In this document: in pieces, positions 1 through 64,000 of the stretch
How the letters are laid out: each line of letters starts with the position of its first letter
How positions within the stretch are numbered: the first letter of the stretch is position 1
Assembly (NCBI RefSeq): GCF_033568475.1
Contig: NC_133123.1
Location: forward strand, 103,851,228-103,915,227
Direction: 5' to 3'
DNA length: 64,000 nt
From: Henckelia pumila
Taxonomy: Eukaryota; Streptophyta; Magnoliopsida; Lamiales; Gesneriaceae
Translations under genes and position numbers: made by a program
Notes under the pieces: generated by a model
Told to the model about the DNA's origin: nothing
Databases searched by the model: none
What the model saw: the letters and a program-made list of their open reading frames with translations, nothing else

Positions 1-1982
1 CGCATAGAACCATCCTTCTTCCGAACGAATAGAACAGGAGCACCCCAAGGCGATACACTAGGTCTGATGTATCCCTTGGCAATCAAATCCTCAAGCTGCT
101 CCTTCAACTCTCTCAATTCAATAAGTTCCATACGATAAGGAGCTTTTGAAATAGGTTGAGTACCTGGCACTAAGTCAATGCTGAATTCAACCTCTCGAAT
201 GGGTGGCAATCCAGGAACATCTTCCGGAAACACATCAGCAAAATCTCTAACCACTGGTAAGTCAACCAAAGCTGGGCTAGATTTCAGTACATCAACCGCA
301 TAAACCAAAAATCCTTCTGCATCTCTCTGTAACAAACGAGTAATAGATAACACTGAAATCAAAGGAATTCTAGATCGAGAACCCTTACCAAAGAATTTCC
401 ACTCGTCTGCCATTTCAGGTCTGAACCTGACAACCTTCAGAAAACAATCAACTGTCGCCCTGTACTTGGTTAAAGCATCTATCCCGACAATACAATCAAA
501 ATCTGACAACCCAAGCACAATACAGTCGAATTCTAACAAATTCCCCTCGAAACAAAATTCACAGTTCCTGACTAGTCGGACAGAAACAATTCCTCCACCC
601 AAAGGTGAAGTAACAGCTACTACTGTAGGCAAAAATTCAGTTGGCAAAGCATGCAATAACACATATTTCTCAGAGATAAAGGAATGGGAAGCACCGGTAT
701 CTATCAAGACATGAGCAGAATGATCGAAAATCGAACAGTTACCTGCTATGACATCGTCAGGTGCTGCTTGAGCCTGATACTCTGTCAATGCAAAGACTCG
801 TGCTTGCTGTCTTGGAGGCTGATTTGCACTAGAGCTACCTCCCTGTCTGTTCTGCTGTTGCTGGGGTTGGAAAGAGTGCACTGCAGACGACTGCCTCTCC
901 GGCTGAGCTGCAGGTCTAGACGAACTCCCACTCTGAGCTCTATCTCTATTACGTTGAGGGCACACTTTAGAGAAGTGTCCCGGTTGCTGACATGTGTTAC
1001 AATTGCCGAAGACTCCCACACACTGATCCGGTGAGTGTCTTCCTCCACACTTGCTGCAGTACAAGGATGATGACCCAGAACTCGGTCCTGAACCGAATTG
1101 CTTCGAACCACTGGAACTGGACGAACTGTTCCCCTGTCTCTTGAACTGTTTACCTCTTGCCTTGTACTGATCCTTTCTGTTTCCCCCACTGTTTCCACCT
1201 TCATACCTCTGCTGTTGGTTCTGATATTGAGGTGGCTGATTCTGGTACTGAGATGGTTGGTTCTGATACTGTCTCTGCTGCTGAGGTGCCCCCTGATTAC
1301 CTCTTTGCCTCCACAAGCCTGCTTCTGCTCCCTTTGCGTAATTCATGGCATCCGCAAAGTTGCTAGGCCTGTTGGTGTTAACCAACGTGAAGACATTGGG
1401 GTTCAACCCGTTGATGAACTGATCTGCCTTAGCTTCTTCATCTCCGGCAATTAGTGGTGCAAAACGCAACAGACTATCGAACTTAGCCACGTACTCTTCA
1501 ATGTTCAGATTCCCTTGCCTCAGATTTGCAAACTCTGCTCCCTTATCCTTACGATACGAGATAGGGAAAAACCGCTTATAAAACTCAGATTTAAAAAGAG
1601 TCCAAGTAACCTCTGTACCTCTACTCTCAAATGCTTTCTTTGTCATGATCCACCAGCTCTTAGCACCACCACGCAGCTGATGAATTACCAACCTGATTCG
1701 GCGGTCATCTGTGTAGTCAATGGAATCAAACAACTGATCCATATCATCCAACCAACTCTCACAGTCAACTGGATTTTCTGAACCCATCAACAATGGCGGA
1801 TTGAACGACTGAAACCTCTTCAGCAAGGTTTTCATAGGAGTTGCTGAAGCATCCAACTGATCAACTTCAATGCTAGCTTGTTCAGTCGCAGGGATAACTG
1901 GTGGTGTGTTTCTGTTTATCACTCGACGAGGACCCATCTGATAATCAAAGGTTAGCACACGAGATATCTCAATCGCTACCAT
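1..1982 (-). CDS. gypsy A copy 1: partial gag-protease-RT
   Basis: This is the minus-strand homologue of 5019-7000 and runs off the window edge inside the reverse transcriptase. It encodes gag, a CCHC zinc knuckle, a retropepsin-like DTGAS site and the first part of RT. No stop-bounded fragment is seen in this frame, so the frame appears open from the start codon near 1982 to position 1; I did not check every codon. At 1250, where copy 2 has an in-frame stop, copy 1 keeps a glutamine codon. Copy 1 is therefore the better-preserved gag-pol. Whether it also lacks integrase cannot be seen here. Confidence 0.8.
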   Translation of the reverse strand, partial: MVAIEISRVLTFDYQMGPRRVINRNTPPVIPATEQASIEVDQLDASATPMKTLLKRFQSFNPPLLMGSENPVDCESWLDDMDQLFDSIDYTDDRRIRLVIHQLRGGAKSWWIMTKKAFESRGTEVTWTLFKSEFYKRFFPISYRKDKGAEFANLRQGNLNIEEYVAKFDSLLRFAPLIAGDEEAKADQFINGLNPNVFTLVNTNRPSNFADAMNYAKGAEAGLWRQRGNQGAPQQQRQYQNQPSQYQNQPPQYQNQQQRYEGGNSGGNRKDQYKARGKQFKRQGNSSSSSSGSKQFGSGPSSGSSSLYCSKCGGRHSPDQCVGVFGNCNTCQQPGHFSKVCPQRNRDRAQSGSSSRPAAQPERQSSAVHSFQPQQQQNRQGGSSSANQPPRQQARVFALTEYQAQAAPDDVIAGNCSIFDHSAHVLIDTGASHSFISEKYVLLHALPTEFLPTVVAVTSPLGGGIVSVRLVRNCEFCFEGNLLEFDCIVLGLSDFDCIVGIDALTKYRATVDCFLKVVRFRPEMADEWKFFGKGSRSRIPLISVLSITRLLQRDAEGFLVYAVDVLKSSPALVDLPVVRDFADVFPEDVPGLPPIREVEFSIDLVPGTQPISKAPYRMELIELRELKEQLEDLIAKGYIRPSVSPWGAPVLFVRKKDGSM

Positions 1983-2223
1983 CAGTGCCCTTACAACCGC
2001 TTGGAATACCGAATACCAGTCGAGAACAGAAACAGTTATATCTCAAGTAGATCATGCTTTATTAATTTAAATCACACAACCATGTAATTCAAATAATGCT
2101 CAAACAATAAAGCATGCTCGCATGGAATTAAGTACACAATTAAATAATTCAAACACATGCGAGGAGTCATTACACACAGACTCGATCTACCCCGCTCACT
2201 CTAGTTCGACCAAGAATCTTAAA

Positions 2224-2235
2224 GCTCTGATACCA
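2224..2235 (-). other. Primer-binding site, tRNA-iMet type (gypsy A copy 1)
   Basis: The minus strand reads TGGTATCAGAGC, complementary to the 3' end of plant initiator tRNA-Met. It lies 5 nt inside the LTR end at 2241. The same site is at 7242-7253 in copy 2. Confidence 0.9.
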
Positions 2236-2240
2236 CTTAA

Positions 2241-4278
2241 TGTGAGACCTCGATTCTAAACCACTAATCTCGGATTAAACAACAAGTAAGCAAACAAGAA
2301 TCCAAGACTAAAACAATTCAAAAGTTTTTTTTTTTTTTTTTTTTAAAACGCCCGCGCCCGCGCGAGGAACCAAGCTCGCGCGCGCGCGGGCAAACGATCC
2401 CGAGGCCCAACGGAGGCCTCGCGCGCGCGCGAGGAACGCCTCGCCCGCGCGCGGAAGGCCTGGGCAGAAATGCTCAGGCTGCAGAAAAAGAAAAGGGATT
2501 CCGCGCTTGGTCCGACATGCCTTCAAATACAATTACAATAACAGGGTGTAGGGAAACATGCCATAACAAGTCATGCTTTCAGAAGGCCTAAAAACAACCA
2601 GAAGTCTAAATCGATACAACAACAACATACTTCGATTTCAGATTACAATCCGAATACAAACTAATTCGAATAACAAAACATATCAAGTTCGAGTTCTAAC
2701 ATGCTTCAATCTTAAACTAGATAAACATGCTAATTCGACTTCTAAACCGAGTCTCACTTCTACTACTTGCCCTCGAAGCTAACCATGCCTCTTCTGACTT
2801 GTTCCTGCCCCACCTGTTGCCAAGTACACATACAAAACAAAGCAACAGCCGGATAACCGGTGAGAATGATAATCCCAGTAAAAGCAACATATCAAGTAAT
2901 GAATATACAACATGCTATCAAACCACATATTCAAGTCGAAGTTAATGATATGCATGTCTTTAAAACCAGGATATCGATTCTGATAAACACGGGAGTATTG
3001 CTCTGCTTTTGGGATCCCGAGGATGAGATCACGTAACGACTCACCGACTCTCCCAATCGAGGTGGTGCCACGTATCCCACTCCTCTAGACTTTGAGCAAC
3101 CATAATGAGTATGCTAGCACTAGGAGAAATACTACAACCTAGGCCACTCAATCATAGTTCCCAAACGTCTAACAAAAAGGGCGGTTCTGCCCGCTGAAAT
3201 CAAAGTAGGCTCAAGATGAATGCATAACAGAAACATAAACATAAGCCACATAACAAAAACTCAATCAATCAACAATTACAAGTTCCACGTGCTAGAACAA
3301 GTATCAATGCAATATGTGATTTAAAAAGGGAAACTCGAGAACCAACAGTCCCGAGTATGCTATCCCGCTACGATGACTGCTTTTACCTTTCAATGCAGTA
3401 GTTCCAACTCCAGGAAAGCTACAACAAAAGATTGTATCAACAACAATACAATCTAAACAACAACTACGGATCAAGGTAAATCTCATTACCGATCTTCGTC
3501 CAACTCTGAAACGATCAATCAGCTGCTAACTCAGGGCTTGACAACTCCAAACGAATCTGTTCAGATACAAGAGATGATCAACAACCACGATCACTCACAC
3601 ACCAAGACTTCAATCAATACAAAAACGATTCGAAAACCCAAAACTCAAACCGACGGCATAACGGCTATAAACTGAACAAACCGGCAACGCAGACAGCAGT
3701 TCAATACTGATAACAACTCAATTCAATGCCCAAAACAACAACAACAAAGCAAACCCATCAATCTCAAAATCCACATTTTCGAAAATGGCTTCCAAAAATC
3801 ATAACAAATCCGGACGTCGCTCTAATTCAAAACCGACAGATAATAAACGATCAGAACTCTGTCTAGAACAACATACTAGAATCTAAATCGATTCTAACAA
3901 CCTCCGAAAAACAAAACATATCCGATCGGAGAAATACTTACAATATAACAGAGCTCTCACTGCAGTGATCGATAATCTGCCTTCAGAATTAATTTCTAAC
4001 GGACGGATCGAGCTCGGACTGGATTTTGAAAGCTCCAAACTCACGTTTGGCTCTCTAATGGAGGTTGGAGGCGTGGAGAAGGAAAGGAGGAGGAGAAGAA
4101 GACCAATTTCAATCCAATCAAGTTGTAGATAATATATAAAATTCCATATTTGCATTTTAGTCCCTGAAAAATCCAATTTTTGCAAAAAGGACCCTGATCA
4201 AAATCAAACCGGCTCGAGAACTCTGTAATCTCTGATTAACTCAAATAAATTCAATTAAGATAAAAACGGGGCGTTACA
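2241..4278 (-). repeat. gypsy A LTR, shared by the two units
   Basis: A 2038-bp LTR with termini TGTAACGCCCC and GGTCTCACA on the minus strand. From 2241 to about 3410 it is nearly identical to the LTR at 7259-9283. From about 3415 to 4150 (the U3 side) the two differ heavily, and the last 130 bp are similar again. A poly-T run at about 2326-2344 is followed by GC-rich palindromes at 2350-2391 and 2417-2434. The left and right LTRs are not simple copies of one another. Confidence 0.88.
2350..2470. repeat. GC-rich palindrome cluster in gypsy A LTR
   Basis: Positions 2350-2366 and 2375-2391 form 17-bp arms with one mismatch around an 8-nt loop. Positions 2417-2434 form a perfect 18-bp palindrome made mostly of CG steps. 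A poly-T tract lies immediately to the left. The copy at about 7362-7480 keeps the same layout with small differences. On the element's own strand this sits in the R/U5 side of the LTR, upstream of the A-run and primer site. Confidence 0.75.
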
Positions 4279-7000
4279 CTGTGAAACCTCCAGTACCCTT
4301 CGGAATAGAAAGAATTGGAGCACTGGTCAGTCTCCTCTTCAGATCAACAAAGCTAGCCTCACAATCTGTAGTCCAGACAAAAGGCGCATTCTTCTGAGTC
4401 AGCTGGGTAATAGGCTTGGCAATAGACGAGAAACCCTCGATGAAACGACGGTAATAACCAGCTAAACCCATGAAGCTTCGGATCTCAGGTACTGATGTCG
4501 GTCTAGGCCAATTCATAACCGCTTCGATTTTGCTGGGATCGACAGAAATCCCATCTTCAGAAATAATATGACCGAGAAAGACAACTCGATCTAACCAGAA
4601 TTCGCATTTCGATAGCTTGGCAAACAACTGCTCAACTCGTAAAATCTGCAAGACGATTCTCAAGTGCTCTGCATGGTCAGTACGGTTCTTCGAGTAGATA
4701 AGAATATCATCGATGAAAATAATGACGAACTCATCTAAATAACGCTGAAAGATACGGTTCATCAAACCCATAAAAACAGCTGGAGCGTTAGTCAAACCGA
4801 ACGGCATGACTATAAACTCAAAGTGACCATACCTCGTTCTGAATGCGGTCTTAGGAACATCTTCCTCTCGCACTCTCAGCTGATGGTAGCCTGACCTCAG
4901 ATCAATCTTAGAGTAGACAGAAGAACCCTGCAGTTGATCGAACAAGTCATCTATTCGGGGTAAAGGATACCTGTTCTTAACTGTAGCCTGATTCAATTGA
5001 CGGTAGTCGATACAGAGCCGCATAGAACCATCCTTCTTCCGAACGAATAGAACAGGAGCACCCCAAGGCGATACACTAGGTCTAATGTATTCCTTGGCAA
5101 TCAAATCCTCAAGCTGCTCCTTCAACTCTCTCAATTCAACAAGTGCCATACGATAAGGAGCTTTTGAAATAGGTTGAGTACCTGGCACTAAGTCAATGCT
5201 GAATTCAACATCTCGAATGGGTGGCAATCCAGGAACATCTTCCGGAAACACATCAGCAAAATCTCTAACCACTGGTAAGTCAACCAAAGCTGGGCTAGAT
5301 TTCAGTACATCAACCGCATAAACCAAAAATCCTTCTGCACCTCTCTGTAACAAACGAGTCATAGATAACACTGAAATCAAAGGAATTCTAGATCGAGAAC
5401 CCTTACCAAAGAATTTCCACTCGTCTGCCATTTCAGGTCTGAACCTGACAACTTTCAGAAAACAATCAACTGTTGCCCTGTACTTGGTCAAAGAATCTAT
5501 ACCGACAATACAATCAAAATCTGACAACCCAAGCACAATACAGTCGAATTCTAACAAATTCCCCTCGAAACAAAATTCACAGTTCCTGACTAGTCGGACA
5601 GAAACAATTCCTCCACCCAAAGGTGAAGTAACAGCTACTACTGTAGGCAACAATTCAGTTGGCAAGGCATGCAATAACACATATTTCTCAGAGATAAAGG
5701 AATGGGAAGCACCTGTATCTATCAAGACATGAGCAGAATGACCAAAAATCGAACAGTTACCTGCTATGACATCGTCAGGTGCTGCCTGAGCCTGATCCTC
5801 TGTCAATGCAAAGACTCGTGCTTGCTGTCTCGGAGGCTGATTTGCACTAGAGCTACCTCCCTGTCTGTTCTGCTGTTGCTGGGGTTGGAAAGAGTGCACT
5901 GCAGACGACTGCCTCTCCGGCTGAGCTGCAGGTCTAGACGAACTCCCACTCTGAGCTCTATCTCTATTACGTTGAGGGCACACTTTAGAGAAGTGTCCCG
6001 GTTGCTGACATGTGTTACAATTGCCGAAGACTCCCACACACTGATCCGGTGAGTGTCTTCCTCCACACTTGCTGCAGTACAAGGATGATGACCCAGAACT
6101 CGGTCCTGAACCGAATTGCTTCGAACCACTGGAACTGGACGAACTGTTCCCCTGTCTCTTGAACTGTTTACCTCTTGCCTTGTACTGATCCTTTCTGTTT
6201 CCCCCACTGTTTCCACCTTCATACCTCTGCTGCTGGTTCTGATGTTGAGGTGGTTGATTCTGGTACTAAGATGGTTGGTTCTGATACTGCCTCTGCTGCT
6301 GAGGTGCCCCCTGATTACCTCTTTGCCTCCACAAGCCTGCTTCTGCTCCCTTTGCGTAATTCATGGCATCCGCAAAGTTGCTAGGCCTGTTGGTGTTAAC
6401 CAACGTGAAGACATCGGGGTTCAACCCGTTGATGAACTGATCTGCCTTAGCTTCTTCATCTCCGGCAATTAGCGGTGCAAAACGCAACAGACTATCGAAC
6501 TTAGCCACGTACTCTTCAATGTTCAGATTCCCTTGCCTCATATTTGCAAACTCTGCTCCCTTATCCTTACGATACGAGATAGGGAAAAACCTCTTATAAA
6601 ACTCAGATTTAAAAAGAGTCCAAATAACCTCTGTACCTCTACTCTCAATTACTTTCTTTGTCATGATCCACCATCTCTTAGCACCACCACGCAGCTGATG
6701 AATTACTAACCTGATTTGGCGGTCATCTGTGTAGTCAATGGAATCAAACAACTGATCCATATCATCCAACCAACTCTCACAGTCAACTGGATTTTCTGAA
6801 CCCATCAACAATGGCGGATTGAACGACTGAAACCTCTTCAGCAAGGTTTCCATAGGAGTCGCTGAAGCATCCAACTGATCAACCTCAGTGCTAGCTTGCT
6901 CAGTCGCAGGGATAACTGGTGGTGTGTTTCTGTTTATCACTCGACGAGGACCCATCTGATAATCAAAGGTTAGCACACGAGATATCTCAATCGCTACCAT
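4274..7000 (-). pseudogene. gypsy A copy 2: gag-protease-RT, truncated before RNase H
   Basis: One reading frame is interrupted by a TAG at 6266-6268. Gag occupies 7000-6266. After the stop the frame stays open, and 6082-4274 gives 602 codons. Within that stretch a CCHC knuckle ([14 protein letters not shown]) lies at residues 22-35, a retropepsin DTGAS at about 122-126, and RT with the FIDDILIYS catalytic box near residue 445. The frame ends at 4274 because it runs straight into the LTR. The gag-pol of this superfamily normally continues into RNase H, integrase and sometimes a chromodomain, all missing here. The product would make particles and prime cDNA only if the stop were bypassed, and it cannot integrate by itself. 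Confidence 0.9.
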
Positions 7001-7241
7001 CAGTGCCCTTACAACCGCTTGGAATACCGAATACCAGTCGAGAACAGAAACAGTTATATCTCAAGTAGATCATGCTTTATTAATTTAAATCACACAACCA
7101 TGTAATTCAAATAATGCTCAAACAATAAAGTATGCTCGCATGGAATTAAGTACACAATTAAATAATTCAAACGCATGCGAGGAGTCATTACACATAGACT
7201 CGATCTACCCCGCTCACTCTAGTTCTACCAAGAATCTTAAC

Positions 7242-7253
7242 GCTCTGATACCA
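7242..7253 (-). other. Primer-binding site, tRNA-iMet type (gypsy A copy 2)
   Basis: The minus strand reads TGGTATCAGAGC, 5 nt from the LTR boundary at 7259. It is identical to the copy 1 site. Confidence 0.9.
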
Positions 7254-7258
7254 CTTAA

Positions 7259-9283
7259 TGTGAGACCTCGATTCTAAACCACTAATCTCGGATTAAACAA
7301 CAATTAAGCGAACAAGAATCCAAGAGTAAAACAAGTCAAAGTTTTTTTTTTTTTTTAAAACGCCGCGCGCCCGCGCGAGGAACCAAGCTCGCGCGCGCGC
7401 GGGCAAACAATTCCGAGGCCCAACGGAGGCCTCGCGCGTGCGCGAGGAACGCCTCGCCCGCGCGCGGAAGGCCTGGGCAGAAAATGCTCAGGCTGCAGAA
7501 AAAAAAAAAGAAAGGATTCCGCGCTTGGTCCGATATGCCTTCAAATACAAATGCAATAACAGGGTGTAGGGAAACATGCCATAACAAGTCATGCTTTCAG
7601 AAGGCCTAAAAACAACCAGAAGTCTAAATCGATACAACAACAACATACTTCGATTTCAGATTACAATCCGAATACAAACTAATTCGAATAACAAAACATA
7701 TCAAGTTCGAGTTCTAACATGCTTCAATCTTAAACTAGATAAACATGCTAATTCGACTTCTAAACCGAGTCTCACTTCTACTACTTGCCCTCGAAGCTAA
7801 CCATGCCTCTTCTGACTTGTTCCTGCCCCACCTGTTGCCAAGTACACATACAAAACAAAGCAACAGCCGGATAACCGGTGAGAATGATAATCCCAGTAAA
7901 AGCAACATATCAAGTAATGAATATACAAAATGCTATCAAACCACATGTTCAAGTCGAAGTTAATGATATGCATGTCTTTAAAACCAGGATATCGATTCTG
8001 ATAAACACGGGAGTATTTCTCTGCTTTTGGGATCCCGAGGATGAGATCACGTAACGACTCACCGACTCTCCCAATCGAGGTGGTGTCACGTATCCCACTC
8101 CTCTAGACTTTGAGCAACCATAATGAGTATGCTAGCACTAGGCAAAATACTACAACCTAGGCCTCTCAATCATAGTTCCCAAACGTCTAACAAAAAGGGC
8201 GGTTCTGCCCGCTAAAATCAAAGTAGGCTCAAGATGAATGCATAACAGAAACATAAACATAAGCCACATAACAAAAACTCAATCAATCAACAATTACAAG
8301 TTCCACGTGCTAGAACAAGTATCAATGCAATATGTGATTTAAAAAGGGAAACTCGAGAACCAACAGTCCCGAGTATGCTATCCCGCTACGATGACTGCTT
8401 TTACCTTTCAATGCAGTAGTTCCAACTCTGGATAAGCTACAACAAAAGGTTTAATCAACAACTAAACAATCCAACAACAAAGGCAACGGTTCAAGGTAAT
8501 CTCTTTACCGTTCTTCGTCCAATTCTCGACGACCAAATGCTGCTAACACAGGGCTTGACAACTCCAAACGAATCTGTTCAGATACAATCAAATATCAATT
8601 ACCATGATCGACTTACAAGCCAAGTTCAACAACTTCAAAAAACGGTTCAAATCTCCAAAACTCAAACCAACGGCATAACGGCTATAACTGAACAAACCGG
8701 CAACGCAGACAGCAGTTCAATACTGATAACAACTCAATTCAATGCTAATACAACAACAACAAGACAAACCCAACAAATCTCAAAAGCTAGATTTTCGAAT
8801 AATACTTCCAAAAATCATAACAATTCCAAACGTCGCTCTATTTCAAAACAGACAGATAATAAACGATCAGAACTCTGTAGAGAACAACATACTCGAATCT
8901 AACTCGATTCTAACAACATCCAAAAACTAGAATGCGTCCGATCGTAGAAAAACTTACGATATAACAGAGCTCTCACTGCTGTGATCGATAATCTGCCTTC
9001 AGAAATAAATTCCAACGGCCGGATCGAGCTTGGAATGAAATCACAAAGCTTGGAAACTCATTTGGGCGCCTACAATGGAGGGAGACGTCTTGGAGGAAGA
9101 TGGAGGAGACTCCTCAACTTAAATATAAGTGTAGATAATATATAAAACTCAAAATTTGCGTTTTAGTCCCTGAAATTCCAAAATTTGCAAAAAGGACCCT
9201 GATCAAAATAAAGTCGGCTCGTGAACTCTGCAATCTCCGATTAACTCAAATAAACTCATTTAAGATAAAAACGGGGCGTTACA
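7259..9283 (-). repeat. gypsy A 5' LTR
   Basis: A 2025-bp LTR on the minus strand, TGTAACGCCCC...GGTCTCACA. It contains the same poly-T and GC palindrome block (about 7342-7480). Sequence to the right of 9283 belongs to gypsy B, so A was inserted into B or recombined with it. The right flank starts AATAG. Confidence 0.88.
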
Positions 9284-10063
9284 AATAGTTTCATTCTTCA
9301 ACTCAATTCACAAATTCTCTTTTCTGACACAGAGGTTAAAATATAACACAGCTTTCAGCTATCATATATCTCTTGCACCTACAACATCAACAGGTGAAAA
9401 CAACATAAATATGTTACCTGTAAGTCTCATTCTCAGGTGCAATGTTATTCTGATCCTCTATATACTTCTGCTATTTATTCTTCATTCAAATCTTCTTAGA
9501 ATCTATGTTTCTTCGAACAGATTCTAGCACATCTACCTACATTTTCTTTACACTGCTTGGTCGTATATCTTCCTCCACAATTAGTGTAATAATTTCTAAT
9601 ATACTCTGAATTCAGAATCAGACTAATCCATCTCGATTCGCTAGAGTTAAAGATTTATTTTCATATCATGCACTTCATATCTGTTCTGGAAATAAAATTG
9701 TAGATAAAGTTGTGAGTATCTCACATACTCTTGCATGTCTACAATTTCATTCTCTTAAATCATTATTCAGCTTCAATTCTCTTAGACAGGGCTATGTCTT
9801 TCAGAAAATGTTTCAATCATCAACATTTATTCAGACATATTCTTAGAATTCAATCCATTATATAATTCACTCAATCTTGAGCTTTCTTATTATCATTTAC
9901 AATTCAGAGAATCATAGTAGGCTTGAAAATTCTAATAAGGCATTCCTCAAATTCAAAATATTCATCTTCTACAGGGTATATTTTTCTTTTTCATCATTTC
10001 TATCTGTTGTGGCAAAGAATAATAAACAAAAGTATGTTCTAAGCACTTACCAACAATCAATAT
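9284..10063 (-). mobile_element. gypsy B internal region, distal part with decayed gag
   Basis: This is the continuation of 19785-20335, separated from it by copia-1. At about 9540-9600 the minus strand still reads a degenerate zinc-knuckle region (NCGGRYTTKQCKENVGRC), similar in arrangement to the [10 protein letters not shown] knuckle of gypsy A but lacking key cysteines. Frames are broken throughout. The distance from the B primer site to this knuckle, excluding copia-1, is about 1.0 kb, against about 1.2 kb in A, which supports homology. The last five bases, AATAT (10059-10063), are one copy of the copia-1 target duplication. Confidence 0.65.
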
Positions 10064-11969
10064 TGTTGGATAACTGGCGTTCAGATCAATCACGATTGAT
10101 ACCCGGTGCAGCGGAAGTTTAAAAATTTTATCATGGAACGATTCCATGGTGTGGGTATCAACCATTCAACGATTAAATTATTGTGTGTGTAAAATTCAAA
10201 TAACAATTAATTAAATTTTACCTCCAATCTCGAAGCGAGATTAATGGACACCACACAGATTTCTCTGCGCTTCTTGTATCTCCCAGGAACTGATGAACTC
10301 CTTCAATCAGGTCCACGAATGGGGTTTAAATCCCTCTGACAGATTGCACTAGAAAATCTGTCAGAAGTTTTCTGCGAAGAGATTAAACGAATCTGATTCG
10401 TTATTCCTGACTGCAATTAAAAATCACAGACCGGAAATTCTCTGACAGAGCAAGGAGGGGGCGGCCGAATTGTGAGAGAGAGAGGAGGCTAGGGTTTCGA
10501 ATTCTGTCTCTCAAAATAATGACCTGTTGTGTCTAATTTCTGTAATGCAATAACTTATTTATAATGCAGGCCACTAACAGCTTAGGGCCCATTAGTCATA
10601 AGTTAAGGCCCGACAAGCAAAGCCCGCACGTTCAGAAATTAATATAAAATTCATCGTGACTCCGATTGATGAACCGATTTCACCAATGTGCACAGAAACC
10701 ATTTCTGCACATTTTAAAGTCAAAATAAATTTTCCTGAATCCGAATTCAGTGTTTTCCAAAAATGTCCATCCCTATGTCATTTTAGGAAATCCTACTCCC
10801 TTACTCTTATTTAAGAAGTCCAACTCCTTAGTTCATTAAATTTAACTCTTTAAATTTAACTATCTCAACGGGGATTAAAACTCCATTACACTGTGTGACC
10901 CTCAATGGTTCAGGGATACAGCTAGCCGTGGGCTCACAACTCCTTGTGACTCGGAACAACACTTTCCGACTTGCCCAACGAATCATGGTAAAGCGCCTAG
11001 CAACATCGCCCCATGATTCCCTAGGTATCACTGATAGTGCCTACAAGAACCAGTAGATTTTGGTTAGCGTACAGTACGGTCCCTTCATCTATATATCCTG
11101 ATCGAATCAACAACCATTGGTATATCGAGAGTCGCTCAAGATTCGATAACTATGCAATACATCTTGAAGATCAAATTAGTGACATCGCATGTGCTACTAA
11201 GAAACCATTTCTTAAATCACATCAAGTACTCTGGCCAGAGATTTGTCACACTAATATCTCCTCAGATCGCATAGGATATCCACACTCGCAAGTATGTGGT
11301 GAATCCTTGACAACAATGCATTGACTCCTATATGTGTCGTAACTGTACCCAATCTCGACACCTGATGACCCCCATAGAGTCGGTAAACGAGTCAAAGCAC
11401 AGCACTAGCATATAGAGTCTCCATGATGTTTCAAGTCGTAAGGACTAATGGTGTACAACCAAAACCGCGGACTTTATCCACTCGATAAGTGATAACCACT
11501 TGGAAAGTCCGGATAGGGTAGTTCGATTATTCATCCTATGAATATCCATTTGCATGCTTCGAACATCTCCATGTTTCCTACCAATGAAACGTGGTACTCC
11601 GCATCGCAAATGCTAGTCTCAAACTCGAGCGATCCTTATCCTTATTATCGGACGGCTCAATCGACTAGGAACGGTTTTAGAATATACAGTGACTATAAGA
11701 TGTATTTCATGATAGACATCCCCATGTTCTACCACATCTTACATACACTATAGTATATTCAAGGTCTTTATCAAAACAACAATAGTATATCACAATATAA
11801 CAATATGAAGTAATATAAAGTCATTGCCATTAATAAAAGTGTAAATAATATTAATATGACTAGTTGGCTATAGGGCAAGTGTAAATAATATTAAACAAAA
11901 GATTGTTTATACAAAGAGTCATCAAAGCCCATAGCCACACAGTTGGCTCACTGGGCACCCACTCTTACA
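10064..11969 (-). repeat. copia-1 3' LTR
   Basis: A 1906-bp LTR with TG...CA termini. Compared with the other LTR it has about 40 extra bases near 11854-11893. These include 26 nt (11855-11880) that are an exact inverted copy of 11977-12002, just inside the internal region. Confidence 0.93.
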
Positions 11970-11980
11970 ATCTCCCACTT
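11970..11980 (-). other. copia-1 polypurine tract
   Basis: The minus strand reads AAGTGGGAGAT directly beside the LTR. This is the purine run expected to prime plus-strand DNA synthesis. Confidence 0.8.
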
Positions 11981-11983
11981 GCC

Positions 11984-14671
11984 CTATAGCCAACTAGTCA
12001 TACTACGTAGACCCATTGCTTCGCGATGTTTGTCAAACAATGGTCCTGGCAAAGGCTTAGTAAGCGGATCAGCGATATTGTCTGCAGAGGCCACTCGTTC
12101 GACAATGATGTCTCCTCTTTCCACAATCTCCCGGATTATGTGGTATTTCCTCAGTACGTGTTTGGATCTTTGATGAGACCTTGGTTCCTTTGCTTGAGCA
12201 ACGGCACCTGTGTTGTCACAGTACACCGGGACTGGACCAACAAATTCAGGAATAACGCCCAACTCTTGGACAAACTTCCTCATCCAAACGGCCTCTTTAG
12301 CAGCAGCTGATGCTGCAATGTATTCAGCCTCAGTGGTGGAATCCGCTGTGGTGTCCTGCTTGGAACTCTTCCAAGAGACAGCACCGCCATTGAGCATGAA
12401 CACAAATCCAGAGGTTGACTTCGAGTCATCCACATCACTTTGGAAGCTAGAGTCGGTATAGCCTTCCAATTTGAGATCTCGTCCTCCATACACCATGAAC
12501 ATATTCTTAGTCCTTCGTAAGTACTTAAGAATGTCCTTCACGGCTTTCCAATGCATTTGACCAGGATTAGACTGATATCTGCTCGTGACACTCAGAGCAA
12601 ATGCTACATCCGGTCTGGTAGATATCATCCCATACATGATACTACCTATAGCTGACGCATATGGTACATGTGTCATATTCTCTATCTCTGCATCAGTCTT
12701 GGGACACATAGACTTGGATAGAGAAACTCCATGACACATGGGTAGATGTCCTCTTTTGGACCCATCCATTGAAAACCGTTTCAATATGGTATCAATGTAG
12801 GTTGATTGAGTGAGTCCTATCATTCTCTTAGACCTATCTCTATAGATCTGTATCCCAAGAATGTAGGATGCCTCTCCCAAATCCTTCATCGAAAATCTAC
12901 CTGATAACCATATCTTTGTTGACTGCAACATCCCTACATCATTCCCAATGAGTAGGATGTCATCAACATAAAGTACTAAGAATGTCACCGCATCCTTAAC
13001 TAATTTCTTGTACACGCAAGGTTCCTCCGGGTTCTTGATGAAACCAAAATCTTTTATTGTTTCATCAAATTTCTGGTTCCAACTTCTTGATGCTTATTTT
13101 AGACCATAAATTGATCTTTGAAGCTTGCATACCTTATGCTCGCTTCCCATGGATGTGTACCCCTCAGGCTGCTTCATATAGATTTCTTCCTTAATGTCTC
13201 CATTAAGAAAAGCAGTCTTCACATCCATTTGCCATATCTCATAGTCATACCATGCAGCTATGGCAATCAGGATTCTTATGGACTTGAACATTGCAACTGG
13301 TGAAAAGGTTTCATCATAGTCAACTCCTTGCCTTTGAGTATAACCTTTCGCCACCAATCGCGCCTTGTAGGTCAATACCTTACCATCAGGCCCAAGCTTT
13401 CTCTTGTAGATCCATTTACACCCTATTGGAACAATTCCATCGGGAGGATCTACTAAAGACCAAACTTGGTTTGTATGCATCGAATCCAATTCTGACTGCA
13501 TAGCTTCAAGCCATAAATTCGAATCCGCATCAGAAATTGCTTCCTTGAAGTTTCTTGGATCACATCCAATGTCGGGTTCATCTTGATCCCCTTCAAGAAG
13601 AAGACCATATCGAACTGGAGGTCTAGAAGTCCTTTCGGATCTTCTAGGTGCAGGCGTGTCCAGCAATGGTTCCTGAGGTGTAGGATCGTTATTTTGTATT
13701 TCGGGTTCTTCTCGAACTTCTTCGAGTTCCATCATCTCGCCTTTCTTATCCAATAAGAACTCCTTCTCCAAGAAGGTGGCATTCCTAGAAACAAACACCT
13801 TTGTTTCAGCAGGATAATAGAAATAATATCCGATTGAATTCTTCGGATACCCTACAAAATAACATAAGCTGGATCGACTATCCAACTTATCTCCCACTGT
13901 CCGCTTCACGTAAGCAGGACATCCCCAAATCCTCAAGTACGAATACTTAGGAGCTTTGCCATTCCATAACTCGTATGGTGTTTTGTCCACTGCTTTAGTG
14001 TGGACGTTGTTCAACAACAATACCGCTGTTTCAAGCGCATAGCCCCAAAACGAAGGTGGAAGCTCAGTGAAGCTCATCATAGATCGAACCATGTCCAACA
14101 AAGTTCGATTACGACGTTCCGATACACCATTAAGCTGTGGTGTCATAGGAGGAGTCCACTGAGAGAGAATCCCATTCTCTTTCAGATAGTCCAAAAACTC
14201 GGTACTCAAGTATTCTCCACCTCGATCCGATCGAAGTGCTTTAATACTTTTACCTAGCTTGTTTTCTACTTCAGCCCTGAATTCTTTGAACTTTTCAAAT
14301 GCTTCAGACTTATATTTCATTAAATATAAATACCCATACCTTGAATAATCATCAGTAAAGGTAATGAAGTAGGTGTGGCCATGTTGAGTCCCTACTCTAA
14401 ATGGACCACAAACATCTGTATGGATCAAATCCAACAGATTCTGACTACGCTCAGGTTTCCCCTTAAAAGGAGATTTAGTCATTTTTCCTTTTAGGCAGGA
14501 TTCACAAGTAGGTAGAGAATTAATATCAAACATATCAAACATGCCCTCTCCCACTAGCTTGTTCATCCTCCTTGAGGAAATATGACCTAGCCTAGCATGC
14601 CAAAGGTTTGCCGGGTTTTGACTATCGATTTTCCTTTTGTTTGTTGTCGCCGGTTTATCAACATAATTCAC
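11984..14671 (-). pseudogene. copia-1 integrase-RT-RNase H, one in-frame stop
   Basis: From 14671 to 13094 the frame encodes 525 residues. They start with the GAG-pre-integrase region (LWHARLGH), continue through the integrase core (HTDVCGPF, TFTDDYSRYG) and the proline/serine linker, and enter RT (WIYKRKLG, AIAAWYDYEIWQMDVKTAF). A TAA at 13094-13096 interrupts it just after IYGLK. The same frame continues for 26 codons and then for 343 more (13015-11984), giving RT with the LYVDD catalytic box and RNase H ending near ADNIADPLTKPL. The start overlaps the gag-protease frame by 14 nt in a different frame, so a one-base indel separates what is a single polyprotein in most copia elements. Confidence 0.92.
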
Positions 14672-15899
14672 TGGAACGTCTTTTAGTTTTCAAGTTGTAT
14701 AGATCGTTTTCAAGTTGTCCATTTCCAATTAAACATTCATTCTTGTAAATATTGCAAATCCCATTCACAAAATTGCAAGAATAACCATCTCTATCAAGCA
14801 TAGAAATAGAAATAATGTTTTTAATTAAATCTGGCACAAATAAAACATCTCTTAACAATAATTTAAAACCGTTCTGCAAAGTCAAACAAACATCTCCAAT
14901 GGCCGTAGCTTCAACTCTGGAACCATTCCCGAGCCTCAGCTGGGTCTCACCCATTCTAAGCATGCGACTTCTTGTCATCACCTGCAAATCATTGCAAATG
15001 TGAGATCCACATCCGGTATCCAATACCCAAGAAGTTGTATTAAGTGACATGTTTATTTCAATATAGAACATACCCTTTGCAGTTCCCAACTGCTCAAGAT
15101 ATTCCTTGCAGTAGCGCTTCCAATGACCCGGCTTCTTGCAGTAATGGCAAACATCCTTGGATTTTCCATTGTTTGAAGCCTTTGTCTTTTGCTTCTTCTC
15201 GGGCTCGACTTTCTTGGGTGGGGTAGAACGTTTCTTGCCCTTCATACTTGGCCCCTTCTTCGCATAAGATGAGGAGCCCACCAAGAAAGCTGGCTTATCC
15301 TTCTTAAGTGTGGATTCATATGTAACGAGCATATTGACCATCTCTTCAAGGGTGGCCTCTATCTTGTTCATATTAAAATTTATCACAAATCCATCAAATG
15401 AAGAAGGAAGAGACAGAAGCAATAAATCCACATTGAGTTCATGCTCCAACACCAAATCTAGGGTCGCCAACTTCTGTATGAGCCAAATCACTCGTACCCC
15501 ATGATCACGGACCGAAGTCCCTTCACGTATGCGGCACGTCATCAACTCCTTAACAGTAGCGAACCTTTCAGCCCTCGACTGAGCCCCAAAAAGTTCCTTG
15601 AGTTGCGCATGAATGTCAGCAGCATTCACCGTGTCCTCAAATCGCCTCTGGAGTTCATCAGACATCGAGGCTTGCATATAGCATTTGGTCTTGATGTCAT
15701 GGTCACACCATGCATCAAGTTTGGCCAATTCCTCCGGACTTATGTCAGCTGGTGCTTCCTTCGGAGGTGCTTTCTCTAACACGTAGAGCATTTTCTCCGA
15801 AGTTAAGACAATCTTCAACTTCCGGAACCATTCCGTATAGTTGGCGCCAGTCAACTTGTTTTGTTCGATGATCGAGAATAATGGATTTCGCGAATTCAT
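14658..15899 (-). CDS. copia-1 gag and protease
   Basis: 413 residues. Residues 1-200 are a retrotransposon gag of the UBN2/DUF4219 style (opening MNSRNPLFSIIEQ, then YTEWFRKLKIVL). A lysine-rich linker follows, then a CCHC knuckle at 251-264 (CHYCKKPGHWKRYC) and an aspartic protease site WVLDTGCGSH at about 291-300. The frame ends by frameshift shortly after the protease, at the GAG-pre-integrase border. ATG 15899 is chosen because it precedes the conserved gag start and lies downstream of the long leader. Gag packages the element RNA; the protease cuts the polyprotein. Confidence 0.92.
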   Translation of the reverse strand: MNSRNPLFSIIEQNKLTGANYTEWFRKLKIVLTSEKMLYVLEKAPPKEAPADISPEELAKLDAWCDHDIKTKCYMQASMSDELQRRFEDTVNAADIHAQLKELFGAQSRAERFATVKELMTCRIREGTSVRDHGVRVIWLIQKLATLDLVLEHELNVDLLLLSLPSSFDGFVINFNMNKIEATLEEMVNMLVTYESTLKKDKPAFLVGSSSYAKKGPSMKGKKRSTPPKKVEPEKKQKTKASNNGKSKDVCHYCKKPGHWKRYCKEYLEQLGTAKGMFYIEINMSLNTTSWVLDTGCGSHICNDLQVMTRSRMLRMGETQLRLGNGSRVEATAIGDVCLTLQNGFKLLLRDVLFVPDLIKNIISISMLDRDGYSCNFVNGICNIYKNECLIGNGQLENDLYNLKTKRRSSELC

Positions 15900-16088
15900 T
15901 GTATGAAATACTGAAAAGAAAAACAGACATATATCAATGATTGTTTAACAATTTACTAAGACATAAAATAGGCGAATTTAATTTTATGAATCTCACTCCC
16001 ACTATTTTAACGATTTCACCACCCTCTAGTGAAAACGGGAAACTTTTTCCTTAGTGAGAACATGGAGTCCAATTGACAAACTTATGGT

Positions 16089-16370
16089 CCCGAATAATAT
16101 CAGCCAACCATAATTCTCAAAAGGTAGATCCCAATTGCTTCCAAAGCAACCCCCATGTGTTTACCTCATGTCCAATAAGGGCCCAATAATATGACGCCGT
16201 TTAAAGTGACATGTCAAGATGACCCATCAATATTAAGTTGTGATGGACGGTCGCCATGTGGATCCCCCAATAATATGAGCCGATCCCATGGGAGTTCCAC
16301 CCAACTTACAACATTTGTCGATCCAATGTACAGCTTTCCGACGGACGGGCCCCCCCAATAATATGAGCCG
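16089..16370 (-). repeat. Spaced leader motif, four copies (CCCAATAATATGAGCCG type)
   Basis: Copies on the plus strand lie at 16089-16105, 16181-16199, 16264-16282 and 16351-16370, about 80-90 bp apart. The core CAATAATATGA(G/C)CCG is conserved while the flanks differ. Function is unknown. Confidence 0.75.
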
Positions 16371-17418
16371 GACCGTATCCGCGGGTAGCATCACATACAT
16401 TGACCGTTGATGGAAGGTGGGAACATTTAAACAAATTTAAATTTCCTTTATTTATCTTGATATAAATTTTAATCATATTTAAAATGAGGGATTTTTAATT
16501 ATAAAAATATTTGTCTCATCATATTCATTTTATTGCATGCTTGCCGGATTCACGCAATTTATGTCTAAACATGCATACAATCATAATATCAAATATTATA
16601 TAGGATGATCGATTCCATTTCTAATTGACCCGTGGTTGCCAATCACGGGTCTTAGTCCAATCCTAGTTAATATGCAGTATGCAATGCAATCCTATTACAT
16701 GTGCTTCCAATTTACATTTCTTCAGTCTTTATTGTCTGCTGGGCCCACCGTCTTCAAATCTTGATCTCCCACTAAATCTAATGCATTTACAATAAATAAC
16801 AATGACAAGTAGGGGATACATTTTTAGGGGTGGGAACGGGCTATAAACCAAGCCCACTTTTATTACATATGACATTCATATCGGGCCATAAACCAGGCCC
16901 ATTAATAAAACCAACAACAATAAAAACAAAATGTAAATTCCTAACATACACCTACAAAATTGGTCATGGCAATCGATCATCCTTATCCAATAACATTTAA
17001 TTCAAAATTAATTTATTGGATAACATGCAGTGGCAATTCAAATTTAAACAAGATAAAATCATATTTTATATATAAAATCTCATTTCACATATAAAATCAT
17101 ATTTTATCTCTATATCAAATAAAATCAATTTTATCTATAAAATCCAATTTTACAAATAAAATCATATTTTACTCAATATATCATAAGATCATATCTTATC
17201 ATCAATTGTACCAAAATAATTGATTTCAAAATTCAATTTACGGATAAAATATTAAAATTTTCCAAAAATTCAAATTTATCCAAAATCAATTTTAAAATTT
17301 ACGGACTCGAACAATTCGATCCGAAATCTCGTGAACCAATCAAAAACAATTTTTGATCGGACCAAAAATAAAATTTTAACATATTAAAACTAATTTTTAA
17401 TAAAAATAATAATTTTTC

Positions 17419-17783
17419 CCGGGCCGCCCGGGACACTCCGGGCCGGCCCGCACCCGGGGCGCGGGCCGGGGCAGCCCGGCTGCCCCCTTAGGGCAGCAAC
17501 AATTGCTGCCCTGGCGGCGCCTGGCGCCGCCGCTGGGTGGCGCCGTGCGTCGCCCTGGGCGGCGCCGAGCGCCGCCCCTGGGCGGCGTCGTGCGCCGCCC
17601 TGGGCAGCGCCCAGCGCTGCACTGGGCAGCGCACAGCGCTGCCCTGGGCGGCGCCGTGCGCCGCCCTGGGCGGCGACGGTCGCCGTCCTGGGCGGCGACG
17701 GTCGCCGTCCTGGGCGGCGCCGTGCGCCGCCCGGGGCAGCAACAATTGCTGCCCCACCGGGCAGCGATCCAATCGCTGCCCGG
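17419..17783. repeat. Array of about 13 palindromic 22-bp units in the copia-1 leader
   Basis: Successive units start at 17491, 17513, 17535, 17557, 17580, 17602, 17624, 17646, 17668, 17690, 17712, 17734 and 17757. A typical unit has a 9-bp arm, a 1-3 nt loop and the complementary arm, then CT. Examples are GGGCGGCGC/GCGCCGCCC, GGGCAGCAA/TTGCTGCCC and GGCGGCGCC/GGCGCCGCC. Arm sequences change between units but pairing is kept, with some G-T wobbles and one true mismatch (unit at 17602). The last unit has a perfect 12-bp stem. Upstream, 17469-17487 forms a further 7-bp stem. Confidence 0.93.
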
Positions 17784-17906
17784 GTTTTGCCCCGGAAAAA
17801 AAAATTTTTTTTTTTTTATTTAAAAATATTTATTTTGTTTTCCAAAAACCGAGATTCAAAAATTTTGTACAATCGATTAATTTAATCGTTTGATCTGAGC
17901 AACCTG

Positions 17907-17918
17907 GCTCTGATACCA
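17907..17918 (-). other. copia-1 primer-binding site, tRNA-iMet type
   Basis: The minus strand reads TGGTATCAGAGC one base from the LTR edge at 17920. Confidence 0.9.
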
Positions 17919-17919
17919 C

Positions 17920-19784
17920 TGTTGGATAACTGGCGTTCAGATCAATCACGATTGATACCCGGTGCAGCGGAAGTTTAAAAATTTTATCATGGAACGATTC
18001 CATGGTGTGGGTATCAACCATTCAACGATTAAATTATTGTGTGTGTAAAATTCAAATAACAATTAATTAAATTTTACCTCCAATCTCGAAGCGAGATTAA
18101 TGGACACCACACAGATTTCTCTGCGCTTCTTGTATCTCCCAGGAACTGATGAACTCCTTCAATCAGGTCCACAAATGGGGTTTAAATCCCTCTGACAGAT
18201 TGCACTAGAAAATCTGTCAGAAGTTTTCTGCGAAGAGATTAAACGAATCTGATTCGTTATTCCTGATTGCAATTAAAAATCACAGACCGGAAATTCTCTG
18301 ACAGAGCAAGGAGGGGGCGGCCGAATTGTGAGAGAGAGAGGAGGCTAGGGTTTCGAATTCTGTCTCTCAAAATAATGACCTGTTGTGTCTAATTTCTGTA
18401 ATGCAATAACTTATTTATAATGCAGGCCACTAACAGCTTAGGGCCCATTAGTCATAAGTTAAGGCCCGACAAGCAAAGCCCGCACGTTCAGAAATTAATA
18501 TAAAATTCATCGTGACTCCGATTGATGAACCGATTTCACCAATGTGCACAGAAACCATTTCTGCACATTTTAAAGTCAAAATAAATTTCCTGAATCCGAA
18601 TTCAGTGGTTTCCAAAAATGTTCATCCCTATGTCATTTTAGGAAATCCTACTCCCTTACTCTTATTTAAGAAGTCCAACTCCTTAGTTCATTAAATTTAA
18701 CTCTTTAAATTTAACTATCTCAACGGGGATTAAAACTCCATTACACTGTGTGACCCTCAATGGTTCAGGGATACAGCTAGCCGTGGGCTCACAACTCCTT
18801 GTGACTCGGAACAACACTTTCCGACTTGCCCAACGAATCATGGTAAAGCGCCTAGCAACATCGCCCCATGATTCCCTAGGTATCACTGATAGTGCCTACA
18901 AGAACCAGTAGATTTTGGTTAGCGTACAGTACGGTCCCTTCATCCATATATCCCGATCGAATCAACAACCATTGGTATATCGAGAGTCGCTCAAGATTCG
19001 ATAACTATGCAATACATCTTGAAGATCAAATTAGTGACATCGCATGTGCTACTAAGAAACCATTTCTTAAATCACATCAAGTACTCTGGCCAGAGATTTG
19101 TCACACTAATATCTCCTCAGATCGCATAGGATATCCACACTCGCAAGTATGTGGTGAATCCTTGACAACAATGCATTGACTCCTATATGTGTCGTAACTG
19201 TACCCAATCTCGACACCTGATGACCCCCATAGAGTCGGTAAACGAGTCAAAGCACAGCACTAGCATATAGAGTCTCCATGATATTTCAAGTCGTAAGGAC
19301 TAATGGTGTACAACCAAAACCGCGGACTTTATCCACTCGATAAGTGATAACCACTTGGAAAGTCCGGATAGGGTAGTTCGATTATTCATCCTATGAATAT
19401 CCATTTGCATGCTTCGAACATCTCCATGTTCCCTACCAATGAAACGTGGTACTCCGCATCGCAAATGCTAGTCTCAAACTCGAGCGATCCTTATCCTTAT
19501 TATCGGACGGCTCAATCGACTAGGAACGGTTTTAGAATATACAGTGACTATAAGATGTATTTCATGATAGACATCCCCATGTTCTACCACATCTTACATA
19601 CACTATAGTATATTCAAGGTCTTTATCAAAACAACAATAGTATATCACAATATAACAATATGAAGTAATATAAAGTCATTGCCATTAATAAAAGTGTAAA
19701 TAATATTAAACAAAAGATTGTTTATACAAATAGTCATCAAAGCCCATAGCCACACAGTTGGCTCACTGGGCACCCACTCTTACA
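17920..19784 (-). repeat. copia-1 5' LTR
   Basis: A 1865-bp LTR nearly identical to 10064-11969, lacking the 40-bp extra segment of that copy. It is followed by target duplication AATAT (19785-19789). Confidence 0.94.
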
Positions 19785-20335
19785 AATATACCTCTGTTCT
19801 GTCGGAATTTCCTCATCAAAATCTATCAGCTGGTTGCTAGGTTTCGGAGTTGGTATTCAATCAATCTGATCCGATATTCATCTGAATCTTTCCGATATTT
19901 GAACAACTGATCAAGTTCTTCGAGCCAACTGTTACCTACAACATCATCTATTCATTTGCTGATATTCTGTTCTATTCAATCAGAGATACTTTATTCAGCT
20001 GAGCAATACCGTTCTGTTCCATTCAGTCTGACCATACCATTCTGTCAATCTGGGGTGCTTACATCACCCAAAGAACACTATTCTCTTCGATTTTGGGTGC
20101 TTACATCACCCGGGGGAAATCTTATAACAAAACAGTATGAAATTCAAACATTTACAAATCAGTAAATCAGGCAGTTGAATTTTAAAGATAGATCATGCTC
20201 ACATGCAATTTATCAAATCATTGAATCATCAAATCGAATAAGGCATAATCATGCTATACTATAAATGCATGTGACGCAATCTACCCCGCTCAGCTTCTAT
20301 CTCAGTCCAAGAACTTACGCTCTGATACCACCTGT
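19785..20335 (-). mobile_element. gypsy B internal region, proximal part
   Basis: This lies between copia-1 and the B LTR. A primer-binding site (minus strand TGGTATCAGAGC) is at 20319-20330, 5 nt from the LTR. Two copies of the short palindrome GGGTGCTTACATCACCC-type occur at about 20053-20111. No intact frame is left. Confidence 0.75.
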
Positions 20336-23027
20336 TGTGAGGACCTCGGGTTGCTAATCTCGTATTAGGGCAACTAATGATTAATGAAACAAATCAATTA
20401 GAATATTAAAACCAAGAGCTAAAAAAAATTTTTTTTTTTTTTTTTTTAAAAAAAAACGGAGCCTCGCTCGATCGGATAAAATTCCCCGATCAAACGAGCA
20501 AGAAATTATTGCTCTCGGTCTGTAGCACAAATGGCCTCGCTCGATCGGATGATTTCATCCGATCGAGCGAGCCACACTCCAAAGCTCTCGGTTCCAATAT
20601 TTCCATGCCGCGCTCGATCGGTGCATCTCACCCGATCGAGCGGGCACCAGGTCCAGCAATTCTGCAGAACACTCTTCATGCTGTCAACTTGAAACAAGTG
20701 ATCTAAATCATCACAAATCAACATCAAATATGTTCCATAAAATCTAGAACTAGTATAATTACATGAACAAGATTTCAAGCATCTAATCATGCAATTCAAT
20801 ACATCAAATGAATCCCATAAATATCAAGAAACTACAAACTATTCAAGACGTCAAAATCTCATTTACAAGTTTCTAATGTTCTTGCTAAGTTTGCTGTAAT
20901 TCTCACTATCATTCTTCCACTTAAACCCGAGTCCACACTTGCTAAATCTCGCTCCCGAGCTATCCACATCATCTCAGACTAGCTCCTGTCCCACCTGTTG
21001 TAATGCACATATACAAAACAAAAAAACAGCCGGATAAACTCCGGTGAGAAATATATTTCCCAATAAAAGCAACTAAACATGCATAGCAAAGCATATATCA
21101 AATTCATGATATAAAAGTAACTACAATGCATGTTTTAAAACAAGGTTTTCTAACAAATTCTCTCATTTCATCGGTTGGGATCCCGAGAAGCAGATATCAT
21201 AACTAACCACCGACTCTCCCGATCGAGGTGGGGTTACTTATCTTACTTCTCTAGACTTTGAAGCCACTATATATGTAATTCAGACGCTAGGCTAAGTAAA
21301 CCACCCAGGCCATACATATATACTTCCTCAAATCGTCTAATCGAACGTTTCCGTTCATTTCGAAATCAAAGAACAAGCCTTACAAGATGAATGCATCATA
21401 TATCAACAAAATAGCATTCATTAACATCAAAGACTCATTCCATAATTCATAGAAGAGCATATAAAAGCAAGTAATAAAATAAGTATGTGAAATAGGAAAC
21501 TCGATACAAACCATCTCGAGTTATAATCTCATTCAAGTAGTAGTCCACTTTTACCTTCGTATTTCTTCTGTTCTGAATTCTTCAAATCTGAACTGAAATT
21601 CTCAAAACCTTCACATCAAGCTTCGTTCAATACATTCATTTCAGAATCGAGTCAAAATCATCAACACATATTCGATCAAATGCATTTCAAACCTCCCTTC
21701 TTCTTCTTCGATTCATAATTGGAGTCATGCGTCGTTCGTCTTCCAAACTTTACTGAAATCGAAGAATAAAAGTGCTATATCATCAGCAAAATCTCAATAA
21801 CATCTTAGTTCATTCATTGGTTATCAAAAATGGCTTCAAAACATCAATCGACGGCGTAGCGATTCAAAATCGGTAACCGACGAAATATCGATATCATTCA
21901 AACTTTATATACACTCATGTATATATATCAAACCAACAATATATCTAACTGATTCAACTAAAATCATTGTCATTTCAGCATCATAATCTCGAACTCAACA
22001 GCATCATATTCTCAGAATTCATAAACCGCAAAACCAACGGCGTAATGGCTCAAATTCGATACCCGAACAATGTCTCAATCCTTTCAAACTCTTTTACATA
22101 TTAAACCAGCCAACATAAATCATAAATCAGGCATATTAGAAGGATGAGAGTTCGAACCATAAGCTGGAAATTCACATCTCATGCAAACAATAGTTGTTCG
22201 TCTATTCGGTTTCGATATCGGAACATATACAAGTTGAAGAACATGATTATATATCAACCTACTGATTTCTGTAATATTTCGATCCATAAACATACATGAA
22301 ATACTCAGAAACTTACATCAATTCGAAGGCCTCGTTTCAAGGATTCCAGAACACTTTTCGTAATCGAAATCGGACAAGCGGATCAAAAGTTACGGAGATT
22401 TGAAAAAAATCGAAATCTAAAGAAAAGGAAAGGAGTTCGAGCTCTGTTCAGAATTTCTGAATTCTCAAATGAACTACACGTATGAATTCTGATTATTATA
22501 TGTAATAATCGGATATATATTGTTGTATTGCAATTTAGTCCCTCCAGTCTTCCTTAATTGCAATTCAGTCCTCGGCCTTCTTTTTAATTAAATTTCAATC
22601 CTAAATAATTTAAGAATATTAGAATTTAAATCAAAACTCTAAATATTCCCAAATTAAATATTTTCGAATTAAAATTAAATAAATTCGGATTAATAGAATA
22701 ATCCCGGCCTTCTGCATTTTAACCCTTCAAACTTCGATATTTACAAATCAGTTTCTGATCGGGTTTCATCTTTGAAATAATCATATTAATTCCCGAAATA
22801 TGGAATTTAATCTTAAATTTCATAAATATTCAAATCGAATATTTATTCTTTTAATTTAAGAATTCTCGAAATTTAATTCTCAAAATCCGTAAATTCTCAA
22901 ATTAAATATTTTTGGCTCGACAATTAAATCTATCATGTCCATAACTTCTCAAATCAATATTAGCCCATAATATGAAATTTAATTCTCAAATCCCATAATT
23001 AATAATTTAATATTTTCGGGCCTTACA
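20336..23027 (-). repeat. gypsy B 5' LTR
   Basis: A 2692-bp LTR with termini TGTAAGGCCCG and GGTCCTCACA on the minus strand. Part of it is homologous to the gypsy A LTR: the block around 21176-21300, GGGATCCCGAG followed by a CCGACTCTCCC motif, matches 3010-3110. A poly-T tract (20427-20447) and three hairpin units (20461-20645) lie near the 3' end on the element strand. No second LTR is in the window. Confidence 0.85.
20461..20645. repeat. Three tandem GCTCGATCGG hairpins in gypsy B LTR
   Basis: Units of about 72 bp start near 20463, 20536 and 20610. The middle one has perfect 17-bp arms (20536-20552 and 20555-20571). The third has 13-14-bp arms with one bulge, and the first is imperfect. 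The loop sequences differ. Each stem is followed by a GCTCTCGGT-like tail (first and second units). Confidence 0.8.
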
Positions 23028-23029
23028 CG

Positions 23030-23580
23030 AGCGGTGAATCCTCAACTACAATGCACTGGCTCCTATACATGTTGCAATTATACCCAATCTCATCACCTGA
23101 TGACCCTCACGGAATCGGTAAACGAATCAAAGTGCAGCCCTAACGCATGCATAGAGTCTTAGTGTTGTCCCAGGTCATAAAACTAATGGTGTACTACCAT
23201 AATCACGGACTTATCCACTCGATAAAATGATAACCATTTGAAAAGTCCTAGAAAGGGTTGTTCAGTGAACTCATCAAATGAACACTACTCATCTTGTATG
23301 TTTGAACATCTCTGTGTACTTATCAATGAAACATGATATACTATATCATAGATACTAGTCTCGAACTCAAGCAACTTTTATCCTTTTTTAAGGCAGCTTA
23401 ATTGACTAAGAACTTGTTTAGAATATACAGTAACTTAAATATGTGTTTCATGATTATAATCATATGTACAACTTCATATTTATTATACTATAATATATTC
23501 AAAGTTTTTATTTACAACTTGCATATATATATATAGATAAAAAAAAATGTCAAAATAAATGTAGAATGTAAATTATATTA
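23030..23580 (-). repeat. Decayed copia-type LTR fragment
   Basis: Diverged but collinear with the copia-1 LTR from about 19155 to 19700. Shared landmarks include a CACCTGATGACCC segment, CGGTAAACGA, TCCACTCGATAA and TAGAATATACAGT. It has no partner LTR or coding region, so it is a fragment left before or beside gypsy B. Confidence 0.7.
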
Positions 23581-23931
23581 ACATCTTTAATACACGTCAC
23601 TCGCTACTACTACCGAATTATCAAGATTTCAAGAGCAAAACCAAAAAAGAACTCAGTCAAAATTTACCAAGAAGAATCACTTATTGTTTTATAAAATCTT
23701 TGAAGAATTAATGTATGAATATTTATTCTATATTTATTGTAACTGTGAGAATGAGCCCTTCTGCATAGATTGATTAATAGTTATTAAGCTAAGAGTTTCG
23801 GTTGACATAGTGATAACCCCCTTCCAAATTGGATTGTTGCAACTTGTTTGTAATAACCAAAATTTTCTAACGTTGGTCTTTTTGGAAACAAAAAAAAAAC
23901 ATATAAGAATTACATCACATTCAAACTTTTA
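23581..23931. other. Intergenic, nothing recognised
   Basis: AT-rich sequence between the LTR fragment and PIF element X. No frame, RNA gene or repeat structure is supported. Confidence 0.6.
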
Positions 23932-23934
23932 TAA

Positions 23935-26900
23935 GGTTGTGCTTGGATGACTGGATTTGGGCTGATTTGGATTTCAAATCCACAGGGCAAATCCACAGCA
24001 TCTGTTTGGCTAGGTCAATGATTTGAGATTTCAAATATGTTTGATTTGGATCATTGATTTATAACCTAAAAATTAGAGGATTTGAATCCGTTCTTCTACC
24101 GGTTGATTTGAAATCTCAACTTGCTCTCTTCTTTCGTATCTTATTCAGCGGCGCCTCTCAACTCAGCGCTTCTTCACGGCGGCGCCTCTCAACTCAGATC
24201 CAAGCATGGAAAGGGATTTAGTCATTGGTTGTAGGCTTAGTGGGATTTGAAGAAGAAAAGGAGTTAGATTCTAAAGAATCGCATCCACGTGAGAGCAGAG
24301 AGGTGAGACCACCTTTCATTTTTTTATTCTTGTGGTTTCTTGGTGATTCAATTGAAATGCATTTGTGTCTAAATCTTGTTTTCTGAAATATTAGATCTGA
24401 ATCTGGGAAAATACTGTTTTGAAATTTTGAAGATTCGATTGTCTTCTTCCTCAGGTTTGTTCTGCACGAGATGACACCAAAGCTAATTTTAATTTAATTG
24501 TAAGATGACTACAATGTTCTTTGTCCTTAATTTTATCTCTTCTCAAAGTGTTCTGAGTTTTAATCTATATGATGATACAATGTAATTGTTTTTTGCCTGG
24601 TTTCCTAATTTAATATATTGTGTTCTAGCTGTTTTTTATTTTTATTTTTTTGGGATTGGGTTGGACTACAAGAGACATTGCATCTCAGTAAGTCTTTTTA
24701 GTGTTTAATTTATCTTTATCAAGTAATAAAATTAGAAATCATATGCTAAGTTGTTTATATTGAAAATGAAATATGAAGAAAAACTGAGGTCACACAGAAT
24801 CATTTCATTTTTTTCATTTTTTAGTCTTGTTGTTGAACTAGATTTCAATAGCAGAAGACTATTTTTTCTTTGTTTTAGATTTAATGCTAGTAGCTATGAT
24901 TCTTTGTGTCTTGGGACTATTTTTTGGATCATAGTTACAATGATTCTTTGATAGAAATATACGCGAGTCCAAGATTTCAGTTTGTTTTAACGACTAAAGC
25001 TTTGTCTCTATTTTGGAGTAATGTTTTAAGGAGCCGTTCCAAGATTTAAGTTTGTGAGCATATTATTGGTTTATATTTTGTTATAATGCAGAAATATTTC
25101 TTTCATAACTAGCAAGATGAAAAGGGAAATATCAAATATTCATGGGCTTGATGACTTCCCTATGGAAATTCGACCATCCATTCTTGTTAGTGATACATCG
25201 AGAGGAGAAAATTCTAGAGGTAATTTCTTGGATGGCATGCAGCTGAATTTTCATCTCTCAAGCTATGATTTTTATGTCTGAAATATATAAATCGACTTTG
25301 TTAAATGGTCATCAATATAGTTGGTTTGAATCAAGAATTGGCAACCTATAAAAGGGAGTCAAGAATTTGTTCATAACAGTTTCAAATTCAGTTTAATTAG
25401 TGAATTCAACCGCAAAGTTTTTCACAAATTATAGGCTGTTTGAGTGTATATTGACTGTCGCAAAAATGGTCAATAATTTTGTCGAATCATGGTGGATACA
25501 TAGACTCTATGACAAAGGATATTATTAGATATTGCTCTCCTTTGAAGGAAGAAACTATGAAAGCAGATCAAGAAAGTAATGGTCATTGTTTTTTGTGAAA
25601 TAAAATTACTGAGAACTTGTTGTAGCTTTTGTATATTAGCTAAATAAGCATTCTTTTTTTTTTTCTCTCATGCATGAAGTGTTTAATGTGTGTCAACCCT
25701 AATAAATGTAATTCTTGTTCTATTTCATTTCAAGAACTTAGGTGCACAACAGTTTCGATTCCATCTGGTACTTGATCGGTTGTGGTTTGAAGTTCGTAAA
25801 TATCAACTTGATGGGCTTTTACAAATGTTAGTGTTAAAATAAAACGCTTGTTTATTGATAGGTGGATATCATAAAAAACAATCTGAATTATCAAGAAACT
25901 ATATCTCATGGAATAGAGACATGGACAATCATTTGGCTAGAGTTTTAATTGATCAAATGGCTCAAGGAAATAAATGTGATGGAGATATTTGGAAACCCCA
26001 AGCTTTGCAAGCGACATTGACGTATTTAAATTCCAATATGCATCTTCAGTTGACTAAAGAGAATATAAAAAATAGACTCAAGGCTTGGAAGAAATATTAC
26101 AGTGTTGTTACAGATGTTCAAAAACAAAGTGAATTTTCTTGGGACGAAGAGCGAAAAATGATTGTTGTGACATCGGATGAATACAATTCTTGGAATGGAT
26201 ATATTGAGGTAAGTATCTTTTGTCATATTGTTTTCTTATCCATGTCAATATCAATTAATATACAAATAATATTTTAGGAAAGAACTTAAAAATATTTTAT
26301 TCTTTTTCTGAATAGTCGCATCCGGAGGCCAAAAGAATGCAAAATAGAGTAATAGAGAATTGGAATGATATTGTGCTTCTATGTGGAAGAGATAGAGCGA
26401 CCGGTTTAGGAGTTGAAACGCATGATAAGGGGGCCAATGCGATGGAGGAGGATGAAGAAAATGAGGTAAACTCCACACATGAACGATCACGACATTCAAA
26501 CTCATTGGATTCATCATCCAATAAAAGGAAGAAAGCGAAAAAAAATGATTTGGTTGAGGTTGTTGGCATGATCGCCGCATCTTTTCAAGAGTTCGTGGCG
26601 AGCAAGAAGAAGGAAGAAAGACCAAGTGATATTGAAATACACGAGGTTGTCTCTAATATAAATAGACTTACGGACACCGAAAGATTTAAGGCGATCCAAA
26701 AATTAATGAATGGTGACGTAGAAAATTTTAGATTATTAAAAGCACTTTCGGATGAGGAGAAAAGAAAATTGGTTCATTTTCTCATCAACTCATGATGATT
26801 ATTCTAGAATTTTATTTAGAAACTAACAAGTTAAATATTAGATGTTTCTTTATTGATGTTTTGGTGTTACGACTCATAAATGTTCTAAAATTTGGATTTG

Positions 26901-27629
26901 ATATTTTTTAGCTTACGAGGATGAATGCTATATCTATTTTATATGTTTGCTTTGTGAGAAAAATATTAATACTTTGTTAGATGTTAATTTATATAAATAT
27001 TATTGTCTATTTTTTTAAAAAAACATGAACTCTTTTGTGTTGGATATCGTTATAGTGTTATCATAGTACTTATTTTAATTTCAAAATATATTTTTTTTGA
27101 ATATTTTATATATATATGTGTTAATATAATTTTTTTTATTAATAGATGCTACTAAATTTTGATTTTATTGTAGACTTATTATACGAAAAATATTTTTTTA
27201 TGTTATTAGTATGATGAAAAAGAAATTGAAGTTTAATATTATAATAGGTTATATAATTGTTTTTTTTAGAAAAACATAAATATTTTATTTAAAATTTAGT
27301 TATGTAAAATTACTATTTAATCCAATTAAAATAAATAAAATTTAAATTTATATTATTTTAAATTAAACATGGTTATTTTGTAATTATAATACTATTTTTA
27401 ATTTCAAAATATATAAAAAAAATAACGAATGATATATTAAACTTTTCTATTATTTGAAATTCTTAAATTTATTAACCAAGCAACTAATCAATGGATTTAA
27501 AATTTCACTTTGAAATTTTATGTTATTCCAAGCAAGTGATTTAATAAAAAAAAAAAGATTCAAATCAATGGATTTTCAAATCCATTTATTTGAACTCTCA
27601 AATCCAATTACCTGCATCCAAGCACAACC
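23935..27629 (+). mobile_element. PIF/Harbinger element X (ORF1-bearing)
   Basis: Terminal inverted repeats begin GGTTGTGCTTGGAT and end ATCCAAGCACAACC. They are flanked by the 3-bp duplication TAA (23932-23934 and 27630-27632), the usual target-site size and composition for this superfamily. The element carries a three-exon Myb/SANT-like gene on the plus strand and an AT-rich 3' part. No transposase frame is visible, so X would depend on a transposase from elsewhere. Its last 500 bp form an inverted repeat with the beginning of element Y. Confidence 0.85.
25117..26795 (+). CDS. Harbinger ORF1: Myb/SANT-like DNA-binding protein (3 exons)
   Basis: Exons 25117-25219, 25862-26208 and 26316-26795 join in frame with GT-AG introns (starting GTAATT and GTAAGT) to give 309 residues. 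Residues about 50-150 form a Myb/SANT-like domain of the plant type found in PIF ORF1 and L10-interacting Myb proteins: W51, W and K/R-rich helices, SWDEERK, then W near residue 145. A lysine-rich nuclear-localisation stretch (KRKKAKK) follows in the last exon, then an acidic-basic helical tail ending KRKLVHFLINS. In this superfamily ORF1 recruits the transposase to the termini and nucleus. The ATG at 25117 is the first in a frame that splices cleanly. The frame is intact, so the gene may still be expressed or have been recently active. Confidence 0.82.
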
Positions 27630-28400
27630 TAAACATATTGCATTTTTATTTTGATGATTCATTTCACACATTTTAACATTCTACCGAATTCATTTAGGTT
27701 GTGCTTGGATGGAGGCATTTGAATTTGAAGTTGGATTTCAAATTAATGGATTTTAAAATCCATTGATTTGAATTATTTTTTTATTAAATCACTTGCTTGG
27801 AATAACATAGAATTTCAATGTGAAATTTAAATCAATTTATTAGTTGATTGGCTAAAATTTTTAAGAATTTCAAATAATTGAAAAATCTAATATATTATTC
27901 TTTAATCTATATATATATATTGAAATTAAATTATTATTATTATGATTACAGAAAATAATCATAATAAATTTAAAATAATATAAATTTAAATTTTATTTAT
28001 TTTAATTGGATTAAATAATAAAGTTACATAAGCTTTTAGCTTAAAGGACTGATCTTTGCTTGAACTTAGCCCGAGTAAGGCCCCTCGCTTCTTCCCTTGC
28101 TTGTGCTTAGTCCCACTCTTCTTTCCGTTGAGCAAATACCCACTACTAGAGCTAAGTGGGTATTTGCGGAGAAGGGCATTCACTTTCCATTGAAGAGGCA
28201 AGCCAATAAACTTTTTTAAAAAATATTTATGCTTTCTAAAAAAATAAATATATAACTTATTATAATTATTAAACTTCAAATTTTTTTCATCATACAAATA
28301 ACATAAAAAACTATTTTTCATGCAATACCTCTATAATAAAATCAAAATTTAATAAATTACATTAATCAAAAAAATATTGATAAAATATGTTTGAACAATA
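27100..28400. repeat. Large inverted repeat joining elements X and Y
   Basis: 27100-27629 reads as the reverse complement of roughly 28400-27697, interrupted only by the 61-bp spacer 27633-27693 and a 185-bp foreign block (28032-28216). The arms are imperfect but clearly collinear. They correspond to the same end of two copies of one transposon family. Confidence 0.8.
28032..28216. other. Foreign 185-bp block inside element Y
   Basis: This interrupts the X/Y inverted repeat and is far richer in G+C than its surroundings. It includes a 13-bp inverted repeat (GCAAATACCCACT / AGTGGGTATTTGC, about 28132-28166). Its texture is reminiscent of plant mitochondrial intergenic DNA, but this is only an impression. 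Confidence 0.55.
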
Positions 28401-28481
28401 AAAATAATAATTCAAAAGACCTTCATAATACAAATTTCAAACAATAGTTTTAGGAACAGAAACACGAGAAAATTTCAACAA

Positions 28482-28561
28482 CTAAATTCTTCGACGAACT
28501 CGATATTCTTCATACATTTGCATAGCCAAAATTTCCCGAAACATTGTCCATTCCCTTGTTC
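28482..28561 (-). pseudogene. Probable last exon of a HARBI1-type transposase
   Basis: On the minus strand a pyrimidine-rich tract ending ACAG at 28562-28565 precedes a short frame reading EWTMFREILAMQMYEEY and then RVRRRI and stop. This resembles the C-terminal helix of plant PIF/HARBI1 nucleases. No catalytic DDE exons are found upstream, so the gene is a remnant. Confidence 0.45.
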
Positions 28562-30409
28562 GAACTGTCGTAAAAATGAAAAAAAAAAAAACATTACAGC
28601 AAAGAAGAAATGAGATTTCATAGAGCAAAGTGAAAAGATTACTCTGTTTTTGCCTAAAAAAGTTTAAGAACTCACATTTATAGTTGTTATTATAAGCAAA
28701 GACATGATGATTTTCAGCAAAAGGCTCGGATCTTACACTAACCAACCAAAGTATTTTCAGCAAAAGGCTCACTGTAGGAGAAAGTTTACGCAAAAGAAGC
28801 AAGTGAACCATAATAATACGGCATTCATTCACATGCAACAGCAAGTAAAAGAACTTTGGCAACTACACAGCAGAGCGATGCTGGAGACAATACATTACTT
28901 ATTCATATTGAGGGAAAAAAATCTAATTCTTGGTATTCATTGGTGTTGGCTTGCATGGAAATTGGAAACTGGAAACATAACAATCCAAAAAAAAATTATT
29001 CAAATCTCTTGTTGAAACTCACTTTATTGGATTGTATTAACAGGATCATGTCTCTATATATGCATTAGATATGCAAGTATCCCATCCTCCAATCAATATT
29101 GTATGAATAACAGATAGTTTAAAGACTGTAACTTTAATAATTTATTGGAAAGGTCACCCCCACACCCCCTCCCTAAAAAAAGAGCTAAGACATATCTAAA
29201 ATCGCAACTTTAAACAATTTGGCAACTCCTACATAGCATTATGAAATTTTTTTCCTTGACGAGCACTTAACAACTTGATTAGACTTCCGTTCTCTATAGA
29301 TACAGCAATAGATACCATAATAATACCACAAAGCATGCCAAAAACACCATAGTTGCCCCATACCCAGCATTTATACAAACATATGACGAAAAAACCAATG
29401 AGCCCACACATAAACCCAAAAGTACAGAATAAATCCAACATTGTTTCAAGAACATCAATTAACATTTTGACGTGCAGCATCAATATTATCATGGTGTCTC
29501 ACTGTCTCTTCCCATGTGCACCTTCCCAGTGGACCTGAGGGAAGAAAAATGGGCTTCCAACAAGACATAAGGAAGGGCAGAGGTGGAGGTTTGATTTTTA
29601 TTTTTTAATTTTTTTTGGGGTGGGGGTCGGTTGATGACTTGTCTAATGTATGATTCACTTCATCCTCCATCGACATAGTTAAGTAGCATATCAAAGTTTT
29701 CTGATCCGGCACAATTCTAAAATCATAATAATTATTTTCTTTGAACAAAACAAGTACACAGAAAGCCATTCTAATGTTCATATAAAAAGCTTACAAGTGA
29801 GATTGTAGCTAAAGAAGTCGTTGCAGATATGTTTGCTCTAATCACGTCTACTACTTGTCCTCTCTCATTCGCTTCAATCTGCCGATCAAAATGGTATTTG
29901 CAAATAGTTGGTATAAATGAATTTAAGTCGAGTTTGATCGTCCCTAAGCCCCCTTTTACTCAAATAGTCACAAATTTTACAGTTTCTAAGATAAACAAAA
30001 ACTTAACTGGACGCAATTTTTTGAGAATCAACTCTTTCTCTTCTTTCTGGACACGTTCTCACTCAAAACCATTGCCTTAATCCCCCTTCGTGCCTGCATC
30101 TGAGGTGAGAGTCACACCCGCGAAGAAGATGAGGTGAGAGTTACCTCTGTGGATCTAACCGCCGCCGTGAAGAAGACTAGGTGAGAGACGCGGCCGGAAG
30201 AAGAAACGAAAGAGCAAGCGGATAAAATTTCAAATGAGCCTATGAAAGAAAAGATTTAAATCCGTTAAATTTTAGGGCATAAATCAATGGGCTAAATCAA
30301 ACAGATTTGAAATCCCAAATCCATGGGCTAGCCAAACAGATGTAGTGGATTTGGGCTGCAGATTTGAAATCCAAATCAGCCCAAATCCACTAATCCAAGC
30401 ACAACCTTA

Positions 30410-30557
30410 TTTTTCATGCATTTTCTATCTTTGTTGATTTGCAACTCAGTTAATTTGAAATATATAATATTGTAATTCAACCACCAAAAAAATTATAAAA
30501 GTATTTATTCTCCATTCTAAAATACTCGAGTTGGGGTTAGAATATGGATTCTGAGTC
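30410..30557 (+). promoter_or_regulatory. Short PPR upstream region abutting a transposon end
   Basis: Only about 150 bp separates the Y right end from the PPR start codon. It contains AT-rich tracts (ATATATAATATT near 30460) but no convincing TATA placement. An upstream out-of-frame ATG is at 30544. Confidence 0.4.
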
Positions 30558-32489
30558 ATGCGGAGAGCCCTTCCCCAAGCCGGATGCCGATGCGCCACCG
30601 CATCCCTCAAACCCCATCTTCTTCCTTCCGCCCAAATTCCGTCCACGAATTCCCATTCAGCGAAACGGGTATCTTCCTTGGCCCCACTTCCTCCGCCAGA
30701 ATGGGTTCAGCCCTTCATTGATCTTTCAGACCTCATCACAGCTGAACCGAAAGTAAACCTTCAACCCTCCCCATGGGTTTCTCAGATCTTCAATATATTG
30801 CAAAACGGGGAATTTCTTGAACGAGACTTGACTGTCTTTTGCCAGAAGTACTTTATCAGACTCCCTCCTAATTTCGTTGCTTATATTCTGAAGAAATCGA
30901 ACGAGGTCTCCAACCTGGCTGAAACAGCCTTTAGATTCTTTATATGGGCTGGGAAGCAAAAAGGGTATGCCCATAATCTTGACTGCTTCGTCACCTTGAT
31001 TGGTATTTTGAGTTTTAGTGGTGATTTTGAGAGGAGTAAGTTAATTTTTAATGAACTGAAGAATAAGGGGTTTTTGATTACTTCTTCGGCAGCTAATTGT
31101 CTGATCAAGAGCTTTAGTAATGGAGGAATGGTTGAGGAACTGTTGTGGGTGTGGAGAAAAATGAAGGATGACAGGATCGAGCCTAGTTTGTTTACTTACA
31201 ATTATCTGATGAATGGTCTCGTGAGTTCAGTGTTTATTGAGTCGGCAGAAATGGTGTTTGAGGTTATGGCTAACGGGACTGTTAAGCCAGACGTTGTCAC
31301 CTATAATACGATGATCAAGGGGTATTGTAAGGCAGGGAATGTGAAGAAAGCAACTGAAAAGTTTCAGGATATGGAGGCCAGGAATGTAGAGCCTGATAAG
31401 ATTACTTATCTTACACTGATGCAGGCCTGTTATTCAGAGGGGGAATATGATTGTTGTTTAAGGCTTTATCATGAAATGCTGGAGAAAGGATTGGATATTC
31501 CATCACATGCATACAGTTTAGTAATTGGCGGCCTCTGCAAGGATGGTAAATCTATGGAAGGGTATGCTATTTTTGAGAATATGATTAGAAAGGGCTGTGA
31601 GCCTAATGTGATCATTTATACTGCTTTGATTGATGCATATGCTAGAGATAAGAACTTAGAGATGGCAATGCATCTCTTTCAGAGAATGAGAAGTGAAGGC
31701 TTTGAACCAGATCAGGTCACATATGGCGTAATTGTGAATCGTCTGTGCAAGGGCGGGAGATTGGAAGAAGCTCTACAGTGGTTTCAATATTGTAAAAACA
31801 AAGGAGTTGTCGTCAATGCTGTATTTTATACAAGTCTCATTGACGGCCTTGGAAAGGCAGGGAGGACGGATGAGGCTGAAAAACTCTTTGACGAGATGGT
31901 TGGGGTGTGCCCACGGGATTCGTATTGTTATAATGTACTTATTGATGCATTTACGAAAGCTCAGAAGGTTGATGAAGCAATGAAGCTTTTCAATAGAATG
32001 GAAGATGAAGGCTGTGATCAGACTGTTTACACATTCACAATATTGATAAGTGGTTTATTTAAAGAACACCGTAATGAAGAAGCATTAAAGTTGTGGGATG
32101 CGATGATTGACAAAGGTATTACTCCTACAGCTGCATCTTTTAGGGCCCTTTCAACTGGGCTTTGTCTCTCAGGAAAAGTTGCAAGAGCTTGTAAAATATT
32201 AGATGAGCTAGCGCCTATGGGTATTGTCTTAGAGAGTGCTTTTGAAGATATGATCAATGTTTTGTGCATGGCTGGTCGCATAGAAGAAGCTTGCAAGTTG
32301 GCTGATGGGATTGTTGATCGTGGACGAGAAATTCCAGGGAGGGTTCGTACTATCATGATCAACTCCTTGAGGAAGGCAGGAAAGGCTGATTTGGCCATGA
32401 AGTTGATGCATAGTAAGATCGGTATAGGGTATGACAGGAAAGGTAGTGTTAAAAGGCGAGTAAAGTTTCGAAATCTGGTTGAGATATGA
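30558..32489 (+). CDS. P-class pentatricopeptide-repeat (PPR) protein, intronless
   Basis: 643 residues. Residues 1 to about 50 are basic, serine/alanine-rich and proline-containing, consistent with an organelle transit peptide. From about residue 140 to 620 there are roughly 13 tandem 35-residue PPR motifs with the usual pattern (e.g. DVVTYNTMIKGYCKAGNVKK, then PNVIIYTALIDAYARDKNLE). The C-terminus is short and basic (VKRRVKFRNLVEI) with no E, DYW or SMR extension, so it is P-class. Such proteins bind single-stranded RNA in mitochondria or chloroplasts and act in RNA stability, splicing or translation. ATG 30558 is preferred over the out-of-frame ATG at 30544 because it opens the whole repeat frame. 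It lies 150 bp from the end of PIF element Y, which therefore forms its upstream region. No frame damage is seen. Confidence 0.95.
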   Translation: MRRALPQAGCRCATASLKPHLLPSAQIPSTNSHSAKRVSSLAPLPPPEWVQPFIDLSDLITAEPKVNLQPSPWVSQIFNILQNGEFLERDLTVFCQKYFIRLPPNFVAYILKKSNEVSNLAETAFRFFIWAGKQKGYAHNLDCFVTLIGILSFSGDFERSKLIFNELKNKGFLITSSAANCLIKSFSNGGMVEELLWVWRKMKDDRIEPSLFTYNYLMNGLVSSVFIESAEMVFEVMANGTVKPDVVTYNTMIKGYCKAGNVKKATEKFQDMEARNVEPDKITYLTLMQACYSEGEYDCCLRLYHEMLEKGLDIPSHAYSLVIGGLCKDGKSMEGYAIFENMIRKGCEPNVIIYTALIDAYARDKNLEMAMHLFQRMRSEGFEPDQVTYGVIVNRLCKGGRLEEALQWFQYCKNKGVVVNAVFYTSLIDGLGKAGRTDEAEKLFDEMVGVCPRDSYCYNVLIDAFTKAQKVDEAMKLFNRMEDEGCDQTVYTFTILISGLFKEHRNEEALKLWDAMIDKGITPTAASFRALSTGLCLSGKVARACKILDELAPMGIVLESAFEDMINVLCMAGRIEEACKLADGIVDRGREIPGRVRTIMINSLRKAGKADLAMKLMHSKIGIGYDRKGSVKRRVKFRNLVEI

Positions 32490-34710
32490 TCCTTTTGTCA
32501 TTGTGGTTACGGAAAACTTTTAGTTTGTGTGCATCTGATTCATCTTGACTACTTTGTAAACCCAAATTGTGGGGATGAAGAAAAGGTTGAACTACCTATT
32601 TTCAGCTCGGTTTACTAGTGCCATTTTGGTGTATTTCAAAGATGTAAGCTCAGTTCAACTGTATTTAGTATTCCGTTAATATGGCTACCATATCAAGCTA
32701 TGAATCATGGAAAGGACCAGTTTTTGTCCCTCAACCGCACCAAAAGTAAGCTCTATTTTCTTAAGCTTTGTTGCATAATGAGGAAAAAATAATGCTGTTA
32801 TTGTGGAATTGGTATGAACACTGGGCCTGTTGCTTTTCATTATCTTAATGCAATGATTAAACATGAAAAATTTATTCTTAACTTTATTTCACTCCTTTTC
32901 CTCAATTTTCAATGTTTTGGCTCCTTTCATGAGTTACTTTCTGTGAAAGGCGTAGTTGTGGGAGGAAATATTTGCTAGCTCACATTTTTCCTGATTTTTT
33001 TAGTTTGGATGTGTTACAATGCTCTCTATATTTTCTTTAAAGCTATATTTTTTAGAGTGGAAAATAAATTTGCCATAATTATTTTTAGCATAGATTCAAT
33101 TCTCACAGAAATTCACATACGCCGTGGCAAATCAAAATCTGATAGTTGATGAACTGAGGTTATTATGCTGGCGCAGTTTGGTTTCTAAGTGTGGAAGACT
33201 TTACTATGAAAGTGTTGGTTTTATGCATATCTCAAGGTGTATGTCCATTTGGTGCTGGTGGATTACAAGAGTGACATTCACGGAATGAGTTTATTTGGTG
33301 GTCAGCTTGGAACTTCATGGTGTTCTTGGGGGGGTAAAATAGAAGTACAATGAACTGGATGCTTAAATTATCATTTTGGGTGAGATACTGTTGCTTTCGC
33401 CAACAAATATCCTTGGCCTTGGCTGTGTAAAATGTTAAATGGCAGGCCACTACGTTTTGTTAATTTGCTGAAACGACATGTCAAAATATCAGAATGTAAA
33501 ATCCTTCTCAGTTAGGGTTGCTCATCAGAACCTTGAGTACATGTTATGATCCTCAATCCTCATATTTCATATAAGAAAGCAAAAGAACGGAATGCATACA
33601 AATATGAATAAAGAACCCAGAGCTAAGCCTCTGTTGCCCTCTAGCTATGCTATTAATTTAACTTCTCAAATGGAAAATATTCCGTAAGTAACTACCCGAC
33701 CCAACTAGCCCATGATAATATAAGTGTAGAGTAAACCATTCTGTTAAATGGGTCTCTTGTCCAATATTGAACTTCTAAACCCAATTCCCAGGTCCGTAAC
33801 AGTACAGAATTTGTGCCTGGATTGCGCCCATGACTTGGGAAAAGCATGGTTTTGTTTTGGTGATAATCAGTAGGTTTAGTGAAATGGTAGACTTGTCCCC
33901 AGCTCTGGAAGAGCTAATACATTATGTGATTTGTGTGTTTGTGATTGAATTTTCTTCACGATGATTTGACAGAAATTGAATTCTTCTCCCGTGGAGTAGG
34001 TACATTGTTGGTGTAGTGAGATTTGTCACAATTGTAAAGCATTATCTCGTGGAAACAGTTGGGCACCGCGAATCCCAGATGTATATTAGATGGCCAAAGA
34101 AATTGTTGGCATGTGAGGCGTGGACCTCCTCTTTCTGTGTTGCTGGTGTTTTTGTTATGAATGAAAACCCAGGGAAAGGCTCCATTTTCATTTGAACTAT
34201 TGAAGCTTTTCTGATCTAATTTTCCATCTGGTTCATCACCAATCTTATGTGGTTTTTTAAATAAATCACAAAAACATTATTATTCAGTATTTACCATTGG
34301 TGCCGATAACTGGATTAAAGGCAATGAACAACGACAACGAAAGATCCTCCGTTCGGTGTATGCTAATCCCAAAATATTTTAATTCGAATTCAGAAGAGCA
34401 ACTGATTCGGTGTTATATAATTAATTACCATCCCTCGACATTTCACTCAAATTGAATTCAAAGGGTGACTATGTATGGTTTTGTCCCTTGAATTATCTTG
34501 ACTGAAAAATAGCCCCACATTTCCAGAATACGTATGTGCCGTTAGTTTGAGTATTTAATTTATCGATCTCTACAAATTACAATAATAACTTATTTGCTAC
34601 ACCAAGCCTGGACTTGGACATAATCTCAAGAATTCTGACATTGGGCCCAAAAAAAGACATATATATTTATTATGTTTTCTTATAATTATTTAGCCTTTGA
34701 AGCCCAAAAA
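32490..34710. other. PPR 3' region and intergenic DNA
   Basis: The 3' UTR presumably lies in the first few hundred bases. I see no further gene, inverted repeat or retroelement landmark in this stretch. Confidence 0.5.
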
Positions 34711-34800
34711 ATCAAGTTAAGCCCATTATTATTATTATTGTAGTCGTCAAGTTAAGCCCATTATTATTATTACTATTATTATTATTATCATTATTATAAT
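34711..34800. repeat. (ATT)n microsatellite within a 35-bp duplication
   Basis: The segment TCAAGTTAAGCCCATTATT occurs at about 34712 and 34747. Each copy is followed by ATT repeats, with an interrupted ATT/ATC tail to 34800. Confidence 0.85.
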
Positions 34801-34869
34801 TTTCGAACCATGTTCTTGTTTAACTTGCTACTCCTAGTTTGGTACATGAGATAAGAGATAGATTAATTA

Positions 34870-35122
34870 CTCCCTTCGTCCCAATTACATTGTCCTATGT
34901 TGTTTTTCACACAGATTAAGAAAAATTTATTGGAAAAACAAATTTTATATAAACTTTTTATTTTATTCCTATTTAATATATTAAAAAATGATTGCACAAT
35001 TTTCAAGGTGTAATTAATAGGGGTATATTAGTAAAAAAAATGTAAAAATATTACTAAATATGATATATGACTACATATTTGGGACAAAAAAAACGTGGAC
35101 ATTATAATTGGGACGGAGTGAG
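34870..35122. mobile_element. Stowaway-type MITE
   Basis: Terminal repeats CTCCCTTCGTCCCAATTA and TAATTGGGACGGAGTGAG (imperfect) flanked by TA on both sides (34868-34869, 35123-35124). It is 253 bp, AT-rich and non-coding. This is the classic CTCCCTCCGTCCC Stowaway (Tc1/mariner-derived) signature. Confidence 0.92.
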
Positions 35123-35147
35123 TATTAATACACCATAATCGTTAGTA

Positions 35148-35249
35148 GTGTTTGGGGGACCTTTTAGAAAGTACTTCTCAACTTTTTCTTCACAAAATTT
35201 TGTGAAAGAAAAGTTGAAAAATACTTCCTAAAAAATCCCCAAACACCAC
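35148..35249. repeat. Fold-back MITE of about 100 bp
   Basis: The arms GTGTTTGGGGG..AGAAAGTACTTCTCAAC and their imperfect reverse complement meet at the palindrome CACAAAATTTTGTG (35192-35205). It is probably a small hAT-like MITE. The target duplication is not clear. Confidence 0.7.
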
Positions 35250-37233
35250 CTAAGTCTGATACGATTTTAAGTATTTCAAAATTATCAGAGAAGCCTGTGT
35301 GAAGCCCGTACTGTTCACACAAAAAGGAAGACTTGGTGCCGGGTATTGTAATCCAATTTGGTATGCTAACCAAGATTAAAGGATAATTTGACCTTTCTAC
35401 CCTTCTCCCTAACATATCTATTCTCCTTCCTTTTTCCCTTTTAACCCATCGATCGAGACGGGTAGCTGTTCTCTTTTCTTTCTACCGCATGGAGACTCCC
35501 ATAATATTTTTCAAATGAGGTATGAAATGAGGCGCCTTTTCAATTTTCAATTTTTTATTCCTTCTGTTCTCCTTTGTCACTTAAGCCACGACAAGTTTTC
35601 ATGTTACTGCGAGCCATCTTTAAATTTCTGCTAAATGAAGTTGTGGTTTGAATGGAGATTTCTGGATCTCTGCAGGTGGAGTAGGGTGCAATGGAGCCTA
35701 GCTGTGGACCGTTTCTCCAGTCAATTACATCATTCATCCTTTCCTGTTCTGGAATTTTTTTTCCGAATCAGTTTTTATCAAGGCTCGGACGGAGATATGG
35801 GAACAAGGCTCAGATGAGAGATCCGAGAATTTGTAGGACAAAGGCGTGAGGGCCTTTGGAAAACACAAGCACGAACTTACCAGTGTACAGGGCATTGGAA
35901 ATTTTGATTTCTTGTTGGGCAAGTGGGTTGATTGGAACTTGGAAGCCATTTTGCAGGGGTACAAATGTAATTTCACAAAATAAACAAACTTTTATCATCA
36001 CCACAAAAAATTTACAAAATGAATAATAAAATTATCACAACTTTGATATATTTATCAAACAATACTTTAATAATTTACTTTAAATTTTAATTCTTAAAAT
36101 TTCTCCATCCATCACACATGTCGTTTCCGATTTCAATAAATTTAACTTGATTCAGCATTCAACCATGAGGTATTTGTTTTGAAAATTAGGAGAAAACTTG
36201 TTGAGTAGCCAACTGATGTACAATATAATCAAGAAACATCTGACAAGATAAATTTTGAAAAAATTGTATCGAATTTATAACTGATATTGAATTTAGTACA
36301 CTGATTTTTTTTGTTCTTAAAATTGAGATTTAAGTATGATAAAATGTAACTTTTATAAAATTACATGTGAAGTTAATGTATTTTTTTAAAAAATATTGAG
36401 TTTATTTGCAAAAAAATTAGGAGAAAACAGAATTTTAGAGAGCAAAAACGTGTATCAGGGTTTGAATTCTTTCATACAGCAAGCTTAATTGATGTTTTTG
36501 CGGCAAACACCACGAGAGATGTGATGTTTAAGTGAGCACTAGTAATTTTTATTTCTTATTTTTTTATTACATTAATTACAAATATTTAAAAATGTAGAAT
36601 TTATTTATATTTTATAGGTTATAATAACGAAAAATTCATCATGAAAATTGATGGCACATCTTAATCAGAAGGCCCAAAATCAGGCCATGTGCTACATGGA
36701 CGAACGTTCCTTCAAAACTCTCGTGATTATCAACCCGTGGAACTGATATTCATTTAAACTTCTGATCAAACTTGAGAGTATAACTGATAACCCCAAGGGA
36801 AACCGAATTTTCTATGAATATGTTTTTTTCCAGATTAGCGACATACTCCTCTCTTTTCTAGATATAAAAAAAGTGCCACATTAATTTTGTATGTTCCTCT
36901 TCCAGCAAATCGTGTGGTGGACGATCCTTTTTCGCAGGACCAATTCATCACTGCTGCATATATTGTTCACTTGTCCACTGCGGAAGAAAAGTCGTACACA
37001 TAAACATTGATTGATAAAATCTCCAAACGGCACTTAATTCTTGATCAGATAAGTTAGTTTTCAAGGATCCAGCTAGCATCATGCTGGTTTTCGGCTCCAC
37101 ATGCATTTTAAGTTCGCTCTGTTAACCGGGACTCTTAAATTAATGCTCATGCCGACAGTTCAACATGCTTCTTAAAGTTCATGGATTCGATTCTGCCCAG
37201 GAAACCAAGTTAACGAGTGCAAATCTATGATGT
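35250..37233. other. Intergenic, with a possible antisense coding scrap
   Basis: Mostly AT-rich. At 35734-35976 the minus strand reads a short frame whose MASKFQSTHLPNKKSKF part resembles a plastid transit peptide. No partner exon or family is recognisable, so I do not call a gene. Confidence 0.35.
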
Positions 37234-37372
37234 CAATTGTATTAGATTTACGGGTCAACTCGATCCATATTTAGCAATAATTTTGACATAAAAAAGTAAT
37301 ATTTTTCATGGATTAACTAAATAAAAGATTCGTTTCACGAATTGACGCGTGAGACCGTCTCACACAAATTCA
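37234..37372. repeat. Dispersed repeat ending in GTGAGACCGTCTCAC
   Basis: The sequence ending TGAGACCGTCTCACACAAATT, preceded by GGGTCAACTCGATCC and a segment with TAATATTTTTCATGGAT, matches the general form of a short interspersed repeat I recall as widespread in asterid genomes. Borders are approximate. Confidence 0.5.
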
Positions 37373-39318
37373 TAAATACTTAAAAATCATAATCCAACAT
37401 AAAAATTCCATGCAAACACTAAACATATCAAAACCATGCAAATCCATAATAATAGTTAATATTCATGTACAGAATAAAAATAATAGTACATATAAAAAAT
37501 TTCATAAAATCCATGTATCATAAGCGTGCGATGGTCACGGGTAAGCTAGCCGCGCGCACTGGATAGTCAGACATCCTCACCACCAGTAGGGACCACATCC
37601 TCATATATAAAATCATGCTCACCTGCACTATTTAAATCTAGTGAGTCTAGAGGCTCAACACGTTCTATCCTTATATATATAACAAAATGAAACCAGATAC
37701 ATGCACACATCATATAAAATATCGTGAATATGCTTATACATGCATGATCTTTAAAACATTACAAAATGCTGCATCTTAAAAATCTCATCAATACATCTCA
37801 TTATAAACATCATCATCATAAACTTTATACTTAATACTTAACATAATATGATATGAACGTCTTAAATTCTTGAAACATGATAGGTTGTATCCATGATGGT
37901 GGCCTTAAACATGAACGATTGATCAATTATAAAAACCAACGTACGTGACGGTAGAGCCTCCACCTCTATGCTGCCACTTCACCAGGGCTTGCCTTAGATC
38001 TATAAGCTCATAATCATAATCATAAGTGAAAAAGGCTCCGAATTCTAGAATCCCATCCCCAATCCCGTGGTTGCCACACTTACGTCAACTTCCATAAATT
38101 TTTTTCTTTACATGCCCTTAACATTACATTCAAATACTTGCATGATGCATAAATTTAAAAATCATCAACTTTTCTTTATTACATGAAAATTGGCTTGTAA
38201 TCGTAACATAACATAGATTCATGAAACAAGAACTTAAAAATTCATATTTTTCATTATCCTTAAAAAATTTGCCCATAAATATATATTTAATTATTTTCCA
38301 TAAAAATCATGCATATATAAAAATAATACATATATATATATAGAGTTCTTTTATGGTGCCCAACTCATATGCCCAACTCCATGCCCACCATGTACAATAT
38401 GTGAGTTGACCAACACAATTGATGAGTTGACTTATCACATATTGTACATGGTGGGCATGGAGTTGGGCATATAGAGTTGGGCACAATAAAAGAACTCTAT
38501 ATATATATATTGAATATATATTTATGGACTATTTTACTTGTCATGGGCTCAACCGATTTGACTGCTCCTTTACTTAAGTCTGTTAAACTAGACTGATCCA
38601 TAAACACATAACCCGACCCATTAATACTTAGCCCATCACAACTAAGCCCGATTACTCTCTTGGATCACTAGGCCCAATTCAACTATTGAATCAACATAAA
38701 TTTATAATTTAAGTCCATTAAACAACTAAAACACTCAAGCCCATCAACATAACTTAATAAAATACTTAGGCCCATAAATAAATTATCCGAGCCCGAACTA
38801 AACTAACCCGGACCCAAACCAACATGACTTGACCCACCTAACATCTAACCCGACCCGGGAAGACCCTGACCGAACCCCCTGCCCAGTTGCCCGATCCAAA
38901 CTCATTCCCTAAGCTCTTCTCGCCTACGCAGCTGAGCAGTGGCCGAACTTCTGTTCGCGCCGCCTGCTCCGACCACCCTTGGCCGGAGCCCCGCCGCCCA
39001 GACTTAGCCAAAATCTGGGCGGTCCTAACCAGACCAACCCAAGCCCAAACCATGCCCTACACAGTCTATTCAAACTCCTTTTCCAGGAAACCTTAGATTG
39101 CATGCGACTTGTGCACCAGCAGAAGAAAATCTGTTCGGCCTGCCTATCCCAGCCTCTAGTGTCTGAACCAACCTATTCCATAGACCATAAGAAACCTTGA
39201 CTCAACCCATAAACCCTAGGAGCAGCCCCTACGATCGGCCATGGATAGAAACTTGAAGAAAAGTTGGTCAAACAACACAAAAACGTGAACTATGCATAGA
39301 ACCTTGATGAATCTCATA
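37373..39318. repeat. Unclassified LTR-like or repeat DNA
   Basis: AT-rich sequence, then a GC-richer block (38800-39240), with the alternation seen in plant LTRs. I cannot find TG...CA borders, a primer site or coding sequence. It is interrupted by the (TA)n fold-back element at 38343-38497. Confidence 0.35.
38343..38497. mobile_element. (TA)n-embedded fold-back element, copy 1
   Basis: 155 bp with arms of about 62 bp that match almost perfectly (one substitution and one single-base indel), separated by about 30 nt. Its termini GAGTTCTTTTAT... and ...AATAAAAGAACTC sit directly inside TA-dinucleotide runs on both sides. It has no coding capacity. Confidence 0.88.
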
Positions 39319-39328
39319 CAAAAATTAA

Positions 39329-39510
39329 GGATAATGCTACATGTACACAGAAAGCTACACGTTGGGTTAAACATTACATTTAAAATTACATGATTATCCC
39401 TGCACTTTATTTGAAAAAAAATATTTCAAAAATGCATGTAGGATAATCATGTATTTTCAAGTGCAATGTGTAACTCAACGTGTAACCCTCACTGTACATA
39501 TAGCATTACC
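39329..39510. mobile_element. Mutator-like MITE with 10-bp duplication
   Basis: 182 bp with inverted terminal regions of about 70 bp (GGATAATGCTACATGTACA / reverse complement with substitutions). It is flanked by the exact direct repeat CAAAAATTAA (39319-39328 and 39511-39520). A 9-10-bp duplication plus long terminal inverted repeats fits a non-autonomous MULE. Confidence 0.85.
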
Positions 39511-39695
39511 CAAAAATTAAACCACAAGCATTGATCAGATCATTCATCTTAAAGATAAATACCCTGTTCCCTCACCTTTTATGTTCTTCAGCACTTCAAA
39601 TATTCTCAAGAATTTTTTCTGCAACCGGTGCTTTTAAAAATTCTCTCGCAATCACCTACTTTTTTTTTTTTTTTTTTTTCAGAAACTACTACTCA

Positions 39696-40301
39696 ATGGA
39701 ATCTTCGCAACCTGTCTGCATCATGAATGATTTGTCTGTGGACTTTGAGTCCATCTATGCTATGGAAGATTCTATCATCTCCAATGTCTTCAAGCTCATC
39801 GAGTCATCAGGACATGGGGCTTTTTCTATCCATCACTTCTCTAAACATCTACGAGATGGAGTTACTGAGAATCTATAGCAAGAGCATGGAGAATGAGGAA
39901 CATGAGCTGATTTTGATGGTTGGTGGCTATCAACTGATAATCGAGGAAGGGCTCTTCACTGATCTATTCAATCTTCCAACTGAAGGAGTAACCATTCTCT
40001 ATAAAGTCCGTACTCAAGATCTGGAAGAAATGAGATTTCAGTTCTCTGCCTCAAGAAAGGCAGTCAAGCTCTTAGATGCGAAGAATGAGCTTAGACTAGA
40101 ATACCAGATAATTGTGGACGTGGTGGCAAGGGAGTTCTGTTCAAAGCAGGATCCTTTGCTGCTATTACTACAGAGAAGTTTCAGGTCATGAATGCAATTG
40201 TCAAGGGCATAAAGGTAAACTGGGGGGGCCATATCCTTTTCAAAATCCTAAAGGAAATGATGCTACCTGGAAGAAATCTTTCGGATATGATCTTCATTTA
40301 A
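39696..40301 (+). pseudogene. Frameshifted member of a gesneriad-type repetitive gene family
   Basis: Three consecutive plus-strand frames read as one protein: ATG 39696 to a stop at 39878 (opening MESSQPVCIMNDLSVDFES), then a second frame with GLFTDLFNLPTEGVTILYKV up to about 40140, then VLFKAGSFAAITTEKFQVM..KVNWGG to a TAA at 40299-40301. The FGLPTEG..AGSF..T.EKF..KVNW pattern is that of a very abundant predicted-protein family I recall from Dorcoceras hygrometricum, possibly transposon-derived. A poly-T tract and CAG just upstream look like a splice acceptor. At least two frameshifts make it non-functional. Family function is not known to me. Confidence 0.65.
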
Positions 40302-40323
40302 GAAAAATATTTGAGTCTACTAG

Positions 40324-41697
40324 TGTAGTAACCCAATTTTTAATTAACCAATTAAGCTTTCTAAGCACATTTAAAAGGTTAAAACATGATTAAAGAACCC
40401 TTATTTGAGGAAAATAGTGGAAAATCAGATTCAAAATTTTCAAAAATAGTTTAGAGGACCACAAGGGTCTGGGTAGTTCGGAAGCTTCAAATGATTTTGG
40501 AAGGTAATGATGTAGTTCAGATGCATCAAGCAGTTCGAAAGATCTAAACTTGAGATCGGAATATCCGATCGCCATTGGATAAGAAGTTATGGGTTTTTGG
40601 TTGGTGATTTGACACAAGGAAGGTCGGAAGATCCGAACCAGGTATCGGAAGGTGCGAATTCTATATGTGCAGTAATTGTCCAATCACAAGACACTCGTTC
40701 GGTGATTAGAGATTGGAAGGTCCAAAGTTGATATCGGAAGCTCCGAACCCATTCGGAATGTCTGAATAGAAGATCGGAATTTCCGAACTCCTGTTTATAC
40801 ATAGATGATCATGGCTTTCATTTCCAATTGAACCAAACACTTTGCCTCTCACATTTCAGTCATAGTTCTAAGGATTTTAGACATCGTATCGAGGGTCGGG
40901 GTGATATCGAGGCATTATCGGGATCCTAGCGAAGTTTTGACTAGATTTGGGGCCATCGCCATTAGTGGGCTAAAGGCGGACACATGTAATGCTCCGAGAT
41001 CCTTGATAAGTTTGGGATTATCTATTTGATTAGTTTATAATTTTAGAATATTATAAGTGATATTGTATACATTTTATTATAGGCTTGGATATTAGGATGT
41101 TCACCTAGACTTAACCTATAGAGGTACGTAAGTACTGATTGAGATATCCAGTCGATTATGCATTCTTCTACGTTGCATTTTATCTACCATGATATGCATG
41201 AATTATTGTTCATGTGTTGCATGTACAAATATGACGTTGAGCGAATCCTTTGAGAAATCCATTTGTAGTAGGATCGCTTAGCCTAGTTTATGGACGATAA
41301 GACATAATGAGTCACAGTGGCCGACGGGTTGGGAGGGCTATGATTTTTTCAGGACATTTCAGATCCACGCCCGGATGTTTGTGCTAGTTATCCAAAGGGA
41401 TATTTCCGAGTTGATACTATTCACTCTAGCACCTTCAGTTTTAGCATGAGTTTTTTTGTTGATCTAGTTACCCATTTCACGTCATATGCATGTGCATATA
41501 GGTTTGTACAATCATATTTATTGTATTCGACGTTAGCGATCACGTCCCTATTTTCATCTTGGACACCCCATTCCTCGGGGCTGGCCTCAAGTTGGACGAC
41601 GCAGACAAGAGTGAGCCTCAAGACGAGGAGCATCACCATTGAAATTTTGGTTATTTGGTTCAGTTGTTTTATGTTGGATTGTATTTGATACATTTAT
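40324..41697 (+). repeat. LTR alpha (truncated gypsy-type LTR)
   Basis: Begins TGTAGTAACCC and carries several TCGGAnnnTCCGA motifs (40450-40790). Downstream it has the shared block TTGGACACCCCATTCC..GGGGC (about 41560) found in LTRs beta, gamma, delta, epsilon and zeta. The 3' terminus with the CACTACA-like end is missing. Confidence 0.7.
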
Positions 41698-42223
41698 TTT
41701 GTTGGACTCTTAGTTTTGATGATTACAAATTGAACTGCCAAGTTTTGTAAAACTGCTCAAAGATTAAACTACTCAAACTACCTGAACTGCTCAAAGCTTG
41801 AACTGCTCAAACTGCCTAAACTGCTCGATCTTCTCAAAGCTTGAATTGCTCGAACTACCTGAACTGATCACATGACTATTTGTACTGCTCAAAGCATTCA
41901 AGTTTTTTTTATCTGCTCAAGAAAACTCTTCGTTATATTTGAATATTTCCAAGAGAGAACTTATTGTCCATATTAAAATGCCGCAAGGATTAATTATCAC
42001 TCATCTTAGATCTCATCTCACATTTGTGAAGATATTTATTAAGTCTTTCGAAAATATAACAAAACAGTTCAGAGAGAGAATCTAAGTCATCAACAATAAC
42101 GTTGTAAAATATGACTATATATATTAGAGACAAAGCTTCAGAAAAGAGTTATTTAAAAATACAAAAAAACACAAGAAAGCTATCTCTCCAAGAACTTTGA
42201 ATTTACATATCTCACTTGCTCAC
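41698..42223. repeat. Copia-type LTR fragment with AACTGCTCAAA minisatellite
   Basis: Starts GTTGGACTCTTAGTTTTGATGATTAC, resembling the beginning of plant copia LTRs. From 41745 to 41905 short units such as GAACTGCTCAAA(GCTT) recur about eight times with variation. LTR beta interrupts its right side. Confidence 0.55.
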
Positions 42224-43821
42224 TGTAGTAGCCCGGTTCCATTTTACAAGATTAAATTGCTAATCATATCTAGTTTAATAAACATGATTAAGAGATTTGA
42301 ATAAGATCTAACGAGCCAAGAAATTGGGCTTAGAATGCCCGAAAAATGATTTAATGGGCTTATTGGGCTCGGGCAGTTCGGAGGGTCCGAACTAGGTTTG
42401 GAGGATCCGAACGCAAGGACATTTTGAGGCTCTGAAATGGTTTGGGAGTTGATGAGATCGGACGATCCGATAAAAGGATCGGATGGTCCAAACTAAGCTC
42501 GAGATAGGTGTCTAGATCTCAGGTGGGAGATGACATCATGGCTGAAGTCACATGACTAGATCGAACAATCCGAAGGGCAGGATCGGACCGTCCGAAGTGC
42601 ATCATGTACAAGTGTAAAAAGGGTTTGAACAAGTGTCTCGGACGAGTGGGATCGGACGATCCAAAGAAGAGATCGAACCGTCCGAAGATTCATGCATGCG
42701 ACATGTACACCATGCATAGATCGGACCATCCGAACCGGAGATCGGATCGTCCGATCGAGGCCTATAAATAGGGGTCGAGTTTGCCTCATTTTGAATCGTT
42801 CAATTTCCTCTCCTCTCCCGTTATGCCTTTATTTTAAGGACTTTGGGACTCTTTTTTTAAGAGTTGGAGTTGGAATTAGTATTTTTTATAACGGACAGTA
42901 TCCGTAGTAGCGGCCGACCGGCGGAGCTCTAGCGAGGCGTCCAGGGGTCGTAGCTAGGCTATGCCCAAGTTCTGGGGCAAGCGTCATCAACGGGATGACG
43001 ACGGACGAAGATATGGCTTTGGTTCCCTATAGTGAATAGGGAGTAGGCTATAGTTTAATTAAAGCTTTTAGAGCCTAGTAGGTGATGTTTGGCATGGTAG
43101 ATAATGCATGATTATTTTATTACATTGTAGTGCTCCATGGTTGGCTTGGACCTAGAGGGAGAGCTTCTAGGATCTGACTTAAAAAGGTACGTAAGTATTA
43201 TTCTAGATATCCAGATTGAGTATGCATGTATTATGTGATTGAATATTTTATATGTCTTTATATAAAACATGTCATGACTATATGTTGCATACATGAGTAT
43301 ATTGAGTCTTTACCTTAGAGGTATCATGTAGTAAGGCGCTCACCCTACGAGTTTGTGGATGGTTGGAAACGTAGGTCTTGTGTTAGGTCACCATGATGGT
43401 CGGACACTTGTACTAGTATCAGGTCACCATTATCCAGTAGGTGTATGAGCCACCTCCTGAGGCGACGGCGCATCGTGCTATATATCCTGGGCCCGGTCTA
43501 TGAGCTAGTTTCTTGACCTGAGTGTCTTGGTACCCAGTTCATTTGCATACATAATAATGTATACTCATACTCTCGTACTGAGCATGTTAGGCTCACTTCC
43601 GGTTTTTTTTTGTTGGTTGGATGCCCCATTCCATGGGGCAGTTGCAGGTAGTTATCCCGCGGACAGGGAGGTTAGGTGGTGACCAAGACTGGATAGCAGG
43701 GTTGACCACAAGGTTTTGCTTCCTGGTATTTGACTTATTCCGCAGTTACTCTGATTTATATTATTTTGTAATTGCATGCTTAAATTCTGATTAGTAGGTC
43801 ACCACGGTGCGAGTCACTACA
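42224..43821 (+). repeat. LTR beta (complete, gypsy-type)
   Basis: 1598 bp from TGTAGTAGCCC to GTCACTACA. It is followed by a 4-nt spacer and the primer site TGGTATCAGA (43826-43835). A TATA box (TATAAATA, 42763-42770) follows an array of eight or more TCGGAnnnTCCGA palindromes (42380-42760). The GGACACCCCATTCCATGGGGC block is at about 43622. No second LTR or intact pol follows, so the element is truncated. Confidence 0.85.
42380..42760. repeat. GATCGGAnnnTCCGAA palindrome array in LTR beta
   Basis: Short inverted repeats such as GATCGGACGATCCGAT, GATCGGACCGTCCGAA and GATCGGACCATCCGAA recur every 20-60 bp upstream of the TATA box. Arms are conserved and the central three bases vary. Related arrays occur in LTRs alpha, gamma, delta and zeta. 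Confidence 0.8.
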
Positions 43822-43835
43822 TTTATGGTATCAGA

Positions 43836-44109
43836 ACATGCAATAAGATTCTTTGGGACATAGTAATGATTTTGGGTTATCCTTTGTAGGATTGCTAGTT
43901 GGATTCAATGACGATAGCAGTATCAGGAATTGGAATAGCAGGATGTCTAGGTTTTTCCAAGATCGTCATTGCCAAGGTTGGCAACAGAGGTTCGTATTAT
44001 GTGGATTCCAGCAGGATGGAGCTGGAAGAGAAGATTTTGTTTTCAACGCTAGGCACTTCTCAAGGTTGAATGGAATGTGTGACATATAGTACAAAACCTA
44101 GTACTAAAG
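43836..44109 (+). mobile_element. Start of the internal region behind LTR beta
   Basis: Follows the primer site. There is no intact frame. It is interrupted at 44109 by the U6-LINE insertion and continues at 45393. Confidence 0.55.
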
Positions 44110-44131
44110 TTTCTATAATTTGCTTAACTTC

Positions 44132-44151
44132 GTCCCTCCGGGGACATCCGA

Positions 44152-44183
<32 letters not shown>

Positions 44184-44237
44184 GGCCCCTGCGCAAAGAT
44201 GACATGCATAAATCAAGAAATGGTTCAAATTTTTTTT
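44132..44237 (+). pseudogene. U6 snRNA retropseudogene
   Basis: It shows the 5' stem-loop GTCCCTCCGGGGACATCCG, the ACAGAGA box, AGATTAGCATGGCCCCTGCGC and the 3' T-run of U6. It departs from the conserved plant U6 sequence at about six positions, mostly C-to-T or G-to-A, as expected for decay of methylated CpG/CpNpG. No U6 promoter (USE plus TATA at the usual spacing) is present upstream, so it is not expected to be transcribed as U6. Confidence 0.93.
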
Positions 44238-44508
44238 ATTAACTTTTATTCAGATTCTTAGATCTCGGAGGTGCCGTTGGGATTTGGACCATATTGTTTC
44301 GAGGACGCGTGTTTTGGTGCGGAATAGGCCGGTTCATTTCTCGCATATCTATCGGGAAGGGAATTCGGTTGCGGATGCGTTGGCGCGGCAGGCTCATGAT
44401 CATAGGCAGTGTTTGTTGGAGATTGGTGTTTCTTTAACCACTCCCATCGCTGCGTTGGCCCGTTCTGACTCTTCCGGGCTTCCTTACCTTAGATCTAGGT
44501 TTTCTTAG
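44238..44508 (+). pseudogene. LINE RNase H C-terminal fragment
   Basis: The frame reads RCRWDLDHIVSRTR, then VHFSHIYREGNSVADALARQ, and ends at a stop at 44506-44508. HIYREGN..AD.LA is the diagnostic C-terminal RNase H motif of plant LINEs. The endonuclease and RT are absent because of 5' truncation. Confidence 0.85.
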
Positions 44509-45375
44509 AGCCTCACGCTCGCTTATAGCCATTTCTCTTGGGCTTTCTTTTTCTTTGTTTGCTCTCCTTTTTGGTCTAGGTCATCCTAGATTTAGATATA
44601 TGTAGCTATTTATTTTTCTTTGCAGGTACAGCTCTCCGGCCCTTTTCCGGAGTTTTTGGAGTTAGTCTGTTCCCTTGTCGCTTGCTTTGCTTTCTTCAGG
44701 GTGATGGATCATCAGGCGTTCTCTGTGCTTCCCCTTGCCTGGTTCTTGCTGTAGTCTTTTTGGGAGTTAGGTTATGGCTTGAGTTTCCTTCGCCATTCTC
44801 CTGCTTTTTTGCTCTGGGTCTGCTGGTTTGCGGTCGCTCCTCTTTTTCCTCGCGGCCTATGTTTAGTGACTTCCCAGCTGATCATGACTTTTGGCATATT
44901 TCTTGCATAGCTTTGATCTGTTGTTCAGCTCTGGATGGTGCCAGCCTCTTTTCGCGCTTTAGTGTCGGATTTGATTTTGCTGGCCTGGAGTTGTGGATCT
45001 CCTCTAGGTTTTACTGCACAGGCTGATACCAGCCACTCTTTGCGCCTCAGTGTCCGTTTTTGATTTTGCTGGGCCGAGCTGTGGCTCTCTTCTAGCTTTT
45101 GCTGCTCAGGATGCCTGCTGACGTTGATTTAGTTAGCTATCTTTGATGTTATTTGTTTATACTTATTTCCTAGGGATGCTTTGGTTGTATATTTCGATAC
45201 CCTAGCTGTTCTGATGTTCTTATTACCTTTGTATAGCCTTTTGGGGAGGTCTTGGCCTAGTCCCCCTCCTCCGTTAGGTTTTATTTGTATCGCTTTTTTA
45301 TGTTTATATACAGGTAGGGGTCTGCCTAACCCCCCGCTCCCGGCGGTGTTTTTTTTTTAAAAAAAAAAAAAAAAA
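44509..45375 (+). repeat. LINE 3' UTR with an 88-bp tandem duplication
   Basis: An untranslated, T/G-rich tail ending in poly-T then poly-A. Two diverged copies of an 88-bp unit start at about 44941 and 45029 (both open CCAGCC). Confidence 0.75.
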
Positions 45376-45392
45376 AAAACCTAGTACTAAAG

Positions 45393-45564
45393 CTAAGCCA
45401 ACAACTTGGATTTAACTCAACTTCCATTGGAGTTATATCAAGGATCGGACAATCCGAAAAGGGGTGTTCGGAATGTTGGTTTGGGTGGGGTTCAAAAGAT
45501 GTGAAGGGATCGGACGATCTGAATGCAGAAACGGACGATCCAAACTCAACCAAGGACGGGTGTT
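45393..45564. repeat. LTR-derived segment with TCGGA palindromes
   Basis: Contains GGATCGGACAATCCGAA and GGATCGGACGATCTGAA, as in the upstream parts of the LTR family. It is the resumed host sequence of the LINE insertion. Confidence 0.5.
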
Positions 45565-46985
45565 TGGTAGCGACCCAACCCGAATCCACTACTAATCAGA
45601 GGTTAAAGCTTGAATAAGAATGCAATAAACATTAATCAGAGATAAAATGCGGAATATTAAATAATGCTAGACTGGCAGAATACAACCGGCAGAATAAATT
45701 CCAATAAGACAACCCAATTGAAATAATTCAATAACCTAGCTACTATTCCTGCAGCTCTTGCTTGGTCACCACCGAATCCCAAATCCTAGTGCGACACCTA
45801 TAATTGCCTCATCGAATGGGGTGTCCAAAAGACACAAAAAACACTAGACATGAGCGCTAGAGCTCAATACTCTAGTACGAATAAACATACAAACATGATG
45901 CATGCAAATTAATGTCTAGGTATCAACTGAGAATCAGATCCTTCTCAGTCTAAGTGCCATGGTATGTAGCACGTTGGGCCGTCGCATCAGGAGGTGGCTC
46001 TCATACCATAAACCGTGGACATATCCAGGTCCAAAACTATGATTCCCATCCACACATGCAATAGGGCTGAGTGACCCCTATACCGGTTAAGCCAATAATA
46101 TCGGCTAAATAAAAATGTATGCACATGTAGCATAACATATCAAAACAGTAACATGCAATCATGACAGATAAATTCAATACATAAACATGCATACCCACTG
46201 TCAATCTCAGTCAGTACTTACGTATCCTACTAAGGCAGTCTTAGAAGCATCCATCTAAGTTTCAAGCCTACCATCCAGTAATACAATGAAAAATACCCAT
46301 GCATCATTGATTATGCTCTAAAAGCCTTAACTAAGCTATTACATACTCTCTAATATTTTTAGGGATTCAAAGTTATACCTACGTCCTTCATCAGCCCGCT
46401 GATGGCGATAACTCCAAAACTTAGGCACAACTCCGTTACTATCCCCTTAGCGCTCCGCCACTATCGGCCTTCCATTAGGATGCCTATAAGCCCCTAAACG
46501 GACTAAGGAAGTTAGGAACGAGAGAGAGAAGAGGGAAATGAGCGAGTTAGAAATGAGCCTTGCATCCCTATATATAGACAGCGACCGAAACCTTTGATCC
46601 CACAATCGGAGCTTCCGATCCTTGATTCTGATCTCTCTCATCCAACCATGTGTCTTTCTAGTAGATATTGGCTGTTGAGAGTGCGATCGGAACTTTCGAT
46701 CACGTTCGGAGCTTTCGATATTGTAGACGTCATTACTTACGTAATATTTCGGACAACTGGAATTTGGTGCTGATCGGAACTTCCGATCGTAGTTCGGAGC
46801 TTCCGAACTCCATAGAGCTTTTGAACTGGAACTATGGCTCGATCTGTTTGGACCTTCCTAACCCTATTCAAAGCTTCCGATCTACTCAATCAGAATTTCA
46901 TTTCTCAATTCCTTAAAATCATTAGAAAATCTCTTAAATCATGTTTTACATTTCTTAAACATTATTACTTGATTAATTACCACTT
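45565..46985 (-). repeat. LTR gamma (inverted member of the same family)
   Basis: On the minus strand it ends with a GTAGGTC/ACTACCA-like terminus and carries the GGACACCCCATTCGATGAGGC block (about 45797-45830). It has a TATATATA box (46569-46576) and TCGGA palindromes (46590-46880). It is opposite in orientation to beta and delta. The outer border is approximate. Confidence 0.7.
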
Positions 46986-47029
46986 AATCGTTAATTTTAG
47001 ATATTGATCACTATATGTTTGGTGTGCAT

Positions 47030-48329
47030 ACGATCAGTGAGACACATGGCATGAGATAGGATCGTTTGAATATGGAGATCGGACGATTGGAAGTCCACCA
47101 GCTAAGTGTCCAATTGTGATCAATGACAAGCTTCCACATGGTGCAAATCGGACGATCCAAAGTCAAGGATCAGAGCGTCCGAAGTACTGGCAGGACATGT
47201 GTCAAACATGCAAGATTGGACGATCCGGAAGTAGGGATCAGACCGCCCAATCGTGGGCTATAAATATAAGGTCTGAGAGCTCCATTCCTTGCTCATTTTC
47301 ATCTTATATCAACTCTTTTAGATGGTGTTTTATGGTGTTTCTAGCCACCTAGGTGATTCCGGGAGTTGGCGTGTCATCTCCAGAATAGTAGCGGAGTTGT
47401 GCCCATGTTGTGGGGCCATAGCCATCAGTGGGCTGACGATGGACGCAGGAATAGATCTAGATCCCTATAGAGATTAGGGAGTATGTAATAGCTTAGTTAA
47501 GTCATTTAGAGTATGTATAGTGATGCATAGTTACTTTGATTTGTAGTATTGGATGGTAGATGCATGAACATCTAGGACTATTTTTGAGGTACGTAAGTAC
47601 TGACTGAGATTGCCAGCGGGTATGCATGCTTATGTGTTGCATTTATGTACTATGATTGCATGTTATTGCTTCGATATATTATGTTGAATGTGCATAGATC
47701 ATATTGAGCCTTTGTCTCTTTCAATATGAGTCGATTTAAGAGGGTCGCTCAGCCTTTGTTTGGACGAATAGATGCTGAGAGTAACAGTGGCCGACGGATC
47801 GAGAGGACTCTAGTGTTTTTGGACATTTTAGATCCATGTCTGGTTATGAGTGTGTGGAATTACCTAGTGGTTTGAATCTCCATTTGGTACTGCTCATTTC
47901 CTAGGCGCCAGTCTGGGCAGGTTGGATTAGTATATCCCAAATATGGATACCAAGAAATTTTATTATACTTGCATCATATTTGTATGTTTATCCGTACTAG
48001 TGTGCTGAACTTTAATGCCCATGTCCAGCATTTTCTGTCTTGTTTGGACACCCCATTCTACGGGGCAGTTGCAGGTAGTTCACAAGGGATTTGGAGTAGT
48101 CGGTGACCAGGGTGCGGCTGCAGGGTTAGCTATTAGGTTATATTTTATTGTATTAAGGCTTATTACAATTGGGTTGTATTATTTTGGATTTATTTAACCG
48201 GTTGTATTCTTTCGATCCAACATCTATTTGACTTTCTGTAGTTTATCTTTGATTATGTTAACTTACATTCCTAATTAAGCTTTAACCTCTAATTAGTAGG
48301 TGATCTGGGTAAGGGTCACTGCACCAGTA
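47030..48329 (+). repeat. LTR delta
   Basis: TCGGACGAT palindromes occur at 47075-47250, a TATAAATA box at 47259-47266, and GGACACCCCATTCTACGGGGC at about 48045. The 3' end is near GGGTCACTGCA (48310-48324). The 5' terminus is missing or diverged. Confidence 0.7.
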
Positions 48330-49062
48330 TTAGTGATATGGTATTATCTTGGCTTGTAAACTTGGACTATAGATACTTGTATATCTAGGTCAGTTGTTGA
48401 CGTACATAAGTACTGGCTGAGATACTCAGTGAGTAAGAATACTTGTATGTTGCATACTATGTTCCATGATACATTTTTTACTTTTTTGATATACTATGCA
48501 GGATGTGCATATTCATGTTGAGCCGAGTCTTCTTCGAGATAGCCTTTGTAGTAGTCTCGCTCAACACTACATTCCTTTTTATATTATCTGACACTGGGAG
48601 ACGTCTTGTTGACGGAGACTGATGCTACGGTGGTTCGAACGAGTAAGTGGATGTACCTAGCGGAGTTGACCCTAGATGGTACTGCATACTCATTGGCACC
48701 TAGACTGTGCAGATATTGTGAATAGCAAGTACCTTTTCATTTGCATGCATCATAGTAGGTTTGTTACTCATAATTATTGTTCTGAGTGTAGTCACTTACA
48801 TCCATGTTGTTGTATTTGTTGGACACCCCGTTCAACGGGGCAGGTATACAGTTGGACCAAGAGCGAGACCAGTGATTAGTCGGTGATCAAGGCTTGGCAG
48901 GGGTCACCCGTGGTTTCTATATTAAGCTTGTAATTGGTATTTTTTCTCTTCACTTTATATTGTATTATTTTTTGTAGTAACTCTGATTATGGTTTTTTGA
49001 TAATTTTATTGTGTTCTTAAGACTCTGGTTCGTAGGTGATCCGGGTAGGGTCACTATAAAAT
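48330..49062 (+). repeat. LTR epsilon (3' half only)
   Basis: Starts within the LTR body (TTGGCTTGTAAACTTGGAC) and repeats the downstream landmarks, including GGACACCCCGTTCAACGGGGC (about 48820) and GGGTAGGGTCACTA. It adjoins delta head-to-tail, as expected of recombination between LTRs. Confidence 0.65.
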
Positions 49063-49640
49063 AATACGGTTTATACTTTTAGGCTGCTAATATATTTTTT
49101 TTCTTTCTTGATAAGCTTTCCCCCCTTTCATGACGATTTTTTAACACTATTTCTTTTACATTTCAGTTTGGAGGATCAATAAAGAAACAAATGACGTATG
49201 AAGTGAATCGAGTGAATTCTCCTACTTCTTTGTGGGAATCTAACTTGTCATGTACACTAGTAAAAAAATTTTGGGTTGTATTTGTAGATACTTTTTTTTG
49301 TCTCATTGTTTGAATTTTTGAGTAGTTGACACATGTTTATGAATGAATGACTTGCGGACCATATTTTGAGACAATTTTTTTTACTTGTAGACCTTATTTT
49401 GGAATAATGATTTTATGAATCTAAAGCATTTTCAGCTACACATTTCGTGGTACTTTTGTATTTTTGTTCAATGTTGGTGAAGTGAACAATATCTTTTACT
49501 TGAATGGAAAAATCACCTACTCATTATAAACCATTAATTTTCCGAGTGAATCACAATCTAGGACTATGATTTAAAATTTGATAATAAAGAAGACATAAAT
49601 TGAAAACAAACGAACAAACCAGACAAAAATTACAAATTTC
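49063..49640. other. Intergenic, nothing recognised
   Basis: AT-rich DNA between LTRs epsilon and zeta. No frame or repeat is supported. Confidence 0.5.
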
Positions 49641-51095
49641 CTATATTAACCCAAAATCCATTTTTTGTGATTAAGTGGGTACATGTCTAGAAAAATTTAA
49701 ACATGATTTAGGGGCTTTATTATTATAAAACCAAGTGGAAAAATGACTACGGGATTTTAAAAAATGGTCCGAAGAATTGTAGGGATTCGAGTGGTTCCTA
49801 AGAACCGATCTATTAACCAAGAGAGTCCGATGGTCCGAAGTCTAGTTTGGAAGCATCGAACTGGCTTGCTTGATTTTGGACGCAGAGGGTCAATTTGGAA
49901 TGTCCGAACATGAGATCAAATGATCCGATCAGAGTTAGACCATGCAGATCTGAGGTGTCATGAGGATGTTGACACGTAGAAACATGCAGGAGTTCGGAAG
50001 GTCCGAAGCCATGATTGGAGGGTCGGAATGCATCTATCAAGCGAGGTGTCAAAATGTCAATGAGATGTGGGAACCATGCGAGTTCGGAAGGTTCGAACTC
50101 AGGATCGAAGCTTCCTATCACGAGCTCTATTAATAGGGCTCAAATTTCTCAAATTTGATGTGTATTTGAGTGTGGGGGTTTCAAAATCAATGTATATTAT
50201 TAGTGTTTTAGCATGTACTCGAGGGCTGGGCGATAGATAGGTGCTATAGGACTTGTAGAGGAGCTGTGGCAGGGTTAGGGTCTTTGACATCGGCGAACTG
50301 ACGACAGATGTAGGTATAGTACGAGATCCCTAGTAGTATTAGAGAGTATCTATTAGCTTAGTTAAGGCTTTTAGATCAATATAAGTGATATGTAATTTTC
50401 TTGGCTTGTAATGATGTATTATAGATGCTTGTACATCTAGGCTAGTTTTTGAAGTATGTAAGTACTGACTGAGATTCCAGCGAGTATGCATTCTTATATG
50501 TAGAATTTTATGTGTTATAATCCATGTTTTACTATTTTATTATATTATGTTGCATGCGAATATTAATTTTGATTTGTATCTCCTTCGAGATAACCTTTCG
50601 GGTAGGGTCGATCAGCCATATACCCTTGTTATTGGTCGGACACCGAGACACGCTGTTTGTACGGGGACTGACGCTACGGTGATCTGGATGAGTGCGGGGA
50701 GTTACATAGCGGAGTTGACATCAAATGATACTACACAATCATTGACGCCTAGACTGAGCAGGACTTGATAGATTACTAGTACCAAGTCATTTGCATGCAT
50801 CATGCTAGTTTTTATACTCTTACTTTACATTCTGAGCGTTAGTCAATCACGTTTATTGTTGTTATTTCTTGGACACCTCATTCGATGAGACAGTTGCCGG
50901 TGGATCAAGATATTCATGACCTGTGTGTGGTAGGTGACCAGGGCTTGGATGCGGAGGTTGCCATTAGTTGCTAAAGTTATTGTTTATGATTTTTGTTTGG
51001 ATTGTATAATTTACCAAATGTATTACTTAGGTTTCCGGTTGTATGCTTAAAGTTTTGTATAGTAGGTGATTCAGGTTAGGTTCCTAAATGTTCCA
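49641..51095 (+). repeat. LTR zeta (diverged)
   Basis: Same order of landmarks: TCGGA-type palindromes (49780-50110), a CTATTAATAGG in place of a clear TATA, the GGACACCTCATTCGATGAGAC block (about 50870) and a GTAGGTGATTCAGG end. It is the most diverged copy. Confidence 0.6.
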
Positions 51096-51173
51096 TTAAA
51101 AAATATTTATGTCTCATGATATTTACAACCACGTTTAACGACATAGTGTTTATGAGTTTTGTTATATATATAT

Positions 51174-51321
51174 GAGTTTCTTTCAAGTGCCCACCTACCA
51201 TGCCCACCAATGATGTGACACTATTCTATTGGACCTACAATTTATCACATCCAAAAGAATAGTGCCACATCATTGGTGGGCATGGTGGTGGGCATGGTAG
51301 GTGGACACTTGAAAGAAACTC
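51174..51321. mobile_element. (TA)n-embedded fold-back element, copy 2
   Basis: 148 bp. The arms GAGTTTCTTTCAAGTGCCCACC... and their reverse complement match closely. The right arm has a 12-bp duplication (CATGCCCACCAC-type) and a few substitutions. TA runs abut both ends. It is related in layout and in the GCCCA.C..CATGCCCACCA arm motif to the element at 38343. Confidence 0.85.
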
Positions 51322-51391
51322 TATATATATATATATATATCCCTGCACTATATATATATATCCCTGCACTATATATATATATATATATATA
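51322..51391. repeat. TA microsatellite with two TCCCTGCAC inserts
   Basis: (TA)n, TCCCTGCAC, (TA)n, TCCCTGCAC, (TA)n: a higher-order repeat joining fold-back copies 2 and 3. Confidence 0.85.
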
Positions 51392-51530
51392 GAATCTTGT
51401 GTGCACCCTGTGATGTTCGCGTGAACATCTGAGATGTTCTCGCGAACATCTGAATTTTTTTAGATGTTCGCGCGAACATCCTGCGGTGCACACAAAATCT
51501 CTGCACACTAGTGTGCAGTTGATCATGACT
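51392..51530. mobile_element. Fold-back element with GATGTTCGCGNGAACATC palindromes, copy 3
   Basis: Terminal arms (AGAATCTTGTGTGCACC and GGTGCACACAAAATCT) enclose three self-complementary units of the type GATGTTCGCG(C/T)GAACATC. A further palindrome, CTGCACACTAGTGTGCAG, follows. It is bounded on the left by (TA)n and on the right by a TATA-rich run. Confidence 0.78.
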
Positions 51531-51952
51531 GTATATGTATATATATATATATGTATGAGGTGTGATATATTGTCCATCAACTGTACACATATTCGTATTT
51601 ATCCTTGAGGTGTCACTCAACTACTAGATGTATAATTCATCACATCCAATATGTGAGTGTCATCTCAATGGTGGACACGCGGTGACCATATCATATCAAA
51701 ATTATATATATACATATATATATATATATACATATACATTCATATATATAATTTTCTTCTAAAGTGGGGGACAGAGATATTTTATCAAAGATTGGAAAAG
51801 TCCAACATTTGAAAAATGTCTGGTTGTAAATATATATATGTATATATGTGTGTGTGGGAGAGAGAGAGGAAATTATAAAATATAGAAAGGAAACAAAAAC
51901 AACATTATTTGTGTGACAACATTTTATATAGATCTTCAGTTCAGAGCCTAAA
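51531..51952. promoter_or_regulatory. GH3 upstream region, TA-rich
   Basis: TA and TG microsatellites occur at 51540-51560, 51710-51750 and 51829-51860. A TTTTATATAG at about 51921-51930 is too close to the ATG to be a typical TATA box, and others lie in the repeat. The fold-back elements therefore make up much of the proximal promoter. No auxin-response TGTCTC cluster is evident. Confidence 0.4.
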
Positions 51953-54646
51953 ATGAGTTCCATGGGCAATATTAACGGATGGTGTGAGAACATAATCTAC
52001 TGGTTCGATGAGGTATCCGAGCGCGCGGGTCAAGTACAAACCCAGACGCTGCGCCAGATTCTTTTGCAGAATTTCGAAGCTGAGTACCTAAAACAATGGC
52101 TAGAGGATGCCAATATTCAAGAAATGGATGCAAATGCATTGGAATCCCTCTACACTCGTGTGGTACCACTCGTTTCCCATGCAGATTTGGAGCCATATAT
52201 CCAAAGAATTGCAGATGGAGGAAAAGAGCCACTTCTCACTAAAGAACCCATTAAATTTCTGTCATTAAGGTTAGTTTCCATGTTTATCCTTGTTATTATG
52301 ATTTTGTTTTCATGGTTTTGGTATTAAAAAAAAAACACTCAAAAGAAAGAAATATTATATGAATTGACTCGTAACTATGAAATGAAAGCAAGAAATATTG
52401 ATCGAGATACCATTTTCTATTCTGATTTTTCTTTTAAGAATGTTCCATATTTCATTTGTTTGATGTGATATTGCTTTCTTAGCTCTGGTACAACCGAGGG
52501 AAGACAAAAACTTGTTCCCTTCACTCAATATAGTTCCAAAACTACTCTTCAGATTTTCAAACTTGGAGCAGCTTACAGATCAAGGTATACTGTATATTTA
52601 AAAAAAAAATATTAGAAATTCTGTATCATCAAGTGTTATCTCTTGAAATGGATCATGACTTTTCAGGGCTTATCCAGCAAGGGAAGGAGGAAGAATTCTT
52701 GAATTCATATACAGCAGCAAAGGTTTCACGAGAACAAGAGCAGGGATCAAAGTAGGAACTGCCACAGCTCACTACTATGCCAGTGATGAATTCAAGCTCA
52801 AACAACAAGAAACCAACTCATTTACTTGCAGCCCAGAAGCTGTGATTTCTAGTGGAAACTATAAACAATCCACTTACTGTCACCTTCTGCTCGGTATCCA
52901 TTATTCGGATCAAGTTGAATTCGTGACATCAACTTTTGCCTACAGTATTGTGCAGGCATTCACCACTTTTGAAGAAATTTGGAGAGAGATCACGAATGAC
53001 ATTAAACAAGGGAAATTGAACCCGGGAATTTCCATCCAAAGTGTTAGGGAAGCGGTTCTTGACATCGTTTTTCGGCCTAATCCGAATTTGGCCACTAGGG
53101 TTCAATCCATATGCGAAGAACTGGAAGAAAATGATTGGTTGGGAGTAATTCCGAAGCTTTGGCCTAATGCAAAATATGTGTACTCTATTATGACAGGTGC
53201 AATGCTACCATACTTGACGAAACTTAGGCATTATGCAGGGGATTTGCCTTTGGTAGGTGGAGATTATGGGTCCACAGAGAGTTGGATTGGGGTGAATCTG
53301 GATCCTCTTTTACCACCGGAGAAGGTTACATTCGCCGTTGTTCCCACTTTTTCTTACTTCGAATTCATACCACTTCATAGACAGGTTCTTGGTTCCAATT
53401 CGGCTGCCGACGATTTCATAGAAGATGATCCGGTTCCACTGTCTCATGTCAAGATCGGACAGGAGTACGAGATTGTGCTGACCACATTCACAGGTATGTG
53501 GTTGATTCGTGATTCGTATATTTTGGCACATACATCATAGCCAGAAAACATTGTTTCATGATAGCCAAACTTGAATCCATTGTAGCCATTCGATTCTTTG
53601 TTACGTAGTACACGATGGCCATAATACAGAGATGTATCATTAGCAGTAATTAATGTAGTTAAAAGATTATTTGTGGCCCATTTCAAGACAAGCCAAATAC
53701 CATCAGCAACCATATTTGACGCATGAAAATAATCTGCGCCTTTAGTCATATCCCTATCGACTTGTTGCTTTCCCCAGTACACACATTCTAGGTGTAAATT
53801 GTGAAGCTAATTATACGAAAGCATGCAATTGTCCACCACTTCCAGAAATCTGCGGAGGCCTGTTGTGGTCGTTCACTTATTAGCATTTAATTAGTGTGTG
53901 TATGTACCTTATATTTATCAGCCACCACAACTCGAAAACGACACATTACCTAGTGGTGTCCATTTTCCTGGACACCCCATTGTTGTGCCACTCTGAACGA
54001 GAGCACACTTTGTCACCCCTCCAGCTAGCATATTCAAATTAATTCATTCGAGATTAAAGCAAATCTTCGATTAATTTTATTCATGTTAATTAATCTTGGC
54101 GATACAGGGTTGTACCGGTATCGATTAGGAGACGTGGTAGAAGTAACCGGTTTTCACAAGAACACCCCGAAACTAAACTTCGTTTGCAGAAGAAAGTTGA
54201 TTCTAACCGTGAACATAGACAAGAACACCGAGAAGGACCTCCAACTAGTGGTTGATAAAGGTTCCCGGATATTGAAGAAGTCGAAGGCGGAGCTAGTGGA
54301 CTTCACTAGCCATGCCGATGTGTCCAACCAACCAGGGCACTACGTTATATATTGGGAGATAAAGGGTGACGTCGAAGATAGGCTGCTGGAAGAGTGTTGC
54401 AAGGAAATGGATGCTTCGTTTGTTGATCAAGGCTATGTTGTTTCAAGAAAGTGCAACTCGATCGGACCTTTGGAGCTCTGCATTGTGGACAGGGGAACTT
54501 TTAACAAGATTATGGAGAATTTCATTGCTAATGGAGCAAGTTTGAGCCAGTTCAAGACTCCTAGATGCACTAACAACCCTGCTCTACTCAAAATTCTCAG
54601 TTTGTGCACTGCAAAAAGATTTCACAGCACAGCTTATGGGCCTTGA
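51953..54646 (+). CDS. GH3.10: GH3 acyl-acid amido synthetase, GH3.10/DFL2-type (4 exons)
   Basis: Exons 51953-52269, 52483-52584, 52667-53493 and 54108-54646 join with GT-AG introns into exactly 594 codons plus stop, the usual GH3 length. Adenylate-forming motifs are all present: SSGTTEGR (residues 106-113), YGSTESW (340-346) and YRYRLGDVVEV (418-428). GH3 enzymes activate an acyl acid with ATP and couple it to an amino acid in the cytosol, controlling jasmonate or auxin activity. The N-terminus (NGWCENIIYWFDEVSERAGQ) and overall sequence are closest, from memory, to Arabidopsis GH3.10 (DFL2), a jasmonate-conjugating relative of JAR1; the symbol is by resemblance only. No frame damage is seen. 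Intron 3 is 614 bp and holds an antisense coding-like stretch. Confidence 0.93.
53494..53800 (-). other. Antisense coding-like stretch in GH3 intron 3
   Basis: The minus strand stays open from about 53782 down through the intron and into exon 3. Its translation is not low-complexity (includes GIWLVLKWATNNLL and YNGFKFGYHETMFSGYDV). I do not recognise the family. It may be a captured gene fragment or chance. Confidence 0.4.
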
Positions 54647-54744
54647 CATTCAGCGTTGCACTAATTGGCGCAGACTTTGATCATCATGTTTCTTTCTCAG
54701 ATAGCAGCCTAACTTCATCTTGTGTTGTTTCTTGAATGCTTTTG

Positions 54745-54750
54745 AATAAA
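54745..54750 (+). terminator. GH3 polyadenylation signal
   Basis: AATAAA about 100 bp after the stop codon, followed by T-rich sequence. Confidence 0.6.
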
Positions 54751-54789
54751 ATTATGCATCATTTTCCCCCATAAAATATGCAATGAGTT

Positions 54790-55250
54790 TTTGGTTCATT
54801 GGGATTAATTGTTTTTTTTCCCCACACATTTAGCTCTTTTTTAATAGATTTGCGTCAATAGTCGATATTGCGGATATATCTTGCTATAATTGAAAATTTT
54901 ACCTAGCTAAAAATCTATTATTATCTATCTATCTATTCTATTCTATTAATAAGCCACTTCGAATTATGAATTTTCGTGCATGCCCTTAACTATCAAGTTT
55001 CAACATGGTTTCTCTGTTTCCTCGGTCGTGATTTCATGTTTTGTGCCATGTAATTAATATATGGGCTCATTTATTTGCTTCCGTTTCTTCCCTTCTCATT
55101 TGTGCATTGCCTTTACCGTGGTAATAATGGCTGCTCGATTAAGTCATACACGTTGTGGTGCACTCTCCATGTGTGTTTCAATTCGCTCTCTTCGTTTCTC
55201 TCCAGTTTAATTGCTTTGTTGCTACCTCTTTCATCTCTCAATGTGTGTTA
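54790..55250. other. Intergenic between GH3 and copia-2
   Basis: AT-rich, with a short CTAT microsatellite (about 54920-54945) and a pyrimidine-rich stretch (55070-55240) that resembles a plant 5' UTR or promoter. No gene is supported. Confidence 0.5.
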
Positions 55251-55722
55251 TGTTAGGGAAAATTTTCCATAAACTTAAACCTAGAATCATCATGCTAAAT
55301 CATCAAGATTAAATACTGTAAACTTAAGCGAAAGCGTACCTTAATTCTTAACAATTGATACCGATGTAGATCTGCATGGTTTGGCCTTCCAGATCAACAC
55401 GATTTGCTTTGAGAGTTCCTTCAGTTCTCTCACGCTCTCTAACTATCGATGAGAATAGAATAGAATGACTGTGTCGATGTAGACGTCGTGTGATCTGGGG
55501 ATCATAACCCTATATTTATATTTTGGGATTCTATTTAAGCCCATCAATCAAATAGAAAAGCCCACTAGTATCTACACATTAAAGGTCACACCCTATTAGA
55601 TACATTAAAGCCCAAATAAACTGAAACTTTATTTAGATCACTTTTAAGGGCTAACTTTATTTGACAGTCCACAACACATAATTATTTACATATAAGTCCA
55701 ACGTTGGATTTATGATCCAACA
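55251..55722 (-). repeat. copia-2 3' LTR
   Basis: 472 bp, matching 62913-63385 with few substitutions. The polypurine tract CCCAGTGGGAGAT (minus strand) adjoins it. Confidence 0.92.
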
Positions 55723-56159
55723 ATCTCCCACTGGGCTATATATGAAACTTTATAATTATGTTTTGCAAAATAACCAAATGAGCTCAACTTTGCTGTCATT
55801 ACCGAAATGTATCTACTGCTAATCCGGTCCATCAATCATACTAACATAGGATCAAAGAGGCTTTTGTCACATTTATCGTAACTCGACCCATCAATGGTCA
55901 CATATGCCAGATAACTGAACGACATGGATTATGATGTGGATGTGTAGCATGGAAATTTCATGTAACGTGATCTTAACATGTCTATTTTCAACTGGTCCAC
56001 CCTTAAACTTTAGTGAGATCAACCGTAATAGAATCAGAGTGTGAATAAATCAAAACCTTTATTTCTGCAGAAATAACTTTTCCTTATGTATCCATAAACC
56101 AAAAAACTGAATAACCGAACATGTCTATAAAAGCATTTAAAATTACAAACTCCCACTGA

Positions 56160-59100
56160 AACTAAATATTCTTGATTGACAAAACACCCATACAAATAAT
56201 GTGAACACAAAACCTTTTGGGTGATAGTCCCTTAGCAAATGGATCCACAATCATGGAGTTTGTACCGATGTGCTTTATAGACATTATTCACTCTGAACTC
56301 TTACTTCAATAATCAGAAACATGATTGGATGCCTTGTAACACACTATAAAATCTACTGTCATGACAAAAGAGACTATAACAAGTGACTTTTTAGTACTCT
56401 TTTGTGAGATGACACCTTTTGGCAGCAGATTTAAATAGTCCAACATAATTTTCACACTATCTAGGCATCCCTTAAATCAGAGTCAGTATACCAAATGATC
56501 TCAAAACCGATCTGACCTCTGATATGTGAGCATATAATTCCTTTTATTTTTTGTAAATTCCATAATACATAATTGACTATCTTTCAATAGTCTACTCCTG
56601 AATTATTTAAATATTTGTCCAACATCCCAGTCAAGTATATAAAAGCTTTACATGTATATACCTTAACAATACATTAGATTCTCTACTGCTAAGTCATAAA
56701 GAATCTTTTGTATTTCTTTTTTTTAAATCATTATTAGAGCAATGGTTGAGACTAAATTATCTCCCTCAACTTAGGGTATCAACTGGTTTACAATTTTGCA
56801 TCCCATATCGCTTTACAACTTTCTCGATATAGCTTTTTTGTGATAATCCAAGAATACATCGAGAGCGATCCCAATGTATCTGGATACCCAGTACAAAAGA
56901 TGCATCACCAAGATCATTCATCTCAAAATTTGAAAGGGCCCGTGTCCTGATTTAATATTTAATGATCAAACCACCAGGATTAATTAATGTAAACAGCGAA
57001 AACGAGTTAAAAATTTGCGTTTGGGCCTACAGAAATTTTGGCATGACATATTCGTAAATAGGACATCCCAAAAACCTGTACAACACAACCAGCAATATAT
57101 ACTCGAAAATAGAGTCACAACTCCAATTTACAAACCTATAGCCGCACTGGCCAGGACTAAACACATGCAGAGCCGGCAAGGCTCGATCACACAAATAACA
57201 ATTCAAAACAAGGTCCAAAACTATTTATACAGATACACAGGGCATCACCCCGGCAAATATAAAACTCGCTAAACTGATATATATACATATATCTGGGAAC
57301 TCGACTCCACGCTCGCCTCACTGGGTACCACTAGATGACGCTCCACCAGATGCGTCAAATCCCCCTGGATAACCTGCTATGGAATCACAAACAACCACAA
57401 CATAAAAAGAAAACAGGGGTCGGACCCCAGTACGACGAACTATAAAACTTACGACAAATATAACTGACATGAATAAAATCAAGTACAATGCAATGAAATA
57501 CAATGTAATGCGTGACATATATTAATGAAATAAGGGATACCAAAAGGAGTCCAAATAATCGTATCACAATAAACTCAATGGCCACCCGTGCCAGGAACGC
57601 AGCAGACCTCGAATCATCACTGCTAATCCATACACGTAGCATCGGAGGGTGACAGGAGCGACCCGTCCAGCCTCATGCTATCATCAGGAGTGTCGTACGT
57701 AGCATCGAGAGCACGGTTGCTACCCGCTCGGTCTCGTGCTAACTCAGGAGTGCACTAAATAATGTCACTCGCTCCATCGATGACTCAATACATCTCAAGA
57801 AATCAATATCAATAGCAATCAAAGGATTCAAGGCTCAACGTGCTATGAAAAATTGTAAATGAGTGAATGCAATCATATAATCCACATAAGCACATAATAC
57901 ACGTTATCACTCATTACAAAATATTTAATATCATAACATGCCATTATAGGCGTCGTAATATAAACAGCTCATACGTACCTCAACCAACACTTAATTTACC
58001 ACAGAAATATCTCAAGTAATTCTCGAATAGTACAATCCTGTGGAAAACCATTGATATCATATTAATTCCTGTTTCCATTTACAAATCTGAAAATTATCGG
58101 AACTAATTCTAAAAAATCAAACTAACATTTCTTTAACTTCACATCTCATATTAAATCATCCTATCAATGTCCAATTATCAAATAAATAACTAGAAAAGTA
58201 TCTGAATTTTCCAGAAAAATTGTTCAAAAATCCTGAAATTAATCTATAACAATTCTAACACATCTAAACATCCAAACAATGATTTAAACATCTCTATAAT
58301 TCGAAAATCCAACATAATATAATCTAAAATTTCGAAATAATTCCCAAATCTATTCTGAAAAATAACCATACCTCAATTCAACTGAAATATAACACCTACA
58401 ATCAAGAATTAAATCAAATATCAATAATTGGAAATCGATTGAATCAAAATTCTCAAAATTCGAAACACTAATCTCGAAATCTACCTCAAATATTCGAATT
58501 AGAGGTCTAATCAACCGAAACCACAACCCCTTAAACTCCGGCGACGATCGGACGGCGGCTAGGGGCGGCGAAGACGACGGCTGTCGGAATTCGAGCTTCG
58601 AGCGACGCGAGAAAACCTTACAATATTGGTACCAAAAGAGAGCTCTCGTCGCGAGGATTTCAGAACTATATTTATTTTCAAAAATCGATAACCGACGGAA
58701 AAGTTACGGCGATTTGAAGCGATAGGAAAATTTTGGAAAAGAAAAGAACAAGGAATCGGAAAAGCTGAGAAGATGACGATGATGAATACCGAGGAGAGAG
58801 AAATAGAATATATATCCGCATCTAGTAATTAGATATGTATTGGTTTAATGTGTGTCTTATTTTATTCATTCGGGGTTAAAACTTGACCCGATTTGAATTA
58901 TTTCAACTCCTGTGTGATTTATAAATCAAATATGTAATTTAATATCGTCTATAAACCGATATTTATTCATACATATTTTTAACACACAAATTAATTAACA
59001 TATTAAAATCGGGTCCTTACAAAATTCTTAGCTAGAAATCTCTTGGTGTCATGCAACATATCTATATCGTTACAAGCGAGCAGGCTATAATTACATAGAA

Positions 59101-61150
59101 AACCAGAAAAATATTTACTCCCACAGACCTTATGATATATACAATCATCGACCAAATTCATCTCAAACCGAACGAGATGATCACATGATGAAATGTAAAA
59201 ATATTATTTATTAATTAAAATTTAATACCATGTCAATATATTCCTGAAGAGTCTTTCAAATAAACCAAAGAGAAAGACCTTTACAATTATATCATCTTAC
59301 TGTGTAAAACCTTATTAATGATAAGACGAGCCTTATATCTTTCCACACTACCTTTTGAGTGCTCATGGTTTTAAATATTCATTTAGAACCAATGAACTTC
59401 ACACTTTAGGAAATGAGACAAGATATTAAATGTCATTGTCTTTCATAGATTTTATCTTTTTATATTGACATCAATCCATTTCGAGAGTTAGAATTTTTAT
59501 GACTTCATCATGTCAATGTTGACCTTATTCTCTTAGAGAAATACAATCAAATTACCTAAGACTGTATTTCTTCTCTCTCGAGTGGAACTCCATAATGACA
59601 AGGTTATTGAGATGTAAGAGTTTGTTCTTTTAGAATATTTTTTGAATGAGAGATTTACCTAAATTGTCTTACCGTATTATGTTTTTGAACAAAGTCAAAA
59701 ATATAATTTTGATCAATGTCAATAACACCTGTAAGAATATTAAAATATTCTTTCTTAAAGACAATTTTCAAACTTTATCTCCCCTCACAAACTCGACATC
59801 CTCAAAAACCAAGCATTTTCCTAACTGAGAATAAAATTAATTACGGGACCATAAAACTTTCACCACTTAGATCTTTAAGAATCACTTCAATCAAACTTTG
59901 TTAAGGATATATGCTGCAGTCATTAGTATTTTTCCATAAATGAGATATAAAAGTCATATCTAAAATAATCATCTATGAACAATATAAATTATTGTCGATC
60001 ATTAAAAAAAAAACCATTTGGAAGACCCACTAATATCCATATTTATAAGTTCATAGACATCCAAATTCTTGTTGGCTTCAAATCTCCTTTAATTTGTTTG
60101 TTTTCCCTTTATACATTGAACACAAATATCAAAATATGTTAAATTTAAAGGATTGAGAATTTTGTCATACATAAGTTTCTTTATTCTCCATCCGGAGATA
60201 TAATATAATATCTCATGTCACGACGTAACTGAATTCTCATTTACTGGAATTTTATCTTTGAGACTTTTAAATTGAATTGCATGGACTCATTAAATGAACA
60301 ATTATACCAACCGAAGAAAGATTATTGTAACGAGATGAAGAGCCAAAGCCAACCAATTTTGAATCATGAAACAACCTAAATTTCCATTTCCAAATGAGCA
60401 AGAGAAACCGAATTTTCCCAAAATAGAAATAAAAATTATCCCGCCTGAAAGTCGGTACAATAAATGTTTCATTTAGATTCAAATAAAACTCAGGCCTTAA
60501 CAATAATCTAAAATTTTTAATTATTTCAACTTTAATTGTTTTGCCATTGTACACCGATGAATCTTTCATCATCATCTGAACTTTAGCAATGATAATAATA
60601 ACTCCGCGTAGACACACTGATGATAGCACCAAAATCTATCCATCATATGTGACATCAAAGATAAATTATTTTTAAAACAAATCAAATTTAGAAACTTTAT
60701 TTTCATGAGCCTTTTAGCTCCACAAAGAAACAACTATTATTTTCCGATTAACTCGATTTCTTTTGTTGTTTCTTTTGAAGTGCTATATCTGCAGCTTACT
60801 TTATCCTTAATCATTTATCTTTATACCTCATTGAAAGTGAATTTGTCAAGAACGTACAAAATTCATCATTTCATTCTCGACAAACCTCATTTTCAATATT
60901 TTTAAGGTCATTCTTAACTGTAGTTATATCTTTTCGACATATTGCCCTAATGATTCCTAAATGACTACCTTAATGATCATCAAACATGCAATTTAATTTT
61001 CCATACCTTTTCATCTCCCTTCTTTCAAAAGAGGTATTCTAGTTCATAAAGGTATACTGAAATCAATCTTTATTGCACTATCTTTGATCATTATTCCAAT
61101 AACTATCAAGATGTTTACTTTTCCATAACTTGAAGTAACAATCATCTTTG
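56160..61150 (-). pseudogene. copia-2 gag-pol remnant
   Basis: Near 56222-56284 the minus strand reads the RNase H C-terminal motif SIKHIGTNSMIVDPFAKGLSP. Near 56860-56930 it reads the RT segment EMNDLGDASFVLGIQI, both diagnostic of copia pol. Between them and beyond 59022 frames are shifted and interrupted repeatedly, and only short pieces are readable. The solo LTR 56931-59021 splits RT. Confidence 0.75.
56931..59021 (-). mobile_element. Solo LTR (gypsy-type) inside copia-2 RT
   Basis: 2091 bp with minus-strand termini TGTAAGGACCC and GGGCCCTTTCA. It is flanked by an exact 5-bp duplication AAATT (56926-56930 and 59022-59026). No internal region is present, so it arose by LTR-LTR recombination. 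Its ends and size resemble the gypsy A and B LTRs. Confidence 0.9.
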
Positions 61151-62897
61151 AAAGTAATAATAAAATTGATGTGGACAGTAAAACTAACAGAAATATTCAA
61201 ATAATAACTGAACAGAAAATTATCAATAAATTAAATTTGCTCACAAAAAATGCCCAAATAAGTAATATTAAATTCAAATAAAGGCACTCTCCATCTCAAG
61301 ATATCGGACACTCCATTAATATTCCATCTTTGGACAAAATATTAACTTGTAAATGATATATTGATGTAGTAATCAAATACTGATAATAAGAACATATCAA
61401 ATAATAAATCTTTCTTTGGGCCGATTTATTATTCATATGTAAAATCAAATAATAATCACATATTTATTACCACAACTGCATAATTCTGTTAAATAATAAC
61501 CTTTCTTTGGGCCGATTAATTATTCACATAAGTTACATGTACAAAACCTTTTATATTTCAAAACAAATTAATTTCCACAATAGAGGTCACTTTGGCGACA
61601 TGTTGCTTCAATCAATTTATCCCAAAATATATATACCTTAAATGTTCCTTTATTAAAATTTAATATAAAAAAAATTGACCCTTTTCTTAAAAAATAAATT
61701 TTAAGTATTTTGGTCAAATTCAATTATTTAAACATTGATCGTAAGATCAATGCCGACTGGCGGGCAAATCAGGCAATTTACTGGTCATGGGTGATCTTTT
61801 TGGGTTGGATTCCCGTATAATCAAAAAATTAACTGACCCATGTATATTGACCTGATAAATTTAATCCATAAAAAATAATCAATTAATTCAAATAATGCAA
61901 ACTTCATAAGGGATACCGAAAATTGATAGTCAATAACATGCCAAATAATAATCTTCCTTTGAGCCGATTATTATTCACATGAAAACCGAATAACTATCAC
62001 AATTTTACCCTTATATAAATACATATGTAATCATATTAAATATTGATCTTCCTTTGGGCCGATTAATACTAATAAAAATTACATAACCGAAACCTTTTAT
62101 ATTTCAAATAAATTAATATTTACAAGAGAGGTCACTTTGGTGACATGCTGTTTCAATTAATTCATTTTAAAATATATAAAATATAATCTTATCATTATTT
62201 GAATAATTGAAAATTTAAACCTTAAACCCAAAAATAAAAATATTGGGCTTATAACCAAATTAAACTTTATCCAAAAAATATATGATGGGCTAGAAAAAAT
62301 TTACCAAAAATCTGAATTTTTCGTTTTCTTGATTTAAAAAAAAAAAAAAAATTTTTTTTAAATTTTCGAAAATTAGAAAATTGCCCTAAATAGAACAAAC
62401 CCTAACCCATCAACATCTTCATCCTTATTGCGCCGCCGCCGCCTTTCCTCAGACCGATTCCGATCGGAAAATGGTAGCCCACGAAGAGGCGACCACCACG
62501 GTGCCTTCACCTTCCCCGATCGTCGCCTTATTAGTCGGAAATCAGCCCCGATTTGTTCGAAGCTCGCGACCTGCCAGGCGTGACTTTGGCTTCGAAATCG
62601 GACGATCGTGTGACGATTTACGGCGATGTATCTTTACTATCGGAGGCGCCTTTAGATGGGCAACAAAACGCCTTATGTATCGCCGCCGGAAACGGCCTGT
62701 AGATCGGCCGATTTGGGCAATTTTCGGCGGCCCCTGAAACCCTAATTCGAATTTTCCAGTTTTTTTTTTTTAAAAAACAAAAATAAATAAAAATAATCTG
62801 GACTGAAAAATTCGAATTTGATTCGAACACTGTAATTTTCTGTTTTCGATTAGGCCAAATCGAATATAAATCGTATCTCAATGATTTAAACATGAGT
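61151..62897 (-). other. copia-2 long leader with repeats and a GC-rich block
   Basis: Four copies of CTTTGGGCCGATTA-type motif lie at 61409-61439, 61501-61530, 61951-61980 and 62045-62070. A larger duplication of about 540 bp includes AGGTCACTTTGGCGACATG (about 61585 and 62128). A GC-rich block (62400-62740) is bounded by A/T homopolymers (62337-62360 and 62759-62780). The overall architecture parallels the copia-1 leader. Confidence 0.75.
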
Positions 62898-62912
62898 GGC
62901 TCTGATACCACT

Positions 62913-63385
62913 TGTTCGGGAAAATTTCCCATAAACTTAAACCCAGAATCATCATGTTAAATCATCAAGATTAAATACTGTAAACTTAAGTAAAAGCGTA
63001 CCTTAATTCTTAACAATTGATACCGATGTAGATCTGCATGGTTTGGCCTTCCAGATCAACACGATTTGCTTTGAGAGTTCCTTCAGTTCTCTCACGCTCT
63101 CTAACTATCGATGAGAATAGAATAGAATGACTGTGTCGATGTAGACGTCGTGTGATCTGGGGACCAAAACCCTATATTTATATTTTGGGATTCTATTTAA
63201 GCACATCAATCAAATAGAAAAAGCCCACTAGTATCTACACATTAAAGGTCACACCCTATTAGATACATTAAAGCCCAAATAAACTGAAACTTTATTTAGA
63301 TCACTTTTAAGGGTTAACTTTATTTGACAGTGCACAACACATAATTATTTACATATAAGCCCAACGTTGGATTTATGATCCAACA
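62913..63385 (-). repeat. copia-2 5' LTR
   Basis: 473 bp. The primer site TGGTATCAGAGCC (minus strand) lies 2 nt away, at 62898-62910. Confidence 0.92.
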
Positions 63386-64000
63386 TGCTATTCTCATTAT
63401 TTTTTGATGGTTTTCACTTTTCAGGTTTTCGTTTTAATTTAGCAGCGGCGTTTCTCAGTCTTCGTGTTTTGGTGTTTCTGCTTCCAATGTTAGATGCTTT
63501 GTTCTTTGCTCCATGTTTATTTTTATAGATGTGATTTTCCTCCCTTGAATGATATACTGCAGCACGTTTTGAACTTTTGTGTAAATTTCTTTGGCATGTT
63601 CTCTCATTCATAAGTATTAAGTATTAATTTTTTTTTTTCTCGTGCTCTCTCTCTCGCTCACCACCCCCCCCCCCCCCACCACCACCCCCACCTTTTTTTT
63701 TTTTTTTTTTTCTCGGAACTCATTATTTTAGTTTTGGTTTTGTGATTGATATGTTCATTTGCTTCTGCCTCAAATGCGTGCTTTCCCAAATGCATTTCTT
63801 TTTAAAATTCAGACAATGAAGGAGATATTGCCGATGTCGGTGTCTTACCAGTATTGGTGCCTCTGTGTCGTTTTTGTGGCGCATATAGATTCTCTGAACT
63901 TCCATCTTTTTGTTGTGCCTGTGTAAGAGTAGATTGTCATCTCTTATTACTTCGGCTGCGTTTGCTCGAATTATTCGTGGACCAACTGTCCCCTTCAGCT
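63386..64000. other. Right flank, pyrimidine-rich, no gene recognised
   Basis: Contains a CT repeat, a C14-15 run (63664-63678), a T run (63692-63710) and a short plus-strand frame from ATG 63816 that I cannot assign. The texture could be a 5' UTR of a gene beyond the window. Confidence 0.45.

Follow-up and report, generated by a model that had tools for sequence, protein, structure and literature searches.

A palindromic array that varies between near-identical copies of a plant copia retrotransposon, and what its matching arms may mean

What keeps the two arms of a hairpin matched when the hairpin is one of a long series of unlike units in the leader of a retrotransposon? The question arises from a hairpin array (17419..17783, minus strand) in the window, the 64,000-nucleotide stretch of the Henckelia pumila genome analyzed here. 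Arms that covary commonly count as the strongest sign that an RNA stem is functional, and the original prediction proposed that either pairing is selected or the palindromes are continually renewed. Renewal fits the evidence better, without being proven, and selection at the RNA level is not supported as an inference. In the family that carries the array, turnover of whole units, and perhaps template switching as well, can make the arms change together without clear selection for pairing on the sense strand, and what look like thousands of copies serve as replicates. Selection for RNA pairing may contribute no more to the matching arms than turnover of whole units does.

The array resides in a complete element on the minus strand (10064..19784), recognized by its LTR pair, its ends and flanks, and its gag, integrase and RVT_2 domains, and flanked by a 5-bp target duplication, ATATT, at 19785-19789 and 10059-10063. 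Self-comparison and the element's ends define a 5' LTR of 1865 nt (17920..19784, minus strand) and a 3' LTR of 1906 nt (10064..11969, minus strand) with a private 40-nt insertion; apart from two gaps, of 40 and 1 nt, the pair differs by 9 substitutions in 1865 compared sites, and the element is, on its sequence, a young insertion. A TATA box lies at 18410..18419 (minus strand), with the transcript start assumed about 30 nt downstream. The gag-pol region (11984..15899, minus strand) is broken in the window copy into three open frames (15899-14658, 14671-13094 and 13015-11984), and its domains follow the copia order of gag, integrase and RVT_2. The top-scoring protein match to pol, 81% identical across 93% of the query, comes from Dorcoceras hygrometricum, and the protein matches to pol bear generic names. 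The primer binding site, identified by sequence, is TGGTATCAGAGCC at 17906..17918 (minus strand), a motif that is called a primer site in the available text of PMC2576258. The Gag/integrase/RVT_2 order, the two LTRs, the 5-bp duplication and the TGGTATCAGAGCC primer site are those of a classic plant copia element. Membership in the Sirevirus genus was considered and rejected: as described in the accessible part of PMC2829016, that genus has several polypurine tracts AGGGGGAG in a long linker that follows pol and precedes the 3' LTR, and here the last frame is separated from the 3' LTR by only 14 nt, containing the tract AAGTGGGAGA. The element is classed as classic copia because it lacks that linker and those tracts.

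In the sense direction the array begins 122 nt past the 13-nt primer site, just downstream of it as had been predicted, and ends about 1.5 kb ahead of gag. With 82% GC and 59 CpG in 365 nt, it is the GC peak of the window. An AT-rich tandem repeat with inverted repeats of its own lies just downstream in the same leader (17053-17200). Inverted-repeat units of about 22 nt fill 17419-17783; 14 units were scored, and extra GC-rich palindromes stand at the 3' end. Most units consist of a 9-bp stem and a 3-nt loop in a 22-nt period. All on the minus strand, they run from u1, with a 12-bp stem (17757..17783), through u2 (17733..17755), the inner units u3-u12 (17513..17732) and u13, which is near-identical to u2 (17490..17512), to the terminal units u14, u15 and u16 (17418..17486). 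The array is present at this place beyond chance, which bears out the original prediction: against dinucleotide shuffles its fold has a z of -13.9 in sense and -16.8 in antisense, and none of 100 shuffles was as good on either strand. The sense fold energy is -316.9 kcal/mol with long-range pairs and -277.2 kcal/mol when pairs span at most 30 nt. Among known RNA families, Rfam 15 gave 12 matches to 15800-19800 at E up to 1, none at its gathering score, the best being HgcG (E 0.00026, 25.4 bits against a gathering score of 77). The translated array had no match at E up to 1 among 2828 candidates in a protein search, no relatives appeared among 3 protein and 21 alignment pattern matches in viral contigs, where the unit pattern itself had 0 matches, and no perfect stem of at least 8 bp with at least 60% GC was listed in either LTR.

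The choice of strand matters for how the stems are read. The element is transcribed from the minus strand and the plus strand was read for the original prediction, so the series it described is antisense. Its description of a single mismatch, with all other changes matched or G-U, holds for the antisense strand, where 125 stem pairs comprise 118 Watson-Crick, 6 G-U and 1 mismatch. It does not hold for the RNA sense, where the same 125 comprise 118 Watson-Crick, 0 G-U and 7 mismatches. The argument from G-U wobbles to pairing selected at the RNA level fails in sense, and across the family A.C pairs outnumber G-U.

The agreement between arms stands on either strand. Over the 12 units with 9-bp stems, 101 of 108 own-arm pairs are Watson-Crick against a shuffled mean of 86.4, a value equaled by none of 20,000 shuffles; for the nine distinct units the count is 75 of 81 (exact p 1.3e-4). 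Mismatch between a unit's own arms is 6.5%, whereas between units (12 of the 14) it is 23.1% for left with left arms, 19.0% for right with right and 21.2% for a left arm with another unit's right. This contrast, 6.5% against 19-23%, rules out plain tandem duplication followed by drift, as had been argued from the window alone, and likewise rules out a single conserved protein half-site behind the matched arms. A pair counter applied to the same 12 units agrees in cells paired and covariation score, each reached by 0 of 500 shuffles; it does not agree in pairs changed on both sides, which numbered 3 against 1.3 (reached by 17 of 500), or in further pair types, where 423 of 500 shuffles reached the observed value.

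The half-site comparison bears directly on the possibility that the array acts as DNA, as CpG-rich palindromic protein-binding boxes downstream of the promoter that would serve as an enhancer or insulator, a role comparable to those proposed for the Sirevirus boxes, the Drosophila copia leader repeat or the gypsy insulator. Its GC and CpG content, the peak of the window, would suit such boxes; the arms of the Sirevirus 'Sorghum' box AGGGCGGCAGTGCCGCCCT are similar, a 3-nt centre being one possible reading of it, and variation in the number of sites would be in keeping with an insulator of the kind of the 12-site gypsy array. One conserved half-site cannot, on the other hand, give 6.5% own-arm against 21% between-unit mismatch, and the boxes would lie in the leader rather than in the LTR. 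This function as DNA is rather improbable.

The resemblance to Sireviruses is nonetheless real, and palindrome arrays in copia elements are already known; what is new here is the leader position and the classic copia group. The original claim that no described element carries such an array was too strong, as Sirevirus LTRs have palindrome arrays (PMC2829016, available text). The RM boxes described there, numerous GC-rich palindromes 10-20 nt long around a short centre, make up a CpG island within a copia element. The window array likewise consists of short dyad palindromes in high copy, with 14 scored units, further ones and near-perfect stems, and the arms of the Sorghum box, GGGCGGC/GCCGCCC in the same source (PMC2829016), resemble its arms. 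The CGG-CCG core of the Sirevirus boxes is present in the window's GGGCGGC units and missing from its GGGCAGC units. According to the accessible sections of PMC2829016, Sirevirus boxes lie in the LTRs upstream of the TATA box, or upstream of env, and follow one consensus per element, whereas the window array lies in the leader and has several unit types with matching arms. Unlike the RM boxes, the array varies in number between near-identical copies and no such boxes were found in the LTRs. RM boxes are reported absent from the classic copia set of PMC2829016, as far as its available text goes.

Maize Sirevirus LTR regions are likewise palindrome-rich, highly variable and fast evolving, with predicted RNA hairpins (PMC5311732, PMC10760457; both in the parts accessible). 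They differ in their LTR position, and in those parts the variability is described without whole-hairpin turnover between near-identical copies (PMC5311732, PMC10760457). By analogy with these palindromes, the array might be kept as a target or decoy of small-RNA silencing. The available portions of PMC10760457 and PMC5311732 do report that palindrome-rich regions of maize copia elements attract small RNAs; the status of a target, though, would leave the upkeep of pairing unexplained, and this account is very improbable. Other leader arrays include the Drosophila copia leader repeat and the gypsy insulator, also in 5' untranslated leaders, the latter with 350 bp and 12 sites; the available part of PMC7168160 describes these as regulatory DNA sites and makes no mention of hairpin covariation. 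Grapevine Tvv1 and Noble, too, are classic copia elements with length-variable leaders (269-695 bp in Noble), but the variation is ascribed in the accessible text of PMC2576258 to large single indels and not to a hairpin array. In a literature search from which subscription papers were largely absent, no title or abstract opening described a leader hairpin array in a classic plant copia.

Within the host genome the array is a property of the family. All 30 copies selected for the likeness of their leaders carry it, so that it is not private to the window copy. The unit pattern occurs at 15,766 places genome-wide, against 0 for a backward control, a count of pattern occurrences rather than of family members. 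Copies were gathered with three queries: the array (the best 40 of 2387 candidates scored, L005-L044, selected for likeness to the window array), the leader (1461 nt; the best 40 of 2311 scored, all 99-100% identical, from which 30 copies were taken) and a short array (the best 40 of 3492 scored, of which 14 loci were read). After removal of the duplicates L045, L059 and L068 the total is 81 distinct loci, most of those not selected by leader having been found by array similarity. A GC-rich repeat of this type could be mis-assembled, either as a whole or in its length; set against such an artefact are the arrays with much the same ends at all 30 leader-selected loci and the lineages that have unit order and flanking markers in common, which make it barely credible.

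The most striking property of the array is its hypervariability between nearly identical copies, rather than the covariation of its arms. The 30 leader-selected copies diverge by a mean of 0.25% and at most 0.55% over about 1461 nt of leader, and they carry 30 different arrays, point differences included. Assembled array length ranges from 138 to 437 nt when counted from the first GC motif, a convention that gives 377 nt for the window copy and under which L048 and L063 have a different start motif. Parsed as strings of units, 28 copies (all except L067 and L072, whose anchor differs) have 27 different strings. Forward jumps relative to a reference number 42 in 23 copies, including the window copy L045; 30 are distinct and 26 of the 30 lie within 2 nt of a multiple of 22. 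Left out of this forward-only count were two backward jumps (one each in L045 and L070), L070 itself, and L047, L053, L054 and L063, which belong to another subfamily. The direction, loss rather than gain, derives from the chosen reference row of real units. Skipping of whole hairpins at their edges by reverse transcriptase was considered as the rule of deletion and not upheld: 12 of the 30 distinct junctions are compatible with a unit edge, a share above the 27% expected from a uniform break phase and below the 56% predicted if at least 5 nt of shared sequence is needed. The pattern looks more like ordinary jumping between direct repeats than clean hairpin skipping. The other 18 junctions fall inside units and produce unmatched hybrid hairpins, and because of these hybrids the near-perfect units of long arrays need renewal or purging.

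Short arrays extend this picture. All 14 of the short-array loci read differ in their arrays. Seven of them, 1.4-4.7% apart, have common markers and two inner units each, and two loci (L088 and L091) have two like inner units in opposite order. Multiplication of a lineage with short arrays would fit the group of seven, but a short query selected these loci and their inner units are not all alike, so that independent shortening may also account for these loci. Descent of L051 and L074 from one short-array parent was not established, as their arrays parse alike without being identical; the two are independent insertions, with target duplications ATCTG/ATCTG and CCAAT/CCAAC. The 5' LTRs of these two young copies are 97.0% and 99.2% like the window LTR and their leaders differ at 5 of 1463 sites, a contrast that suggests recombination between LTR and leader lineages.

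The two ends of the array behave differently from its middle, where the number and order of units u3-u12 vary most between copies. Unit u1 is invariant in 39 of 39 distinct aligned rows, exact at 75 of the 81 loci and present at 80; u14 and u16 are each found within three mismatches at 80 of 81. An ungapped search finds u15 within three mismatches at 72 of 81, and several of the other nine loci show small indels. Units u2 (80 of 81) and u13 (81 of 81) are alike, and either can fill both counts.

Pairing between copies was followed in 40 aligned arrays (L005-L044), chosen for array similarity, at 142 stem pairs. The cells comprise 5364 Watson-Crick, 131 A.C, 87 G-U and 58 other combinations, with 40 gaps. 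One constant pair contributes 39 of the 87 G-U cells, which leaves 48 against 131 A.C; counted as events, A.C and G-U stand at 29 and 17 (p 0.10). In the pair counter, with 39 distinct rows and 138 pairs, 96.7% of cells are paired against 95.4% in shuffles, cells changed on both sides number 75 against 28.7 (0 of 500 shuffles; 0-1 cells in slid registers) and the covariation score is 0.048 against 0.025 (0 of 500; 0.005-0.018 in slid registers). Across the same 39 rows, pairs changed on both sides number 10 against 7.6, a value reached by 48 of 500 shuffles, and further pair types number 28 against 28.2, reached by 355 of 500. Relatedness by itself can push up the covariation score and the paired percentage, but it seldom raises the counts of pairs or types. 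By some measures, then, the copies covary, in a way that is not separable from relatedness here; the measures that relatedness least disturbs show no excess. Arm covariation across family copies, which had been put forward as the check on selected pairing, is thus borne out in 39 copies by the score and the both-side cells and not by both-side pairs or pair types.

The histories of single units are similarly mixed. Several of the both-side differences are whole units swapped for a neighbor's type (u4-u9). Unit u2 has two types, with a symmetric change in both arms, in 32 and 8 of the 40 copies and no intermediate at the changed pair. At u5, by contrast with such a leap, the states G-C, A.C and A-U occur in 20, 18 and 2 of 40 copies, a stepwise path through a mismatch; an A.C pair is held by those 18 copies at u5 and by 26 of 40 at u11. 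Measured against the commonest Watson-Crick pair, private changes yield 16 mismatches, 8 G-U, 16 A.C, 2 double non-pairs and 2 double pairs, and shared changes yield 4 mismatches, 9 G-U, 13 A.C, 0 double non-pairs and 9 double pairs. Outcomes are therefore paired in 18 of 35 shared against 10 of 44 private changes (Fisher p 0.010 in sense, 0.071 in antisense), which favors selection or renewal, though unit replacements are among the shared events. Of the first 74 unit places listed in contig 1, 52 have arms that agree at the variable pair and 22 have arms that do not (odds ratio 5.6, p 9e-4): the arms are correlated, yet often mixed.

Diversity follows the structure of the units. In the core units u2-u13 it is 0.195 in loops against 0.049 in stems (0 of 10,000 permutations), a contrast made partly by unit replacement; linkers over the whole array have 0.028, and the flanks 0.065 and 0.011. 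Over 30 array-selected copies the array as a whole, at 0.050, is more diverse than the leader downstream of it (0.025) and less so than the U5 side (0.073). When the bases are taken separately, diversity inside the array is lower than outside at G and C sites (0.031 against 0.052, and 0.040 against 0.066) and higher at A and T sites.

These comparisons bear on the alternative that pairing is selected in the unspliced genomic RNA, where the hairpins, mainly the end ones, would bind Gag, dimerize or pace reverse transcription and the inner units would be expendable extra sites. It would account for the covariation score and for the 75 both-side cells above all shuffles, for shared changes being paired more often than private ones, for the retained end hairpins, and for loops more variable than stems. 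It would also suit the other, spaced hairpins of the same leader and a predicted intron that confines the array to genomic RNA, both described below. It sits poorly with the lack of excess in both-side pairs and pair types, with the absence of G-U among the 125 sense pairs of the window copy and the surplus of A.C over G-U in the family, with A.C pairs that stand in many copies at u5 and u11, with copies that have just two inner units at many loci, and with divergent relatives whose leaders have no such array. Selection for RNA pairing is held to be unlikely, while keeping a real share of the probability.

Signs of template switching within hairpins are few and suggestive. The private 40-nt insertion in the 3' LTR (window 11855-11894) contains 27 nt copied in inverse orientation from the pol end and the polypurine tract, and is by its makeup likely a template-switch event. 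In one copy, L031, the loop of u9 is exactly inverted (ACA to TGT) relative to nine others among 30 copies; as a single case, it is not proof of template switching. In the accessible text of PMC8794818, template switching can create and mend hairpins in one step, and both arms are renewed in one event with inversion of the spacer as a by-product; PMC8604942 is a further paper on such mutations. That work concerns RNA genes and coding sequence, not a retrotransposon array (PMC8794818, available part). The symmetric change of u2, the L031 loop and the LTR insertion support, without proving, renewal of arms by strand switching.

The preferred reading, tentative and given slightly less than an even chance, is that the array is a renewing palindromic minisatellite in the leader of a high-copy classic copia family. 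The main unit of change would be the whole hairpin: in-register jumps between units during copying would delete, repeat and occasionally fuse 22-nt hairpins, and new copies would come to have arrays of their own. Both arms would change together because whole palindromes are lost, kept or exchanged, and the few both-arm changes and the one loop inversion would come from template switching within a hairpin, one arm being rewritten from the other. In the same account the change would be mostly loss, the jumps would belong to reverse transcription and not to replication or recombination of the chromosome, most inner units would be dispensable, and the origin of the first palindromic units would likewise be a matter of inference. 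Against the minisatellite stand the greater share of paired outcomes among shared than among private stem states, a pattern expected under selection for pairing, the lower diversity of G and C sites in the array than outside, and the end hairpins that are nearly always kept.

Tolerance of such an array would follow from its site within a predicted leader intron, whose splicing would remove the array from translated RNA. The leader measures 2491 nt from the assumed start to gag and includes 50 ATGs; without the predicted intron (15911..18078, minus strand; donor GAG/GTAAAA in U5, acceptor TTTTTCTTTTCAG), that is, minus 18078-15911, it is 323 nt long with no ATG. The predicted intron holds the primer site, the array and the spaced hairpins. 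The acceptor TTTTTCTTTTCAG occurs in 30 of 30 leader-selected copies, as does the donor G[GA]AGGTAAAAT (18 by exact match and 12 by listing), and all 30 have no ATG between start and donor; a short donor pattern finds 18 of 30 among L005-L034 and misses the GAAGGTA variant. We infer from these signals a leader intron that would leave the array only in unspliced RNA. Control of translation by the array, one of the roles originally suggested, is unlikely if that intron is spliced. Splicing, if it occurs, would offer a simple way to separate translated from packaged RNA. The BARE element, another plant copia, translates and packages distinct RNAs, as predicted here, but splices a 104-nt intron at the gag end (PMC3735527, in the text available), whereas the predicted intron here spans 2.2 kb of leader upstream of gag.

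Divergent copia elements with 57-64% protein identity (L001-L003) offer a further comparison. They are located in bacterial assemblies, those of L001-L004 being assigned to Solirubrobacter sp. CPCC 204708, Streptomyces clavifer JCM 5059 and Streptomyces fumigatiscleroticus JCM 3101; plant-like copia elements in bacterial assemblies are evidently contamination, and pol-matching proteins labelled Escherichia coli, Pediococcus and Kitasatospora look like such contamination too. In L001-L003, where start, donor and acceptor were selected by eye among listed sites, the sequence from the presumed start to a donor-like site is poor in ATGs, and an AG stands shortly before the presumed gag ATG. In L002, for example, 155 nt without ATG compare with 53 ATGs in a predicted intron of 1902 nt. 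Before the primer site the three have 10, 8 and 7 ATGs, all of which follow the chosen donors except two in L001 that lie within 9 nt of the assumed start and were set aside. No such hairpin array is present in the leaders of L001 and L002. The contig of L003 stops (at 7500-7560) in GC-rich sequence 458 nt past the primer site, and the assembly may have been interrupted there by a GC-rich block of the leader.

A second set of hairpins lies in the same leader upstream of gag. Four spaced hairpins, 84-92 nt apart on the minus strand, have a two-base GG bulge and the loop UAUUAU: the first (16348..16374) consists of stem, GG bulge, inner stem and loop, the second lies at 16260..16286, the third (16168..16212) is degenerate, and the fourth (16085..16110) has an inner stem changed on both sides. 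Of 30 copies, 23 have their motif strings 4 times, 6 have them 3 times and 1 has them twice. A descriptor derived from these hairpins detects three in the window leader, three of quite different sequence in L002 (1746-2200), one in L001 (about 4280) together with the same one in a second L001 element, and none in L003. Total descriptor hits in the window, L002, L001 and L003 leaders are 6, 4, 2 and 0 against shuffled means of 0.20, 0.22, 0.29 and 0.12, and the window gag-pol has 2 against 0.33; the descriptor was built from the same data on which it was scored, which makes these figures a lead only. By their form and place the spaced hairpins are possible packaging signals.

If reverse transcriptase makes the jumps, the array would be a natural recorder of retrotransposition, by which near-identical copies could be told apart and their descent traced. 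A bolder version, doubtful as a whole, has a self-renewing array rewritten at nearly every cycle of reverse transcription as a lineage barcode, with the end and GG-bulge hairpins marking unspliced RNA for packaging.

Elsewhere in the window, 1-9283 is occupied by Gypsy-type sequence with repeats of about 4.3 kb that are 94.6% identical and with gag and RVT_1 frames, and the plus strand at 30558-32489 holds an open frame of 643 aa with many PPR repeats.
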